From: Lachnospiraceae bacterium
Lineage (GTDB): Bacteria > Bacillota > Clostridia > Lachnospirales > Lachnospiraceae
Assembly: GCA_017468395.1 (NCBI GenBank)
Contig: JAFUIR010000011.1
Coordinates: 124,001 to 188,000, forward strand
Reading direction: 5' to 3'
DNA length: 64,000 bases
Below, piece after piece: positions 1 to 64,000 of this stretch. The notes below the pieces were generated by a model. The model ran no database searches. It saw only the letters and a list, made by a program, of their open reading frames with translations, and had not been told where the DNA came from. Position 1 is the first letter of the stretch. Every line of letters starts with the position of its first letter. A program made the translations under genes and the position numbers.

Positions 1-26
1 GGTTTGGGCAGAGTCAAAATACAGGG

Positions 27-55
27 TTTAAAAAGCGAAAGCCATATGTTATAAT
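27..55 (+). promoter_or_regulatory. candidate sigma-A promoter for the VTC/DUF4956 pair
   Basis: A perfect -10 hexamer TATAAT (50-55) lies 17 bases after a weak -35 TTTAAA (27-32), about 30 bases upstream of the first start codon. The upstream flank is cut by the window edge, so other elements may be missing. Confidence 0.5.
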
Positions 56-84
56 GCAAAAAACAAAATATGAGGAGAAGCTTT

Positions 85-801
85 ATGACTGAGAAGGTGT
101 ATCGTCAGGAAGTAAAAAGCTTGCTGCCAAATACGAAGGCTTATTTGTTGGAGCAGAGAGTTGCTTCTGTGTTACAACCGGACGAGCATGCCGGGGCAGA
201 CGGAGTTTATTACATCAGAAGTATTTATTTTGACACGGAAAATGATAAGGCCTATGAGGAAAAACTGATGGGCATATCGGAACGTGAAAAATTCCGTATT
301 CGTATTTATGGTAAAGATTCCCATACCGTCCATTTGGAGCGGAAAGAAAAGAAAGAAAATTTGATTTATAAAGAAGTAATGGCTATCAGCCGGGATACGG
401 CACAGGAGTTGGTTTCGGGGAATTTCGAAGGATTGCTTTCCTATGAGCATCCGCTTGCCTCGGAGGTTTATAGCAAGGCAAAAGCGGAACTGTTAAAACC
501 TGTTGTTATCGTAGATTATAGGCGAAAAGCGTATACTTATCCCGTTGGAAATGTGAGAATTACTTTCGATTCCTGTTTGCAGTCAAGAGCGGTGGCAGGC
601 AGTATTTGGGAGCCGGGAGCCTTATATGATGTGCTGGGCCAAGAAACGATATTGGAAGTGAAATACAATCAATATCTGCCGGAACACATCAGGCAATTGG
701 TGTGCAGCGTTCCGGGGCAGAGATTGGCGTTGTCCAAATATGTATTGTGCAGAGACAATTTACAAATAAAACAAGGTGACTTTTTAGGAGGCAAGAGATG
801 A
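85..801 (+). CDS. VTC-domain (polyphosphate polymerase-like) protein
   Basis: A protein of about 238 residues consisting of a single VTC domain, the fold that in yeast Vtc4 polymerises polyphosphate from ATP. The visible basic and acidic tunnel signatures are RIRIYG, HLERKEKK, VVIVDYRRKA, TFDSCLQS and the C-terminal TILEVKYNQYLP. There is no signal peptide or membrane helix, so it acts at the cytoplasmic face. An in-frame ATG exists at 70, but the AGGAG at 73-77 lies inside that extension and is well placed for the ATG at 85, so 85 is preferred. It overlaps the downstream DUF4956 gene by 4 bases (ATGA), indicating translational coupling. Bacterial VTC proteins often neighbour DUF4956 and CotH genes, as here. 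Polymerase activity is inferred from the family and is not proven for bacterial members. Confidence 0.85.
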   Translation: MTEKVYRQEVKSLLPNTKAYLLEQRVASVLQPDEHAGADGVYYIRSIYFDTENDKAYEEKLMGISEREKFRIRIYGKDSHTVHLERKEKKENLIYKEVMAISRDTAQELVSGNFEGLLSYEHPLASEVYSKAKAELLKPVVIVDYRRKAYTYPVGNVRITFDSCLQSRAVAGSIWEPGALYDVLGQETILEVKYNQYLPEHIRQLVCSVPGQRLALSKYVLCRDNLQIKQGDFLGGKR

Positions 802-1454
802 ATTCAATTAAAACATTATTAGCAGAAAATATGCAGCAGTTGGGCATGATAGAGTCCCTTTCCATTTCTACCATGTGTGTTTCTTTTTTGGTTTCTTTGG
901 TATGTGCTATTATGATATATCAGGTGTACCGTCATTTTTATAAAGGCGTGTCCTTTTCGGAAAATTTCGGAATGTTATTAATTTTGTTGACAGTGGTAAC
1001 TACTTTTATCATTCTTTGTATTTCTTCTAACTTGGTATTGTCTCTCGGTATGGTGGGTGCGCTTTCCATTGTACGTTTCCGTGCAGCCGTAAAGGAGCCC
1101 CTGGATGTGGGATTTTTGTTCTTTGCCATAGCAGCCGGTATTACAGCGGGAGCAAGACTTTATGATGTGGCTTTGGTGGGAACCATTATCGTTTGTGTGA
1201 TTTTTGTGTTAAGTTATGTGTTTGTATCTTCCAAAAAATCTTATTTATTGGTGATTCGTTATGCAGATGAAGCAGGCGATGATGTGATGGAATGTCTGGA
1301 CGGTGTAAAAAAGAAATTCAAGTCCAAAATCAAAAACGGAGAAGTTACTGAACTTACCTACGCAGTGAGATGCGATGAGGATTTGGTAGATGACTTGAAC
1401 AAAATCCAAGGCGTAGAAAATGTGGTGCTGGTGCAGTTCACTCAGGAAGCATAA
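798..1454 (+). CDS. DUF4956 family membrane protein
   Basis: A 218-residue protein with an N-terminal membrane half: hydrophobic stretches at about residues 22-45, 60-85, 88-105 and 115-145, including the family-like segment SLGMVGALSIVRFRAAVKEP. The C-terminal half (about 150-218) is soluble and ends in a small alpha/beta ferredoxin-like fold with charged residues. It is coupled to the VTC gene by a 4-base overlap, so the two probably act together, for example as a membrane partner that exports or anchors the product of the VTC enzyme. The biochemical role of DUF4956 is unknown; the family call rests on the conserved GALSIVRFR block and the gene neighbourhood. Confidence 0.8.
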   Translation: MNSIKTLLAENMQQLGMIESLSISTMCVSFLVSLVCAIMIYQVYRHFYKGVSFSENFGMLLILLTVVTTFIILCISSNLVLSLGMVGALSIVRFRAAVKEPLDVGFLFFAIAAGITAGARLYDVALVGTIIVCVIFVLSYVFVSSKKSYLLVIRYADEAGDDVMECLDGVKKKFKSKIKNGEVTELTYAVRCDEDLVDDLNKIQGVENVVLVQFTQEA

Positions 1455-1483
1455 CTATTTGTACGTAAAAAGCGAATAATATA

Positions 1484-1545
1484 AGAAGGCTGTTGTGAAG
1501 TGGTTTTGGGATATCCAATAAACCATTTCGCAGCAGCCTTTTTAT
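1484..1545. terminator. bidirectional rho-independent terminator
   Basis: A long stem pairs AAGGCTGTTGTGAAGTGGTTT (1486-1506) with its near complement at 1520-1540. It is flanked by A-rich sequence on the left and T-rich sequence on the right, so it can end both the DUF4956 transcript and the convergent CotH transcript. Confidence 0.85.
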
Positions 1546-3848
1546 TAATTAGGTTGTATTTCTTTAAATGTGCCTGTTTCCATATCCATGGTGTAGATTC
1601 CTTCCTCTGTTCCCAAAGAAGGCACGGTAACGCTTTGGAGTTGCACTTCTCCGCTACCGTACAAGGATAGGGGTTCCCCTTCTTTTAAGTTGAAATTGAC
1701 ACAGGGTTTGCCCAGGGCTTGAGTTTCCGTGTAATTATTACAGTAGATAGTAACGGATTCGCCGCCTTTAAGAGTAATTCCCGGTAAGGACGATTTATTC
1801 CACTGGCTGTCGTCAGTCAAATAGTAACTGCTTAAGGACTTGGGAGTTGTGCCCAAATTGGTCAGTACAATGTAATCGCTGCCGATGTTGGATTTGAGAG
1901 CAGTAATATAAATTCCCGCATCCGGGTCAGGGGAAGAAACACATTCCAAAGATAATCCTTTTTCTGTAATCATGGATTTAGTCACTTCAAAGGAAGGTTC
2001 TTCGTATTTTTCACCGTTTATAAGCCAGTAATCAAAGCGATAGCCCGGTTTTGCCTGCGCGGAAATTGTGAGAGGCACTTCTTTGTAATACATTCCGCTA
2101 AAATAGGATTCATTTGTGGTAGCATAATCCAGTGAGACGTTGGCGCCTCCCGCATTTTCCAAAAGCAGTTCATAAGTAGTAAAAGGTCCGAAACTTGCAG
2201 ACAAATCTTCTGCCACATAGTATTTGCGGTTCATAAGAAAACTGCGTATATCATCCATTGCCGATGCAATGTCTTCATCGGACGTAACGTCGGGGGCACT
2301 GTCATTGTTTACCAGTAAGTTGGTGGTGGTGTAAGTGTAGCGCAGTTCCCTTGCCCGGCTTTCGTGCATTTCATCTAAAACAGCGCCGGCATATTCGTAG
2401 GAGAAATATTGATTCTGCAAGGACAACATATATCGGATGTAATACTCCTGACAGTCTTTGCGCTCCATCAGATTCCCAAAAAACGCACAAAACTTTTCTG
2501 TAGAGTTCACGCGGTCCGAGGTAGTCATGTTATCCACGGAAGCCCAGACAGCCCCATTGTGAATGTAGCCGAAAGCATAATCCAAATCGAAAAGCAGGAA
2601 ACGGAATCGGCCGTCAAACACACTGTTTTCGCAGTAGGAGCCGCCTTCGGGGGCTACATAGCGATAAATTTTGTAGTTGTTTTTTAAGGAGTCCGTATTG
2701 GAAGTGTAGTTTTGGATTGCCATATATTGCAGGAAATTTTCTACATCCATAAATTCATTTAAAGCCTTCCAATGTTCTTCCCGGGTTAAATCGCAAGTGG
2801 CAAAAAACGCCATTTTTTCGTTATAATCTTCTGTCAAAGAAATGACAGTCTCGTCAGTTTCGGTTTCGTCAAGTTCCAAGTTGTGGATAGCTCCCTCAAG
2901 GGTATACATAGTTCCTTCGTAATCCCCATAGGTCTCCCGGTAATAAGTTTCATCAAAGTTGGTAATCAGCCAGTAGGCACCGTAATAGGTGTTGTTAAGG
3001 TAAACAGCAATGGGTATTGAACTGGGCGCATCGGGAAAGCCTGCATCCAGACTTAAACGGGAGGCCAACTCGCTACGGATAAAGGCAAAGCCGTTATCGT
3101 TGCCGCTGTTGCGGACAATGAGCCGTTTGTGCTCCGGGATAATGGTATTTTCATGGGAATACTGATTCTTAAAAATGGCATATTCAAAGTCGTTCTGTTC
3201 ATCGTATTCAGAGCGTGCCAAGAGGCGGAAAGAGACTTGGTTTTTCGCTCTGGAATACTTGCCGTGGATTCGAAGGCCGCAGTTTTGGGACAAAAGCACA
3301 TTGCCTCCTTCATCAAAAAGAGTCATGAAGACTTCTTCCTCATATTCACGTCCCACCATGATATATTTGTGGTCCAAGTATAAAAGCCCCTCTTCCTCGC
3401 TCCAAAAGAATTCTTCGGGGGCGGTAAGTGACAGGACTGCCACGTCAAATCTTTCTTTTACGCTGTCTCCGGTAATAAAAGTGCGGTTTTGGATATTAGA
3501 AGTAGTGCCATCCTCAAAGTATGCGAGCATTCTTACGGTAACAACGGTTTCAGTTTCTTCCAATGTAATATAAATACCATCGCTGTACAGTTGCGCCACA
3601 GGATTTTCCCGGGAAGGGTCACTGCCATCCAGTGTGTAATAAACTTCGGTAATTGTGTCACCGGTAATTTCAAGTATTACCGGTTCCGCATAAAAACCAC
3701 TGTCGTGAGAGATGGTAAATGTATTATTTAAAGTGTCCGGCTCTTCCTGTTTTTGGGACGGTTCTTTTGTAGCGAGAGCAAAAATTCCCAGACAGGAAAG
3801 AAGGAGCAGACCCATAAGACATTTTTGAGTAATTGTCAATTTCTTCAT
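1545..3848 (-). CDS. CotH-like surface kinase with lamin-tail and chitobiase-like domains
   Basis: A 767-residue multi-domain extracellular protein. An N-terminal signal or anchor helix (about 9-26) is followed by a chitobiase C-terminal-like beta domain (about 45-125, containing YYTLDGSDPS). The CotH kinase-like domain (about 135-520) shows LRIHGKYSR, LIVRNSGND and the Mg-binding FLLFDLDYAFG. A repeat-like domain with the GYRFDYW motif (about 575-640) and a lamin-tail domain (about 650-740) follow. CotH proteins of Bacillus spores are atypical protein kinases that phosphorylate coat proteins; secreted CotH-like proteins of gut Clostridia have unknown targets. It sits convergent to VTC-DUF4956, a recurrent grouping. 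No sortase motif or C-terminal membrane helix was seen. Confidence 0.82.
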   Translation of the reverse strand: MKKLTITQKCLMGLLLLSCLGIFALATKEPSQKQEEPDTLNNTFTISHDSGFYAEPVILEITGDTITEVYYTLDGSDPSRENPVAQLYSDGIYITLEETETVVTVRMLAYFEDGTTSNIQNRTFITGDSVKERFDVAVLSLTAPEEFFWSEEEGLLYLDHKYIMVGREYEEEVFMTLFDEGGNVLLSQNCGLRIHGKYSRAKNQVSFRLLARSEYDEQNDFEYAIFKNQYSHENTIIPEHKRLIVRNSGNDNGFAFIRSELASRLSLDAGFPDAPSSIPIAVYLNNTYYGAYWLITNFDETYYRETYGDYEGTMYTLEGAIHNLELDETETDETVISLTEDYNEKMAFFATCDLTREEHWKALNEFMDVENFLQYMAIQNYTSNTDSLKNNYKIYRYVAPEGGSYCENSVFDGRFRFLLFDLDYAFGYIHNGAVWASVDNMTTSDRVNSTEKFCAFFGNLMERKDCQEYYIRYMLSLQNQYFSYEYAGAVLDEMHESRARELRYTYTTTNLLVNNDSAPDVTSDEDIASAMDDIRSFLMNRKYYVAEDLSASFGPFTTYELLLENAGGANVSLDYATTNESYFSGMYYKEVPLTISAQAKPGYRFDYWLINGEKYEEPSFEVTKSMITEKGLSLECVSSPDPDAGIYITALKSNIGSDYIVLTNLGTTPKSLSSYYLTDDSQWNKSSLPGITLKGGESVTIYCNNYTETQALGKPCVNFNLKEGEPLSLYGSGEVQLQSVTVPSLGTEEGIYTMDMETGTFKEIQPN

Positions 3849-3882
3849 GTTATTTTCCAGAAAAACTCCCTATTTTTTTGGT

Positions 3883-3912
3883 ATTGTAACATACCTTACA
3901 TTTGCCGTGCAA
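3883..3912 (-). promoter_or_regulatory. candidate promoter of the cotH-like gene
   Basis: Read on the minus strand, TTGCAC (3912-3907), an 18-base spacer and TACAAT (3888-3883) lie about 35 bases before the start codon. Confidence 0.45.
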
Positions 3913-3946
3913 CAAGACCGGGGCAAAAACGAAGAAAAAATAGTTC

Positions 3947-3975
3947 TTGACAAGTGATATTTTATATTCTAAGAT
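3947..3975 (+). promoter_or_regulatory. sigma-A promoter of the proS T-box transcript
   Basis: A consensus -35 TTGACA (3947-3952), a 17-base spacer and TAAGAT (3970-3975) stand just ahead of the T-box leader, so transcription would begin near 3982. Confidence 0.8.
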
Positions 3976-3981
3976 ACAAAA

Positions 3982-4254
3982 AAATAGGCGTGGAAGAGGA
4001 ATAGTAAGATTGCCCTACATCCCAGAGAGAGAGCCGAAGGAAACATTTTGAAAAGTAAGGAAGTTTCCGGTTGCTGAGAGGCTTTTATGGAAAACAGTCC
4101 GAACCTACCTTGGAGCCCTGTATGAAAATACAGCGTAGCACCGGCGTTAACGGTATGAGAAGCAGGATGTGCCTTTGTGGCGCATTAAAAAGGGTGGTAC
4201 CGCCGAATATTCGGTCCCTTGAAGTCAGATATGATTTCAAGGGGCTTTTTTAGT
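3982..4254 (+). ncRNA. T-box leader (tRNA-Pro sensing) of proS
   Basis: A T-box riboswitch of about 270 bases. The T-box sequence AGGGTGGTACCGCCG is at 4191-4205, followed by a terminator hairpin (CCCTTGAAGTC with GATTTCAAGGGG, 4216-4244) and a T-run. Upstream stem I shows the loop-E AGTA near 4002 and distal-loop signatures (CAGAGAG, GCTGAGAGGC). The right side of the specifier loop reads GAA-CCT-A, putting a CCT proline codon at 4104-4106, consistent with the ProRS gene downstream. Uncharged tRNA-Pro would pair with CCT and with the antiterminator bulge to allow read-through. The lack of a large coding gene between 3849 and 4295 is explained by this leader and the two promoters. Confidence 0.93.
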
Positions 4255-4295
4255 ACTTTGAAATCAGACCAAAAAGAGAAAGGGAGAGAAAGAAA

Positions 4296-5729
4296 ATGGC
4301 AGAGAAGAAATTAGTGGAAGCAATTACCTCCATGGAGGAAGATTTTGCCCAGTGGTATACGGACGTGGTGAAAAAAGCAGAACTCATCGACTATACCAGC
4401 GTAAAGGGTTGTATGGTTATCAAGCCTGCAGGTTATGCGATTTGGGAGCTTATTCAGAAACAACTTGATGACAGATTTAAAGAGACAGGGGTAGAAAATG
4501 TATACCTGCCCATGTTCATTCCTGAGAGTCTGCTCCAGAAAGAAAAAGACCATGTGGAAGGTTTTGCGCCGGAAGTAGCATGGGTCACACATGGCGGTCT
4601 GCAGCCTTTGCAGGAGAGACTTTGTGTAAGACCTACTTCCGAGACTTTATTCTGTGATTTTTATAAAAATGATATCCAGTCTTACCGTGATTTGCCCAAG
4701 GTTTATAACCAGTGGTGCTCTGTGGTGCGTTGGGAAAAAGAAACAAGACCCTTCCTTCGTTCCAGAGAATTTTTGTGGCAGGAAGGTCACACCGCCCATG
4801 CTACAGCGCAGGACGCTGAGGCACGTACCATTCAGATGCTGAATGTTTATGCGAAGTTCTTGGAAGAAGTGCTTGCGATTCCTGTTGTAAAGGGTCAGAA
4901 GACCGAAAAAGAAAAATTTGCAGGTGCGGTAGCAACCTATACTATTGAAGCCCTGATGCATGACGGTAAAGCTTTGCAGTCCGGTACAAGCCACAATTTT
5001 GGCAGCGGTTTCGCAGAAGCTTTCGGCATCCAGTTTACAGATAAAGACAATACTTTGAAGTATGTTCATCAGACATCCTGGGGTATGACAACCCGTTTGA
5101 TTGGCGCTATTATCATGGTTCACGGCGATAATTCCGGTCTGGTACTTCCTCCCAAGGTGGCACCTACCCAGCTTATGATTGTGCCCATCATGCAGAAAAA
5201 AGAAGGCGTGCTTGATAAAGCTTATGAACTTCGTGATACCTTGAAGAAAAGTTTCCGCGTAAAAGTGGATGACACAGATAAGACTCCCGGCTGGAAGTTT
5301 GCAGAAGCAGAGATGAGAGGATATCCTCTTCGTCTGGAAATCGGTCCTAAGGACATTGAAGCAGGTAAGTGCGTACTTTGCCGCCGTGACAACGGAGAAA
5401 AAATAGAAGTTGCTTTGGATGAAGTGGAAGCAAAAGTGGGCGAACTTTTGGAGACTATCCAGAAAGAAATGCTGGAGAGAGCAAGAGCCCACAGAGAAGA
5501 GCACACTTACGAAGCAACCACCATGGAAGAATTTGAAAATCTTTTCAATACCAAGTCCGGTTTTGTAAAGGCAATGTGGTGCGAAGACCAGGCCTGCGAG
5601 GATTTGATTAAAGAAAAACTTAGTGTTACAAGCCGTTGTATGCCTTTTGAACAGCAGAATCTGTCCGACAAATGCGTATGTTGCGGAAAACCTGCCAAAA
5701 AGATGGTGTACTGGGGCAAAGCATACTAA
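4296..5729 (+). CDS. proS: prolyl-tRNA synthetase (archaeal/eukaryotic-type)
   Basis: A 477-residue class II synthetase charging tRNA-Pro with proline. It is of the shorter archaeal/eukaryotic-like type that lacks the bacterial editing insertion between motifs 2 and 3. Motif 2 is visible in [20 protein letters not shown] (near 145-165), motif 3 around [15 protein letters not shown] (near 275-290), the anticodon-binding domain after about 290, and the type-specific C-terminal zinc-like cysteines ([18 protein letters not shown]) ending in the usual WGKAY. The GGGAGAG ribosome binding site precedes the ATG. It is under the proline T-box. Only 26 bases and no terminator separate it from the following esterase, so read-through into that gene is likely. 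Confidence 0.96.
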
Positions 5730-5755
5730 TTAACAGATGGTGAGGAATATCACAC

Positions 5756-6565
5756 ATGATTTATAAAGAGATACCTATTAAAGTTGAGGGTTCACAGCCG
5801 GGTGCGAAACTGATTGCTTACATTCAGAAATATTCTGAGGGCATGTTTGTGCAGGAGCGCCCTATGGTAATTTTGTGTCCCGGCGGCGGCTACAATCATC
5901 TTTCTGACCGTGAGGCGGAAAGTGTGGCGCTTCGTTTTTTGGCCATGGGTTGTCATGCGGCGGTACTGGAATATTCGGTGCTTCCTGCAAAGTTCCCGAC
6001 ACAGGTGTCAGAACTTGCTATGGCGGTAAAAATTGTCCGTGAGCATGCCAAAGAGTGGCATGTGATGGAAAATAAAATTGTGGTGCAAGGCTGTTCCGCA
6101 GGTGGTCATTTGGCGGCCAGTCTGGGCATGTTTTGGACGAAAAACTGGTTATGGGAAACAGTAGGCGCCCAAAATGCAGGAGAGATTCGTCCTAATGGTA
6201 TGATTTTGTGCTATCCGGTCATTTCTTCCGGAAAATTTGCCCATCAGGGTTCTTTTGATGTGTTGGCAGGGGATGATGAGCAGTTGCGCCAGATCTTGTC
6301 TTTGGAAAACCAGGTAAACGAAAATACCCCAAAGGCTTTTATATGGCACACTTTTACGGATGAAACCGTCCCTGTGGAAAATTCCCTGTTTTTGGTCAGT
6401 GCACTGCGCAAATACAGCATACCCACAGAATTTCATCTTTACCCCAAGGGGCAACACGGACTGGCTCTGGCAACGAAACAGACAGCGTCCGGTGACGGCA
6501 AGTATGTGCAGGAAGAGTGCAGCACATGGATTGAACTGGCCAAAGTTTGGCTGGAGGAGTTATAA
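5756..6565 (+). CDS. alpha/beta hydrolase, BD-FAE/acetyl-esterase type
   Basis: A 269-residue cytoplasmic alpha/beta hydrolase without a signal peptide. The oxyanion motif CPGGGYNHLSDRE (about 41-53) and the nucleophile elbow GCSAGGH (about 116-122) are clear, with a late acid near DETVPVENS and the histidine in PKGQHGLAL (about 227-235). Family members deacylate acetylated sugars or other short acyl esters. It is a paralogue of the esterase at 18476-19297, with extended identity around the catalytic motifs and PVENS. Its position after proS looks accidental; by similarity it belongs with the glycan locus that starts just downstream. Substrate is inferred. Confidence 0.85.
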   Translation: MIYKEIPIKVEGSQPGAKLIAYIQKYSEGMFVQERPMVILCPGGGYNHLSDREAESVALRFLAMGCHAAVLEYSVLPAKFPTQVSELAMAVKIVREHAKEWHVMENKIVVQGCSAGGHLAASLGMFWTKNWLWETVGAQNAGEIRPNGMILCYPVISSGKFAHQGSFDVLAGDDEQLRQILSLENQVNENTPKAFIWHTFTDETVPVENSLFLVSALRKYSIPTEFHLYPKGQHGLALATKQTASGDGKYVQEECSTWIELAKVWLEEL

Positions 6566-6590
6566 CTAAAAAATAAAAGGTAATTGAGAT

Positions 6591-6626
6591 AGAAAAAAAG
6601 CAGTAGAAATCCTACTGTTTTTTTTC
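6591..6626 (+). terminator. terminator after the proS-esterase unit
   Basis: The stem CAGTAG (6601-6606) with CTACTG (6612-6617), extended by A-run/T-run pairing and followed by eight Ts, forms an intrinsic terminator. Confidence 0.85.
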
Positions 6627-6669
6627 TATACTAGAGACATACATGTAGAAATGTAAGTTTTGCTTACAA
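6627..6669 (+). promoter_or_regulatory. candidate -10 and operator-like inverted repeat upstream of the GH31 gene
   Basis: TATACT (6627-6632) could be a -10 element, although no good -35 is present, suggesting dependence on an activator. Just downstream, TGTAAG (6652-6657), TTTTG and CTTACA (6663-6668) form an inverted repeat that could be an operator or a leader hairpin. Confidence 0.35.
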
Positions 6670-6692
6670 TGATATAAACGGAGGGTACAATT

Positions 6693-9032
6693 ATGATATT
6701 CGGTAACGGATGCTGGTTGCAAAAAGAAGGTTGCGGTTGTTTTTCCCCGCAGGAGATTTATTTTGTAAAAGTTGAGGAAACAAAAGTAACACTTTGTCTT
6801 CCGACCACGCATATTACAAGCCGTGGTGCTACCTTGGGCGGAATCAATCTGACCATGGTGATTACTTCCCCTGCTCCCGAAGTACTTCGCGTGCGCACTT
6901 ACCACCATATGGGTGCTTTGAAAAAAGGTCCCGAATTTGAATTGGAGCAGACAGAGCAGCTTCCCCTGACAGTACAGGAAAACGAAGATACCCTGACAGT
7001 ACAGAATGGTTCTTTGTGCCTGGAAATGAACAAAAAACAGTGGTCCATGACCTATAAGAGAAATGGTGAAGTGATTACCAAATCCGCAGCAAAAGATTTG
7101 GCTTGCATGAAGACGGATTGGAAGGGTGATTACTATGATAAAGGCGATGGCGTAAATACATATATGCGTCAGCAGTTGTCCATGAGCGTGGGTGAGTTGA
7201 TTTACGGTATGGGCGAGAGATTTTCTGCCTTTGTAAAGAACGGACAGAGTGTGGATATCTGGAACGAAGACGGCGGTACCAGCACCAATCAGTCCTATAA
7301 AAACATTCCTTTCTATATTTCCAATAAAGGTTATGGTGTGTTTGTAAACCATGCGGAAAATGTGTCCTTTGAAGTGGGTACGGAACAGGTTTCAAAGGTA
7401 GAATTTTCTGTGGAAGGCGGTTATATGGATTACTATCTGTTTAACGGTCCTACCATGAAGGAAGTTCTGACCCGTTATACAGATTTGACAGGCAAGCCTT
7501 CCCTGCCTGCTCCTTGGACTTTCGGACTGTGGCTTTCCACATCCTTTACAACCAATTATGACGAGCAGACGGTTATGAGTTTTATCGATGGTATGTTAGA
7601 CCGCGGTATTCCTCTTAGAACCTTCCATTTTGACTGTTTCTGGATGAAAGAATTCCATTGGACAGATTTTGAATGGGACAGCAGAGTTTTCCCTGATCCG
7701 GAAGGAATGCTTAAGAGAATTAAAGATAAAGGCCTGAATATTTGTGTGTGGATTAACTCTTACATCGGTCAGGAAGCATCTACTTTTGCGGAAGGAATGG
7801 AAAAGGGATATTTTGTAAAACGTCCAAACGGCGATGTATGGCAATGGGATATGTGGCAGCCCGGCATGGCATTGGTTGACTTTACAAACCCTGAGGCATG
7901 CAAGTGGTATAAGGCTCATTTGGCGAGACTTCTTGATATGGGTGTAGACTGCTTTAAAACAGACTTTGGTGAGAGAATTCCCACGGAAGATGTGGTTTAT
8001 TTTGATGGCTCTGACCCTAAGAAGATGCATAACTATTATACTTATCTTTACAATAAGACTGTTTATGAAGTGTTGGAAGAAAAGCGCGGCAAAGGGGAAG
8101 CGGTTCTCTTTGCACGTTCCGCTACCGCAGGGGGTCAGAAATTCCCTGTACACTGGGGCGGTGACTGCTGGTCAGACTATGTTTCCATGGAACAGAGTTT
8201 GCGTGGCGGTCTGTCTCTGCTGATGTCCGGTTTCGGCTATTGGGCACATGATATCGGCGGATTTGAGAATACTTCCACAGCAGATGTTTACAAACGCTGG
8301 GTTGCCTTTGGACTCTTGTCTTCCCACAGCCGTCTCCACGGCAGTACTTCTTACCGTGTGCCTTGGGTGTACGATGAAGAAGCAGTAGATGTGGTACGTT
8401 TCTTTACTAAATTGAAAGCAAGATTAATGCCTTATTTGTTTGAAACGGCAATTTATACAAACAGAACCGGTATCCCTACCATGCGCAGTATGGTAATCGA
8501 ATTCACAGAGGATAAGACTTGTGGATTCGTGGATAAACAGTATATGCTTGGTGATAGTTTGCTGGTGGCACCTATCTTCAATGAAGACAGCATGGCAGAA
8601 TATTATCTGCCTGTAGGAACATGGACCAACTTCTTTACGGGAGAAAAGGTAGAAGGCGGTAAGTGGATTACTGAGAAACATGATTACTTAAGTATTCCTC
8701 TTATGGTAAAAGAAGGTTCCATTGTGCCTTTGGGCATGCGGGATGATGCACCGGATTATGATTATGCGGACGGCGTGGAACTTCGCGTTTATGAACTGCA
8801 AAATGACAAGACTGTCATGAAATCCGTGTATAACATGCAACAGGAAGAAGATTTGAAAATTACGGCTGTTAAACTTAATAACACAATTACTATGGATGTG
8901 CAGACAGCAAAAGCATACACAATTCGATTGGTAAATGTGACAGGGGTGTCAGCGGAAGGCGCAACCATTTGCGTAGAAGGAAATGATACAATTCTTGTTC
9001 CTACAGCCAACCATATTGTGGTACAATTATAA
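6693..9032 (+). CDS. yicI: GH31 alpha-xylosidase (YicI-type)
   Basis: A 779-residue cytoplasmic retaining glycosidase that removes alpha-linked xylose, typically from xyloglucan oligosaccharides (isoprimeverose units). An N-terminal beta-sandwich (about 1-250) precedes the (beta/alpha)8 barrel. The nucleophile is Asp424 in FKTDFGERIP and the acid/base is Asp491 in HWGGDCWSD, a spacing close to that of E. coli YicI. The segment before the nucleophile (MWQPGMALVDFTNP) is also characteristic. C-terminal beta domains follow. There is no signal peptide, so it acts on imported oligosaccharides. A GGAGGG ribosome binding site precedes the ATG. GH31 includes alpha-glucosidases too, but the YicI-like motifs favour xylosidase activity. 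Its neighbours are a sensor kinase, importer and GH5 enzyme. Confidence 0.88.
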   Translation: MIFGNGCWLQKEGCGCFSPQEIYFVKVEETKVTLCLPTTHITSRGATLGGINLTMVITSPAPEVLRVRTYHHMGALKKGPEFELEQTEQLPLTVQENEDTLTVQNGSLCLEMNKKQWSMTYKRNGEVITKSAAKDLACMKTDWKGDYYDKGDGVNTYMRQQLSMSVGELIYGMGERFSAFVKNGQSVDIWNEDGGTSTNQSYKNIPFYISNKGYGVFVNHAENVSFEVGTEQVSKVEFSVEGGYMDYYLFNGPTMKEVLTRYTDLTGKPSLPAPWTFGLWLSTSFTTNYDEQTVMSFIDGMLDRGIPLRTFHFDCFWMKEFHWTDFEWDSRVFPDPEGMLKRIKDKGLNICVWINSYIGQEASTFAEGMEKGYFVKRPNGDVWQWDMWQPGMALVDFTNPEACKWYKAHLARLLDMGVDCFKTDFGERIPTEDVVYFDGSDPKKMHNYYTYLYNKTVYEVLEEKRGKGEAVLFARSATAGGQKFPVHWGGDCWSDYVSMEQSLRGGLSLLMSGFGYWAHDIGGFENTSTADVYKRWVAFGLLSSHSRLHGSTSYRVPWVYDEEAVDVVRFFTKLKARLMPYLFETAIYTNRTGIPTMRSMVIEFTEDKTCGFVDKQYMLGDSLLVAPIFNEDSMAEYYLPVGTWTNFFTGEKVEGGKWITEKHDYLSIPLMVKEGSIVPLGMRDDAPDYDYADGVELRVYELQNDKTVMKSVYNMQQEEDLKITAVKLNNTITMDVQTAKAYTIRLVNVTGVSAEGATICVEGNDTILVPTANHIVVQL

Positions 9033-9050
9033 TAATCAAAGCATAAGGAA

Positions 9051-9080
9051 TGAGCAGGGTTTTGAAGTAAGCCCTGCTCA
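9051..9080 (+). terminator. hairpin between the GH31 and sensor kinase genes
   Basis: TGAGCAGGG (9051-9059) pairs perfectly with CCCTGCTCA (9072-9080). No T-run follows, so it is more likely a processing or attenuating hairpin than a full terminator; the kinase may be partly co-transcribed. Confidence 0.6.
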
Positions 9081-9129
9081 TCCGTAGATTATAGAGAAAG
9101 CCAAGGCGTCAGGGAACCGGAGACAACCA

Positions 9130-10929
9130 ATGAAAAAGAAGAGAAAGAACCGGCTGATTGAAATTATCAGCAAAGCGAAAATCAGAACCCAGTTGTATGT
9201 GATATATACAATCGCTGTGTTTTTGCCGATTTTGGTAATCGGTTCTTTTTTGATGGTTAATACGGGAAATCTGCTGACAAACTATTACCGTGATTTGTTG
9301 GAATCGGACAATCTGCGTGTAAAGACTATTCTCTTTGAAATTACGAACCAGATATATAATATTTCCGAAGTTATTTCTTTTGAAGAGGCATTGCAGGATG
9401 TTCTTACGGTGGAGACGCCTCCGGAAAAAAGTTACACCAATCCGGTGTTGTCCTACTCTACCATCAACAATTATCTTATTACCCATGCAGAAATCGAGGA
9501 CATTACTATTTACACAGATAATCCTTATGCGGCGGAATATATGCATTTTGAACTGGCGGATGAGACGGTGCAGCAGGAGGAGTGGTATAAAAAAGCAGTG
9601 AGACAGGCAAGTATTTTCTGGCTGCCCATTGAGAGATTGGATAAATACGGAAACTCTTACTGGAATTTGTGTCTGGTAAGAAAAGTTACGGTTATTGATA
9701 GTGATTACGAGGCGGTTTTGGTAATCCGTATCAGTGACAACTATCTGCAAACACGTATTCAGAGTAATGAACACAGGATTGAAGTGGCATCAGATGACGG
9801 AAAGGTGTTTTACAGTTCAGAGAGACGCGGATATGGTAAGGCACCTACGGCATACATTGATTATACGGACCGCTACTACACATATGAAGGTTCTGTCTGG
9901 GAGGAAGAAGTTAAGTTATTTACGAATATTTCCGCTCTTCAGATTTATCAGTCGGAGAGCACTCTGTACATAGTAACCATGAACGAAAGTGCCTATGGGG
10001 ATATCCGGGGAATTGTGGTGACTTGTCTGTTGATTATTTTGGTGGCAATGGCGCTTCCGGCGATTTTGATTCACTATTTTACGGGTTATTTTACGGGGCG
10101 AATTAATGTCCTTCGTCTGGAAATGAAAAAAGCCAGTAAGGAAGATTATGATATTATTCCGGCATACGGCGGCGAGGATGAATTGTCCGAAGCCTTTGCG
10201 GACTTGCAGGTCATGGTACAGCGCATTAAGGAAAAAGATGCCAAAATGTATGCGGTTAAGATTAAGGAGCAGCAACTTCTCAATGAACAGCAGGTAATGG
10301 AGATGAAGATGCTTGCCAGCCAGATTAATCCCCATTTCCTTTATAATACGTTGGAAAGTATCCGTATGCAGGCTCTCACAGCCGGTAACAAAGAAGTGGC
10401 GGGCAGTGTAAAACTTCTGGGAAAATCCATGCGTTACGTGCTGGAAAACACCGGTACTTCTTCCATTACACTGCAAAAAGAACTGGATTATATTGAAACT
10501 TATCTGAACATCCAAAAAATCCGTTTCCGGGACAGAGTAAATTATTCACTGGTAATTGAGGAAGGATTAGTATTGGAGGATTATTTGGTTTTGCCTCTGC
10601 TTTTGCAGCCGGTTATCGAAAATGCCATTTTGCATGGTCTCGAGCAGACGGAGAGTGGTGGGCGCATTGAAGTCAAAGTATCCTTGCAGGAGGACAATTT
10701 TTTACAGATAGTTATCGTTGACAACGGATGCGGTATGAACGAGGAAGAGTTGATGGCTCTTAGACAGAAGATCAGGGAGCAGAAAATTGATACCAGCAGC
10801 AGTATCGGTCTTAGCAATATTAACCGGAGAATTAAGTTGTGTTATGGAGAGTTGTACGGTATGAGCATCAACAGTCATCCGGACGAGGGAACGGAGGTTA
10901 TCCTGCTTCTTCCGATAAAATATGCATAG
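9130..10929 (+). CDS. YesM-type sensor histidine kinase
   Basis: A 599-residue membrane sensor. It has a first transmembrane helix at about 20-42, a large extracellular Cache-like sensing region (about 43-285), a second helix at about 290-315, a HAMP linker, then the LytS/YesM-type phosphoacceptor region with His402 in QINPHFLYNTLES. The ATPase domain shows the N box in ENAILHGLEQ, the G1 box in VDNGCGMNEEE and the G2 box in SSIGLSNINRR. Such kinases sense extracellular glycans or solute-binding proteins. No regulator gene follows; the likely partner is the divergent YesN-type regulator at 22267-23838. Position next to GH31 and the repeat protein supports a role in controlling this locus. Confidence 0.92.
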   Translation: MKKKRKNRLIEIISKAKIRTQLYVIYTIAVFLPILVIGSFLMVNTGNLLTNYYRDLLESDNLRVKTILFEITNQIYNISEVISFEEALQDVLTVETPPEKSYTNPVLSYSTINNYLITHAEIEDITIYTDNPYAAEYMHFELADETVQQEEWYKKAVRQASIFWLPIERLDKYGNSYWNLCLVRKVTVIDSDYEAVLVIRISDNYLQTRIQSNEHRIEVASDDGKVFYSSERRGYGKAPTAYIDYTDRYYTYEGSVWEEEVKLFTNISALQIYQSESTLYIVTMNESAYGDIRGIVVTCLLIILVAMALPAILIHYFTGYFTGRINVLRLEMKKASKEDYDIIPAYGGEDELSEAFADLQVMVQRIKEKDAKMYAVKIKEQQLLNEQQVMEMKMLASQINPHFLYNTLESIRMQALTAGNKEVAGSVKLLGKSMRYVLENTGTSSITLQKELDYIETYLNIQKIRFRDRVNYSLVIEEGLVLEDYLVLPLLLQPVIENAILHGLEQTESGGRIEVKVSLQEDNFLQIVIVDNGCGMNEEELMALRQKIREQKIDTSSSIGLSNINRRIKLCYGELYGMSINSHPDEGTEVILLLPIKYA

Positions 10930-11020
10930 CTGTAATTTTTACACTCATAAATGTAAAAAAATGTGCGTATAAAATGTAAAAAAGGATAGGTTTTTTTGAG
11001 GTAAAAATTCATATAGAATG

Positions 11021-11069
11021 GTCTTTGTAAAGACTCTTGGCACATGTCGTTTTTATCGAAAACGATTAA
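11021..11069 (+). promoter_or_regulatory. two operator-like palindromes upstream of the repeat protein
   Basis: GTCTTTGTAAAGAC (11021-11034) is a 6-base-arm palindrome. ATCG-AAAA-CGAT (11055-11066, extendable to TTATCG/CGATTAA) is a second, LacI/CcpA-operator-like repeat, though it does not match the standard cre consensus. Both lie in the 177-base gap before the abundant-looking surface protein gene. Function is inferred from symmetry only. Confidence 0.35.
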
Positions 11070-11106
11070 GTGCCTTGAAAATGTCAAAAAATAGGAGGGT
11101 TTATTC

Positions 11107-13350
11107 ATGAAAAAGACATTGAAGAGATTTTTCGCTTTCCTGTTTGCATTTGCAATGATGTTCACAACACTTTCATTGCCTGTAGATGCAGCAGAAGACG
11201 GATACCTTATGTATCTGGGTTACGGCGGAAACAACGACTGGGCATACCAGTTCAATTCCCCTAACGCAGATAACAATACCGGAGACGTTGTTGCTACAAC
11301 TGCTTATGCAAACCCCGGTGACACAGTTTCCATCAGCATTACACTCCCCGCAGCAACTGACAAAACATGGTGGATGGCACCTGTTCTTGTTGCTGAAGGT
11401 GTAACAAACGTAGATTACACAATCAACAGCATCAAACTTGATGGCGTTGATGTGCTTGCAAATGTAGACCTTGCAGCAGGCGATGCTTGGTGGTATGAAG
11501 CTACAGGTGCATACACAAAAGATGAGGCAATTCGTCTTGCAGGTGGATTCAATGAGTGGGGCACAAAATACTTTGCAGAAAGCCCTGTAGGATTCACAAC
11601 AGCTGAATACAATATCACACTGAACGCAGTTGATACAGGAAGTGCAGCAGGCGGCGCAGTTGCATCAGACGCAACTTTTGATATGTTCTTAGGTTACGGC
11701 GGTAACAACGATTGGTTATATCAGTACAATTCCCCCAATGCAGATAACAACACAGGTGATGTTGTTGCTACAACTGCACAGGCTAAAGCAGGCGATACAG
11801 TTACAATCGGTATCGAATTACCTGCAGCATCCGACAAAACATGGTGGATGGCACCCGTTCTTGTTGCTGACGGCGTAGGTACAGTAACAAACGTAGATTA
11901 CACAATCAACAGCATCAAAGTAGATGGCGTTGACGTACTTGCAAATGTAGATCTTGCAGCAGGCGATGCTTGGTGGTATGAAGCTACAGGTGCGTATACT
12001 AAAGAACAGGCAATCCGTCTTGCAGGCGGTTACAATGAGTGGGGCACAAAATACTTTGCAGAAGGTCCTGCAAACTTCACAAAAATTGAATACAATATTA
12101 CTTTGAACAAAGTAGAAGTTGGTGGTGGCGGTGCTACTCTCAGCACAGAAGAATACCAGGCATTTATCGCATTCGGCGGAAACAATGACTGGGGTATCCA
12201 GTACTATGGCGAAAACAACGCAGGTAACTCCGGCGATGTAAAAGCTACAAATGGCGTTCTTAAGAACGGCGAAACAACAGTTCTTTCACTTGAATTCGGT
12301 ACAGCGCCTGATTACACATGGTTCGTTGCTCCTTGTATGGTAGTTGAGAACGTATTGGGAATCGCTCCGGAAACAACATTTGATGTAAAAGTATTTATTG
12401 ACGGCGTAGAAGTAGCTGCAGATTTGACAGCAGGCGATATGTTCTGGGCAGAAGCTACAGGTGACTATACAGAATGTATCCGTATTGCAGGCGGTTATAA
12501 TGAATGGGGCACACAGTACATTTCAAGTCCTGCAAACTTTAAAAAGATTGAGTTCCATATCACACCTACTATCTATGTTCAGGAAGTAGTTGTAGAAGAA
12601 ACTGTTCAGGCTGAGTTTGATGTAAACGGTACATACCACGCATACCTCGGTGTTCAGACACCCACATGGATTTTCCGTAACCAATGGGACGATGCTACAT
12701 ATGGTAAAGATTCCGGTTGCTTCGACCAAGTTGGTATTGTAGATAATGCTTCCGGAGAATGGGTAGGTCTCGGCGGTACATTCACAGACGTAGAAATCAC
12801 AGGAAACGGTACATACACAGTTAAACTGGAAGGCTATGATTTCTCCGGTACTTATGCAGATCAGGCTATCCTTGGTGCAGATGGTCTTTTCAACCTGTTG
12901 TTCCTTTCCACAGATCTTCCTTTGAATGATGCTTGTGTAGTTTCTAACGTTACACTGAAGATGGATGGAAAAGAAATTGCAACTCAGGCAACACCTTTCC
13001 TTGATCCTGATAAAGCAGCAACACAGAACATTCTCTTTGCTAATATCTGGAACAATGAAATCGAAGCGCTTCCTTACTATGCAGCACCTACAAACAGCAT
13101 TGAAATCACATTTACAGTAAGCGGTTTCGCTAAGGATGCAGTTGTTGCTGAACCTGAAGTTGAGACTCCTGTTGAGTCTGAGCCTGTAGTAGATACTCCT
13201 GTAGAATCTGAACCCGCTGATGCTCCTGCAGAAGAACCCGCAGACGATGCAGGAATTAATTGGTTACCTATCATCGTCGTTGCTGCAGTAGTTGTAGTAG
13301 CAGCTGTGGTAGCAGGCGTAGTAGTATCCAAAAAGAAAAAAGCAAACTAA
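11107..13350 (+). CDS. secreted membrane-anchored repeat protein, putative carbohydrate-binding scaffold
   Basis: A 747-residue surface protein of no family I recognise. A signal peptide (about 1-28, ending VDAA) is followed by three related modules of about 155 residues, starting near 31, 190 and 350. Each carries GGNNDW near its start, an aromatic patch (WWMAP or WFVAP) in the middle, AGDAWWYEATG or a variant, then AGGYNEWGT and a closing EYNITL strand. A fourth, divergent module spans about 505-690. A Pro/Glu/Val-rich spacer (about 692-722) leads to one transmembrane helix (about 722-742) and a short basic tail KKKKAN; there is no LPxTG motif. Tryptophan-rich beta modules suggest glycan binding. 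It has its own leader and a strong terminator, and sits between a sensor kinase and a sugar importer. Module four resembles a module in the GH5 enzyme at 19319-22204. Confidence 0.75.
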   Translation: MKKTLKRFFAFLFAFAMMFTTLSLPVDAAEDGYLMYLGYGGNNDWAYQFNSPNADNNTGDVVATTAYANPGDTVSISITLPAATDKTWWMAPVLVAEGVTNVDYTINSIKLDGVDVLANVDLAAGDAWWYEATGAYTKDEAIRLAGGFNEWGTKYFAESPVGFTTAEYNITLNAVDTGSAAGGAVASDATFDMFLGYGGNNDWLYQYNSPNADNNTGDVVATTAQAKAGDTVTIGIELPAASDKTWWMAPVLVADGVGTVTNVDYTINSIKVDGVDVLANVDLAAGDAWWYEATGAYTKEQAIRLAGGYNEWGTKYFAEGPANFTKIEYNITLNKVEVGGGGATLSTEEYQAFIAFGGNNDWGIQYYGENNAGNSGDVKATNGVLKNGETTVLSLEFGTAPDYTWFVAPCMVVENVLGIAPETTFDVKVFIDGVEVAADLTAGDMFWAEATGDYTECIRIAGGYNEWGTQYISSPANFKKIEFHITPTIYVQEVVVEETVQAEFDVNGTYHAYLGVQTPTWIFRNQWDDATYGKDSGCFDQVGIVDNASGEWVGLGGTFTDVEITGNGTYTVKLEGYDFSGTYADQAILGADGLFNLLFLSTDLPLNDACVVSNVTLKMDGKEIATQATPFLDPDKAATQNILFANIWNNEIEALPYYAAPTNSIEITFTVSGFAKDAVVAEPEVETPVESEPVVDTPVESEPADAPAEEPADDAGINWLPIIVVAAVVVVAAVVAGVVVSKKKKAN
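11205..12120 (+). repeat. tandem intragenic duplication (modules 1 and 2 of the repeat protein)
   Basis: Two units of about 475 bases (roughly 11205-11645 and 11680-12120) are nearly identical over long stretches, for example around ACAAAACATGGTGGATGGCA and the segment encoding GVDVLANVDLAAGDAWWYEA. This indicates a recent in-frame duplication. The third module (about 12140-12560) is clearly diverged. Confidence 0.8.
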
Positions 13351-13380
13351 TTCTTAGGAAATAAAGATGTGTTTTGTTAG

Positions 13381-13412
13381 AAGGATGGGGCATTTTGCCC
13401 CATCCTTTTTTG
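13381..13412 (+). terminator. strong terminator after the repeat protein
   Basis: AAGGATGGGGCA (13381-13392) pairs perfectly with TGCCCCATCCTT (13396-13407) across a 3-base loop and is followed by a T-run. The rest of the gap to 13566 holds a TATAAT at 13500-13505 that may be the -10 of the transporter operon, with no convincing -35. Confidence 0.93.
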
Positions 13413-13566
13413 TGTTTTACCTGCATTTTTGGGGAGAGGGCAAAAAATTACTGTAATTTCTATCAAGTAATTGCGGTATCTTTAAAAGTCGTGTCCTTGT
13501 ATAATGACCTTAATGAGTTAAAGTATGCTTCGAAGTCGCAAGAAGCGATATATTAGGAGGTAGAAA

Positions 13567-15018
13567 ATGAAGAATATGACAGGAAAGGAAAGAATTGCGA
13601 ACTATATGTATTTTGTCGTTCGTATCGCAACATTGCTTTCTGTGGTAATGGTATTCTTTCCGGCATTTAATCCGGGTAAAATCAGCGGTTTGATTAACAA
13701 GAATATGTCTTTGTTTACAACAGCGATTGCCTATGACAGTTTAGTGGAGAACTGCGTACGTGCCTTTGATAAGGGCTGGGTAAGCGAAACTTCTTTCATT
13801 ATTTTGTTTGTTTCATGTATGCTTTTGGTTATCGGTATTGTTGGTGCTGTGGCAATGGCATGTATGTCTCTTGGAAACAACAAATTTAAAAAATTTGGTA
13901 ACTGGTTTGGCTTTGCAGGAGCCTTATTACAGATTGGCGGTCTTGTAGGTATTTATGTAGCGTATACCCAGATGGCAGCTACAGACAGACCTGAAAAAGT
14001 AGAACCGGCATTCGCAACAGCAATTTGGATGGCATATATGGTACTTGCGGCGATTATTCTTATATTGCTTATAGCAATTCAAATTCTTTTGCCTAAGGTA
14101 GAAAAAAGTGAGAAATTTGAAATGTTATCCAAGTACAAACTCTTTCTTATGTTCATGCCTTTTGCAGCGCTGACTTTTGTATTCAGTTATCTACCTTTGT
14201 ATGGTTGGAGATATGCATTCTATGATTATAAAGCAGGTGGAACGCTTTCTGCGGACAATTTTGTTGGTTTTAAATGGTTTACCATGTTGTTTGAAAGTGA
14301 AGCGACCAGAGGAGATATCGTCAGAGTTCTCCGCAACACACTGGCGATGAGTGGACTTGGAATCGGTACCAGCTGGTGTGCAATGGCATTTGCTATTTTC
14401 CTTAATGAGATTAAGAGTGTCAGAGTGAAAAGATTTGTACAGACCTTCACAACCATTCCTAACTTTATCAGCTGGGTTTTGGTTTACGCGATTGCTTTCT
14501 CCATTTTCTCTACAGATGGATTTATTAGCAACTTGCTCGTAAATGCAGGTGTTTGGGAGTCCGGTGTCAACATGTTGATGGGTGATGACCATATTTGGCT
14601 TAAGATGTTGGCATGGGGTATGTGGAAAGGTATCGGTTGGAGTGCCATTATTTACATAGCCGGTATTTCTGGTATTGACCAGCAGCTTTACGAAGCAGCT
14701 ACTGTTGATGGTGCGGGAAGATTCCAGAAGATGTGGCACATCACTGTGCCCGGTCTGACACCTACCTATATGGTACTGTTGCTCATGTCAGTTGCAGGTA
14801 TCCTCAGTAATGGTATGGATCAGTATCTGGTATTCGCAAATCCTACTAATACACACGTTATCGAAGTACTTGATCTGTATGTATATAAACTGGGTATTGA
14901 AGGTGGCTCCATTCCTTTATCTACCATGGTAGGTATGGTTAAGTCTGTAGTCAGTGTAGTATTGCTCTTTGGCGCTAACACCATTTCTAAAGTGGTTCGT
15001 GGCGAAAGTATTGTATAA
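13567..15018 (+). CDS. CUT1 ABC sugar transporter permease (LplB-type) with N-terminal membrane extension
   Basis: A 483-residue inner-membrane permease of a carbohydrate ABC importer. The canonical part (about 185-483) begins with YKLFLMFMPFAALTFVFSYL and contains the EAA loop EAATVDGAGRFQKMWHITVP that docks the ATPase. Unusually, about 180 residues precede it with four predicted helices (about 17-36, 75-100, 112-130, 150-172). Typical LplB-like permeases are near 300-320 residues, so this is an extended form. The AGGAGG site is 6 bases before the ATG. It forms an operon with the next permease (14-base gap) and the lipoprotein. No ATPase gene is present; such systems usually share a MsmK-like ATPase encoded elsewhere. 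Confidence 0.9.
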   Translation: MKNMTGKERIANYMYFVVRIATLLSVVMVFFPAFNPGKISGLINKNMSLFTTAIAYDSLVENCVRAFDKGWVSETSFIILFVSCMLLVIGIVGAVAMACMSLGNNKFKKFGNWFGFAGALLQIGGLVGIYVAYTQMAATDRPEKVEPAFATAIWMAYMVLAAIILILLIAIQILLPKVEKSEKFEMLSKYKLFLMFMPFAALTFVFSYLPLYGWRYAFYDYKAGGTLSADNFVGFKWFTMLFESEATRGDIVRVLRNTLAMSGLGIGTSWCAMAFAIFLNEIKSVRVKRFVQTFTTIPNFISWVLVYAIAFSIFSTDGFISNLLVNAGVWESGVNMLMGDDHIWLKMLAWGMWKGIGWSAIIYIAGISGIDQQLYEAATVDGAGRFQKMWHITVPGLTPTYMVLLLMSVAGILSNGMDQYLVFANPTNTHVIEVLDLYVYKLGIEGGSIPLSTMVGMVKSVVSVVLLFGANTISKVVRGESIV

Positions 15019-15032
15019 GGAGGTGTTAAGAA

Positions 15033-16004
15033 ATGGCGAAAACAGCACAGGAAAAATTAGATGCAAAAGCAGAAAAAGAGTATTATAAAAAGCATAAAAG
15101 AGCCTATAAATTAACACCGGGTGACATAGTATTTAACATTTTAAACTATACATTTTTTATTGTATTTACCCTTTGTTGTTTATTCCCTTTTTACTATTTG
15201 TTTATTAATACCATTTCTTCCAATGATTTGGTTCAGAAAGGTTTAATTAACTTTGTTCCCAGGGGAATTAACTTTGACAACTATATCAGTTTGCTTAAAG
15301 CAGATGAAGTCGGTCAGGCGTTCCTGATTTCTTTTGGAAGAACACTCCTTGGAACAGCTCTGATGGTTGCGGCTTCTGCATTTGTGGGATATGTGGTTAC
15401 GAAACAGGAGATGTGGCACAGAAAGTTCTGGTACAGATTTCTGGTAATCACAATGTATTTCAACGCAGGTACAATTCCCTGGTTTTTGAACATGTCCATG
15501 CTGGGGCTTACCAATAACTTTATGGCTTACATCATTCCCGGTATTGTAGCTCCTTACAATATCATCCTGGTTAAGACTTACATTGAGTCTATTCCCGGTG
15601 AATTGGAGGAGAGTGCATTTATCGACGGTGCCGGCTATTGGAAGATTTTCAGAGAGATTATCTTGCCGCTTTGTAAACCGATTCTGGCAACCATTGCCAT
15701 CTTTGGTGCAGTAGGACATTGGAATTCCTTTACGGATTCCTTGATTTTGATGCAGGGTGCACCTGAATTGCACACATTACAGCACAAACTGTATACATAT
15801 TTGAATACAAGTTCTAACCTCAGTGCTCTTATGAACCCGGGAGCAAGTGCTTCCGCGTTGGAGGGTATGATGCAGAGCGCCTTGAACGCGAAGGTAATCA
15901 AATATACCATTTCCATGGTATCAATCATACCGATTTTGATGGTTTATCCCTTCATGCAGCGTTACTTTGAGAAAGGTATTATGTTGGGTGCCGTGAAAGG
16001 TTAA
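15033..16004 (+). CDS. CUT1 ABC sugar transporter permease (YtcP-type)
   Basis: The 323-residue second permease of the importer. There are six predicted helices, the first at about 42-65, and the EAA loop EESAFIDGAGYWKIFREIILP at about 190-210. The C-terminus (MQRYFEKGIMLGAVKG) is typical of YtcP/AraQ-like permeases for complex oligosaccharides. The charged N-terminal tail (residues 1-30) is rich in Lys/Glu. An AAGGAGG site overlaps the end of the upstream permease gene, so the two are co-translated and form the heterodimeric channel with the lipoprotein at 16041. Confidence 0.93.
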   Translation: MAKTAQEKLDAKAEKEYYKKHKRAYKLTPGDIVFNILNYTFFIVFTLCCLFPFYYLFINTISSNDLVQKGLINFVPRGINFDNYISLLKADEVGQAFLISFGRTLLGTALMVAASAFVGYVVTKQEMWHRKFWYRFLVITMYFNAGTIPWFLNMSMLGLTNNFMAYIIPGIVAPYNIILVKTYIESIPGELEESAFIDGAGYWKIFREIILPLCKPILATIAIFGAVGHWNSFTDSLILMQGAPELHTLQHKLYTYLNTSSNLSALMNPGASASALEGMMQSALNAKVIKYTISMVSIIPILMVYPFMQRYFEKGIMLGAVKG

Positions 16005-16040
16005 GACCCCACATTATATAAATAAGGAGGAAATAAAATC

Positions 16041-17762
16041 ATGAAAAAGATGAAGAAAGTTTTAGCTTTAATGCTGGCAGTTGTTATGGCCTGCGGAATG
16101 CTCACAGCTTGTGGCGGAACCGAAGCAGGAAATAGCGGCTCCGGTGAAGGCGGTAACAGTTCTAAAGGTGAAGAAATCACTTTGGAAGTTTACAGCCAGT
16201 TGGCAAACTATTCCGGCGAAATGAAGGGTTGGTTTGCAAAAATTTTGAAAGACAAATGGAATGTAAAAATCAACCTGATTCCTGAATCCGGCGGTGTATA
16301 TGATACACGTATGGAATCCGGAGACTTGGGCGATATCGTAGTTTGGGGTGCTGACGGCGAAGATTATGTGAATGCTGTTAACGCAGGCTTGCTCTTTGAT
16401 TGGGAAGAGGATGATTTGGTTCAGGATTATGGTCCTTACATTTATGAAAACATGAAAGATGCATTGGAGAAAAACAGAGAAGTTTCCGGAACCGGTAAAG
16501 TTTACGGTTTTGGTCACAGTGTAGCACGCAGTTCTGAAAGTCATGATGCATTCTTCTATACATGGGATCTTCGTTGGGATCTTTATTCACAGCTCGGTTA
16601 TCCTGAAGTTAGAAACATGGATGACATGATGGAAGTTTTGGAAGATATGAAAGAAATTTGCCCTACAGATGACAATGGTAAAGAGACATACGCTATGTCA
16701 CTTTGGCCTGATTGGGATGGTAACTATGTAATGTATGTTAAATCGATGGCAACAGCTTACTATGGTTACGATGAAATGGGCTTTGGTCACTACAATGTAA
16801 CAAACGGCGAATACTATGATGCACTTGCAGAAGGTAGCCCTTATCTTGAAATGTTGGCATGGTTTAACGAACTGTACAGAAGAGATCTGCTTGATCCCGA
16901 TTCAATGACTCAGATATACACAGATATGATTGAAAAAGTACAGAATGGAGGAGTATTCTTCTCTATCTTCAACTATGCCGGATCTCTCGCATACAATAAA
17001 GAAGAGCATTACGCTGAAAACAAAATTATGGAAAGCCTTGTTCCTTCAGAGGCAAATCCTATCGTTTACGGTTTGAGTACACTTGGTGGAAACAGAGTAT
17101 GGTCCATCGGTGCTAATACACAGTATCCTGAAGTTTGTATGGAAATCATTAACTGGTTGTCCACACCTGAAGGTCGTCTGACAATCGACTACGGTCCTAA
17201 AGGTCTTTGCTGGGATTACGATGAAAATGGCAAAACATACCTTACAGATTTTGGTAAAACATGTGCAGAAGACAGAACAACTCTGATGCCTGATGAGTGG
17301 GGCGGAGCTACATTTAACGATGGCTCTTTCCAGGTAAACAACATCACATGGGCAGCTGCTGACACTAACCCTGAATCCGGTGAACCCTACGACAGAACAT
17401 ACTGGGCAAGTGAGCAGGTTGAAGGCGGACGTTGTGCAACAGAAGCTGATTGGAGAGAAAAGACCGGTTGTGTAACAGTCAATGAATACATGGAAAATAC
17501 AAATTACGTTGTTGATGTACAGACAAGTTTTTCTGAGGGCTCAAAGTCAGATGCCCTGAAGACAAAATGGGAGCAGGTTGCTACCTGTCTGAAAGAATAC
17601 AGTTGGAGAGCAATCTATGCGAAAGACGAAGCTGAATTCAAAAAGATTGTAGCCGAAATGCGTGGTAAAGCAATGTCTTACGGTTATAATGAGTGTATCC
17701 AGTGGTGTAAAGAAGAGGCGGCTAGAAAGAATGCCCTTCAGGAGCCTTTGAGACAGAAATAA
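16041..17762 (+). CDS. extracellular solute-binding lipoprotein of the CUT1 importer
   Basis: A 573-residue lipoprotein. The lipobox LTAC places the acylated cysteine at residue 24, followed by a Gly/Ser-rich linker (about 25-46) and a large family 1-type binding protein. Aromatic clusters (YTWDLRWDLYSQLGYPEV, WPDWDGNY, EYSWRAIYAKDEAEF) suit stacking on sugars. Its length, larger than classical maltose-binding proteins, is usual for LplA/YtcQ-like receptors of complex oligosaccharides. It is the last of the three transporter genes and is followed by a weak terminator that may let part of the transcription continue. The paralogue at 24045-25781 shares these motifs. Ligand is unknown; a xyloglucan or beta-glucan oligosaccharide is inferred from context. 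Confidence 0.92.
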   Translation: MKKMKKVLALMLAVVMACGMLTACGGTEAGNSGSGEGGNSSKGEEITLEVYSQLANYSGEMKGWFAKILKDKWNVKINLIPESGGVYDTRMESGDLGDIVVWGADGEDYVNAVNAGLLFDWEEDDLVQDYGPYIYENMKDALEKNREVSGTGKVYGFGHSVARSSESHDAFFYTWDLRWDLYSQLGYPEVRNMDDMMEVLEDMKEICPTDDNGKETYAMSLWPDWDGNYVMYVKSMATAYYGYDEMGFGHYNVTNGEYYDALAEGSPYLEMLAWFNELYRRDLLDPDSMTQIYTDMIEKVQNGGVFFSIFNYAGSLAYNKEEHYAENKIMESLVPSEANPIVYGLSTLGGNRVWSIGANTQYPEVCMEIINWLSTPEGRLTIDYGPKGLCWDYDENGKTYLTDFGKTCAEDRTTLMPDEWGGATFNDGSFQVNNITWAAADTNPESGEPYDRTYWASEQVEGGRCATEADWREKTGCVTVNEYMENTNYVVDVQTSFSEGSKSDALKTKWEQVATCLKEYSWRAIYAKDEAEFKKIVAEMRGKAMSYGYNECIQWCKEEAARKNALQEPLRQK

Positions 17763-17788
17763 TAATTAGAGAAATATAGAACAGAGGG

Positions 17789-17810
17789 GGCTGCCGTCAG
17801 GCAGCCTTTT
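17789..17810 (+). terminator. weak terminator or attenuator after the binding protein
   Basis: GGCTGCC (17789-17795) and GGCAGCC (17800-17806) form a 7-base stem with a GTCA loop followed by only four Ts. It probably reduces, rather than ends, transcription into the DUF624 gene. Confidence 0.65.
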
Positions 17811-17831
17811 CTGGAAAGAGAGGCATTAGGG

Positions 17832-18479
17832 ATGAAATCCTTTTTTAGTGTAGACGGTAAGTTCTACAGGTTTATATCCACCCTTTGGGACATGATAAAA
17901 CTTAATTTCCTGTGGATGCTGTTCAGCCTTCCCATTGTAACAATTGGGGCGGCAACGGTAGCAGCATACAGTGTAACACTGAAGATGGTGGATGATACAG
18001 AGGGGTATGTGGGAAGACAGTTTATTAAGGCATTTAAAGAGAACTGGAAACAGGGTATTCCTCTAGGGCTTTTAGCACTTGTAGCTACCTATGCGGTTTA
18101 CTTGGATTTTCAACTTTTCAATGCCGTGGAAGGAAACCCGATTCTATTCCTTATCATGGGTATGATAGCAGTATTTGTATTCACAATGGCATTTATTTAT
18201 GCATTCCCTTTGAGTGCCAGATATGAAAACACACTGATTGGAACTATCAAAAATTCCGTGAATATTGCCACAAGATATTTTATGAGAACTATCGCACTTG
18301 TAATTGTTTTGGCTGTGGAAATTGTAATATTCTGGTTTAACTCTACGACCCTGCTGTTTTGGCTGTTAATAGGACCGGCTTGTCTGATGCTGACAGTAAG
18401 CGGATTTGCCATGTACTTTTTCAGACAGATTGAAAAAGAGCCGGGTGCGGTAATAGAGAAGGAGGAAGAACAGGAATGA
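17832..18479 (+). CDS. YesL/DUF624 family membrane protein
   Basis: A 215-residue integral membrane protein with about five hydrophobic segments (near 22-45, 77-95, 103-125, 150-172 and 175-198). It begins with the family-like MKSFFSVDGKFYRFISTLWD and has the LNFLWMLFSLPIVTIGAAT block found in YesL proteins. YesL-like genes accompany oligosaccharide importers and YesM/YesN systems, but no biochemical role is established. Its stop codon overlaps the start of the esterase gene (ATGA), so the two are translationally coupled. Confidence 0.88.
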   Translation: MKSFFSVDGKFYRFISTLWDMIKLNFLWMLFSLPIVTIGAATVAAYSVTLKMVDDTEGYVGRQFIKAFKENWKQGIPLGLLALVATYAVYLDFQLFNAVEGNPILFLIMGMIAVFVFTMAFIYAFPLSARYENTLIGTIKNSVNIATRYFMRTIALVIVLAVEIVIFWFNSTTLLFWLLIGPACLMLTVSGFAMYFFRQIEKEPGAVIEKEEEQE

Positions 18480-19297
18480 TACATCAAACTATTGCCCTGG
18501 AGGAAAAAGGGTCACTGCCCTCCTCCTGTATCAGAACTTATATTATAGAGGATTCTCACGAATTCCGTATAAAAAAACGTCCGGTGGTAATTGTTTGTCC
18601 CGGTGGCGGTTATTGCTATTTATCTGACCGGGAAGGTGAAATTTTGGCTCTCCAGTACAATTCCATGGGTTGTCATGCGGTAGTGCTGAAATATTCTGTG
18701 GATCCTGCCAGGTATCCGACAGCCCTTTTGGAAGTGGCACGGACGGTAATGCTTCTTAGACAGAAAGCCGATGAATGGCACATTGACACCGAAAAAATTA
18801 TTGTTGCAGGCTCTTCTGCGGGGGGGCATCTGGCGGCAAGTTACGGTATGTTCTGGAAAGAGGATATTTTGTGGGAAAATCTGAAAGAGAAAGAGGCAGA
18901 GGACCGGGAGATTTTACGTCCAAACGGTATGATTTTAAATTATCCCGTGATTACTTCCGGAGAGTTTGCGCACAGAGATTCTTTCCGTTTTCTTTTGGGT
19001 GAACGTTACGGAGAACTGGTGGAACAGATGTCTTTGGAAAATCAGGTAAATCAGGACACACCGCCGGCGTTTATATGGCATACTTTTGAAGATGGTCTTG
19101 TACCCGTGGAAAATTCACTGTTACTTGTATCCGCTATGAAGAAAGGAAATATTCCGGTAGAGTTTCACATGTACCCGAAAGGGGGACATGGACTCAGCCT
19201 TGCGACCAAACTGACGCAGACGCCGGAAGGTGAAGAAGTGGTACCCTGTTGTCAGAGTTGGATAAACTTAGTTGAGACTTGGATAAAAGAGTTATAA
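18476..19297 (+). CDS. alpha/beta hydrolase, BD-FAE/acetyl-esterase type (second copy)
   Basis: A 273-residue cytoplasmic alpha/beta hydrolase. CPGGGYCYLSDREGE (about 42-56) supplies the oxyanion region, GSSAGGH (about 117-123) the nucleophile serine, and PKGGHGLSLA (about 239-248) the histidine; the acid is probably near FEDGLVPVENS. It is a clear paralogue of the protein at 5756-6565. It is coupled to DUF624 and precedes the GH5 gene by 21 bases, so a role in removing acetyl groups from imported plant glycan fragments is likely but not shown. Confidence 0.87.
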   Translation: MIHQTIALEEKGSLPSSCIRTYIIEDSHEFRIKKRPVVIVCPGGGYCYLSDREGEILALQYNSMGCHAVVLKYSVDPARYPTALLEVARTVMLLRQKADEWHIDTEKIIVAGSSAGGHLAASYGMFWKEDILWENLKEKEAEDREILRPNGMILNYPVITSGEFAHRDSFRFLLGERYGELVEQMSLENQVNQDTPPAFIWHTFEDGLVPVENSLLLVSAMKKGNIPVEFHMYPKGGHGLSLATKLTQTPEGEEVVPCCQSWINLVETWIKEL

Positions 19298-19318
19298 AAA
19301 TGAAAGGAACGTATAGCA

Positions 19319-22204
19319 ATGAAAACAAATAAGTTATGGGGAAAATTCCTTGCGGGAGTACTTAGTTTGGGGCTGCTTTTCGGCGGCATGTTTTCAGATA
19401 TGGCTGCATTGCAGGTTAAGGCGGCAGACAACTCCCAGACTGTCAGTGCAAAGATGCCGTTCCGCCAAATGACTGCCGATGAAATGGTGGCAGAGATGGG
19501 AACCGGTTGGAACCTTGGTAATACCATGGATGGACATACCGGATTTACACCTAACGAGACACTTTGGCAGAATGTAGAGACAACCCAGGAACTGATTAAA
19601 GCAGTTCATGATATGGGCTTTAACACAATCCGTATTCCTGTTACCTGGGGAACCATGATTGATGATTCCAACAACTATGCAATTGATGAGAAATGGATGA
19701 GCCGTGTGCAGGATATTGTGGACTATGCCATCAATATGAATATGTACGCAATCATTAACGTTCATCATGATGGTGCAGAGCAGTCCGGATGGCTTCGTAT
19801 TGCGGCAGAGGATTTAGACCCTGTCAAGGAGAAATACGAAGCGGTTTGGAAACAGATTGCAGAACGTTTCAAAGATTATGATGAGCATCTGATTTTTGAA
19901 TCTATGAACGAGGTATGTGGCCCTGAACAGAACATAGCAGAAGATACTGCTTTGATTATGCAGTTTAACCAGATTTTTGTAGATACTGTCCGTGCAACAG
20001 GTTCTAACAACGAAGAGAGATGGTTGTCTGTACCCGGCCGTTACACAAATATCGTAAATACAACCAAAGAAGAAGCCGGTTTCGAGCTTCCTACAGATAC
20101 AGTGGAAAAGAGACTGTTCGTAGCAGTTCACTATTATGATTGGTCCTTTGGTATGCTAGAGAGTATGGGTGTAACCAATTTCACCTACAACAGTGTACCT
20201 GTTCTTCAGTCTGATTTTGTACAGTTAGAAAAATTTACATCTAATGGTATTCCCGTCATCTTGGGTGAGTATGGTGCAATCAATAAACTGAACGATGTTG
20301 ACAGAACCTACCACTTACAGATTGTAAACCGTATGTGCCAGCAGATTGGTATTGTTCCTGTATACTGGGATCAGGGATGGTTTGATTTGTCCATGTCTCC
20401 CGACTATAGTTATACACTGGTAGACAGAGATAAATGTGAAGCAATTTATCCTAATATTATTGCAGGTATTCTTCGAGGTCTTTACTTTGAAGGAAATGAT
20501 GATTTGTCAGACGTTGTTCATGGCGAGACCATCACTTCTCTCGCAGACCTGGGAACAGCAAGTGAAAGCTCTCTTTCCATGCAGATTGGTGATGTGAAAG
20601 ACATTTCCTTAAGTGTGGATAAGTCCTCAGCAAATGACGTTGTTTTGTGGAAGAGCAGCAACGAAACAGTAGCAAGTGTTAATGCAGACGGATCTGACCT
20701 TAGCAAATGGTGTGCAAACGTACACGCAACAGGCATCGGTAACGCAGTAATTACAGCATATTCCCAGAGTGGTAGCGCAGTGCTTGAAATCCCCGTAGAG
20801 GTAAAAGCAAAAGTAGCTACAGTTCCCTGCACAGCAATTACAGCAGAGCAGGAAAGTTACGTTTTGACAGAAGGACAATCCGTATTCCTGAATGCATCCA
20901 TGTCACCTGCTGATACAGATGCATACCTTACATACCGTTCTTCCAATACAGACGTAATCTCTGTATCTAAGCTCGGTAAAGTTGTGGCAAAAGCAGTTGG
21001 TAGTGCTTATGTTATTATTACTTCCTCTGACGGAAAAACCGCCGTAGTACCCGTAACAGTAGAGGCGGCGGAAGTACAGGCGCAGATTGCATTAGGTTTG
21101 AATGTATACTATAACGACAGCAACCTCAACTATTTCAGCAACGAAGTCGCAAGTCAAGTGATTACAGTTAGCGAAGATGGTACATACACATTGTCCTTCG
21201 ACTGTGCAACAGACCTTTCCGCAAATGCAATCTCCGCAGGTGTAAGTAGTCTTACAAACCTGACAGCTATTTATATTAAAGATGACAGTGTAACAAAAGG
21301 TCTTGCTAAAAAATCTCCTCTTGTTTCCTGTGATATTATTTATGATTCCATTGTTATTGACGGCGTTCCTTTCGAAGTGCATATGGACGCGCCTAAGTCC
21401 GCAATTAAGGCATCCGGTATCTTTGATACCAACGACCCGATTAACTCTTGGGATGGTTCCGTTATCGAAGAAGTGTTTGTTAACAACCATGTTCTGAACT
21501 TCACAGAGCTTCCTAATCCTCAGAAGATTGAAGTTACTTTCACGCTCAGTAACCTTGTATTCGAAGAAGGTGCCGGAGAAGTGGCAACTGTGCAGACAGA
21601 GAGTATAAAAGTAAACGGAGTAAATACAGTGACTGTAGACAATACAGCACCTGTAGAAATTTCTGTTATCGCTACTCCTTCAGGAGCTGGTAAAATAACC
21701 TTCGTATCATCCAACACAGCAGTTGTTTCTGTAGATAACACAGCAGTGACAGTGGGAAGCGATGGAATAGCTACCACTACCATTTACGCTCATGGAGAAG
21801 GCAAAGCAGTAATTACAGCATACGCTGAAAATGGTATTGCGACTGTAATTAGTGTTTCCGCAACAATTAAAGAAGTGGAAGAAACACCTGCAGAAACACC
21901 CGCAGAAGATACTGAGGTTTCCGTAACCCCTGAAACGGAGGGAAGCGAAGTTGAGCCTGAGAGCGAAGAGCCGAAAGCACCTGTTGAAAGTACAGATGAT
22001 ACTCAGCAAGAAAAACCTGATACTGATTCGGGATTAAGTACAATGCAACTTATTCTGATTATCGTTGGAATTATTGTTCTTGGTGGAGCAGTATTCTTTA
22101 TTACTCTGAAGATTGCCGGGGGAAGTCCTGCAAAACCTGAAGAAAAGAAAGAAGAAGCTTCCGTAGCAGCAACTCCGACTGAAGAGACAGGCAAAGAAGA
22201 ATAA
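19319..22204 (+). CDS. membrane-anchored GH5 endo-beta-glucanase with Ig-like and shared surface modules
   Basis: A 961-residue surface enzyme. A signal peptide (about 1-36) precedes a GH5 catalytic domain (about 45-395) with GTGWNLGNTMDGH, NVHHDG, acid/base Glu198 in FESMNEV and nucleophile Glu317 in LGEYGAINK. The sequence resembles subfamily GH5_4, which contains xyloglucanases and lichenases. Two BIG2-type Ig-like domains (about 415-500 and 505-580), an unassigned module (about 585-755) related to module four of the repeat protein at 11107, and a third Ig-like domain (about 760-855) follow. A Glu/Pro/Thr stalk leads to a transmembrane helix (about 905-927) and an acidic cytoplasmic tail. 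No LPxTG motif. It probably cuts a plant beta-glucan at the cell surface and supplies the importer upstream. Confidence 0.9.
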   Translation: MKTNKLWGKFLAGVLSLGLLFGGMFSDMAALQVKAADNSQTVSAKMPFRQMTADEMVAEMGTGWNLGNTMDGHTGFTPNETLWQNVETTQELIKAVHDMGFNTIRIPVTWGTMIDDSNNYAIDEKWMSRVQDIVDYAINMNMYAIINVHHDGAEQSGWLRIAAEDLDPVKEKYEAVWKQIAERFKDYDEHLIFESMNEVCGPEQNIAEDTALIMQFNQIFVDTVRATGSNNEERWLSVPGRYTNIVNTTKEEAGFELPTDTVEKRLFVAVHYYDWSFGMLESMGVTNFTYNSVPVLQSDFVQLEKFTSNGIPVILGEYGAINKLNDVDRTYHLQIVNRMCQQIGIVPVYWDQGWFDLSMSPDYSYTLVDRDKCEAIYPNIIAGILRGLYFEGNDDLSDVVHGETITSLADLGTASESSLSMQIGDVKDISLSVDKSSANDVVLWKSSNETVASVNADGSDLSKWCANVHATGIGNAVITAYSQSGSAVLEIPVEVKAKVATVPCTAITAEQESYVLTEGQSVFLNASMSPADTDAYLTYRSSNTDVISVSKLGKVVAKAVGSAYVIITSSDGKTAVVPVTVEAAEVQAQIALGLNVYYNDSNLNYFSNEVASQVITVSEDGTYTLSFDCATDLSANAISAGVSSLTNLTAIYIKDDSVTKGLAKKSPLVSCDIIYDSIVIDGVPFEVHMDAPKSAIKASGIFDTNDPINSWDGSVIEEVFVNNHVLNFTELPNPQKIEVTFTLSNLVFEEGAGEVATVQTESIKVNGVNTVTVDNTAPVEISVIATPSGAGKITFVSSNTAVVSVDNTAVTVGSDGIATTTIYAHGEGKAVITAYAENGIATVISVSATIKEVEETPAETPAEDTEVSVTPETEGSEVEPESEEPKAPVESTDDTQQEKPDTDSGLSTMQLILIIVGIIVLGGAVFFITLKIAGGSPAKPEEKKEEASVAATPTEETGKEE

Positions 22205-22210
22205 AAAATT

Positions 22211-22245
22211 AAGGTCCCGCTTCTAAACAGAAGTGGGACCTTTTC
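22211..22245. terminator. bidirectional terminator between GH5 and yesN-like genes
   Basis: AAGGTCCCGCTTCT (22211-22224) pairs with AGAAGTGGGACCTT (22229-22242) across AAAC. A-rich and T-rich flanks allow function on both strands. Confidence 0.92.
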
Positions 22246-22266
22246 ATTGCAAAACAATGGTAAAAA

Positions 22267-23838
22267 CTATTCTTCCGCAATTCCGTTTTTCTTGCGGAAT
22301 TCCGCGGGACTTTCGCCTACATATTTACGGAACTTTTTGTGGAAGTAGTCCACGTTGCGGTAACCTACTTTTTCTGCGATTTCATATACTTTTCCGGTAC
22401 TTTGAATCAACAGTTCTTTGGAATGTTCAATTCGCATGTGGTCCACGTAGGAGTTGAAATTTTCTCCCACGGTCTTGTTAAAAATCTTTCCAAGGTATGC
22501 GCTGTTGTAGCCGAACAGAGGGGCGATAGTTTCCAGTTTAATATTATTTTGGTAATTATGGTCTATGTAATAGAGAATATCGTCCAGTACGCTGTTACGG
22601 GACGGATTACCGGTAGCGTTCATAATCATTTCAAACTGTTCGGAAAGGAACTGGATGATTTCGTACATGTAATGTTTTTTCTCGATAAAATCAATGACGG
22701 AAGAGTTTGTGGCAAAAGGAATGGAGATATTATTGTAAATCAAACTAATCTTTTCCTTGATGCGCAAATATAAATCTGTCAAAAATAGTTTCACTTCCGA
22801 GATATTGGAATCCACGTTGTATAAATAATCTTCCAGGCGGGACAGGGTTTCTGCCACGTTTTTGCGGTTGAAAGTCTGTAAGTAACCTACCAGATAATCG
22901 GTGTATTCCTGCAACTTTTCTTTTTGTAAATCATAAGTGACTGCATTAATGTCCGGTAAATCTTCGTAGCCCAAGGTGTGCTGACCCTGAATACAGAAGA
23001 AACGCCGGCGCATCAGAGCCGCAGCGTCTTTGTAGGAAAGGTGCACCTCCGACAAAGTGTTTACAGGTCGTCCGTATGCCAAAAAGAGACTGTCCATGGG
23101 GCTGTCTTTTTGGGGCGGATTGTCTGAATTATAATGGGACAGGAAGTCCAAAAAACGGTTCAAGGCGTAAGTGCCCTTCAGCAAAATAACGTCTTTTTGG
23201 TCTTCCTCAAAATGATGGAAGGTATGGTTTTCGCGGTTGGTCACCTTTAAAAGGTCTGCAAAACTGTAAATAACGGAACCGGGTGTACGGTTGAAGTTTT
23301 CATAAATGACGATCTGATAAATGTCCGATTCCAGTTCAAGTTCTTCCATATCCTGCTGGGAGAGAGAATAGTCATCTCCCTTAGTGCCAAGAACCAATTC
23401 GTGTAAAATCACGTCTTTGGCTTTTTGGCGATATAGTTCTATATGGTCGGATGCCAGAGATTTTGCATCCAAATCTTCTTTAATTTTTTGTACGGCTTCG
23501 GACAACTCATCTTCGTCAATGGGTTTGGTGAGATAAGATTCCACACCATAGCGGATGGCTTCCTGGGCGTATTTAAAATCGGAATAACCACTGATAATTA
23601 TAAATTTACCCTGAAAGCCCTGTTCACGGGAAAGCCGTACCACATCAAGCCCTTGCAATTTGGGCATACGGATATCCATCAAAACAAGATGCGGCGCAGT
23701 TTTTATAATCAGGGAAAGGGCATCCTCGCCATTGCCGGCCTCGCCACATACTGTAAAGCCCATTTCCTCCCAGTCCATTATGCATTTCAATCCATCACGA
23801 ATCAGCGTTTCGTCGTCCACGATGAGAACTTTATACAT
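22267..23838 (-). CDS. YesN-type response regulator with AraC DNA-binding domain
   Basis: A 523-residue regulator. The N-terminal receiver domain (about 1-120) has the acidic pocket VDDE, phosphoacceptor Asp55 in LVLMDIRMPK and Lys near residue 106 in YLTKPIDEDE. A long middle region (about 125-410) separates it from the C-terminal AraC-type double helix-turn-helix (about 415-520; GYNSAYLGKIFNK, EIAEKVGYRNVDYFHKKFRK). It is transcribed towards the GH5 gene from its own promoter. It is the only response regulator in the locus and is therefore the probable partner of the orphan YesM-type kinase at 9130-10929. Confidence 0.93.
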   Translation of the reverse strand: MYKVLIVDDETLIRDGLKCIMDWEEMGFTVCGEAGNGEDALSLIIKTAPHLVLMDIRMPKLQGLDVVRLSREQGFQGKFIIISGYSDFKYAQEAIRYGVESYLTKPIDEDELSEAVQKIKEDLDAKSLASDHIELYRQKAKDVILHELVLGTKGDDYSLSQQDMEELELESDIYQIVIYENFNRTPGSVIYSFADLLKVTNRENHTFHHFEEDQKDVILLKGTYALNRFLDFLSHYNSDNPPQKDSPMDSLFLAYGRPVNTLSEVHLSYKDAAALMRRRFFCIQGQHTLGYEDLPDINAVTYDLQKEKLQEYTDYLVGYLQTFNRKNVAETLSRLEDYLYNVDSNISEVKLFLTDLYLRIKEKISLIYNNISIPFATNSSVIDFIEKKHYMYEIIQFLSEQFEMIMNATGNPSRNSVLDDILYYIDHNYQNNIKLETIAPLFGYNSAYLGKIFNKTVGENFNSYVDHMRIEHSKELLIQSTGKVYEIAEKVGYRNVDYFHKKFRKYVGESPAEFRKKNGIAEE

Positions 23839-23887
23839 AAAATACCTTACCTTTCAAAATCAATGATTTAAAAAAGTTATCCTACTA

Positions 23888-23916
23888 AGTATAGAAGAAA
23901 TCGTGAAAACCGTCAA
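23888..23916 (-). promoter_or_regulatory. sigma-A promoter of the yesN-like gene
   Basis: On the minus strand TTGACG (23916-23911), a 17-base spacer and TATACT (23893-23888) lie about 50 bases before the start. Confidence 0.75.
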
Positions 23917-23964
23917 GTTTTTAGGGCGTAGTACCTTGTGAGGATGCGAGGGTAAAATAGTGCG

Positions 23965-23994
23965 TTGTCATGACTATGAAAGGCGTGTTATACT
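23965..23994 (+). promoter_or_regulatory. sigma-A promoter of the second binding-protein gene
   Basis: TTGTCA (23965-23970), an 18-base spacer and TATACT (23989-23994) lie about 50 bases upstream of the start codon, divergent from the yesN-like promoter. Confidence 0.7.
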
Positions 23995-24044
23995 AATAAA
24001 AACGGGGTCCATGGGGACATGCCGGAAAGGTATGGAATCAAAAG

Positions 24045-25781
24045 ATGAAATCAAGATGGGTTTTGAAATTGACCGCACTATTTACGGGCATATGTTTGGT
24101 TTTGGGTGGTTGTTCCTCCATGAAGGAAGATAATGATTGCCCGTATGAAAAATTTATTGTGGTAGATGTTTTTGACAGTCCTGCAAATTATCAGGGAATC
24201 CAGTCCGGATGGTTTGCCAAGATTGTAAAAGATAAATTTAACATGGAACTTAATATTATCGCACCCAACGTTGCAGGTGGTGGGGATAAATTATATGAAA
24301 TCCGTTCTGCAGCGGGAGATTTGGGAGATTTGATTATTTTGGATGCCAGCAACGGCAAATTGCACGAGGCCGTAACAGCCGGAATACTGCTTGATATGTC
24401 TAAGTATTTGGAAGGAAAAGATATTATGCAGTATGAAATTGCCATTAAAGCCTTAAATGAAGAATATAATGATGGCGAGAGTATTTACGCCATTCCTTCG
24501 TCCGTATCTGCAAATACACCACTTATGCCCAGTGAGGCGTTGGAATTGAGTTACGGTACATATCTTAGATGGGATTTATATGCAGAACTTGGTTATCCTA
24601 AAATGGAGACTTTGGAAGATTTATTACCGGTGCTGAAAAAGATGCAGGAGATGGCGCCGGTTTCCGAAAGTGGTAAGCCTACCTACGCATTTTCCTTTTT
24701 TAAAGATTGGGACGGTAACCTGATGAATGCAGCAAAACAGCCCGCCTGTCTTTACGGTTATGATGAAAGCGGATTTGTGCTGGCCAGGGCAGACGGTACG
24801 GATTATCAAAGTATTATTGATGAGGATTCTTTGTATATAAGGTCTTTGAAACTCTTTTTTGATGCAAATCAGATGGGGTTGGTGGATCCGGAATCTCCCA
24901 TACAAAATTATGATGCGGTATTCCAAAAATATGTGGACGGTCAGATTTTGTTTTCAGTTTGGCCATGGCTTGGGCAATCTGCTTATAATACCCTGAGTAA
25001 TAAAGAAGAAGGAAAGGGTTTTATGCTGGCACCGGTGGAAGATATACAGATTTATTCTTATGGTTGTATTCCGGAAGGTAATCAGAAATCCGTAATCGGA
25101 ATCGGCAGCAATGCGGAGGACCCGCAGAGATTGGCAGATTTTATTGACTGGCTGTATTCTCCGGAAGGAATCATGATGAACGGCGCCCAGATGTCCGGCG
25201 GTACGGCGGGACCGGAGGGTCTTACATGGGAATTGACAAAAGATGGTCCGGTGCTCACAGAATTTGGAGTGCAGGCGCTTATGAACGGTGAGGCAACCGT
25301 GCCCAAAGAGTGGGGCGGAGGAATTTGGTCTGAGGGAGGCTCTGCGCTGAATTTTAAACCGGTAGCGCAGTGTGAAATCAGTCCTGACGGTTATGCATAT
25401 TCCTTTGAATTATGGGATTCGGTGCGGGATATGGAGGCCACTGCCCTTGACGTTGCGTGGCGGGAATATATGCAGGCAGACAGCACCATGGATTATTTGG
25501 AACGCCATAATATGATTGTGGTGGCACCCGGTCATCCGGGCTCTATAAAAACGGAGTCATCGGATATTTCCACCATGCGTAACCAATGCAAAACCATTAT
25601 TGTGGATTATTCGTGGCAGATGATTTTTGCGGAAAACGAAGAAGCATTTTACAGTCTTTTGAAAGAGATGCAGACGAAAGCAAGCAGTTTGGGTTATAAT
25701 ACAGTTTATCATTTAGATTTGACCAATGCAAAAATGCAGGACAGAGAGCGTCAGAAGGCAGTAGAAAAATATAATAGATAG
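24045..25781 (+). CDS. orphan extracellular solute-binding lipoprotein
   Basis: A 578-residue lipoprotein with a lipobox ending at Cys23 (LGGCSS). It is a diverged paralogue of the importer's binding protein at 16041: both share GWFAKI-KDK, GDLGD, RWDLY-ELGYP, FKDWDGN or PDWDGN, and the C-terminal SYSWQ/YSW-like block. No permease genes follow; the next gene is an unrelated exonuclease 12 bases downstream. It sits beside the yesN-like regulator with its own promoter. It may deliver an alternative ligand to the same permeases or act as a co-sensor for the YesM-type kinase. Both roles are inferences. Confidence 0.88.
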   Translation: MKSRWVLKLTALFTGICLVLGGCSSMKEDNDCPYEKFIVVDVFDSPANYQGIQSGWFAKIVKDKFNMELNIIAPNVAGGGDKLYEIRSAAGDLGDLIILDASNGKLHEAVTAGILLDMSKYLEGKDIMQYEIAIKALNEEYNDGESIYAIPSSVSANTPLMPSEALELSYGTYLRWDLYAELGYPKMETLEDLLPVLKKMQEMAPVSESGKPTYAFSFFKDWDGNLMNAAKQPACLYGYDESGFVLARADGTDYQSIIDEDSLYIRSLKLFFDANQMGLVDPESPIQNYDAVFQKYVDGQILFSVWPWLGQSAYNTLSNKEEGKGFMLAPVEDIQIYSYGCIPEGNQKSVIGIGSNAEDPQRLADFIDWLYSPEGIMMNGAQMSGGTAGPEGLTWELTKDGPVLTEFGVQALMNGEATVPKEWGGGIWSEGGSALNFKPVAQCEISPDGYAYSFELWDSVRDMEATALDVAWREYMQADSTMDYLERHNMIVVAPGHPGSIKTESSDISTMRNQCKTIIVDYSWQMIFAENEEAFYSLLKEMQTKASSLGYNTVYHLDLTNAKMQDRERQKAVEKYNR

Positions 25782-25793
25782 GAATATTTGAAC

Positions 25794-26744
25794 ATGAATT
25801 TTGTTATTCTGGATCTGGAGTGGAATCAGAGCAGTGAGGAAAACAGCCCTAAGAAACTGAATTTTGAAATAATTGAAATAGGTGCTATCAAATTAAATGC
25901 CGGAAAAGTCATGATTAGCGAGTTCAGTCAACTTATCCGCCCTCAAATTTATATGGAATTGCATAAGTTTACCAGCAGACTGATTCATTTGCAGATGCAG
26001 GAGTTGGAAAGAGGCAGACCCTTCCCGGAAGTTGTGAAAGAGTTTCTGGAATGGTGCGGCGAAGATTTCATTTTTTGCACATGGGGGCCTCTGGATTTGA
26101 CAGAATTGCAGAGCAACATGGTGTATTATCATATGCCGCCTTTGGCCTACGGTCCCTTTAAATTTTTGGATGTGCAGAAACTTTTCAGTCTGGCTTTTGA
26201 GGACGGAAAGAGTCGCAGGGCTTTGGAATATGCGGTGGATTTTTTGGGAATTGAAAAAGATATTCCTTTCCACAGAGCTTTTAGCGATGCCTACTACACA
26301 GGAAAAGTACTCAGTAAAATCACAGATGAAAGCATTCTGGAAAAGTATTCTTACGATCTGTTTACTCCCCCTCAAAACAGAGAAGAGGAGATTCATGCTT
26401 TATTTGATAATTATGCAAAGTATATTTCCAGAGTTTTTCCGAATAAAATGGATGCTTTTCGGGATAAAGAAGTTATCAGCAGTAAGTGCTACCTTTGCCA
26501 CAGAAACTTGAAAAAAGAGATTAAATGGTTCAGCCCTAACGGACGTAACTACTATTGCCTGGCCCATTGTGACAAACATGGATTTTTAAAAGGAAAAATC
26601 CGCATAAAAAAGACAGAGGACGATCAGGTTTTCGTAGTGAAAACCACAAAAATCATATCCTCTGCCGAAGCGGACAAAATTGAGGCGCAGCAGGAACACG
26701 CCAAAGAAATCCGTAAAAATAAAAGAAAAAAGAATAATTATTAA
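25794..26744 (+). CDS. DEDDh 3'-5' exonuclease (DnaQ/KapD-like) with C-terminal Cys-rich domain
   Basis: A 316-residue protein. The exonuclease domain (about 1-180) has the ExoI motif FVILDLEWNQ, a central ExoII region (TWGPLDLTEL) and the ExoIII residues in HRAFSDAYYT, the DEDDh metal ligands. KapD-like proteins trim RNA or DNA 3' ends. The C-terminal part (about 215-316) carries CYLCH and a later CLAHCDKHG, a probable zinc-binding knot, and ends in a very basic tail. An upstream in-frame TTG (25788) is rejected, because the AGGAA at 25780-25784 is well spaced for ATG 25794. The gene follows the binding-protein gene by 12 bases and overlaps the convergent carboxypeptidase gene at its stop. 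Confidence 0.85.
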   Translation: MNFVILDLEWNQSSEENSPKKLNFEIIEIGAIKLNAGKVMISEFSQLIRPQIYMELHKFTSRLIHLQMQELERGRPFPEVVKEFLEWCGEDFIFCTWGPLDLTELQSNMVYYHMPPLAYGPFKFLDVQKLFSLAFEDGKSRRALEYAVDFLGIEKDIPFHRAFSDAYYTGKVLSKITDESILEKYSYDLFTPPQNREEEIHALFDNYAKYISRVFPNKMDAFRDKEVISSKCYLCHRNLKKEIKWFSPNGRNYYCLAHCDKHGFLKGKIRIKKTEDDQVFVVKTTKIISSAEADKIEAQQEHAKEIRKNKRKKNNY

Positions 26745-28231
26745 AAGTCATAATCCCTAAATCTGGAGGGTCTTTTTGCCCGTTTTCTGCGGCGCTTTCT
26801 GTTCTTTTGCCAACCGCGTCTGGTGCGGGTGTCGTCCCTGCTTCTGCGCAGTGCAAAGTGATAATTGCGCAGAAACGCCACGATAAGAGTGATTAAAATG
26901 AGACCGCCTGCAATTCCCAAAACCCAAAGAATGACTTTAATAACGTTAATAAAAATAACATTTCCCTGAGAAGGCTCTTCTTCCGGGGCGGGTTCTTCCT
27001 GAGAGGGAATACCGCTGTCGAAAGTATAGGATGCCTGTGAATCGGAAGCTAAATCCACAGAGGCTTCTCCGATATAGTGTCCCTGATAAGTGTAAGTGAT
27101 GGCAGCTACCTGATCTTCCGTCATGGTATTATAGGAAATGGAAGACTGGGTTTCGGAAAAATCTACCGTCTTTGGCAGTGTAATACAATCCTGCGTATTT
27201 AGGGAAAGAATAGGTTTTGAACTGCCAAAAATATCAATTTCGCTGTAAAAGAAACCGGAAGTGTTTACGTTGTATTTTGTCTCAACGGAAGATACATTTA
27301 CGGTTTCAAAATTGGCAAAACCATAATCGAAGAGTGCAATAGTGTCCAGATATTGTCTGGGGGCATAATCATGAAGAACTACACAAATCAATTTTAGACC
27401 ATCTTTTTCCGCACAGGAGACAAGGCAACTTTTGGCGGAGTCGGTGTAACCGGTTTTGCTGGCTACAATATGTTCATAGGGATATTTTTTGTTTGCAAAC
27501 AATTCGTTTGTGGTGGCAGCATAAATGTCATCCGGCTGATGTTCCGCAGGAGGGATATGCAATAATCTTGTGGAGGCATATTTGCACAGCAGTTCGTTGG
27601 AAAAAAATGCTTTTCCGATCATGGCAAGGTCATAAGCCGTTGTATAGTGGTTGTCGTCAGGCAGACCGTTGGGATTTACAAAATTACTGTTAAGACACCC
27701 CAGTTCCTGTGCCCGTTCATTCATCAAAGGAATAAAATCTTCCCATGATTCCCCGCCGGAAACATGCTCGGCAACGGCAAAAGACACTTCGTTTGCGGAG
27801 GCAATCAAAATCGCACTTAATGATTGTTCCATGGTCAATTCTTCGCCCGCATCTATGGCAATATGGGAACCGCCCGGAGGATTGGAGTGAACCGCATCAT
27901 AAGAAAAGTGTACGGTTTCGTCCATGCTGCATTTTTCTGCGGCAATTAGGGCAGTAAGAATCTTGGTGGTACTGGCAGGATATTGCTTGGCATGAATATC
28001 CTTGGCATACAAAATGGCACCGGTGTTTGCATCCATCAAAATAGCAGAATCTGCTGTGACAGTGGGACCTACCGGCCAGTTTGTAATTTGGTTGGTTTGT
28101 ATGGTTTTGGCTTCCTGTCTGGCAACGGCTTCATCCATGGTTTCCGCATGAGCGGTCAAAGGGATGGCCAGTACAAATTGGAGTGCCAGAAAAGCAGTTA
28201 AAATTAGGGTTGACGGTTTCTTTATTTTCAC
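26741..28231 (-). CDS. D-alanyl-D-alanine carboxypeptidase (DacF-type)
   Basis: A penicillin-binding protein of low molecular mass that trims peptidoglycan pentapeptides outside the membrane. After a signal peptide (IPLTAHAET cleavage region), the peptidase S11 domain shows SxxK in STTKIL, SxN in SANE and KTG in SKTGYT. A C-terminal PBP5-like beta domain and an acidic spacer (EEPAPEEEPSQ) lead to a membrane helix (VILWVLGIAGGLILITLIVAF) and a 42-residue tail with about 19 Arg/Lys. The longer reading from 28279 is possible, but GTG at 28231 with an AGAAAGG site gives a normal signal peptide start. The stop overlaps the convergent exonuclease stop by 4 bases. Confidence 0.92.
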   Translation of the reverse strand: MKIKKPSTLILTAFLALQFVLAIPLTAHAETMDEAVARQEAKTIQTNQITNWPVGPTVTADSAILMDANTGAILYAKDIHAKQYPASTTKILTALIAAEKCSMDETVHFSYDAVHSNPPGGSHIAIDAGEELTMEQSLSAILIASANEVSFAVAEHVSGGESWEDFIPLMNERAQELGCLNSNFVNPNGLPDDNHYTTAYDLAMIGKAFFSNELLCKYASTRLLHIPPAEHQPDDIYAATTNELFANKKYPYEHIVASKTGYTDSAKSCLVSCAEKDGLKLICVVLHDYAPRQYLDTIALFDYGFANFETVNVSSVETKYNVNTSGFFYSEIDIFGSSKPILSLNTQDCITLPKTVDFSETQSSISYNTMTEDQVAAITYTYQGHYIGEASVDLASDSQASYTFDSGIPSQEEPAPEEEPSQGNVIFINVIKVILWVLGIAGGLILITLIVAFLRNYHFALRRSRDDTRTRRGWQKNRKRRRKRAKRPSRFRDYDF

Positions 28232-28404
28232 GGTTAAAACAACCTTTCTTTCAGGATTTAACATATTCCATAATATCATACACTATTTTTTCCGAAAACC
28301 AAAGTCCTAAATAGAAATTTGCTTTCCAATTTTAAGGAAATAGGTTATACTACAATAGAATTTTGATTTATGAAAAAGGCAAAAGATAGGACGGACAGTA
28401 AATT

Positions 28405-29043
28405 ATGCGTTTGAGAAATATTACCGGTTCCAGAGAAGTAATCGGGGAAAGTATATATGTGGTACATGAACCGGAGGAAGCCAAAGGAAAATGGCGGGAA
28501 CTTTTCGGAAACGGGAATGAATTGCACATTGAAATCGGAATGGGAAAGGGACAGTTTATTCATGCTCTGGCTGCCCAAAATCCGGATATTAACTATGTGG
28601 GCATCGAAAAGTATTCCAGCGTGCTTCTGCGTGCCATTCAAAAAATGGAGCAGGAAGAACTTCCCAATTTAAAATTTATCCGTATGGATGCAGAAGATAT
28701 TGAAAAAGTGTTTGATACCCATGAAGTGGACAAAATATACTTGAATTTTTCCGACCCGTGGCCGAAAGACAGGCATGCCAAAAGGCGGCTTCCTTCCAAA
28801 GAATTTTTGGGACGTTATGACAAGATTTTAAAACCTCAGGGAAATCTGGAGTTTAAAACTGATAACAGACCACTTTTTGATTTTGCGGTGGAGCAATTGC
28901 CCGAGGCCGGCTGGGTGGCTGATGTAATTACTTACGATTTGCACAGTGATGAGAAACTTATGGTAGGAAACATTATGACAGAGTATGAAGAGAAATTTTC
29001 TTCTATAGGAAATCCTATTTGCAAGTATATCATTCACAGATAA
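28405..29043 (+). CDS. trmB: tRNA (guanine-N7-)-methyltransferase
   Basis: A 212-residue SAM-dependent enzyme that makes m7G46 in tRNA. The SAM motif EIGMGKGQFIH (about 49-59) and GIEKYSS are followed by the family signature NFSDPWPKDRHAKRRL (about 114-129) and the late FKTDNRPLFDF. Length and order match bacterial TrmB. A weak promoter (TATACT at 28346-28351) precedes it, and it likely shares a transcript with trxA 58 bases downstream. Confidence 0.96.
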   Translation: MRLRNITGSREVIGESIYVVHEPEEAKGKWRELFGNGNELHIEIGMGKGQFIHALAAQNPDINYVGIEKYSSVLLRAIQKMEQEELPNLKFIRMDAEDIEKVFDTHEVDKIYLNFSDPWPKDRHAKRRLPSKEFLGRYDKILKPQGNLEFKTDNRPLFDFAVEQLPEAGWVADVITYDLHSDEKLMVGNIMTEYEEKFSSIGNPICKYIIHR

Positions 29044-29101
29044 AGAGATACTGATAACAAAAGATAAAAAGTGTATTTGTGCTTGGAACAGGAGGAACAA
29101 A

Positions 29102-29419
29102 ATGGAATACAAATTTACTGAATCCAATTTTCAGACAGAAGTACTGGAATCGGATATCCCGGTTTTGGTTGATTTTTATGCAGACTGGTGCGGTCCCTGC
29201 AAAATGATGGGACCTATCGTAGATGCTATGGCAGAAAAATTTGAAGGAAAGATGAAAATCGGGAAACTGAATGTGGATGATAACGGTGCGGTTGCCCAGA
29301 AATACCGTGTGGCAAGCATTCCCACTTTTATTATTTTTAAGGGCGGTGAACCTGTTGCAACTTACCTTGGTGCCATGAGCAGTGAGTCTTTGGAAGAAAA
29401 GTTAAACCAAGTGCTATAA
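29102..29419 (+). CDS. trxA: thioredoxin
   Basis: A 105-residue cytoplasmic disulfide reductase. The redox motif WCGPC (about 29-33) sits in VDFYADWCGPCKMMGP, and the cis-proline is in VASIPTFIIF (about 71-80). The length is standard. The GGAGGA ribosome binding site is 7 bases before the ATG. Confidence 0.97.
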   Translation: MEYKFTESNFQTEVLESDIPVLVDFYADWCGPCKMMGPIVDAMAEKFEGKMKIGKLNVDDNGAVAQKYRVASIPTFIIFKGGEPVATYLGAMSSESLEEKLNQVL

Positions 29420-29652
29420 ATGGCGGAAAACTTGCAAAACAAGAAAAAGCAGGAAAAATTTGCAAGTTTTGTTAAAATTGACTTGCAAAACCAAATGGAA
29501 AAGATTTACAGTAAAACTTTTTGGTGATAGGGCTTAAATGTGGGAAAACAGGGAAAAATAGATGGTTTATCCCAGTGTGGAAATTAAATAACAAGTGGTA
29601 TTTATAAGAAAAAAGGTTTGCGGGATAAAAAGAAACTTGCAAACCTTTTTTT
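29420..29652 (+). other. gene-free gap with TTGCAA repeats and a terminator
   Basis: No coding region is seen in the 343 bases after trxA. AAAACTTGCAAA (29427-29438) and TTTGCAAGTTTT (29459-29470) form a perfect 12-base inverted repeat. Further ACTTGCAAA copies occur at 29481 and 29635. AAAAAAGGTTTGC (29609-29621) with GCAAACCTTTTTTT (29639-29652) is a strong intrinsic terminator, so the stretch from about 29480 to 29652 could be a small RNA or just the long 3' end of the trmB-trxA transcript. Confidence 0.5.
29609..29652 (+). terminator. terminator upstream of ftsH
   Basis: A 13-base A/T-flanked stem (GGTTTGC with GCAAACC extended by A-run/T-run) is followed by seven Ts. Confidence 0.85.
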
Positions 29653-29695
29653 AGACATTTTTAATAGATGTCACGATATTTTCACAAATACTCTA

Positions 29696-29724
29696 TTGAT
29701 TTATCCAGTCCCAAAACCTATAAT
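29696..29724 (+). promoter_or_regulatory. sigma-A promoter of ftsH
   Basis: TTGATT (29696-29701), a 17-base spacer and a perfect TATAAT (29719-29724) lie about 30 bases before the ftsH start. Confidence 0.82.
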
Positions 29725-29762
29725 AAAATAGATTTATTATAGATAAAAGAAACGGAGTTAAT

Positions 29763-31931
29763 ATGGACAATAATACGAATCGTTATGACAACGGAAATGG
29801 CTATAACGGTGGAAACGGAAATAACGGCCAAGGTGGCAATAACGGACAGAGAGGTCCGGGAAACGGGAATGGACAAAATCCTAAAAAGGCAAATGTGATT
29901 TTGTTTCTCATTGCTACCATGATTACCCTTTTGTGCATGAGTTATTTTATGCAGGCGGCGACTTCCGCCCAGACCGAGCAGGTTAGTTATAGCCAGTTTA
30001 TCGGATGGGTAGATGAAGGAAAAGTTGAAAAGGTGCAGTTTGGTGCAGACCGTATTAATATTTCCTTAAAAGAAGAAGAGGAGCAGGGTACGAATCCTTA
30101 TGCGGCGTTGTTCCCCTTGTCAAAACCGGAAACCATCTATTACACCGCTTTGGTGGAAGATGATACATTGACACAGCGGTTGGATGAGGCCGGTGTGGAA
30201 GTGTGGGGGTACCTGCCTGACAACACCAGTTTTCTCTTGGAGATTTTTCTTTATTATATTTTACCTTTGATAATGGTTTGGGTATTGCTTAGTTTTCTGT
30301 TCCGCAAAATGTCCAAGGGCGGTGGTCCCATGGGCGTGGGCAAGAGCAATGCAAAGGTTTATGTGCAGAAGGAAACCGGCGTTACCTTTAAGGATGTAGC
30401 GGGAGAAGACGAGGCAAAAGAATCTCTGGTGGAAGTGGTAGATTTCCTGCATAATCCTGCAAAATATACCAAAATCGGTGCAAAACTTCCCAAGGGTGCG
30501 CTTCTTGTAGGACCTCCCGGAACAGGTAAGACCTTGTTGGCAAAAGCCGTGGCAGGCGAAGCAGGAGTTCCCTTCTTTTCCCTGACCGGTTCTGACTTTA
30601 TTGAATTGTATGTGGGTGTAGGAGCATCCCGCGTTCGTGATTTGTTTAAAGAAGCGACAAAAAATGCTCCCTGCATTATTTTCATTGATGAGATTGATGC
30701 CATCGGACGAAGCCGTGATTCCAAATACGGCGGCGGAAACGAAGAGCGTGAGCAGACTTTGAACCAGCTTTTGTCCGAAATGGATGGTTTTGATTCTTCC
30801 AAGGGTGTACTGGTTATTGGTGCTACCAACCGCCCCGAAATACTGGATAAGGCGCTTCTTCGTCCCGGACGTTTTGACAGACGTATTATCGTGGATAAGC
30901 CCGACCTCAAAGGCCGTGTAGATATTTTGAAGGTTCATGCCAAGGATGTAAAAATGGATGAAACCGTTGATTTTGATGCTATCGCGTTGGCAACCAGCGG
31001 CGCAGTGGGTTCCGACCTTGCCAATATGATTAACGAAGCCGCAATCAATGCAGTAAAAGAAGGCCGGGAATATGTGTGCCAGAAGGATTTGTTTGATGCA
31101 GTAGAGCAGGTGCTTGTGGGTAAAGAAAAGAAAGACCGCATTATGAGCAAGGAAGAGCGCAGAATTGTTTCTTACCATGAGGTGGGTCATGCCCTCGTAA
31201 GTGCCCTTCAGAAAAATTCCGAGCCGGTTCAGAAAATTACTATTGTTCCCAGAACTATGGGTGCGTTAGGTTATGTAATGCATGTTCCCGAGGAAGAGAA
31301 GTATCTGAATACGGAAGCGGAGCTTAGAGATATGCTGGTAGGACTGGTAGCAGGCCGTGCTGCGGAAGAAATTGTGTTTGATACCGTTACCAGCGGCGCT
31401 GCAAATGATATCGAGAAGGCAACAAATATTGCAAGATCTATGATAACCCAATATGGTATGAGCAAGAAATTTGGTCTTATCGGTCTGGCTACCGTGCAGA
31501 GCAGATATTTAGACGGCTCCGCAACCTTGAATTGCAGCGATGCCACTGCGGCGGAAATTGATCAGGAAGTTATCGCCATTTTGAAGGAAAGTTATGAAAA
31601 AGCGTTGGAACTGCTGAGAGAAAACCGCTCCGTTATGGATAAATTGGCAGAGTTTTTGATTGAAAAAGAAACCATTACCGGCAAGGAATTTATGCAGATT
31701 TACCGCAAGGAAAAAGGAATTCCCGAGCCCGAGGAGAAAAAAGAGGAAACTTCCGAAACTGCGGAAGAATCTGGAGAAACCACGGAATCTAATGAAACCA
31801 AGGAATCCAATGAAACGAAGCAATCTGTGGATACCACATCCAAGGAAGATGCGACTGTTGCACAAGCCGGGGAAACAGAGCCGGTGAGCGAAAGACCGGT
31901 AGGAGTTTTTTCCAACAAAACCATAGAATAA
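29763..31931 (+). CDS. ftsH: ATP-dependent zinc metalloprotease FtsH
   Basis: A 722-residue membrane-bound AAA+ protease degrading unassembled membrane and regulatory proteins. It has transmembrane helices at about 45-62 and 158-183, Walker A GPPGTGKT at about 250-257, Walker B IIFIDEID, SRH block ATNRPEILDKALLRPGRFDR, and the zinc site HEVGH at 472-476. Two tails are unusual: an Asn/Gly-rich N-terminus (residues 1-43), and a C-terminus (about 660-722) rich in Glu, Thr and Ser with repeated ESNETK-like units. It has its own promoter and terminator. HflK and HflC homologues, which modulate FtsH in other bacteria, are encoded at 42920-44802. Confidence 0.97.
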   Translation: MDNNTNRYDNGNGYNGGNGNNGQGGNNGQRGPGNGNGQNPKKANVILFLIATMITLLCMSYFMQAATSAQTEQVSYSQFIGWVDEGKVEKVQFGADRINISLKEEEEQGTNPYAALFPLSKPETIYYTALVEDDTLTQRLDEAGVEVWGYLPDNTSFLLEIFLYYILPLIMVWVLLSFLFRKMSKGGGPMGVGKSNAKVYVQKETGVTFKDVAGEDEAKESLVEVVDFLHNPAKYTKIGAKLPKGALLVGPPGTGKTLLAKAVAGEAGVPFFSLTGSDFIELYVGVGASRVRDLFKEATKNAPCIIFIDEIDAIGRSRDSKYGGGNEEREQTLNQLLSEMDGFDSSKGVLVIGATNRPEILDKALLRPGRFDRRIIVDKPDLKGRVDILKVHAKDVKMDETVDFDAIALATSGAVGSDLANMINEAAINAVKEGREYVCQKDLFDAVEQVLVGKEKKDRIMSKEERRIVSYHEVGHALVSALQKNSEPVQKITIVPRTMGALGYVMHVPEEEKYLNTEAELRDMLVGLVAGRAAEEIVFDTVTSGAANDIEKATNIARSMITQYGMSKKFGLIGLATVQSRYLDGSATLNCSDATAAEIDQEVIAILKESYEKALELLRENRSVMDKLAEFLIEKETITGKEFMQIYRKEKGIPEPEEKKEETSETAEESGETTESNETKESNETKQSVDTTSKEDATVAQAGETEPVSERPVGVFSNKTIE

Positions 31932-31955
31932 ACTTTTATAAACAATTTTAAATGT

Positions 31956-31999
31956 AAAACCACAGTGAAACTTTGAAAAAAGTTATGCTGTGGTTTTTT
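31956..31999 (+). terminator. terminator after ftsH
   Basis: AAAACCACAG (31956-31965) pairs with CTGTGGTTTT (31988-31997), with inner AACTTT/AAAGTT pairing and a T-run. Confidence 0.88.
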
Positions 32000-32011
32000 A
32001 TTGTCAAGTCT

Positions 32012-32039
32012 TTTACATCGTAAAACACTATGATAAAAT
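32012..32039 (+). promoter_or_regulatory. candidate promoter of uvrC
   Basis: TTTACA (32012-32017), a 16-base spacer and TAAAAT (32034-32039) lie about 30 bases before the start codon. Confidence 0.45.
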
Positions 32040-32067
32040 TAAATAGATGAGTTTTTAGGAGGTACAC

Positions 32068-33939
32068 ATGGCTTTCAATTTTGAAGAAGAATTGAAAAAA
32101 CTGCCGGACAAGCCGGGAGTTTATATTATGCGGGACGAAAAAGATACCATTCTTTATGTGGGTAAAGCCATTAATCTGCGCAGTCGTGTGCGCTCTTATT
32201 TTCGTGCCAATATTGGCAGAGGTCCCGCCATTGATAAAATGGTTACATTGATTGACCGCTTTGAATATATTGTGACGGACTCGGAATTGGAAGCGTTGGT
32301 ACTGGAGAATAACCTCATTAAAGAACATTCTCCCAAGTATAACACTCTGCTTAAGGATGATAAGACTTACCCTTATATTAAAGTGACCGTGGCAGAAGAT
32401 TTCCCCCGGATTTTGTTTGTCAGGGAAATGAAAAAGGACCGGGCAAAATATTTTGGTCCTTACACAAGTGCAACGGCGGTAAAAGATACCATTGAACTAT
32501 TGAATAAATTGTATCAACTGCGCACCTGCAACAGGAATTTGCCCAGAGATATAGGGCTGGACAGACCCTGCCTGAACTATCATATTAAGCAGTGCCTGGC
32601 GCCTTGTCAGGGCAATATCAGTAAAGAGCAGTACCGGCTGCAGGTGGAGGGCGCACTGGAATTTTTGAGCGGCAATTACGGAAACCTTTTGAAAGATTTG
32701 GAAGGAAAAATGCAACAGGCGGCGGAAAATCTGGAGTTTGAGGAGGCTGCAAAATACAGGGACTTATACAACAGTGTTAAATCCGTTTCCCAGAAACAGA
32801 AAATTAATGAGGGAGTGGGCGAAGATAAAGACATTATCGCTCTTTCCAAGGATGATTACGATGCCGTGGTGCAGGTATTTTTTATCCGTGACGGTAAGTT
32901 AATCGGCAGAGAACATTTTTATATGACACATGTGTCAGGCGTTTCTAAAGAGGCGATTTTAGAAGATTTTATTAAACAGTTTTATGCGGGAACGCCTTTT
33001 ATTCCCAAGGAACTGATGCTCCAGTACGAAGTGGAAGACATGGAACTTTTGGAAAAATGGCTGGGAAGTAAGAGGGGAAGCCGGGTTTACCTGCGAGTGC
33101 CCAAAAAGGGAAGCAAGGAAAAATTGTTGGAACTGGCGGCAAAAAATGCTTCTTTGGTACTCAGTCAGGACAGGGAAAAAATGAAACGGGAAGAGGGCAG
33201 AACCATTGGTGCGGTAAAAGAAATCGCCGCCCTTTTGGGATTGGAGCAGGTAAACCGCATGGAGGCTTTCGATATTTCCAACATCAGCGGTTTTGAAAAT
33301 GTAGGTTCCATGGTGGTGTACGAAAAAGGAAAGCCCAAGCGCAGTGATTACCGTAAGTTTAAAATCCGTACGGTATCCGGTCCCGATGACTATGCCTGCA
33401 TGAAGGAAGTGCTTACCAGACGCTTTGTCCACGGTATGGAGGAGACGAAAACTTTGGAAGATAAAGAACTGGGTGCGGAATTTGGAAGTTTTACTAAATT
33501 TCCGGACCTGCTTTTGATGGACGGCGGTAAAGGACAGGTAAATATTGCCTTGGAAGTGCTTCGGGAATTGCGCATCGACATCCCGGTCTGCGGAATGGTA
33601 AAAGACGATAACCACAGAACCCGGGGACTCTATTATCAAAACGAAGAGATAGATATTGATACCCGTTCGGAAGGATTTAAACTGATTACTCGGATTCAGG
33701 ATGAAGCCCATAGATTTGCCATAGAGTACCACCGGTCACTTCGCAGCAAATCCCAGGTGAAATCCGTGTTGGATGAAATTCCGGGAGTGGGACCGTCCAG
33801 ACGTAAAGCACTTATGAGGTATTTTAAATCGATTGAGGAAATCCGTGAAGCACAGGTAGACGAATTGACACAGGTTCCCGAGATTCCGCAGAATGTGGCG
33901 GAAGAGATTTACAGTTTTTTTCGGAAGCAAAAGAAATAA
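32068..33939 (+). CDS. uvrC: excinuclease ABC subunit C
   Basis: The 623-residue nucleotide-excision-repair nuclease that makes both incisions in UvrB-bound damaged DNA. The GIY-YIG domain is N-terminal ([19 protein letters not shown], about 12-30). A Cys cluster ([13 protein letters not shown]) and a UVR domain (about 205-235; [11 protein letters not shown]) follow. The RNase H-like nuclease domain starts around [11 protein letters not shown] (about 395), and paired HhH motifs lie at the end ([18 protein letters not shown]). Length is normal. An AGGAGG site precedes the ATG. Confidence 0.97.
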
Positions 33940-34009
33940 TTTCAGTTCACATGTTTTGCCTTGTGTGATAAAATAAAAACAATGAAAAGAAAATGGAGAG
34001 GGTGCGGAT

Positions 34010-34954
34010 ATGGCAAGCGTAAAATTAGTTGACTTCATTGAAAAAATGAAACTGGAGAATCTGACACCGGAAATCGAACTGAAAGGGATTAAAATGACCC
34101 AGTCCGATATTAACAGACCGGCGCTTCAGATGACAGGGTATTTTGAGCATTTTGATTCAACCCGTGTGCAAGTAATCGGATTTGTGGAATACACATATAT
34201 GGAAGGCATGAGTGACGAGGAAAAGAAAATCCGTTACGACAAATTTATGTCCTATGAGGTGCCTTGTGTAATTTTCAGCCGTGATTTGAAGCCGGATGAA
34301 ATATTCATGGAGGTTGCAAGAAAATATAACAGACCGGTTCTTTCCACCAAAATGACAACTTCCGCATTTACTGCCGAAGCAATCAGATGGCTGAATGTTA
34401 AACTTGCGCCCTGTATTTCCGTGCACGGTGTATTGGTGGACGTATACGGCGAAGGCGTACTGATTACCGGTGAAAGCGGTATCGGTAAATCCGAGGCGGC
34501 GCTGGAACTGATTAAGAGAGGACACCGTCTGGTAACTGACGATGTGGTGGAACTGCGTAAAGTCAGTGATGAAACTCTGGTGGGCAGCGCACCGGATATT
34601 ACAAAGCATTTTATCGAACTTCGCGGCATCGGCATTGTGGACGTGAAGGCTCTGTTTGGTGCATCCAGCGTAAAAGATACCCAGCAGGTGGATTTGGTAA
34701 TCCGCCTTGAAGAGTGGGATAAAGACAGGGAATATGACAGACTGGGACTGGAGCAGGAGTATACGGAATATCTCGGTAACAAGGTGGTATGCCACACACT
34801 GCCTATCCGTCCGGGACGTAATCTGGCAGTGATTTGTGAATCCGCAGCGGTAAACCACCGTCAGAAGAAGATGGGCTATAATGCGGCGCAGGAATTGTAT
34901 GCCCGTGTACAGAATTCTTTGGCAAAGAGAAGAGAGGAAGATGACGATGAATAA
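34010..34954 (+). CDS. hprK: HPr kinase/phosphorylase
   Basis: A 314-residue bifunctional enzyme that phosphorylates and dephosphorylates Ser46 of HPr and Crh, the trigger of CcpA-dependent catabolite repression. The Walker A GESGIGKSE (about 154-162), the general base region HRLVTDDVVEL and the family signature ELRGIGIVDVKALFG (about 203-217) are intact. It heads a cluster with glk, murB, rapZ, whiA and a Crh-like protein, and overlaps the glk start by 8 bases, indicating coupling. Confidence 0.97.
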   Translation: MASVKLVDFIEKMKLENLTPEIELKGIKMTQSDINRPALQMTGYFEHFDSTRVQVIGFVEYTYMEGMSDEEKKIRYDKFMSYEVPCVIFSRDLKPDEIFMEVARKYNRPVLSTKMTTSAFTAEAIRWLNVKLAPCISVHGVLVDVYGEGVLITGESGIGKSEAALELIKRGHRLVTDDVVELRKVSDETLVGSAPDITKHFIELRGIGIVDVKALFGASSVKDTQQVDLVIRLEEWDKDREYDRLGLEQEYTEYLGNKVVCHTLPIRPGRNLAVICESAAVNHRQKKMGYNAAQELYARVQNSLAKRREEDDDE

Positions 34955-35894
34955 ATACATTTTTGGAGTAGATATCGGTGGAACCACCGTTAAAATGGGA
35001 CTTTTTGATATGAACGGAAATGTGCTGGATAAATGGGAAATCCCTACTGTAACAGCCAATGACGGTGAGCGTATTTTGCCTGATATTGCAGACAGTATAA
35101 AAGCGAAGATGGCTTCCGAAGATATTGCCCTTGATGAAGTGGCAGGTGTTGGTCTGGGAGCGCCCGGTCCTGTAGATGCGGAAGGTGTGATTTACAAGAC
35201 GGCCAATCTTGGCTGGGATACAGTGTTTAGTATTCCCGATGCCATGAGAAAGTTTATCGACTTGCCTGTGGTTGCAGGAAATGATGCCAATGTGGCAGCC
35301 CTTGGAGAAATGTGGCAGGGAGGCGGCAAAGGCTACAAAGATATGGTTATGGTAACTCTCGGAACCGGCGTAGGCGGTGGCATTATTGCAAACGGCAGAA
35401 TGATAACAGGTGCAACCGGCGCAGGAGGGGAAATCGGTCATATCCATGTGGAAGATAACGAGACAGACGAGTGCGGTTGCCACAATATCGGTTGTCTGGA
35501 GCAGTATGCTTCTGCTACCGGTGTGGTAAGACTGGCCAGAAAGCGTCTGGAAAAAGATGATACCCCCAGCGTCATGAGAGATGGTGTTCTCAGCGCAAAA
35601 TTAGTATTTGACTCCGTAAAATTCGGAGATAAAGTAGCTATTGAAGTGGCAGAACAGTTCGGACAGTACCTGGGCAAGGGTCTGGCTGCCATTGCAGGGG
35701 TTGTAAATCCCCAAGCCTTTGTTGTGGGCGGAGGCGTGTCCAAAGCAGGAGAAGTCCTCTTTGAGTACATAAAGCCCTACTACATGCAGTATGCTTTCCG
35801 CGGATGCAGAGACGCAGAATTTGTACTTGCGACTTTGGGAAATGATGCAGGAATCTATGGTGCTGCAAAATTAGTGTTAGATAGTGTAAAATAA
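34947..35894 (+). CDS. glk: ROK-family glucokinase
   Basis: A 315-residue cytoplasmic sugar kinase making glucose 6-phosphate. The ATP-binding motif FGVDIGGTTVKMGLF (about 5-19), the ROK catalytic region GNDANVAALGEM, VTLGTGVGGGI, and the zinc-binding ECGCHNIGCLEQYAS (about 172-186) are all present. Earlier in-frame starts exist, but GAGAGGAAG at 34932-34940 suits ATG 34947 and gives the usual MNKYIFGVDIGG start. It is co-translated with hprK. Confidence 0.95.
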   Translation: MNKYIFGVDIGGTTVKMGLFDMNGNVLDKWEIPTVTANDGERILPDIADSIKAKMASEDIALDEVAGVGLGAPGPVDAEGVIYKTANLGWDTVFSIPDAMRKFIDLPVVAGNDANVAALGEMWQGGGKGYKDMVMVTLGTGVGGGIIANGRMITGATGAGGEIGHIHVEDNETDECGCHNIGCLEQYASATGVVRLARKRLEKDDTPSVMRDGVLSAKLVFDSVKFGDKVAIEVAEQFGQYLGKGLAAIAGVVNPQAFVVGGGVSKAGEVLFEYIKPYYMQYAFRGCRDAEFVLATLGNDAGIYGAAKLVLDSVK

Positions 35895-35915
35895 GAAACA
35901 GACATAGAGGTAAAA

Positions 35916-36833
35916 ATGATTAGTCAGTCAGTGAAAGAAGCATTACAGCGATTTGTACCTGTAGAAAATATTAGATTTGATGAACCGCTGAAAAACCATA
36001 CTACTTTCCGTGTGGGTGGAGCTGCAGACTGTATGGTGTTTGTTCAAAGTGTAGAGCAAATGCAGAAGGTGCTGGGGTATCTGCAAAAAGTGGAAATTCC
36101 CTTTTTTGTCATGGGAAACGGCAGTAATTTATTGGTCGGCGATAAAGGTTACCGGGGCGTAATTCTCCGGTTGGCTGAAAGTATGAGTGATGTTGCGGTA
36201 GTGGGAAACCGTGTGATTGCCAAGGCAGGTGCTTCTTTGGCAAAAGTGGCGCGGGTGGCATTGGAACATGGGCTTGCAGGTTTTGAATTTGCAGCGGGAA
36301 TCCCCGGTACGGTAGGCGGTGCAGTAATTATGAACGCCGGAGCTTACGACGGTGAAATGAAAATGGTGGTAGACGATGTGACTGTTATGGACAGTCAGGG
36401 TGCGTTGATGGTTCTTGACAATGAAACCATGGAATTTGGTTATCGCACCAGTGCTATAAAAAAGCAAAAGTTTGTTGTGACAGAGTGCCGTTTTTTGTTG
36501 CAACCCGGAAACAAGGACGATATTAAGGCCAAAATGGACGACTTTGGGGCAAGACGCAGAGAAAAGCAACCTCTTGAATATGCCAGTGCCGGCAGTACTT
36601 TCAAAAGACCGGAAGGCAATTTTGCAGGGAAATTAATTATGGATGCAGGGCTTCGCGGGTTCACGGTGGGCGGTGCCCAAGTGTCGGAAAAGCACTGTGG
36701 GTTTGTGATTAATACCGGAGATGCTACGGCAGCGGATATAAAAAATCTGATGGAAAAGGTGCAGGAGGAAGTGTACCGTCAGTTCTCCGTGAAATTGGAA
36801 CCGGAAGTAATTATGTTGGGTGAGTTTGCATAA
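35916..36833 (+). CDS. murB: UDP-N-acetylenolpyruvoylglucosamine reductase
   Basis: A 305-residue FAD enzyme producing UDP-MurNAc for peptidoglycan. The FAD-binding motifs (NHTTFRVGGAADCMV, VMGNGSNLLVGDKGYRG, FAAGIPGTVGGAVIMNAGAY) and the C-terminal domain with YASAGSTFKRP and GAQVSEKHCGFVIN are all intact. It sits 21 bases after glk in the hprK-whiA cluster and ends 31 bases before rapZ. Confidence 0.97.
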   Translation: MISQSVKEALQRFVPVENIRFDEPLKNHTTFRVGGAADCMVFVQSVEQMQKVLGYLQKVEIPFFVMGNGSNLLVGDKGYRGVILRLAESMSDVAVVGNRVIAKAGASLAKVARVALEHGLAGFEFAAGIPGTVGGAVIMNAGAYDGEMKMVVDDVTVMDSQGALMVLDNETMEFGYRTSAIKKQKFVVTECRFLLQPGNKDDIKAKMDDFGARRREKQPLEYASAGSTFKRPEGNFAGKLIMDAGLRGFTVGGAQVSEKHCGFVINTGDATAADIKNLMEKVQEEVYRQFSVKLEPEVIMLGEFA

Positions 36834-36864
36834 CTCACCCCATTGTATGGAAAGGAGTAGGCTT

Positions 36865-37719
36865 ATGAGATTTGTTATTGTCACAGGTATGAGCGGAGGC
36901 GGCAAAAGTACAGCCTTGAAAATGATGGAAGATGCCGGCTTTTACTGTGTGGACAACCTTCCCGTTTCGTTAATAGAAACGTTTATGGATTTGATTGCTA
37001 CTCCCGGAAGTGAGATTACCAAGGTGGTTTTGGGGCTGGATGTGCGTGCGGATCAGTCCTTCGAGCAGGCCACAAAGATTATTCAGGAATTAAAAAGTAA
37101 AGGACAAAATCTGGAAGTTCTTTTTATGGATGCCAGTGAAGAGGCACTGATTAAAAGATATAAAGAGACAAGAAGGGTGCATCCTTTGGCTCAGGACGGC
37201 CGGGTGGAAGATGGTGTGCGCCGTGAAAAACAGGTTTTGGAACAAATCAGAAAAAATGCGGATTATGTGATAGATACGTCCAATCTGCTTACCAGAGAAT
37301 TAAAGAGTGAGTTGCATAGAATTTTTGTGCAGAACGAAGAATATAATAGCCTCATGATAACTCTTTTATCCTTTGGGTTTAAAAACGGAATTCCCTCCGA
37401 TGCAGATTTGGTTTTCGATGTGCGTTTTCTTCCCAATCCCTTTTATTTGGAGGAGTTAAAGGCAAAGACAGGAAATGACAAAGAGGTGCGGGACTATGTC
37501 ATGTCCTTTCAAGAGTCTGTAGAATTTTTGGACAAATTGGAAGATATGGTGCAATTCCTTATTCCCAATTATATAAAAGAAGGAAAAAACCGTTTGGTAA
37601 TTGCCATAGGATGTACCGGTGGACAGCACAGGAGCGTGACGCTGGCCAATGAGTTGTATGAGAAAATGAAAAACAAGGGCGGCTACGGAATTAAGTTGTC
37701 CCACAGAGATACACGATAG
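36865..37719 (+). CDS. rapZ: RapZ/YvcJ family nucleotide-binding protein
   Basis: A 284-residue P-loop protein. The Walker A GMSGGGKSTA (about 7-16) starts an N-terminal ATP/GTP domain, and the C-terminal domain has the conserved GCTGGQHRSVTLANEL (about 247-262). In E. coli RapZ targets GlmZ sRNA to RNase E; in Bacillus YvcJ has a role in competence and in the cell-wall/carbon network. The start ATG at 36865 has AAAGGAGTAG upstream and gives the classic MRFVIVTGMSGGGKS; a longer GTG reading from 36820 has no ribosome binding site support. In Bacillus this gene is followed by yvcK (glmR) and whiA; here whiA follows directly. Confidence 0.95.
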   Translation: MRFVIVTGMSGGGKSTALKMMEDAGFYCVDNLPVSLIETFMDLIATPGSEITKVVLGLDVRADQSFEQATKIIQELKSKGQNLEVLFMDASEEALIKRYKETRRVHPLAQDGRVEDGVRREKQVLEQIRKNADYVIDTSNLLTRELKSELHRIFVQNEEYNSLMITLLSFGFKNGIPSDADLVFDVRFLPNPFYLEELKAKTGNDKEVRDYVMSFQESVEFLDKLEDMVQFLIPNYIKEGKNRLVIAIGCTGGQHRSVTLANELYEKMKNKGGYGIKLSHRDTR

Positions 37720-37728
37720 GAGTAGAAG

Positions 37729-38595
37729 ATGTCTTTTTCCAGTGATGTAAGAGAAGAATTGGCCAGACACATCGGTTTGGGCAGACACTGTCAACTTGCG
37801 GAATTGACGGCCATGATGCATTTTTGTGGTCAGTATGGGCAAAATTCCGATGGTAGTTTGCGGGTAGGGTTTCAGACTGAAAATGAAACCGTTGTGAGAA
37901 AAGGCTTTACATTATTGAAAAAAAGTTATAATATAGATACCGATATGATTCTGAGTGGAGAAGAAAAGCAGGGATTTATCGCCAAAATCGGAGATTTAGA
38001 TGAACCTGTCAACCCGCTCACAATCAAAAATTCCTGTTGCCAGAGGGCGTATCTGCGTGGTGCTTTTTTGTGTATAGGTTCCATGAGTGACCCTGAAAAA
38101 AGTTATCATTTGGAGTTTGTGTGTGTAAATGAACCTCAGGCTTTACAATTACAGGAAGTCATCAGAAGTTTTGGCATCGATGCGAAGATAGTGCTTCGCA
38201 AAAAATATTATGTTGTTTATTTGAAAGAGGGTTCTGCAATCGTGGACCTTTTAGGAGTAATGGAAGCCCATATATCCCTGATGAACTTCGAGAATTATCG
38301 TATCCTGAAGGATATGAGAAATTCCATTAACCGCAGGGTAAACTGCGAGACGGCTAATATCACCAAGACTGTAAATGCCGCCAGTAAACAGTTGGAAGAT
38401 ATTATGCTTGTACGGGACAGATACGGTCTTCAAAATCTTCAGGACAATCTGCGGGAAATGGCAGAAGTTCGATTGGAATATCCGGATGCCACATTGAAGG
38501 AATTGGGAGAATATCTTGATCCTCCTGTGGGAAAATCCGGTGTGAACCACAGATTGCGAAAACTAAGCGAACTTGCCGAGAGGTTAAGGACGTAG
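37729..38595 (+). CDS. whiA: WhiA-type DNA-binding regulator
   Basis: A 288-residue protein of the WhiA family. It begins MSFSSDVREELAR, has an N-terminal LAGLIDADG-endonuclease-derived fold (CCQRAYLRGAFLCIGS, about 103-118) and a C-terminal helix-turn-helix (ATLKELGEYLDPPVGKSGVNHRLRKL, about 253-278; the segment is given for position). WhiA controls sporulation septation in actinomycetes and affects division and chromosome segregation in Bacillus. It is 9 bases after rapZ and 15 bases before the Crh-like gene, so the three are probably one transcript. It is slightly shorter than Bacillus WhiA. Confidence 0.95.
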   Translation: MSFSSDVREELARHIGLGRHCQLAELTAMMHFCGQYGQNSDGSLRVGFQTENETVVRKGFTLLKKSYNIDTDMILSGEEKQGFIAKIGDLDEPVNPLTIKNSCCQRAYLRGAFLCIGSMSDPEKSYHLEFVCVNEPQALQLQEVIRSFGIDAKIVLRKKYYVVYLKEGSAIVDLLGVMEAHISLMNFENYRILKDMRNSINRRVNCETANITKTVNAASKQLEDIMLVRDRYGLQNLQDNLREMAEVRLEYPDATLKELGEYLDPPVGKSGVNHRLRKLSELAERLRT

Positions 38596-38610
38596 AGGAG
38601 GAGAAATATT

Positions 38611-38871
38611 ATGATGAAAGAAACTGTAACTATTAACATGGAACAGGGAATGGAAGCAAGACCTGTAGCAATGCTGGTTCAGGTAGCAAACAGATATGAC
38701 AGCAGCCTTTACATAGAGGCTGATGATAAGAGAGTAAATCTTAAGAGTATCATGGGAGTTATGAGCCTGACTTTGGACAATGGTGATGAAGTGGTAGTTG
38801 CTGCTGACGGTAGCGATGAAGAGCAGGCACTTCTCGGTGTAGGTAATTTCTTAAGAGGATTGGCGTCTTAA
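38611..38871 (+). CDS. Crh-like HPr-family protein lacking the catalytic histidine
   Basis: An 86-residue HPr-fold protein. The position of the phosphoacceptor His15 is Glu15 (QGMEARPVAML), so it cannot relay phosphate from enzyme I, whereas the regulatory Ser46 site is intact (NLKSIMGVMSL). Bacillus Crh has Gln at 15, Ser46 intact, and lies in the same rapZ-yvcK-whiA-crh order. The likely role is as a substrate of HprK (encoded 3.7 kb upstream) and corepressor for CcpA. GGAGGAG at 38596-38602 supports ATG 38611, which aligns residue for residue with HPr. Automated pipelines would call it HPr; the sequence argues against PTS transport. Confidence 0.9.
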   Translation: MMKETVTINMEQGMEARPVAMLVQVANRYDSSLYIEADDKRVNLKSIMGVMSLTLDNGDEVVVAADGSDEEQALLGVGNFLRGLAS

Positions 38872-38884
38872 AAACAAAAAGCGG

Positions 38885-38924
38885 TGGGATCAATGAAGAG
38901 AAAAGTCTTCGTTGGTCCCATTTT
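38885..38924 (+). terminator. terminator after the crh-like gene
   Basis: TGGGATCAATGAAGA (38885-38899) pairs with TCTTCGTTGGTCCCA (38906-38920), including two G-U pairs, followed by TTTT. Confidence 0.8.
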
Positions 38925-39048
38925 AGTATAAAAATGAAAAAAATAGACAAAATTTTAACAAACACTATTCCCTTTTTAAAAGAAATGGGTTAAAATGGTA
39001 CAGATGAAACATAGTAAACGAAACATTATGAAAATGGAGGAAATAGAA

Positions 39049-39912
39049 ATGTTAGTATCAGCAACAGAAATGCTTAAAAAAGCAAAGGCCGGCCACTATG
39101 CAGTAGGTCAGTTCAACATCAACAACCTTGAGTGGACAAAAGCAATTCTTGCAACAGCACAGGAATTGAATTCCCCTGTTATCCTTGGTGTATCTGAAGG
39201 TGCAGGTAAATACATGGGTGGTTACGATGTTGTAGTAGGTATGGTAAATGGTTTGATTAAAGACCAGAATATCACTGTTCCCGTAGCACTTCATCTGGAT
39301 CACGGCAGTTATGACCACTGCTACAAATGTATCGAAGCAGGATTCTCTTCTGTAATGTTTGATGGTTCCCACTATCCTATTGACGAGAACGTTGCAAAAA
39401 CAACAGAACTTGTTGCAGCAGCTCATGCCAAGGGTGTTTCCATCGAAGCAGAAGTTGGTTCTATCGGTGGTGAAGAAGATGGTGTTGTAGGTGCAGGCGA
39501 ATGTGCAGATCCTATGGAATGTAAAGCGATTGCTGACCTTGGAGTAGATTTCCTGGCAGCAGGTATCGGTAACATCCATGGTAAATATCCTGAAAACTGG
39601 GCAGGTCTTAGTTTTGAGACTCTGGCAGCAGTTCAGGAGCAGACAGGAGACCTTCCTTTGGTTCTTCACGGCGGTACAGGTATCCCTGCTGACATGATTA
39701 AGAAAGCTATTGAACTGGGTGTTGCAAAAATCAATGTAAATACAGAGTGCCAGTTAGCATTTGCTGAAGCTACACGTAAATATATTGAAGCAGGCAAAGA
39801 TTTGGAAGGCAAAGGATTTGACCCCCGTAAACTGCTTGCTCCCGGTGCAGAAGCAATTAAAGCTACTGTAAAAGAAAAAATGGAACTTTTCGGTTCTGTA
39901 AACAAAGCATAA
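39049..39912 (+). CDS. fba: class II fructose-1,6-bisphosphate aldolase
   Basis: A 287-residue zinc-dependent glycolytic and gluconeogenic aldolase. The zinc ligands are in HLDHGSYDHCYK (about 80-91) and later HAKG/GIGNIHGKYP and LHGGTGIP. VGQFNINNLEW near the start is typical. GGAGG at 39036-39040 fixes the start at 39049; a longer reading from 38995 is not supported. The gene appears to be monocistronic, with a terminator behind it. Confidence 0.95.
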   Translation: MLVSATEMLKKAKAGHYAVGQFNINNLEWTKAILATAQELNSPVILGVSEGAGKYMGGYDVVVGMVNGLIKDQNITVPVALHLDHGSYDHCYKCIEAGFSSVMFDGSHYPIDENVAKTTELVAAAHAKGVSIEAEVGSIGGEEDGVVGAGECADPMECKAIADLGVDFLAAGIGNIHGKYPENWAGLSFETLAAVQEQTGDLPLVLHGGTGIPADMIKKAIELGVAKINVNTECQLAFAEATRKYIEAGKDLEGKGFDPRKLLAPGAEAIKATVKEKMELFGSVNKA

Positions 39913-39934
39913 AAAAATCCCCATAAAAGGGAGG

Positions 39935-39970
39935 ATGCCAGGTAACTAATTGTTACCTGGCATTTATTAT
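39935..39970 (+). terminator. terminator after fba
   Basis: ATGCCAGGTAAC (39935-39946) pairs perfectly with GTTACCTGGCAT (39952-39963) followed by TTATTAT. The AT-rich stretch from here to 40106 holds nothing recognisable. Confidence 0.88.
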
Positions 39971-40106
39971 GAAAAAGTTTTTTAATATATGAAATATGAT
40001 TGTCTGCAAGTGATAGTTTGATATCTTATGAATTAAGTATAAAAAAAAGAAATGTCTAAACAATGTTTTCAAAATGAAGTTTTCTTGAATTAATTGTGAA
40101 CAAAAT

Positions 40107-40143
40107 ATGAACGGGACAGTACCTTGGTACTAGTCCCGTTCAT
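40107..40143 (-). terminator. terminator of the cyclophilin gene
   Basis: ATGAACGGGAC-A-GTACC and GGTAC-TA-GTCCCGTTCAT form a long imperfect hairpin. Read on the minus strand it lies 48 bases past the ppiB stop and is followed by TATTTTG. Confidence 0.75.
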
Positions 40144-40190
40144 TAATTGACGCTTTTTTATGTCGTTTTGAGCAAATTGACTAAAAATAA

Positions 40191-40712
40191 TTAAAATTTT
40201 TCGGGTTCTGGGTAAATTTCACCAAATGTATCAACGGTTACTGTTTTCATCACTTGGGGTTCCAAAGGTTTGTCGTTCCAGTCAGTACGGGTCTCAGCAA
40301 TTTTGTTAACAACTTCCATACCTTCGATTACTTTACCGAATGCGGCATAACTTCCATCCAGATGAGGAGAGTTTTTGTGCATGATAAAGAACTGGCTTCC
40401 GGCAGAATTGGGATTCATGCTTCTTGCCATGGACAGGACACCTTCTGTGTGTTTTAAATTGTTTTCAAAACCGTTTGCAGCAAATTCGCCTTTGATGCTG
40501 TAGCCGGGACCGCCCATGCCGCTACCTTCGGGATCGCCACCCTGAATCATAAAGCCTTTGATTACGCGGTGGAAGATCAGTCCGTTATAGAAACCTTTAT
40601 TTACCAGACTGATGAAGTTATTTACAGAAGTAGGAGCGATTTGGGGATAAAGTTCCAGTTTAATTACATTTCCGTTTGCCATTGTCATTGTAACGATAGG
40701 ATTTTGTGCCAT
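40191..40712 (-). CDS. ppiB: peptidyl-prolyl cis-trans isomerase, cyclophilin type
   Basis: A 173-residue cytoplasmic cyclophilin that accelerates proline isomerisation in protein folding. The catalytic [19 protein letters not shown] (about 48-66) and substrate pocket [11 protein letters not shown] and [12 protein letters not shown] are intact. There is no signal peptide. It is monocistronic with its own promoter and hairpin terminator. Confidence 0.95.
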
Positions 40713-40760
40713 TTTTATATGTCCTTTCTTTGTGAATTCTCACATAATTTCCATATATAA

Positions 40761-40789
40761 ATAGTATCTTATTTTGCTTTAAATGGCAA
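40761..40789 (-). promoter_or_regulatory. sigma-A promoter of the cyclophilin gene
   Basis: Minus-strand TTGCCA (40789-40784), a 17-base spacer and TACTAT (40766-40761) lie about 50 bases before the start. Confidence 0.68.
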
Positions 40790-40919
40790 GAACTACTAGT
40801 ATTTCCAAGTGAGGATATGCTATGATAAATTTAAGCAGGCATTGTAGCCTACGCTATTGTGTCTGCGAGAGAAATAATGAGTGGGAAGCAAGCATTTTTG
40901 TGGGAAAGTGACCGGGAAA

Positions 40920-41789
40920 ATGAAAAGACTACACATTTATATAGAAAAAGAAGAAGTTTTACAGCGATTGCAGGGTTGTTTATGTGATTTGGAATGTGCA
41001 GGCGTCGATGTCTGTATTCACTCCCTGTCGGCAGAACAGTTAAGCGGTTTTTCGGAAAAGCAAAGTTTGATAGATTTGGGATTGTTGGATTGGAAAGAAT
41101 CCTTGTATCTGACGGATATTCCGCAGTTTGCCACCATGCTTGCCCATGGAGATTACCCTGTACTGGCATATGTACATGAGGAAAACAGGAATGAGTCCTT
41201 TGCCTTTGTGAAATATGTCATAGAAGGATTTGAAGATGTAGAGGCAGAATACTTTTATCGCACATGGCAGAGACTTGTGGGATTGCCCTGGCACATTTTG
41301 GACACAAAGCGGTGCAGTATCCGCGAAACCGTAGTGGAAGATTTGGAAGCTTTTTATGAAATATATAAGGAGCCTTCGGTCACTGAGTATATGGAAAGTT
41401 TATTTGCGGACAGGCAGGAAGAGCGGGCATATATTGAGACATATGCGGAAGTGGTGTACGGATTTTACGGATTCGGGATGTGGACGGTAGTTTTAAGAGA
41501 AACCGGAGAAGTAATCGGACGCGCAGGAATCAGTATGCGGGAGGGCTTTGAAGAGCCGGAACTCGGGTTTGTGATAGGGGTTCCATGGCAGGGAAAAGGC
41601 ATTGCTATGGAGGTTTGTCAGGGGATATTGCAGTATGCCCGGGAAGAATTGGGATTTGATAAAGTGCAGGCATTTGTACAGCCGGGGAATGAAAAATCAG
41701 AGGCTCTTTTAAAGAAACTCGGTTTCCTCTATGATAAAAAGGTGAATTTGCCGGAAGGAGAGCATCTTTTGTATTTTTTGAAACAATAA
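40920..41789 (+). CDS. GNAT-family N-acetyltransferase with an N-terminal extra domain
   Basis: A protein of about 289 residues. The C-terminal GNAT domain (about 125-289) shows the strand RETVVEDLEAFYEIYKEP, the acetyl-CoA loop region VIGVPWQGKGIAMEVCQGI (Q/RxxGxG/A-like WQGKGIA) and the late VQPGNEKSEALLKKLGF. Residues 1-120 form a separate domain (KRLHIYIEKEEVLQRL) of unknown function. The start is uncertain: ATG 40920 lacks a strong ribosome binding site, and an upstream in-frame GTG at 40881 would add 13 residues. Substrate unknown; this fold modifies ribosomal proteins, amino acids or drugs. Confidence 0.78.
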   Translation: MKRLHIYIEKEEVLQRLQGCLCDLECAGVDVCIHSLSAEQLSGFSEKQSLIDLGLLDWKESLYLTDIPQFATMLAHGDYPVLAYVHEENRNESFAFVKYVIEGFEDVEAEYFYRTWQRLVGLPWHILDTKRCSIRETVVEDLEAFYEIYKEPSVTEYMESLFADRQEERAYIETYAEVVYGFYGFGMWTVVLRETGEVIGRAGISMREGFEEPELGFVIGVPWQGKGIAMEVCQGILQYAREELGFDKVQAFVQPGNEKSEALLKKLGFLYDKKVNLPEGEHLLYFLKQ

Positions 41790-41849
41790 GTTTTAGACAT
41801 AAGGTAAAAATTTAGATATAAGAATCCAGGAATTGGGAGGAAAAAGGAT

Positions 41850-42863
41850 ATGAATTATGCAGGTTATGAGCATTATGTTGCAGACGAAAAGCGTTATGGA
41901 GAAATGAAATATTACCGGTGCGGAAACAGCGGACTGAAACTTCCGGCGGTGTCTTTGGGGCTTTGGCATAATTTTGGAAGCAACGGAAATTTTGACAATA
42001 TGATGGATATGTGTCATACGGCTTTTGACAAGGGTATTACGCATTTTGATTTGGCAAACAATTATGGTCCCATTCCCGGTGCTGCAGAAGAAAATTTTGG
42101 ACGTATTTTGAAAAAAGGACTGGGTAAGTATCGGGACGAACTGGTGATTTCCACAAAGGCAGGTTATGATATGTGGCCCGGACCTTACGGAGATTGGGGA
42201 AGCAGGAAATATTTGATTTCCAGTTTAGATCAGAGTCTAAAAAGAATGGGACTTGAGTATGTGGATATTTTTTATCATCACAGACCGGATTCTGAGACAC
42301 CTCTTGAGGAAACAATGTTGGCGTTGGACCAGATTGTAAAAAGCGGTAAAGCATTGTATGTGGGCATTTCCAATTATAACAAAGAGCAGACCGAGGCGGC
42401 TGTTGCCATTTTAAAAGAATTGAAAACGCCTTTTATTATCAACCAGCGCAGTTATTCTATTTTTAACCGTGCAATTGAAGAGGACGGACTGAAATCCTAT
42501 GCGGCGGCAAACGGTATCGGTATTATTGCATTCTGCCCGCTGGATCAGGGAATGTTGACAGACCGTTATCTGGAAGGTATTCCTGCGGACAGCAGAATCC
42601 GTACAGATGGTAGATTTTTAAATGAGGGTGCTGTGACGCAGGAAAAACTGACAAAGGTTCGGGCGCTGAAAGAACTTGCAAATCAGCGTGGTCAGAGTTT
42701 GGCCCAGATGGCACTGGCGTGGATTCTTCGGGACGGCGAGGTGACCAGTGTATTGATTGGGGCTTCCAGACCCGCCCAGATTGTAGAAAACATCGGTATT
42801 TTGCAAAGCGCGCCTTTTACGGCAGAAGAACTTGCGAAAATTGATGCTATTGTAGGAGTGTGA
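41850..42863 (+). CDS. aldo/keto reductase (YghZ/Gpr-like)
   Basis: A 337-residue NADPH-dependent oxidoreductase with a TIM barrel. Catalytic Asp/Tyr lie in HFDLANNYGP (about 65-74), Lys in VISTKAGYDMWPGP (about 98-111) and His in IFYHHRPDS (about 143-151). The cofactor-binding end is VLIGASRPAQIVENIG. The sequence resembles E. coli YghZ/Gpr, which reduces L-glyceraldehyde 3-phosphate and methylglyoxal. GGGAGGA precedes the ATG. It is convergent with hflC across a shared terminator. Confidence 0.88.
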   Translation: MNYAGYEHYVADEKRYGEMKYYRCGNSGLKLPAVSLGLWHNFGSNGNFDNMMDMCHTAFDKGITHFDLANNYGPIPGAAEENFGRILKKGLGKYRDELVISTKAGYDMWPGPYGDWGSRKYLISSLDQSLKRMGLEYVDIFYHHRPDSETPLEETMLALDQIVKSGKALYVGISNYNKEQTEAAVAILKELKTPFIINQRSYSIFNRAIEEDGLKSYAAANGIGIIAFCPLDQGMLTDRYLEGIPADSRIRTDGRFLNEGAVTQEKLTKVRALKELANQRGQSLAQMALAWILRDGEVTSVLIGASRPAQIVENIGILQSAPFTAEELAKIDAIVGV

Positions 42864-42866
42864 TAA

Positions 42867-42908
42867 AAAAGGTGTAATCCCATGAAAATGGGGTTACACC
42901 TTTTGATT
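42867..42908. terminator. bidirectional terminator between aldo/keto reductase and hflC
   Basis: AAAAGGTGTAATCCCAT and ATGGGGTTACACCTTTT form a stem of about 17 bases with a GAAA loop and T-rich ends on both strands. Confidence 0.92.
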
Positions 42909-42919
42909 TTGACTGCTTC

Positions 42920-43783
42920 TTAGTAAAAAATCTGGGCAATAGGTGAGTCGGGAGACAGGATAATTGTCTTGTTATTGCCGGTCATAGAAATTTTCAAGGC
43001 GTCCAGACTTCTTACGAAAGAGTAAAATTCTGTGCGGGAAGGGTCAGCATATGCTTCGGAAAGGATGCGCATGTACTCTGCCTCACCTTCTGCAATAAGG
43101 ATTTCTGCATCTTTATTGGCTTCGGAAAGCATCTCGGTCACTTCCTTATCGGTAGTGTTTTTAATAATCTGCGCTTCGGAGTTACCTTCTGCGGTATAGG
43201 TTGCAGCAATATTGTCTCGTTCGGAAATCATACGAACATAAACTGCGGATTTGTTATCGCCGGGAAGGTCTAAATGCTTGGTTTCAAAACTCAGAATTTC
43301 AATGCCGTACTGGTCCAAGGAGTCGCCGATATTGTTCAAAACTGCCTGAGACAGTTCGCCGTCACGACCGCTGATAACATCTTCCTGAAGCAAACTACTG
43401 ATAACGTTCTTGGTAGAGTTGTAAACGATGGTGTTCAGACGATTTTCTGCGTTGCCTACGGAACCGTTCAGAGTCTGGGCGAATTTTACGGGATCCGTGA
43501 TTCTCCACAAAACATAACTGTCTGTAATCATGGTCTTTTTGTCGCTGGTAATGACGTCAGATGTAGCAAGGTCGTACAAAAGTGTCTGTTTGGGAAGAGT
43601 ATCTGTGCTCTGGATAAAAGGAATCTTAAAGCTGATACCTGCTTCGGTTACGACATGGTCAATACGACCAAACTGTCTAACCAGTGTATATTCATTTTCC
43701 TGTGTGATAACGATACTGGATGCACCTACAATTACAAGCAGTGCAAAAACCACACCGATGATAGTATTTCTTATTGTTTTCAT
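42920..43783 (-). CDS. hflC: HflC-like SPFH/band-7 membrane protein
   Basis: A 287-residue protein with one N-terminal membrane anchor (about 6-26) and an SPFH domain (about 27-200; YTLVRQFGRIDHVV, DLATSDVITSDKKTM). A coiled, Ala/Glu-rich C-terminal part follows (SEAQIIKNTTDKEVTEM). HflK and HflC assemble into a cage over FtsH in proteobacteria and modulate proteolysis. An in-frame TTG at 43795 is rejected, because AGAGG lies between it and ATG 43783. It is co-transcribed with hflK, 23 bases downstream of it. Confidence 0.9.
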   Translation of the reverse strand: MKTIRNTIIGVVFALLVIVGASSIVITQENEYTLVRQFGRIDHVVTEAGISFKIPFIQSTDTLPKQTLLYDLATSDVITSDKKTMITDSYVLWRITDPVKFAQTLNGSVGNAENRLNTIVYNSTKNVISSLLQEDVISGRDGELSQAVLNNIGDSLDQYGIEILSFETKHLDLPGDNKSAVYVRMISERDNIAATYTAEGNSEAQIIKNTTDKEVTEMLSEANKDAEILIAEGEAEYMRILSEAYADPSRTEFYSFVRSLDALKISMTGNNKTIILSPDSPIAQIFY

Positions 43784-43806
43784 AATTCCTCTCAATCTGC
43801 TGCCTA

Positions 43807-44802
43807 TTAGTTTGCAGCGCCGCTGTTATTGATAGTAGTAAAAGATTCGATGGGGTAGAAAGTCTGAACCTCGCCGCCCTCACTTTGGATGATAACTTTC
43901 AAGTCGGGAAGAACTTCTTCCATAGTTTCAAAGAACATACGCTGACGGGTTACTTCCGGATTTTTGATGTATTCTTCATACATAGCGTTAAATCTTGCTA
44001 CCTGGGCAGTTGCTTCGTTGATACGTTTGGTCTTCTCTGCTTCCGCTGCTTTGATAATAGCATCGGCCTGAGCTTCGGCCTGAGGAATCTGTTCGTTACG
44101 GTATTTGTTAGCATTGTTCAGTGCAGTTTCTTTGCCCTGTTTTGCAGTTTCAACGGCCTTGAAGGCTTCCATAACTTCTATAGTAGGGGGCTCGGAATCC
44201 TGAATGGTAATGTTTACTAACTGAATACCCAAATCCTGTTTTTCCAGTTTTTCCAAAATCATGGCTTTGATAACGGACTGGATTTCATTTTTTCCGGTGG
44301 TCAGCACATCGTCAACAGGATAACTGCCGATTACGTTACGGATGCAACTCATACTGATATTTTTCAAAATTTCAACAGGCTGCTTTGAAGCGTAAAGTGC
44401 TTTTACAGGATCGGAGTAACGGTACTCTACGAAGAAGTCTACATTTACAAAGTTGTAATCGCTGGTAATCATAAGAGACTCTTCTTCAATGGCCGTGTTT
44501 GTTTTTTGGTCATATCCGATGGAAAAGCCCTGAATGGTAGTATTTACTTTTTTTACCTGCTGGACCAAAGGAATTTTAAAATGGAGACCGGGTTCTGTCA
44601 CTGCTTTGGGCTGTCCAAAAGTGATAAGTACGGCCTGTTCCTGTTCTGTCACCTGATAAGTGGAACCGAACACTACAATAAATGCAACAACAACCAATGC
44701 GATAATGGCAATTATTTTTCCAAGGGAAAGACTGACACCGTTTTGGCTGTTCGGATTGAAAGTTTCGAATCCGTTTCTTTTGTTTCTGAATGAATCGTTC
44801 AT
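43807..44802 (-). CDS. hflK: HflK-like SPFH/band-7 membrane protein
   Basis: A 331-residue protein: a short polar N-terminus (RNKRNGFETFNPNSQ), one membrane helix (about 29-46), an SPFH domain (VTEQEQAVLITFGQPKAVTE, then VDFFVEYRYSDPVKAL) and an Ala/Glu-rich helical region (AEAQADAIIKAAEAEKTKR). It would pair with HflC. The N-terminus lacks the glycine-rich tail of E. coli HflK. It is transcribed from a good promoter at 44922-44894. Confidence 0.9.
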   Translation of the reverse strand: MNDSFRNKRNGFETFNPNSQNGVSLSLGKIIAIIALVVVAFIVVFGSTYQVTEQEQAVLITFGQPKAVTEPGLHFKIPLVQQVKKVNTTIQGFSIGYDQKTNTAIEEESLMITSDYNFVNVDFFVEYRYSDPVKALYASKQPVEILKNISMSCIRNVIGSYPVDDVLTTGKNEIQSVIKAMILEKLEKQDLGIQLVNITIQDSEPPTIEVMEAFKAVETAKQGKETALNNANKYRNEQIPQAEAQADAIIKAAEAEKTKRINEATAQVARFNAMYEEYIKNPEVTRQRMFFETMEEVLPDLKVIIQSEGGEVQTFYPIESFTTINNSGAAN

Positions 44803-44893
44803 AAGTTTACCCTTTCTATATTAATTATTTGGAATTCTTTAACTTCTCAATTTAAAAATTAATTTGAAGTTAAAAAATTTTGGATTTGTATAT

Positions 44894-44922
44894 ATTTTAC
44901 AATATGTGGATTTCGTGGACAA
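44894..44922 (-). promoter_or_regulatory. sigma-A promoter of hflK-hflC
   Basis: Minus-strand TTGTCC (44922-44917), a 17-base spacer and TAAAAT (44899-44894) lie about 90 bases before hflK. Confidence 0.72.
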
Positions 44923-45010
44923 TATCAAAAACTGCACGAAGAATGAAAGTTTTCTTAAATTTTTGAAAAAAAGTGCACGATAAAAGGGGGTAATGTTCTT
45001 GCGGTTGCTT

Positions 45011-45039
45011 TTTACATGGGAATCGACTATCATTAATTT
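45011..45039 (+). promoter_or_regulatory. candidate promoter of the deacetylase-glp operon
   Basis: TTTACA (45011-45016), a 17-base spacer and TAATTT (45034-45039) lie 31 bases before the first gene of a six-gene run with gaps under 70 bases. Confidence 0.45.
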
Positions 45040-45069
45040 ATAGTAATTTTAGGGAAACAGGGGGTTTTT

Positions 45070-45867
45070 ATGAAGATTTATATTTGCTTTCCGCAAGGGA
45101 AATTTAAAGTGTTGACAATGAGTTATGACGATGGAAAAAAGGCTGATGAAAGATTGGTTTCCATTTTTAATAAATATGGTATCAGGGGCACATTTAACTT
45201 AAATTATGGGCTTATGGACAGACCGGAGAGATTGGATATGGAGCAGGTTGCGGATTTGTATAAGGGACATGAGATTGCCACACATACACTGACACACCCT
45301 ACCATTGCCAGATGCCCTGGTACGCAGATTGCAGCGGAAATATTGGAAGACCGTAAAGGATGGGAGCAACTTTTGGGCTATCCGGTGAGAGGTCATGCAT
45401 ATCCCAATGGTTCTTACAGTAAAGAAGTTATTGACATATTCCGCAGTTTAGGTATTGCCTATGGCAGGGTGGTGGAAGAAACGCAGGATTTTGAATTGCC
45501 GGAAGAGCCTATGAAGTGGATGCCTACCTGTCACCACAATCACAATCTTATGGAATTGGCCGGAACATTTGCGGATTTTCAAAAATCCCAGTATTTAAAG
45601 TGCATGTATGTATGGGGGCACAGTTATGAATTTGACCGTGACAATAACTGGGAGTTAATAGAAGAATTTTGTGAGTATATGGGCGGCAGAGAAGATATTT
45701 GGTATGCCACCAATATCGAAATTATTGATTATATGAAACTTTGCAGTGACTTGCAGTTTGCCGCAGACGGTAGTTTTGTTTACAATCCCGGCGCTGCCAG
45801 TGCGTGGATTAGTGTGGATGATGTAATTAAAGAAATAAAGGGCGGTCAATTGCTTAAATTAGTATAA
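45070..45867 (+). CDS. polysaccharide deacetylase (NodB) family protein, cytoplasmic
   Basis: A 265-residue carbohydrate esterase 4-type protein. NodB motif 1 is TMSYDDGKKADE (about 18-29), motif 2 HTLTHPTIARCP (about 76-87) and the arginine/proline motif is in VRGHAYPNGSYS (about 114-125). There is no signal peptide or membrane anchor, unlike cell-wall chitin or peptidoglycan deacetylases, so it acts inside the cell on a small or imported substrate. A late CHHNHNLMEL stretch adds possible metal ligands. It may head the operon that includes the aldo/keto reductase-ferredoxin and glp genes. Confidence 0.85.
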   Translation: MKIYICFPQGKFKVLTMSYDDGKKADERLVSIFNKYGIRGTFNLNYGLMDRPERLDMEQVADLYKGHEIATHTLTHPTIARCPGTQIAAEILEDRKGWEQLLGYPVRGHAYPNGSYSKEVIDIFRSLGIAYGRVVEETQDFELPEEPMKWMPTCHHNHNLMELAGTFADFQKSQYLKCMYVWGHSYEFDRDNNWELIEEFCEYMGGREDIWYATNIEIIDYMKLCSDLQFAADGSFVYNPGAASAWISVDDVIKEIKGGQLLKLV

Positions 45868-45935
45868 AAGGAAAAATGACACAAGTGTCAAATGCGGTGT
45901 CATGGGATAATGGTTATTTTCGGGAGGAGAAGAGT

Positions 45936-46964
45936 ATGGTGCAGGTACGGCTTGGAAAAACTGAAATAGTGGTAGATAAAAATGGTTTTGGAGCACTTCC
46001 TATTCAGCGCGTCAGTGAGGAAATGGCAGAAAAATTGCTTCTTCGGGCATATGAAGGTGGTATGCGTTTTTTTGATACAGCACGTTTTTATACAGACAGT
46101 GAAAAGAAAATGGGTCAGGCATTCAAGGGTATGCGTGAAAAAGTGTATATTGCAACCAAAACGGCAGCAGTGACACCACAGGACTTTTGGAAGGATATTC
46201 ATACTTCTCTGGAAAATTTACAGACAGATTACATAGACTTGTATCAATTTCATAATCCTTCTTTTTGTCCGAAACCGGGAGACGGAAGTGGTGTATATGA
46301 GGCGATGCTGGAGGCAAAAGAAAAAGGCATGGTGCATCATATCGGTATTACGAACCATCGGCTGGCAGTGGCAAAAGAGGCTATAGAAAGTGGTTTATAC
46401 GAGACATTGCAGTTCCCCTTTTGTTATCTGGCTTCAGAGAAAGAACTGGAGTTGGTGCAGATGTGTAAAGAGGCGGACATGGGATTTATTGCCATGAAAG
46501 CTTTGTCCGGCGGGTTAATTACCAACTCTGCTGCGGCTTACGCATATTTAGCGCAGTTTGACAATGTATTGCCTATTTGGGGCGTACAAAGAAGTCATGA
46601 ACTGGAGGAATTTCTTTCATATATTGTGAATCCGCCTGCAATGACGCCCCAACTTCAGAAAATAATTGAAGATGACCGGGCTGAACTTGCAGGAGAGTTT
46701 TGTCGTGGGTGCGGTTATTGTATGCCCTGTCCGGTGGGAATTGAAATTAATAACTGTGCCAGAATGTATTTGCTTCTCAGACGTTCTCCGGCCCGGTTAC
46801 AACTTACGGAAGAAGTGCAGGCTAAAATGAAAAAAATTGAAGAATGTCTGCACTGCGGTAAGTGTGCATCCAAGTGTCCCTACGGATTGGACACCCCTGC
46901 GCTGCTTCAGAGAAATTATGAAGATTATAAGGCGGTTTTGAAGGATAGAAGTTTGGTGCTGTAG
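45936..46964 (+). CDS. aldo/keto reductase fused to a C-terminal [4Fe-4S] ferredoxin domain
   Basis: A 342-residue oxidoreductase. The TIM-barrel part (about 1-255) has RFFDTARFYTDSE and ATKTAA with catalytic Asp, Tyr and Lys. The C-terminal part has two clusters of four cysteines (CRGCGYCMPCP at about 266-276; CLHCGKCASKCP at about 309-320), each able to hold a [4Fe-4S] cluster. It could pass electrons between NAD(P)H and ferredoxin during anaerobic sugar or glycerol metabolism. GGGAGGA at 45922-45928 supports ATG 45936 over the earlier ATG at 45876. It precedes the glp genes by 53 bases. Confidence 0.88.
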   Translation: MVQVRLGKTEIVVDKNGFGALPIQRVSEEMAEKLLLRAYEGGMRFFDTARFYTDSEKKMGQAFKGMREKVYIATKTAAVTPQDFWKDIHTSLENLQTDYIDLYQFHNPSFCPKPGDGSGVYEAMLEAKEKGMVHHIGITNHRLAVAKEAIESGLYETLQFPFCYLASEKELELVQMCKEADMGFIAMKALSGGLITNSAAAYAYLAQFDNVLPIWGVQRSHELEEFLSYIVNPPAMTPQLQKIIEDDRAELAGEFCRGCGYCMPCPVGIEINNCARMYLLLRRSPARLQLTEEVQAKMKKIEECLHCGKCASKCPYGLDTPALLQRNYEDYKAVLKDRSLVL

Positions 46965-47017
46965 GATGCCGGAAGTCTGAAAAGAGGTTGACATAACAAG
47001 AAAGGCGGAAATGCAAA

Positions 47018-48484
47018 ATGTATGATGTAATTGTCATTGGGGCAGGAGTCACAGGTAGCGCTATAGCGAGAGAATTGTCCAAATATGAGAGAAACGTGGC
47101 GGTAATAGAAAAGGCATCGGATATATGCGAAGGTACATCCAAGGCAAACAGCGGTATTGTGCATGCCGGTTATGATGCGGTGCCGGGAACTCTTAAGGCA
47201 AAATTGAATGTGGCGGGAAATGAAAAAATGGAGAGTCTTTCCAAGGAACTGGATTTTCCTTTTCGCCGCAATGGTTCGCTGGTGCTGATGTTTGAGGAAG
47301 AAGACAGACCGGCTTTGGAGGCATTGTACGAGAGAGGGCTTACAAACGGTGTAAAAGATTTGCGTATTTTGACACCGGAGGAAGTTCGAAAAATAGAGCC
47401 GGGGGTTACAAAGCAGGTGGCAGGCGCCCTTTATGCACCTACCGGTGGTATTGTATGTCCGTTCGGTCTGAATATAGCGCTGGCAGAAAATGCATGTGAC
47501 AATGGTGTCAGTTTCTTTTTGGATACAGAAGTACTTGGGATTGAAAAAAAGCGGGATGAGCAGGGAACTTATTATCGGATTTGTACCGGCAGCAGAAAAA
47601 ATGGAGAGACAATTTTTGAAAGCCGGGTGGTAATCAATGCAGCCGGAGTTTATGCAGATTATATTCATAATATGGTTTCCGAAAAGAAAATGACCATTAC
47701 CCCCAGAAAAGGGGAATATTGTTTGCTGGATAAGACGGAGGGGAAATTAATAAAGTCTACGGTATTCCAGTTGCCCTCCAAAATGGGAAAGGGAATTTTG
47801 GTAACGCCCACGGTGCATGGCAATTTGCTGGTGGGACCTACGGCGCAGGATATTGATGATAAAGAAGGGGTTAATACTACTGCTTTGGGATTGGAGACGG
47901 TTATGTCCAAAGCAAGCCGGAGCGTGGAAACACTTTCCGGTAAGAAAATTATCACTTCCTTTGCGGGACTTCGACCGCATGAAGACGGCGGTGATTTTAT
48001 TATTGAGGAAGTGACAGATGCGTCAGGTTTTATTGATGCAGCCGGAATAGATTCACCGGGACTTAGCTGCGTCCCTGTAATCGGGGAGTATGTAGCAGAC
48101 ATTGTAAACAAAATCAGTCCGGCGCCCCGTAAAAAGAATTTTATCGCCACCAGAAAAGGTGTGCCCTCCATGGCAGAGGCAACGGAGCGGGAACGACAGG
48201 CACTGATTGCGGAAAATCCGGCTTTTGGACAGGTGATTTGCCGCTGCGAAATGGTGACGGAGGGTGAGATTTTAAATGCCATCCATAGGACTTTGGGTGC
48301 CACTACATTAGATGGCATAAAGCGCAGAACAAGAGCGGGAATGGGCAGATGCCAGGCCGGTTTTTGTGCCCCAAAAACGGTGGAGATTTTGGCAAGGGAA
48401 CTTGGCGTGGATATGGAGCAGATTACAAAAGCCGGTGGCAATTCCGGATTTTTGGATGGCACCAATAAGGAGGTACAGTCATGA
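47018..48484 (+). CDS. glpA: GlpA-like FAD-dependent glycerol-3-phosphate dehydrogenase
   Basis: A 488-residue flavoprotein. The Rossmann FAD site VIVIGAGVTGSAIARELSKY (about 4-23) leads a DAO-type oxidase fold, and a C-terminal BFD-like [2Fe-2S] region shows ICRCEMVTEGEI and the later CQAGFC (about 407-450). This matches anaerobic GlpA, which oxidises glycerol 3-phosphate to DHAP. It overlaps the next gene by 4 bases. The membrane subunit GlpC is not nearby; the usual Clostridia arrangement replaces it with DUF1667. The exact substrate is inferred from glpK. Confidence 0.88.
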   Translation: MYDVIVIGAGVTGSAIARELSKYERNVAVIEKASDICEGTSKANSGIVHAGYDAVPGTLKAKLNVAGNEKMESLSKELDFPFRRNGSLVLMFEEEDRPALEALYERGLTNGVKDLRILTPEEVRKIEPGVTKQVAGALYAPTGGIVCPFGLNIALAENACDNGVSFFLDTEVLGIEKKRDEQGTYYRICTGSRKNGETIFESRVVINAAGVYADYIHNMVSEKKMTITPRKGEYCLLDKTEGKLIKSTVFQLPSKMGKGILVTPTVHGNLLVGPTAQDIDDKEGVNTTALGLETVMSKASRSVETLSGKKIITSFAGLRPHEDGGDFIIEEVTDASGFIDAAGIDSPGLSCVPVIGEYVADIVNKISPAPRKKNFIATRKGVPSMAEATERERQALIAENPAFGQVICRCEMVTEGEILNAIHRTLGATTLDGIKRRTRAGMGRCQAGFCAPKTVEILARELGVDMEQITKAGGNSGFLDGTNKEVQS

Positions 48485-49770
48485 CAGACGGACAGAATGT
48501 ACAGGTGGATGTAGCCATTATCGGCGGCGGTCCGGCGGGATTGGCAGCAGCCTTGGGAGCCAAAAAAAGGGGCGCAGACAATATTTTGATTATTGAGCGT
48601 GACAACGAATTGGGCGGTATTTTGAACCAGTGTATTCATAATGGTTTTGGTCTGCACACTTTCAAAGAAGAATTGACAGGACCGGAGTATGCGGCCAGAT
48701 TCATAGAGGAAGTAAAGAAAGAAAAGATTCCTTATTTGCTTAATACTATTGTGGTGGATGTGGACGCCGAGGGCAAAATTTTGACTTTAATGAGCCGTGA
48801 GAGAGGGCTTTTTAAAATACGGGCAAAGGCTGTAGTTCTTGCCATGGGATGCAGGGAACGCTCCAGAGGGGCACTGAATATCCCGGGATATCGTCCGGCG
48901 GGAATTTACTCTGCGGGAACTGCCCAGCGATATGTAAATATGGAAGGACGAATGCCCGGCAGGGAAGTAGTGATTTTGGGTTCGGGAGATATCGGTCTTA
49001 TTATGGCAAGGCGTATGACTTTGGAAGGCGCAAAAGTAAAACTGGTGGCAGAGATAATGCCTTACTGTGGCGGTCTTAAACGAAACATAGTGCAGTGTCT
49101 GGAGGACTACGGAATCCCTCTGAGACTCAGCCATACAGTGGTAGATATTCACGGAAAAGAGCGTCTGAAAGGAGTGACTTTGACCCGGGTGGATGAACAT
49201 TCCAAACCTATTCCCGGCACGGAGGAATACATTCCTTGTGATACTTTATTATTGTCCTGTGGTCTTATTCCCGAAAATGAATTGTCTTCGGGTATGGGTG
49301 TGGAACTTAGTTCTATTACCGGCGGACCTGTGGTGAATGAGAGCCTTGAGACAAATTTGGAAGGCGTTTTTGCCTGTGGAAATGTACTCCATGTACATGA
49401 TTTGGTGGATTATGTGTCTGAGGAAGCGGCCAAGGCAGGGGAAAATGCGGCTGAATATGTGGAAAGACAGATAAGGGAGACGTCCCGCGGTATTCCGGTT
49501 TGCGGAGAAAAAGGGGTGCGCTATACGGTTCCGTCTTACCTACGCCCGGAATATATGGATGACCCTCAGGTCATACGCTTTCGTGTGGGAAGTAACTATC
49601 AAAATGTGTCTGTGGTTGTTTATGTTAATGACATATGCGTCATAAAAATAAAAAAACGGACAATGGCTCCGGGAGAAATGGAGCAGATAAAATTAAAGAA
49701 GTCTGATTTGGAAAAAGTGTGTGAATGTAATAAGGTGCAGAATATCCGCATTTGTATTGAAGAGCAGTAG
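48481..49770 (+). CDS. NAD(FAD)-dependent oxidoreductase, GlpB-like partner subunit
   Basis: A 429-residue pyridine-nucleotide-disulfide-type flavoprotein. The N-terminal FAD motif AIIGGGPAGLAAALGAKKRG (about 12-31) and IERDNELGGIL are followed by the second dinucleotide motif VVILGSGDIGLIMARRM (about 161-177) and a late FACGNVLHVHDLVD. In Clostridia this protein always follows a GlpA-like one and probably takes electrons from it to NAD. It is translationally coupled to glpA (ATGA) and 26 bases before the DUF1667 gene. Confidence 0.87.
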   Translation: MTDGQNVQVDVAIIGGGPAGLAAALGAKKRGADNILIIERDNELGGILNQCIHNGFGLHTFKEELTGPEYAARFIEEVKKEKIPYLLNTIVVDVDAEGKILTLMSRERGLFKIRAKAVVLAMGCRERSRGALNIPGYRPAGIYSAGTAQRYVNMEGRMPGREVVILGSGDIGLIMARRMTLEGAKVKLVAEIMPYCGGLKRNIVQCLEDYGIPLRLSHTVVDIHGKERLKGVTLTRVDEHSKPIPGTEEYIPCDTLLLSCGLIPENELSSGMGVELSSITGGPVVNESLETNLEGVFACGNVLHVHDLVDYVSEEAAKAGENAAEYVERQIRETSRGIPVCGEKGVRYTVPSYLRPEYMDDPQVIRFRVGSNYQNVSVVVYVNDICVIKIKKRTMAPGEMEQIKLKKSDLEKVCECNKVQNIRICIEEQ

Positions 49771-49796
49771 CCGGTAAGGGCAGAAATGGGGTAAAT

Positions 49797-50165
49797 ATGG
49801 AAAAAAGAGAAATGATATGTATTTGCTGTCCGCTGGGCTGTGCTTTGACGGCAGTGCGAGATAAAGAAGGAGAAATTACCGTCACGGGAAACACTTGTCC
49901 CAGAGGAGAGGCCTATGCAAAAAATGAATGCTTAAGTCCGAAACGTACCGTGACAACTACAGTGCGGGTAAAAGGGGAAGCGCAGGCGGCCATGGTGTCC
50001 GTAAAAACGGCCGGGGAAATTCCGAAGGACAAAATCATGGACTGTATCCGTGAATTGGCAGGGGTAGAGGTAGCTTTGCCGGTCCGTATCGGAGATGTAG
50101 TATTAAAAAATGTGGCCGGAACAGGAATTGACGTTGTGGCTACAAAGAACATAGAGAAAAAATAA
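49797..50165 (+). CDS. DUF1667 domain protein (Cys-rich partner of the glp oxidoreductases)
   Basis: A 122-residue protein. The N-terminal [10 protein letters not shown] (about 7-16) and [13 protein letters not shown] (about 33-45) contain cysteine pairs likely to bind a metal or [Fe-S] cluster; the remainder is small and beta-rich. It lies between the flavoprotein pair and glpK and is likely the electron-transfer third subunit. No catalytic activity has been established for the family. Confidence 0.85.
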
Positions 50166-50187
50166 AGGACGATTTGGAGGGTTGATT

Positions 50188-51684
50188 ATGCAAACTTATG
50201 TAATGGCATTGGATCAGGGGACCACCAGCTCACGTTGCATTTTGTTTGACAAAAAAGGGAATATTTGCTCTATGGCACAAAGGGAATTTACCCAAATTTA
50301 TCCCAAACCCGGTTGGGTAGAGCATAATCCTATGGAAATTTGGGCTTCCCAGATGTCGGTAGCCACGGAGGCTATGACTATGGTAGGGGCAAAGCCGGAG
50401 CAGATTGCGGGTATCGGTATCACCAACCAGCGCGAAACCACTATTGTGTGGGATAAACGTACCGGGGAACCGGTTTATAATGCCATCGTATGGCAGTGCC
50501 GCCGTACAGCGGATATGATAGATGCGCTTTCGGAAGATGGATTTGATAAAGTTATCCGGGAAAAAACAGGATTAGTGCCGGATGCGTATTTCAGTGCCTC
50601 CAAAATTGCTTGGATTTTAAATAATGTACCGGGTGCCAGGGCAAGAGCGGAAGCGGGAGATTTGCTGTTCGGAACGGTGGACACTTGGCTAATCTGGCAG
50701 TTGACAAAGGGAAAAGTGCATGTGACGGATTATACCAATGCATCCCGGACCATGCTTTACGATATTTATAATTTGTGCTGGGATAAAGATATTATGGCAA
50801 GATTCCGGATTCCGGCATCCATGCTTCCTTCGGTGCAGCCTTCCAGCAGTATTTACGGGCATACAGACAGCAGTATTCTGGGCGGGGAAATTCCTATTGC
50901 GGGTGCAGCGGGAGATCAGCAGTGTGCACTTTTTGGTCAGTGCTGTTTTGAACAGGGCGATGTGAAAAATACATATGGAACGGGTTGTTTTCTGCTAATG
51001 AATACAGGACATAAGGCTATTTCTACCGACAGCGGTCTGCTCACAACCATTGCGGCAAGTGTGGGTAATAAGGTGGAATATGCGTTGGAGGGCAGTGTTT
51101 TCGTGGCAGGGGCTTCGATTCAGTGGCTTCGGGACGGTATGCGTATGATGCGAAGTGCGGCTGACTCCGAAGAATATGCGACACGAGTGTCAGATACAGG
51201 CGGTGTATATATTGTGCCGGCTTTTGCGGGAATGGGTGCACCCTATTGGGACCAGTACGCCAGAGGAACTGTTGTGGGAATTACCAGAGGATGCAGTAAA
51301 GAGCATTTTATCCGTGCAACTTTGGAATCCATCGCTTACCAGACCTCGGATGTGTTGGTGGCTATGGAGGAAGTGTCAGGTATTCATTTAAACAGTTTGA
51401 AGGTGGATGGAGGCGCAAGTGCCAACAACTTCCTGATGCAGTTCCAGTCCGATATTCTGGGAACGGTGGTGCATCGTCCCAAGTGTATTGAAACCACGGC
51501 TCTCGGAGCGGCATATTTGGCCGGTCTGGCTGTAGGTTACTGGAAAAACAAAGACGAAATCCGCGAGAATTGGATGCTTGGCAAGGCTTTTGAACCTTCC
51601 ATGGAAGAGGTGCAGCGGGAGAAACTTTTGAAGGGCTGGAAACGGGCCGTGAAGTGTGCGCTTGCGTGGGCGGAAGAAGAATAA
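50188..51684 (+). CDS. glpK: glycerol kinase
   Basis: A 498-residue FGGY kinase that phosphorylates glycerol to glycerol 3-phosphate with ATP. ATP/phosphate motif [13 protein letters not shown] (about 6-18), [19 protein letters not shown], the FGGY signatures ([13 protein letters not shown], and [11 protein letters not shown]-like [15 protein letters not shown]) are intact. GGAGGG at 50176-50181 places the start at ATG 50188 rather than the in-frame TTG at 50182. It feeds the GlpA-like dehydrogenase directly upstream. No terminator is visible behind it. Confidence 0.96.
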
Positions 51685-51705
51685 TTATTTAATCCGGAAA
51701 AATGT

Positions 51706-51733
51706 TTGAACTGCTCCCGGATTGTGATATGAT
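51706..51733 (+). promoter_or_regulatory. candidate promoter of the aminotransferase-patatin-uppP unit
   Basis: TTGAAC (51706-51711), a 16-base spacer and TATGAT (51728-51733) lie about 80 bases upstream of the aminotransferase. Confidence 0.6.
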
Positions 51734-51814
51734 AATATGATGAAGTGCAGTGACAGAGTTTAAAAGTGTCCTGAGAAAAAAACAAGTCACCAATGTGGCG
51801 GAATGTGAGGAATT

Positions 51815-53008
51815 ATGATCGTACAGAAATATAAAGATATGTTATCCGGAAAATCCGTTATCAGACAGTTGTCTGAGTTTGCTACAGCCAGAGGTGCTGA
51901 AATCGGATATGAAAATGTGTTTGACTACAGTCTTGGAAATCCTTCCGTGCCTGTTCCCCAGGAGTTTACGGATGTGATGATTGATATGCTGCAAAATAAA
52001 AATCCCATGGAACTTCATGGCTACAGCCCCAGTTTGGGTATTACTTCCGTGAGAGCGGCTATTGCGGATTCTTTAAAGGAAAGATTTGGAATTCCCTACA
52101 CGGCGGACCATATTTTTATGGCATCCGGTGCGGCAGGTGCGCTGGCTCATGCTTTCCGTCTGGTAACTGAGCCCGGAGATGAGATTTTGACCTTTGCACC
52201 CTTTTTCCCGGAATACAATCCTTATGTAAATCTGACAGGAGCGGTACTGAAAATTGTGCCTCCCAACACAGCAGATTTCCAGATTAATTTTGAGGCTTTT
52301 GAGGAAATGGTAAATGAAAAGACCATGGCGGTGCTGATTAACACCCCCAACAATCCTTCCGGCATTGTTTATTCCACAGAGACTATTCAAAAACTGGCAG
52401 AGGTTCTGACCAGAAAATCTGAGGAATATGGACATGATATATTTGTCATTTCTGACGAACCTTATCGTGAGATCGTGTTTGAAGGTGTGGAAGCACCCTG
52501 TGTTTCAGCTTTTTATGATAATACCATTATGTGCTATTCTTTCTCCAAATCCCTGTCTCTTCCCGGTGAAAGAATCGGTTATGTGGCAATCAACCCTGCT
52601 TGCAAGGAAGCAGAGACAATGGTGGTTATGTGCGGTCAGATTTCCAGAGGAACCGGACACAACTGTCCTCCTTCTATTATCCAGTTGGCAGTTTCAAAGG
52701 TGCTGGATAAGACAGCGGATTTGTCTGTGTATGAGACTAACATGAATTTGATTTACAATGAACTTATGGATTTGGGCTTTACTTGCGTGAAACCCGGCGG
52801 AACTTTCTATATTTTCCCCAAGGCACTTGAGGAAGATGCAAAGGTATTTTGCCAGAAGGCGTTAAAATATGACCTTATCCTGGTGCCTGCGGATTCTTTT
52901 GGATGTCCCGGTTACTTCCGTATGGCTTACTGCATTGATACGGAAAAGGTAAAACGCTCTTTGGTGGCGCTGAGAAAGTTTGTGGAGACGGAGTATCCCA
53001 ACCGATAG
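51815..53008 (+). CDS. pyridoxal-phosphate aminotransferase, class I/II
   Basis: A 397-residue PLP enzyme of fold type I. The PLP lysine is in YSFSKSLSLPGERIGY (about 234-249), the NTPNNPSG block (about 172-179) and SDEPYREI (about 208-215) bind substrate and cofactor, and the C-terminal PADSFGCPGYFRMAY holds the carboxylate-binding arginine. It resembles aspartate or aromatic aminotransferases; substrate cannot be told by eye. It starts at an ATG after TGAGGAATT and is 35 bases before the patatin gene. Confidence 0.9.
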   Translation: MIVQKYKDMLSGKSVIRQLSEFATARGAEIGYENVFDYSLGNPSVPVPQEFTDVMIDMLQNKNPMELHGYSPSLGITSVRAAIADSLKERFGIPYTADHIFMASGAAGALAHAFRLVTEPGDEILTFAPFFPEYNPYVNLTGAVLKIVPPNTADFQINFEAFEEMVNEKTMAVLINTPNNPSGIVYSTETIQKLAEVLTRKSEEYGHDIFVISDEPYREIVFEGVEAPCVSAFYDNTIMCYSFSKSLSLPGERIGYVAINPACKEAETMVVMCGQISRGTGHNCPPSIIQLAVSKVLDKTADLSVYETNMNLIYNELMDLGFTCVKPGGTFYIFPKALEEDAKVFCQKALKYDLILVPADSFGCPGYFRMAYCIDTEKVKRSLVALRKFVETEYPNR

Positions 53009-53043
53009 GCAAAAAGAATGTGCGACAGAAATGAGGTGTGAGT

Positions 53044-53910
53044 ATGTATCAGGCCGGACTTGTTTTGGAAGGCGGTGGCATGAAAGGGGTCTATACCGCA
53101 GGTGTGCTGGACTTCTTTCTTGATAAAGGAATTGAATTTTCTAATATTTACGGTGTATCAGCAGGGGCTTGCCATATGTGCAGTTATGTGTCCAAGCAGA
53201 GGCGCCGTGCGCTGGATATAAATATTGACTATTTGGACACCAGAAAATATTGCAGCGTGGAAAGTCTGCTGACCAGCGGGGATTTGTTCAACGTAGATAT
53301 GGCATATCACTTGATTCCGGACTATCTGCATCCGTATGACCATGAAACTTTCGCTAAATATAAGGGAAGAATGTACTCCGTGGTAACCAATATCGAAACC
53401 GGAAGACCGGAGTATTTGCGCCTTAGGGATATGAAAAAAGATATTGATATGATTCGGGCATCCGCTTCGCTGCCTTTGGTTTCCAGAAATGTAAAGATTG
53501 GGAAGAAAGTCTATTTAGATGGTGGTATTTCCGATGCAATCCCTTTGAAAAAATCTATTTTGGACGGCAACCTGAAAAACGTGGTTATTATGACAAAAGA
53601 AGTGGGCTATGTGCGCAAACCTACCTCTGCCGCAACTTTGGCAATAATAAAAATGCGTTATTTGAAGTATCCAAAGGTGCATGATTTGATGGCAGGACGT
53701 CATATAAATTATAATGAGACACTGAAATTTATCGAGAGACAGCAGGAAAACGGTAAGGCCTTTGTGATTCGTCCTTCCAAAGTAAGTGATGTGGGACGTA
53801 TTGAAAAAGATGCGGATAAATTGATGGCTTTGTATCAGGAAGGCTATGATGACGCCGCGGCGAACTTTGAGGCATTACTCAATTACCTGGAATCCGGTAT
53901 GGAGGAATAA
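53044..53910 (+). CDS. patatin-like phospholipase (YjjU-type)
   Basis: A 288-residue acyl hydrolase with a Ser-Asp dyad. It has the oxyanion GGGMKG (about 11-16), nucleophile elbow GVSAG (about 38-42) and catalytic Asp in LDGGISDAIPL (about 158-168). It lacks a signal peptide and presumably acts on membrane lipids from the cytoplasm. An in-frame GTG at 53038 is rejected for the ATG, which better fits AGGTG at 53033. One base separates its stop from uppP, whose ribosome binding site lies in its last codons, so the two are co-translated. Confidence 0.9.
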   Translation: MYQAGLVLEGGGMKGVYTAGVLDFFLDKGIEFSNIYGVSAGACHMCSYVSKQRRRALDINIDYLDTRKYCSVESLLTSGDLFNVDMAYHLIPDYLHPYDHETFAKYKGRMYSVVTNIETGRPEYLRLRDMKKDIDMIRASASLPLVSRNVKIGKKVYLDGGISDAIPLKKSILDGNLKNVVIMTKEVGYVRKPTSAATLAIIKMRYLKYPKVHDLMAGRHINYNETLKFIERQQENGKAFVIRPSKVSDVGRIEKDADKLMALYQEGYDDAAANFEALLNYLESGMEE

Positions 53911-53911
53911 T

Positions 53912-54757
53912 ATGTTAGACATTTTAAAAGCAATTTTGTTTGGTATTGTGGAAGGTATTACGGAGTGGCTGCCTGTCAGTAGTACCGGACATTTGATACT
54001 GTTGGAAGAATTTATAAAAATGGACGTATCAAAAGAATTTTGGAATTTGTTTTTGGTAGTTATCCAGTTGGGTGCCATTCTGGCTTCGGTAATTTTATTC
54101 TGGAATAAGATATGGCCCTTTCAGAAACCCAACAAGGCAGAGGGAAAGAGTATTTTTAAGGTAGATACATGGATGCTCCTTTTCAAAGTAGGGGTTGCCT
54201 GTATTCCCGGTGTGATTTTTGCGGTGCTTGGGGTTGATGATATTTGTGATAAATATTTCTACAATGGAGTGGGCGTAGCTCTGGCACTGATTATTTTTGG
54301 TGTGATTTTTATTCTGGTGGAGAACTGGAACAAGAAAAGAACGGCCAAGTATAATGACTTGGCAGATTTGACATTCCAATTGGCTATTTACATTGGTCTT
54401 TTTCAGTTGCTGGCAGCAGCATTCCCCGGAACAAGCCGTTCCGGCGCAACCATTATCGGTGCACTTGTTCTGGGAGTATCCAGAACTGCAGCATCGGAAT
54501 TCACTTTCATTTTGGCGATACCTGCAATGCTTGGAGCAAGCCTTTTGGAATTGAAAGATTATCTGGAACTGGGCATGACCATGGGAGGTACGGAAATTGC
54601 CATTTTACTGGTGGGCGTAATTGTATCCTTTATTGTTTCCGTTGTAGTAATAAAATTCCTTATGGGTTACATTAAAAAGCACGATTTCAAGGTGTTTGGT
54701 TGGTACAGAATCGTGCTGGGTGTTATAGTTTTCCTGTATTTTGCACTGTTTGCATAG
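53912..54757 (+). CDS. uppP: undecaprenyl-diphosphatase
   Basis: A 281-residue integral membrane phosphatase (BacA family) that recycles undecaprenyl pyrophosphate for cell-wall synthesis and confers low-level bacitracin resistance. The catalytic motifs EGITEWLPVSSTGHL (about 13-27) and GTSRSGATI (about 170-178) are intact among about eight helices. The start at 53912 follows GGAGGA; earlier in-frame codons lie in the patatin gene. It faces the MBOAT gene with only 7 bases between stops. Confidence 0.96.
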   Translation: MLDILKAILFGIVEGITEWLPVSSTGHLILLEEFIKMDVSKEFWNLFLVVIQLGAILASVILFWNKIWPFQKPNKAEGKSIFKVDTWMLLFKVGVACIPGVIFAVLGVDDICDKYFYNGVGVALALIIFGVIFILVENWNKKRTAKYNDLADLTFQLAIYIGLFQLLAAAFPGTSRSGATIIGALVLGVSRTAASEFTFILAIPAMLGASLLELKDYLELGMTMGGTEIAILLVGVIVSFIVSVVVIKFLMGYIKKHDFKVFGWYRIVLGVIVFLYFALFA

Positions 54758-54764
54758 TTTAGGG

Positions 54765-56171
54765 TCAAAACTGAAAGTAAATGAATGCCTGATTGCCCTG
54801 ATATGCAAAAGCGGCAGTCAGTAGTATCGCTAAAATAAAGAGTACTTTAGGAAGGAACTTATTCCAGTCCAGATGGATATAGGTTCCTTCTTTGTTTGTT
54901 TTAAAATAGCAGTAGATGTGAATCAGTAAAAGTGCAAGGGCAAAAAGGACGGTGTAAACATAGGTGTAGGAAATGCCATCTGCCCATGTGAACATTCTGC
55001 TGATAATAAGCCATGCGGTCTCAAAAGAATCCGCACGGAAGAAAATCCAGCAGAAACTTACAAAGGCGTAAGTGCCCACAATGCTGAGCAGGGTTTTTAC
55101 ACCGGTAGTAGTTGTTTTTGGTTTTTTGTATGTTAGGAACAATTTATGAACTACAAGTGCAGCGCCGTGGAGTGCACCCCAAATAACGAAGTTCCAACTG
55201 GCACCGTGCCACAAACCGCCTAAAATCATGGTCAGCATCAGGTTTACATAAGTCCGCATCTTGCCTTTCCGGTTTCCGCCAAGAGAGATATACAAGTATT
55301 CCTGTAGCCATGCGGAAAGACTGATGTGCCAACGTTTCCAAAACTCTGTCAGATTCCGGGACAGGTAGGGCAGGTTAAAGTTTCGACCAAGGTCATAGCC
55401 AAGCACCCTGGCAACACCGATTGCCATATCGGAGTAACCGGAAAAATCACAGTAAATTTGAAGAGAATATGCGATAACGGCTCCTAAAATGGAAGCACCG
55501 CTGTAAGCGGCGGGAGCATCATAGATTGCATTCACACACACGGAAAGCCGGTCGGCAATGACTACTTTTTTAACAGCACCCATGAGGAAAATCTGGCAGC
55601 CCTTTTCAAAGTTTGCCCAGGTAATAGCCGGATTTGTGTCCAATTGGGGCAAAAAATGTGTGGAACGCACAACAGGTCCCGACATAAGCTGGGGGAAAAA
55701 AGATATATACAAGGACACTTTCAGAAAACTCTTTCGTGCCTCTGTTTTTTGGCGATAGACATCCACTACATAGCTAATGGACTGGAAGGTGTAAAAAGAG
55801 ATTCCTACCGGTAAAATAATATGCAAGGCAGAAAAAGCATTTTCTCCGGTGATGGCAGAAATGGATTCCGTAAAGAACCGGAAATATTTGAAAAAGCCCA
55901 AAAGACCCAAAATAATTCCCACTAAAATGCCCATGGCGGCTTTGGCAAGACCGGGCTTACCAAAGCGGAATTTTTCCACCAAAAGGCTTCCTGTATACAC
56001 TACCAAAGCCTGAAAAATCAAAAGAAAAAGAAAACGAACGTCCCAATATGCGTAAAATACATAACTTGCGGCAAGCAAAATAAACTGTCTTGCGGTTTGC
56101 CCGCGAAATAACAGCATAAGTCCAAGAGTAATAACAAATAGAATGAAAAATGCCACAGTTAAAAAGGTCAT
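54765..56171 (-). CDS. MBOAT-family membrane O-acyltransferase
   Basis: A 468-residue protein with about ten membrane helices. The catalytic His lies in MILGGLWHGASWNFVIWGALHG-like sequence (about 315-335), preceded by FWKRWHISLSAWLQEYLY (about 273-290), as in AlgI, DltB and PatA. It transfers acetyl or other acyl groups across the membrane to exported polysaccharide or teichoic acid. Its start overlaps the end of the upstream SGNH gene by 4 bases, so the pair forms an acylation system: MBOAT moves acyl groups and SGNH attaches them. The target polymer is unknown; no dltA or dltC homologue is present. Confidence 0.92.
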   Translation of the reverse strand: MTFLTVAFFILFVITLGLMLLFRGQTARQFILLAASYVFYAYWDVRFLFLLIFQALVVYTGSLLVEKFRFGKPGLAKAAMGILVGIILGLLGFFKYFRFFTESISAITGENAFSALHIILPVGISFYTFQSISYVVDVYRQKTEARKSFLKVSLYISFFPQLMSGPVVRSTHFLPQLDTNPAITWANFEKGCQIFLMGAVKKVVIADRLSVCVNAIYDAPAAYSGASILGAVIAYSLQIYCDFSGYSDMAIGVARVLGYDLGRNFNLPYLSRNLTEFWKRWHISLSAWLQEYLYISLGGNRKGKMRTYVNLMLTMILGGLWHGASWNFVIWGALHGAALVVHKLFLTYKKPKTTTTGVKTLLSIVGTYAFVSFCWIFFRADSFETAWLIISRMFTWADGISYTYVYTVLFALALLLIHIYCYFKTNKEGTYIHLDWNKFLPKVLFILAILLTAAFAYQGNQAFIYFQF

Positions 56172-57232
56172 AAATCTTCTCCCGTCAGGGCATCGTAGAG
56201 CAGTGAGGCACTGATGCGGTGTCCTTCTTTATTTAAGTGTCCGGTTCCCAAAGAGGTGTTGGAAAATCCGTAGGGAACAATGGCTTGATTTTGGTATTTC
56301 TCCAAAAAGGTGTTACCGGCATTGATAAAAGTAATGTCATACTTTTCGCAGCACTGGGCAAACCACTGGGCAGTAACGGTATCGTCCACGCTCATAGTGC
56401 CGTCTTCGTTGATGGTAACAAAAGGATGATAATAGATAATGATTTCTTTATCGTAAACTTCCCTGAGGTGTGCCATGGTAGGCTCTAGAGCCAGTAAATA
56501 TGCTTCTTTACTTACACCGTATCCGGCGGTAACATTGGTGGCAGGGGTGTAGAAAAAGGGTGTTTTTTCCGCTCCGCCGTTCACAAATTGTTTGCTGAGA
56601 TACAAACTTAAAAGGGGCAGATATTCTTTTACCGCAATTTTCAACTTGTCCTTGGTGCTCTGGGAAGTGTATAGTGTTTCTCCCGTCATGGCAGCATCAA
56701 AGGGCCTGCTGTTTAAAGAATCCGTCAGCCCAGTTAAATCCAAATCCGTGGAGGGAATTTCTATAATTATGGAATCGGAGCCGGGGAATTCTGCCAAAGC
56801 CGCATCAAACCCTTTTACAATATCCGTATAATAAAAGCCGTCAATGGCAAGATTGTACACATATAATTTTGAAAAGTCCCCTTGGGAAAGGGCTTCGTTT
56901 AATATGGAAGTGTAGCGTTTAGCGGCAGGAACTTCAATGGCTTTGGTGTGGGAACAGCCGAGAGCCAGAATATATGAGTCTGCCAGTGGCAAATCGGGGT
57001 TTAAATAACCATGGTCATCTACTTGTGAAGTACCATAACCCTCATAGCCGTTTACCAAGGTAGTCCCGCTATGATAAATGGCAGAAGTAGCACCGCTATT
57101 TCTGTAAATCCATCCGGGAGCCTGCCAGTAGGGGAGAATCAGAAGATTTGCAACACAAAAAGCAATGAATGCGGCAAGCACCCATTGCAGAAAATTCTTA
57201 ATTCTTTTTCCTGTAAAAATTTTTTGAAGCAT
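56168..57232 (-). CDS. SGNH/DHHW-type extracytoplasmic acyltransferase partner
   Basis: A 354-residue protein with one N-terminal membrane helix (about 13-34) and an extracytoplasmic SGNH-like domain. The block I serine is in LALGCSHTKAIEV (about 92-104) and the C-terminal histidine is in GTGHLNKEGHRISA (about 330-343). The architecture resembles AlgJ, AlgX or DltD-like partners of MBOAT proteins. Sequence between the blocks is poorly conserved, so the family name is tentative. Translational coupling to MBOAT supports a joint role in O-acetylating an exported polymer. Confidence 0.8.
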   Translation of the reverse strand: MLQKIFTGKRIKNFLQWVLAAFIAFCVANLLILPYWQAPGWIYRNSGATSAIYHSGTTLVNGYEGYGTSQVDDHGYLNPDLPLADSYILALGCSHTKAIEVPAAKRYTSILNEALSQGDFSKLYVYNLAIDGFYYTDIVKGFDAALAEFPGSDSIIIEIPSTDLDLTGLTDSLNSRPFDAAMTGETLYTSQSTKDKLKIAVKEYLPLLSLYLSKQFVNGGAEKTPFFYTPATNVTAGYGVSKEAYLLALEPTMAHLREVYDKEIIIYYHPFVTINEDGTMSVDDTVTAQWFAQCCEKYDITFINAGNTFLEKYQNQAIVPYGFSNTSLGTGHLNKEGHRISASLLYDALTGEDL

Positions 57233-57423
57233 AAGCGTTTTCCTTCGGGAAGCAAATTTCTTTTGCTTTTGGGAACATTATAGCATATCTGCTTTGCGGT
57301 TATCAATGAGAAAGGGCAGCGGAAAGAGGCGGAGACTTTCATTGACAATCCTACATGATTGAAATAAACTATAATTTAAGAAGTTTGGCAAATTTATCAG
57401 AGAGAATAATGGTAACGGTATAA

Positions 57424-58806
57424 ATGAAGAAACTATTGAAAAACCCGGAAAATTATTTGTTCATTTTTTATATTTTACTTTTCGGAATCGTGGCAGCAAG
57501 TATTGCTCTTGCGCAGCCGCTGAAAGGAACAGATCCTTTTTTTGCAGACCCGCCGGATGAGTTCGCGCGTTTTATGGTTCCGGAGTTTATCTGTAAATAT
57601 GGTAAAATTCCTACCGGATTTGAGGAAGAAATCCGAATTCCCGGATATGGTTTCTCTTATGGGCTTTATAATACGTTCCCCTATATTGTTATGGGATATG
57701 TTATGAGATTTTTCAGTTTGTTTACGGATTCCCGCCTGTTTTTACTTTATGTTGCCAGATTCATTAATGTTTTATGCGGTGTGGGAATGGCGGTAACTGT
57801 ACATGCCATCGGAAAGAGACTTTTTGAGAAAAAACATTTTAAATGGCTGTTTTGTTTTGCGGTTATGTTTTTGCCCCAGAGCCTGTTTGTGCATACCTAT
57901 GTGAATACGGATTCCATGTGCATGCTGGCAGTGTCCTTGATTCTCTATGGACTGGTTTGTGCTTATCAGGACGGCATCAATTATAGAAATGCCCTATGGC
58001 TGTGTTTGGGTATTATTTTGTGTGCCCTTTCTTATTATAACGCCTATGGCTACATCCTCAGCAGCATACTTTTGTTTGTGGCATATTTTTATAATGGTAC
58101 CAGAGGCAAGTTTTCCTATGATTATAAAGGCATGCTGAAGTGGGGGACATTTATTGCCGGCATTGTGCTTGTGGGAATCAGTTGGTGGTTCATCAGAAGT
58201 TATATTTTGTATGACGGGGATTTTCTTGGACTGGCAACCAGAGAAAAATGTGCTATGCAGTATGCGGTGAGCGGTTACAATCCGTTGAACATGAATACGT
58301 ATCAGGACAAAGGCTACTCGGTTACGCAGATGATTAAGGAAACCTATTTTTTTGACGGCTTGTTTGAGACTTTTGTGGGAGCTTACGGGTGCTTGACAAT
58401 CCGGGGCAATATTTGGATGTATCACTTCTACAAAGCATTCCTTTATGCGGGGATTTTGGGATATGTGGTTCTTATTTGGAAAAACATGCAAAAGCATGGG
58501 TTCAAGAGAATTTTTTTCCATATTAATATGATTTTTTGTATGTTGATGCCGATAGTACTGACAATTTACTATTCATATACTATGGATTTTCAAAATCAGG
58601 GAAGGTACATTATGCCGATGATAGTTCCGTTGATGTACTATAGCGTGAAAGGATTTGAGAGAATCCGGAATGCAGCGGCGAAGATTCCGGAAAAACCGGT
58701 GGTAGCAGCTTGCGCAGTTTGCATGGCAGCCATTGCGGGGATTTTGCTGGTGTTTGTATATGGCTATGCTTTTCCTATATATATGGAGACCGGAATGACA
58801 TTGTAA
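57424..58806 (+). CDS. DUF2142-like multi-pass membrane protein (GT-C-type)
   Basis: A 460-residue protein with about 11 hydrophobic helices. The first loop after the first helix carries FFADPPDEFARFM (about 39-51), the acidic PPDE-A motif of DUF2142 and GT-C-like membrane glycosyltransferases using polyprenyl-linked sugars. It lies next to uppP and the MBOAT/SGNH pair, so an envelope polysaccharide role is plausible. The glycosyltransferase assignment is inferred only from topology and the acidic motif. Upstream (57342-57375) are TTGACA and TATAAT elements at a too-long 22-base spacing. Confidence 0.75.
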   Translation: MKKLLKNPENYLFIFYILLFGIVAASIALAQPLKGTDPFFADPPDEFARFMVPEFICKYGKIPTGFEEEIRIPGYGFSYGLYNTFPYIVMGYVMRFFSLFTDSRLFLLYVARFINVLCGVGMAVTVHAIGKRLFEKKHFKWLFCFAVMFLPQSLFVHTYVNTDSMCMLAVSLILYGLVCAYQDGINYRNALWLCLGIILCALSYYNAYGYILSSILLFVAYFYNGTRGKFSYDYKGMLKWGTFIAGIVLVGISWWFIRSYILYDGDFLGLATREKCAMQYAVSGYNPLNMNTYQDKGYSVTQMIKETYFFDGLFETFVGAYGCLTIRGNIWMYHFYKAFLYAGILGYVVLIWKNMQKHGFKRIFFHINMIFCMLMPIVLTIYYSYTMDFQNQGRYIMPMIVPLMYYSVKGFERIRNAAAKIPEKPVVAACAVCMAAIAGILLVFVYGYAFPIYMETGMTL

Positions 58807-58828
58807 AGATATACTGTAAAGATATGAG

Positions 58829-58872
58829 AAGACGTTTTTTCTTTTGCAAACAAAGGAAAGACGTCTTTTTTT
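58829..58872 (+). terminator. terminator after the DUF2142-like gene
   Basis: AAGACGTTTTTTCTTT (58829-58844) pairs with AAAGGAAAGACGTCTT (58852-58867), followed by a T-run. Confidence 0.82.
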
Positions 58873-58906
58873 ATAATTATTTTATAATTATTTCCGGTTA
58901 AATCGG

Positions 58907-58935
58907 TTGACAATAGATAGGGATAGTGATATTTT
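58907..58935 (+). promoter_or_regulatory. sigma-A promoter of the hrcA operon
   Basis: TTGACA (58907-58912), a 17-base spacer and TATTTT (58930-58935) put the start of transcription near 58942, just ahead of the CIRCE operator. Confidence 0.85.
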
Positions 58936-58949
58936 ATGGTAAGAAGGTG

Positions 58950-58976
58950 TTAGCACTCTTTTGGAGTGAGTGCTAA
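58950..58976 (+). promoter_or_regulatory. CIRCE operator (HrcA-binding)
   Basis: TTAGCACTC (58950-58958), 9 bases and GAGTGCTAA (58968-58976) match the CIRCE consensus exactly. HrcA bound here would repress the whole operon until heat shock; it is encoded by the first gene. Confidence 0.98.
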
Positions 58977-59033
58977 CAATTCTGGAAAGAACTGTCAATG
59001 CCCCAAGCGGGTGCCCATGGAAGGAGTGATGGG

Positions 59034-60062
59034 ATGCAGTTGGACGAAAGAAAAAAGAAAATATTGCAGGCCATTATCCGAAACTATCTGGAGACAGGCG
59101 AACCGGTGGGAAGCCGGACCATTTCCAAGTATACGGATTTGAATTTAAGTTCCGCAACTATCCGGAATGAAATGTCGGACCTGGAAGAGATGGGTTATAT
59201 CCTTCAGCCTCACACTTCCGCAGGACGTATTCCTTCCGATAAGGGTTATCGTTTTTATGTGGATGCCATGATGGAGGAAAAGGACCGGGAAATTGAGGAG
59301 ATTAAGGAAGTCTATCTGGAAAAAGAAGATAAGATGGATTTGCTTCTAAAGCAGGTGGCCAAAGTTTTGGCACAGAACACAAATTATGCCACCATGATTT
59401 CGGCCCCCCAGTATCACCGCAATAAACTGAAATTCATTCAGTTATCCCGTGTGGATGAACATCAGATTTTGGCAGTTATTGTGGTAGAGGGAAATGTAAT
59501 TAAGAACCACTTGATTTCCGTAGACGAAGGGCTCAGCGATGAGACACTGTTAAAATTGAATATTCTTTTAAATACAAATCTGAACGGTTTGACTTTGGAA
59601 GAAATCAATTTGGGAACCATTGCAGTGTTGAAGCAACAGGCAGGTATTCACGGAGATATTGTCAGCGAGGTGTTGGATGCTGTGGCCGAGGCCATCAGAG
59701 CGGATGAGGATTTGGAAATTTACACAAGCGGAACGAACAACATCTTCAAATACCCGGAGTTGGCAGATAACCAAAAGGCAAGTGAACTGATTACTACTTT
59801 TGAAGAAAAACAATCACTGGGAACTTTGGTGCAGGAAACACTGGCAGATGAAAATAATACAGGGATTCAGGTTTATATCGGAAACGAATCGCCCATTCAG
59901 AGTATGCGGGATTGCAGCGTAGTGACAGCCACTTATGAATTGGATGAAGGAATGAAAGGAACCATAGGTATCATCGGACCGAAACGTATGGATTATGACA
60001 AAGTAATAGGAACGTTGAAAACCATGATGCACCAATTGGATGACTTATATAAGAAGAAATAG
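59034..60062 (+). CDS. hrcA: heat-inducible transcription repressor HrcA
   Basis: A 342-residue repressor. The N-terminal winged helix (about 1-100) includes LDERKKKILQAIIRNYLETG and the recognition region SSATIRNEMSDLEEMGY, with the HrcA signature HTSAGRIPSDKGYRFYVD (about 61-78). A GAF-like domain follows (about 105-330). AAGGAG at 59021-59026 suits ATG 59034; an earlier ATG at 58998 has no site. It autoregulates through CIRCE upstream, with GroE needed for its folding in Bacillus. Confidence 0.97.
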   Translation: MQLDERKKKILQAIIRNYLETGEPVGSRTISKYTDLNLSSATIRNEMSDLEEMGYILQPHTSAGRIPSDKGYRFYVDAMMEEKDREIEEIKEVYLEKEDKMDLLLKQVAKVLAQNTNYATMISAPQYHRNKLKFIQLSRVDEHQILAVIVVEGNVIKNHLISVDEGLSDETLLKLNILLNTNLNGLTLEEINLGTIAVLKQQAGIHGDIVSEVLDAVAEAIRADEDLEIYTSGTNNIFKYPELADNQKASELITTFEEKQSLGTLVQETLADENNTGIQVYIGNESPIQSMRDCSVVTATYELDEGMKGTIGIIGPKRMDYDKVIGTLKTMMHQLDDLYKKK

Positions 60063-60081
60063 ACCGGAAAGGAAGTAACAT

Positions 60082-60702
60082 ATGGCAGAAAATGAAAGCA
60101 AAGTAACGCAGCAGGAAGCCGAAGAGGTTGCATCACAGGAGACTGTGGAAGAAGTAACGCAAACTGCTGAAAACGAAACACCCCAGGTCGGGCAGGAGCC
60201 TGCGGCTGAGGAAAAGGCAGAAAAGAAGGGCTTTGGAAAAGGCAAAAAAAAGGACAAAAAAGAAGAAGCCTTAAAGGAAAAAGTCACTGAACTGGAAGAT
60301 AAAGTAGTCCGCCAGATGGCAGAATTTGAAAACTTCCGTAAGAGAACAGAAAAAGAAAAGAGCGCTATGTTTGAGACCGGCGCAAAAAGTGTAGTCGAAA
60401 AGATTTTGCCCGTTGTGGACAATTTCGAAAGAGGGCTTGCTACCATTCCCGAAGAAGACAAGGGAACACCGTTTGCAGAGGGAATGACCATGATATATAA
60501 GCAGTTAATGATGGAACTGGAAAACATCGGCGTGACACCCATCGAGGCTGTGGGAAAAGAATTTGACCCCAACTTCCATAACGCAGTAATGCAGGTGGAA
60601 AACGACGAACTGGAATCCGGTGTGGTAGCACAGGAACTGCTGAAAGGTTATATGTATAGAGACACAGTAGTAAGATTTAGTATGGTTGCAGTAGTGCAGT
60701 AA
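60082..60702 (+). CDS. grpE: nucleotide exchange factor GrpE
   Basis: A 206-residue DnaK cochaperone. The N-terminal 60 residues are Glu/Lys-rich and disordered, with a GKGKKKDKKEE stretch; a long coiled coil (about 60-105) leads to the beta-wing domain with GVTPIEAVGKEFDPNFHNAV (about 152-171). The start follows GGAAAGGAAG. It is 19 bases after hrcA and 18 before dnaK. Confidence 0.97.
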   Translation: MAENESKVTQQEAEEVASQETVEEVTQTAENETPQVGQEPAAEEKAEKKGFGKGKKKDKKEEALKEKVTELEDKVVRQMAEFENFRKRTEKEKSAMFETGAKSVVEKILPVVDNFERGLATIPEEDKGTPFAEGMTMIYKQLMMELENIGVTPIEAVGKEFDPNFHNAVMQVENDELESGVVAQELLKGYMYRDTVVRFSMVAVVQ

Positions 60703-62589
<1,887 letters not shown>

Positions 62590-62599
62590 AATTACGAAG

Positions 62600-62640
62600 A
62601 GAAATTCTAAGGCACCGGAATAGGTGCCTAAGAATTTCTG
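62600..62640 (+). terminator. hairpin between dnaK and dnaJ
   Basis: AGAAATTCT-AA-GGCACC (62600-62616) pairs with GGTGCC-TA-AGAATTTCT (62623-62639) across a 6-base loop. No T-run follows, so it probably stabilises or attenuates the dnaK part of the transcript and lowers dnaJ output. Confidence 0.7.
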
Positions 62641-62710
62641 TGTTTCGCCAAGGAAGGATGTCCGGTGACATTCTTCGAGGGTAGTTGATTAGTTTGGAGG
62701 AAAAGTATAA

Positions 62711-63889
62711 ATGGCAGAACAGAAGCGAGACTATTATGAGGTGCTCGGCGTAGATAAAAATGCGGATGAAGCAACTCTCAAAAAAGCATATCGTGCCCTT
62801 GCCAAAAAATATCATCCCGATATGAATCCCGGCGATCAGGAAGCGGAGAAAAAATTTAAAGAAGCATCAGAAGCTTATGCGGTGCTCAGTGATCCGGAAA
62901 AGAAAAGACAGTATGACCAGTTTGGCCACGCAGCCTTTGACGGCGGAGCCGGTGGCGGAATGGGTGGTTTCGATTTTAGCGGAGCAGACTTTGGTGATAT
63001 ATTCGGAGATCTGTTTGGTGATTTGTTTGGTGGCGGCAGAAGAAGCAGCGCCCGCAACAATGGTCCCATGAAGGGAGCAAACCTTCGCACCAGCGTTAGA
63101 ATTACTTTTGAGGAAGCAGTGTTTGGCTGTGAAAAGGAAATTGATCTGACTGTAAAAGAAAACTGTAAGACCTGTAGCGGAACCGGTGCGAAACCCGGAA
63201 CTCATCCCGAAACTTGCGGAAAGTGCGGTGGTAAAGGTCAGGTAATGTTTACCCAGCAGTCTTTCTTCGGAACAGTTCGTAATGTGCAGGCATGTCCCGA
63301 TTGTCAGGGAAGCGGAAAAATTATCCGTGAGAAATGCGTGGATTGTCATGGAACTGGCTATGTGCCCATGAGAAAGCGTTATGCCGTAGATATTCCGGCA
63401 GGTATTGATAACGGACAGTGCAAGAGATTGCCCGGATTGGGTGAACCCGGTACAAACGGTGGTCCCAGAGGCGATGTTTTGGTGGAAGTTATCGTAGGCA
63501 GACATCCCATTTTCCAGCGTCAGGATTACAATATTTACTCCACAGTGCCCATGTCTTTTGCAGTAGCGGCTCTCGGCGGAGAAGTTGTGATTGATACAGT
63601 AGACGGAAAAGTTATTTATGATGTCAAGGCCGGCACACAGACCGACACAAAAGTGCGCCTGAAAGGAAAGGGCGTTCCGACACTCCGTAATAAAGAAATC
63701 CGCGGTGACCACTATGTAACATTGGTGGTACAGGTGCCGGATAGATTGTCTCACGAAGCAAAGGAACTTTTGAGAAAGTTCGACGAAGCCAATGATGACA
63801 GTTTGAACGCTGCAAAGAGTGTATCCGGTCTGGATAAGGGTAATAACGAAAAAGACGGAAAAGATAAAAAGAAAAAATTCTGGAAATAA
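62711..63889 (+). CDS. dnaJ: chaperone DnaJ (Hsp40)
   Basis: A 392-residue cochaperone. The J domain has HPD in [12 protein letters not shown] (about 30-41); a Gly/Phe-rich region (about 75-120) follows with a GGGRRSS stretch. The zinc domain has four CxxCxGxG repeats ([36 protein letters not shown]; about 150-215). The C-terminal substrate-binding domains are intact, with a basic tail. GGAGGA precedes the ATG. It is the last gene of the CIRCE operon. Confidence 0.97.
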
Positions 63890-63920
63890 AAAATTTTTTG
63901 GGGTTAATAATTCCCGGTAA

Positions 63921-63956
63921 AAAAGGAACACGGTTTGTATCGTGTTCCTTTCTTTT
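63921..63956 (+). terminator. terminator of the hrcA-grpE-dnaK-dnaJ operon
   Basis: AAAGGAACACG (63922-63932) pairs with CGTGTTCCTTT (63941-63951), then CTTTT. The remaining bases to 64000 show nothing recognisable. Confidence 0.87.
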
Positions 63957-64000
63957 GCAAGGATTGTTAAAATTTGTGCATGGTAAAGAGATAAATGTTC

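Follow-up and report, generated by a model that had tools for sequence, protein, structure and literature searches.

Our analyses have identified, in a 64,000-nucleotide stretch of DNA from a Lachnospiraceae bacterium (the whole of which is referred to here as the window), a surface protein (SP) that probably acts as a non-catalytic glycan binder, anchored in the membrane, in a Gram-positive locus for the utilization of xyloglucan or a related beta-1,4-glucan. The gene for SP is a single open reading frame (ORF) that occupies exactly positions 11107–13350 of the + strand and encodes 747 amino acids (aa); it is real and not an artefact. As read from its sequence, SP starts with a secretion signal and continues with four extracellular modules, which are of two types, before a linker and a transmembrane (TM) helix; relatives of its modules are fused to GH5 enzymes and its gene has a constant place beside that of an ABC permease. 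SP is thus predicted to be secreted and anchored in the envelope, it has no recognised catalytic domain, and it is encoded together with an uptake system, which are the characters expected of a surface glycan-binding protein. The glycan role itself is suggested by the module fusions and the gene neighbourhood, to which all of the support for it belongs.

The protein begins with a signal peptide (residues 1–28, 11107–11190, all coordinates for SP being on the + strand), followed by three modules of type A, viz. M1 (residues 35–173, 11209–11625), M2 (residues 193–334, 11683–12108) and M3, which is of a membrane-proximal subtype (residues 352–488, 12160–12570), by one module of type C, M4 (residues 505–677, 12619–13137), by an acidic, proline-rich linker (residues 678–716, 13138–13254), and by a TM helix (about residues 717–740) with a basic KKKK tail (13255–13347). 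The original prediction of a signal peptide and of a TM helix in place of a sortase signal is supported at both ends of the protein. The N-terminal hydrophobic segment (19-residue windows starting at residues 8–11, hydropathy up to 1.99) precedes a cleavage-like site, VDA/AE, which was read by eye and without SignalP. The single C-terminal hydrophobic segment (windows from residues 712–726 above 1.6, with a maximum of 3.36) is followed by SKKKKAN, and no LPXTG-like or NPXTG motif, as expected of a sortase-anchored protein, was seen when SP was inspected by eye. A similar C-terminal TM-lysine anchor is present on a pullulanase-like protein and on two beta-helix-like proteins (named by eye) in other genomes of the genus.

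Modules M1–M3 are true repeats, as their local alignment scores of 651 for M1 and M2 (identity 120/142), 302 for M1 and M3 (63/134) and 329 for M2 and M3 (68/140) lie far above the maximum of 63 that was reached in 500 shuffles of each pair. The earlier description of three clear repeats and a fourth, diverged one therefore holds for the first three modules and fails for M4, which aligns with M1–M3 at scores of 34–39, inside the shuffle range (maxima of 63–66). The profile-profile comparison of type A with type C (1.6%, equalled by 4 of 100 column-shuffled controls) is likewise at the shuffle level, and on these results M4 was rejected as a detectable fourth copy of M1–M3. The blocks GGNNDW, WWMAP and AGDAWWYEATG are absent from M4; M3 carries the variants TWFVAP (for WWMAP) and AGDMFWAEATG (for AGDAWWYEATG). 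Hence SP contains two kinds of module, A and C, rather than four modules of one kind, and on these comparisons M4 is a second module type that is tied to M1–M3 only through a third type, B.

Types B and D were found on GH5 enzymes. The GH5 gene of the window (19319–22204, + strand), whose product ends in a C-terminal hydrophobic segment recognised by eye, contains a type D module (21095–21562, + strand) that belongs to the same superfamily as type B. The loci related to that of SP contain 16 GH5 genes, which were first assigned through their resemblance to the complete GH5 of the window with its module, and to which Pfam was then applied, the GH5 family being recognised in 16/16. Fifteen of the 16 carry a module of type D (10 genes) or type B (5 genes), and the sixteenth, in locus L051, is cut by the contig end. 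In all five B-bearing enzymes the module is at the C-terminus; in loci L047 and L048 the D module lies N-terminal to the GH5 domain, in a gene that continues beyond the stretch retrieved. The genome of the window has a second GH5-B gene on a different contig, with no SP-like protein seen beside it in the 16 kb read. GH5-B fusions (GH5 by Pfam) also occur in G141, a genome from another family of the order, and in G488, from another family of the class. Matches to the B profile at E ≤ 1e-4 were obtained in 2/295 genomes of the order and 5/391 of the class, the window's genome being counted in both; three of the matches in the class are weak, viz. G401 and G581 (E about 4e-5), and G400, where the match is to a 231-aa ORF. 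In G401 the gene encodes a GH5 joined to Big_2 (Pfam), and it appears D-like by eye. No enzyme in the loci examined was seen to bear type A or type C. The occurrence of module relatives as fusions with GH5 glucanases, both within these loci and in further families of the class, strengthens the carbohydrate-binding interpretation well beyond the aromatic-rich composition on which it had been proposed.

Profile comparisons link type B with type A (94.8%, over 74 columns or about half a module), type C (97.9%) and type D (95.3%), with 0 of 100 column-shuffled controls as high in each case; the link of A with D is 4.2%, again with 0 of 100 controls as high, and C and D, which were compared with smaller alignments only, gave 46% (global) and 12% (local). 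We read these links as placing types A, B, C, and D in one superfamily with B at its centre, A and C being connected through B only. In type A, tryptophans W16, W103 and W125 are conserved in 43/43 modules and W59 in 42/43, and W147 is found in 26/26 modules of type C, W114 in 21/21 of type B and W119 in 11/11 of type D. One near-terminal tryptophan is thus invariant in each type (W125, W114, W147 and W119 in A, B, C, and D, respectively), and the local motifs YNEWG, YNEW, NIWN and NSWDG suggest that these are equivalent positions.

Searches of Pfam, NCBIfam and PDB sequences yielded only sub-cut-off or chance-level matches for the modules, in agreement with the earlier statement that no family was recognised. 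The HMM search that had been proposed as a check, as run on Pfam and NCBIfam, returned nothing over cut-off for SP and no recognised enzyme family. The matches that were dismissed as chance comprise SLBB in SP (E 0.0011, 19.2 bits vs. a cut-off of 27), sub-cut-off Pfam or NCBIfam matches in SP to ribosomal S17, Orthopox_B11R and zbmA, and weak PDB matches (beta-dystroglycan, to the tail, MacA, MORN repeats, Gala, L24, Ral-B, and others) with a best E of 0.099. A direct comparison was made with CBM65, since this family is linked to GH5 and, in the part of the source cited, xyloglucan-binding (PMC4954948). CBM65 (PF18259, CBM65_1) is found on GH5 enzymes of Eubacterium cellulosolvens and relatives, being GH5-attached like types B and D, and it has four matches over cut-off elsewhere in the window's genome. 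No match to PF18259 was obtained in SP or the window GH5 at E ≤ 1, or in 21 type B modules at E ≤ 10, and the profile comparison, which covered types A and B, gave 0.2% for A (41 of 100 shuffles as high) and 0.85% for B (6 of 100). With the Pfam model silent on the modules and the profile comparison at the shuffle level, CBM65 has no detectable sequence link to type A or B, and an identity with it was rejected. The modules thus apparently form an undescribed CBM-like superfamily, set apart by the Pfam, NCBIfam and PDB-sequence searches, and types B and D occur as discrete modules on carbohydrate-active enzymes, viz. GH5, as is characteristic of CBMs. No title or abstract opening among those listed by the literature searches gives an account of this module family or locus, although a text search cannot find a family that is unnamed. 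It is conceivable, if on balance rather unlikely, that CAZy already has a numbered CBM family that lacks an entry in Pfam, NCBIfam and PDB and that includes these modules or has them as a close extension, e.g., that of the novel CBM of Ruminococcus albus Ra1831. CBMs on GH5 enzymes whose sequences bear little resemblance to those of known CBMs are described in the part of the literature cited here (PMC4954948), but profiles of all four types produced no convincing PDB sequence match, and no link of type A or B to CBM65 was obtained beyond the shuffles. Such a membership concerns the name of the modules and is compatible with a glycan-binding SP.

A similarity search of 99 genomes with SP gave matches at E ≤ 0.001 in 14, the window's own included; G026, G048 and G086, which match only from residue 621 on (the tail and anchor), were not counted as relatives, and module relatives are present in 10 other genomes. 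The type C module was found in 24/138 genomes of the genus, own included (9/66 of the more complete ones), and its presence in only 24 of 138 indicates that SP is dispensable. A search for type A in 295 genomes of the order, a sample that held few members of the genus, recovered the window's genome only. With SP as the query, 28 loci were found in genomes titled Lachnospiraceae, Acetatifactor, Eubacterium, and other Bacillota MAGs, nine of them in records that were also part of the 99-genome search. HMM scanning gave 26 full module series, a count that omits L037 and L054, two contig pieces of one MAG: AAAC (5), AAC (8), AC (1), BAC (6), and BBC (6). Type C is the last module in 26/26 of these, and type B occupies N-terminal slots in 12/26 (6 BAC, 6 BBC). 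In a tree of type A modules (43 rows, bootstrap not fully settled), one supported group (100/99) of 20 rows contains M3 of the window together with 11 of the 15 modules from last slots and every one of the 6 that occur singly, and M1 and M2 of the window form a lineage-specific pair (96/96), as do modules in L034, L036, L051 and L052. Slot labels on this tree are clustered but not clean (13 changes vs. 22.4 in shuffles). Repeated module duplication of this kind fits a gain in avidity; recombination between copies would give the same picture.

The occurrence of one superfamily both on SP and on GH5 enzymes of the same loci could also be explained by homotypic docking, with the modules acting as protein-protein docking or stalk domains, types B and D as their counterparts on GH5, and SP as a scaffold that gathers GH5 and the importer. 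In G141, the gene for a small TM-anchored protein with a single module is flanked by those for GH5-B and for a solute-binding-like lipoprotein, and G488 encodes, besides its GH5-B, a 270-aa protein in which one C-type module was recognised by eye (B profile match 2e-8), the two being on different contigs; both cases would suit docking. We consider this explanation improbable, since the conserved tryptophans and the lineage-specific tandem duplication of the outer module are better suited to avidity for a repeating polymer, and the second GH5-B gene of the window's genome has no such partner in the stretch read around it. The module of the small G141 protein resembles type A, by eye only. The C-module protein of G488 bears an NPXTG wall anchor (Rumino_NPXTG, 31.7 vs. 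a cut-off of 23.5 bits) and is encoded within about 2–4 kb of the genes for a CBM2-GH5 cellulase and for a CBM2 protein, two other genes intervening, a setting that favours the glycan-binding reading.

The gene order in the window is BD-FAE-type esterase, GH31, sensor kinase, SP, two ABC permeases, lipoprotein, DUF624 protein, second esterase, GH5, and AraC regulator. A position between a sensor kinase and a sugar importer, as had been noted, is thus confirmed by the sensor histidine kinase gene 5′ of SP (9130–10929, + strand) and by ABC sugar permeases A (13567–15018, + strand) and B (15033–16004, + strand) on its 3′ side, both of which are BPD_transp_1 (Pfam). These are followed by a lipoprotein at the position of a solute-binding protein (16041–17762, + strand), which has no Pfam or NCBIfam match, by the DUF624 membrane protein, MusI-like below the curated cut-off (17832–18479, + strand), and, beyond the GH5 gene, by the AraC-type response regulator (22267–23838, − strand). 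The GH31 (6693–9032, + strand) is YicI-like, i.e., of the alpha-xylosidase type; its best PDB match is YicI (E 2e-274), which we take to be an alpha-xylosidase. The best PDB match of the catalytic domain of the window GH5 is the xyloglucanase 2jep (E 6e-71), and endoglucanases, one of them of broad specificity, rank below it. The GH31 and GH5 matches point to xyloglucan, other beta-1,4-glucans being possible. A block 5′ of SP (10951–10986, + strand) contains two ATGTAAAAAA repeats, at 10951 and 10974, the second of which falls in a stretch (10967–10986) that is similar in many related loci; this block is a possible response-regulator site. Between SP and the ABC operon lies a terminator-like hairpin of 14 pairs (13379–13409, + strand), which would permit a higher output of SP than of the importer, and a hairpin with a T-run is found 3′ of SP in 14/27 related loci (simple scan without a null). 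A promoter scan gave 3 matches where 5.9 were expected, and a plasmid collection gave no match.

Among SP carriers, to which the adjacency counts apply, permease A is the next identified gene 3′ of SP, on the same strand, in all 26 loci with downstream sequence (L054 included; the contigs of L033 and L037 end too early). The gap between the two genes is 18–794 bases and in 7/26 loci contains small ATG ORFs (40–94 aa, either strand), the longest in L044. In 13/22 loci with at least 2 kb upstream, the first gene identified 5′ of SP is that of the sensor kinase, an arrangement that would suit an SP that serves as a ligand-presenting accessory of the kinase, its modules binding glycan and signalling to the two-component system and not to the importer. 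We regard such a role as very unlikely, the link to the permease being stricter than that to the kinase, which in L047 and L048 is encoded 3′ of the solute-binding protein gene. SP is surface-anchored, modular and patchy in the genus, as an adhesin for host mucin or other bacteria that is in the locus by chance might be, but its constant place beside the ABC permease and the sharing of modules with GH5 leave that reading with hardly any probability. A close GH31 (at least 71% identity) is present in 11/28 loci, several of which are short, and L040, L056 and L057 extend to the regulator without an intervening GH5; given both observations, specificity for xyloglucan may not be general.

If SP is a glycan-binding protein, its N-terminal type A modules would stack plant beta-glucan chains on their conserved tryptophans, several such modules in a row providing avidity, and the membrane-proximal C module would position the chains or hand them over. 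SP would in this way hold the chains near the membrane-anchored GH5, which would cut them, and the oligosaccharides would pass to the solute-binding lipoprotein and on to the importer. The YicI-like GH31 would then strip xylose intracellularly, and the sensor kinase and AraC regulator would turn the genes of the locus on.

SusD-like proteins, which the original prediction named among the surface binders expected at this position, are to our knowledge not to be expected in Gram-positive bacteria. To describe SP as an undescribed system component was an overstatement, as non-catalytic surface glycan binders are known, viz. the SGBPs of Bacteroides, Sas20, and a triple-CBM65 lipoprotein (Pfam) of the window's own genome. 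The latter (L088, 5919–7838) has ABC permease-like genes on one side and a solute-binding-like lipoprotein on the other (neighbours named by eye), and it speaks for a glycan-binding role of SP. In the part of the source cited, binding of xyloglucan, among other polysaccharides, is described both for CBM65 and for its R. albus relative (PMC4954948). Sas20 is, in the sections of the source used, one of several non-catalytic starch-binding surface proteins of the Ruminococcus bromii amylosome (PMC9112005), and like SP, for which binding is predicted, it is a Gram-positive, multi-domain, surface-held polysaccharide binder; however, it binds starch and is dockerin-held, whereas SP has a TM helix and beta-glucan as its predicted ligand, and the two are likened by role, not sequence. 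SGBP-A and SGBP-B of the Bacteroides xyloglucan system resemble SP in their presumed role of holding chains beside an endo-xyloglucanase and an importer, but they are Gram-negative and serve TonB-dependent transport, as outlined in the portion of the source cited (PMC12710961), and this likeness too is one of role rather than sequence. The xyloglucan locus of Anaerocellum bescii (Athe_2052–2057) combines an ABC importer with a GH31 alpha-xylosidase, as in the window, but no non-catalytic multi-module surface protein is mentioned for it in the same portion of that source (PMC12710961). The mixed-linkage glucan locus of Blautia producta, also of the Lachnospiraceae, shares with the window a cell-anchored endo-glucanase, an ABC importer and an AraC regulator; there, four CBM4 modules are on the enzyme itself, and the passages cited describe no separate binder such as SP (PMC10318527). 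Hence the functional class is known, and the modules and architecture of SP are the new part.

How Gram-positive gut bacteria keep hold of insoluble or long glycans during cutting and ABC uptake is less clear than for the Sus system of Bacteroides. The locus described here is a genetically compact case, in which one gene between sensor and importer encodes modules that are related to those of the enzyme. We advance tentatively, with somewhat less than even confidence, the broader proposal that these modules represent an undescribed beta-glucan-binding superfamily with four or more subtypes, exchanged within a locus between its endo-glucanases and a dedicated, membrane-anchored capture protein, and that SP, the enzyme and the ABC importer together would be a Gram-positive functional counterpart of the SGBP/Sus surface complex of Bacteroides. 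If the predicted binding is true, the modules would constitute a new CBM family, and SP would provide a test object for the existence of dedicated capture proteins that serve ABC importers.

The glycan locus that contains SP, the predicted membrane-anchored glycan-binding protein, lies downstream of proS (4296-5729 in the window), and proS is also found upstream of this locus in 9 of the 28 related loci identified with SP as query, many of the others ending early. Hence, the insertion site has been kept in part of the group. An AT-rich block (10951-11066) precedes the SP gene, and a comparable block is present upstream of SP in related loci. Within this block, ATGTAAAAAA occurs twice, at 10951 and 10974, with a spacing of 23 bases, and the second copy lies in a stretch that is alike in many relatives. 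This repeat block is a putative site for the AraC response regulator. The repeats are followed, closer to the SP gene, by the palindrome ATCGAAAACGAT. On the 3' side, a strong terminator-like hairpin (13379-13409) separates SP from the importer genes. Two lipoproteins of the window occupy solute-binding positions (16041-17762 and 24045-25781); neither matched any NCBIfam family, and a Pfam search of the former also returned no matches, despite the standard ABC permeases alongside it.

Relatives of the SP modules are also found in other genomes. In L090, a stretch from another family of the order, a TM-anchored protein with one module that is type A-like by eye (9491-10483, minus strand) adjoins a GH5 gene with a type B module and an ABC importer. 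In the distant genome represented by L105, a protein with a single type C-like module and an NPXTG wall anchor (6812-7624, minus strand) has CBM2 proteins nearby; it shares its module with SP but differs in its anchor. Close to it is a lipoprotein (7946-8854, plus strand) whose GDGTYTV region looks similar, and which may be a further member of the superfamily. In L106, from genome G400 (contig C28), small secreted proteins that end in hydrophobic anchors are encoded one after another (2741-9437), and one of these proteins shows a weak type B match.

The window's own genome contains, on contig C3, a second GH5 with a related module, namely a lipoprotein that ends in a type B module (L087, 4909-6756). 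On contig C8, a triple-CBM65 lipoprotein (L088, 5919-7838) has ABC permease-like genes on one side and a solute-binding-like lipoprotein on the other, and its locus also includes another GH5-like gene. This triple-CBM65 lipoprotein is another non-catalytic multi-CBM surface protein of this genome.
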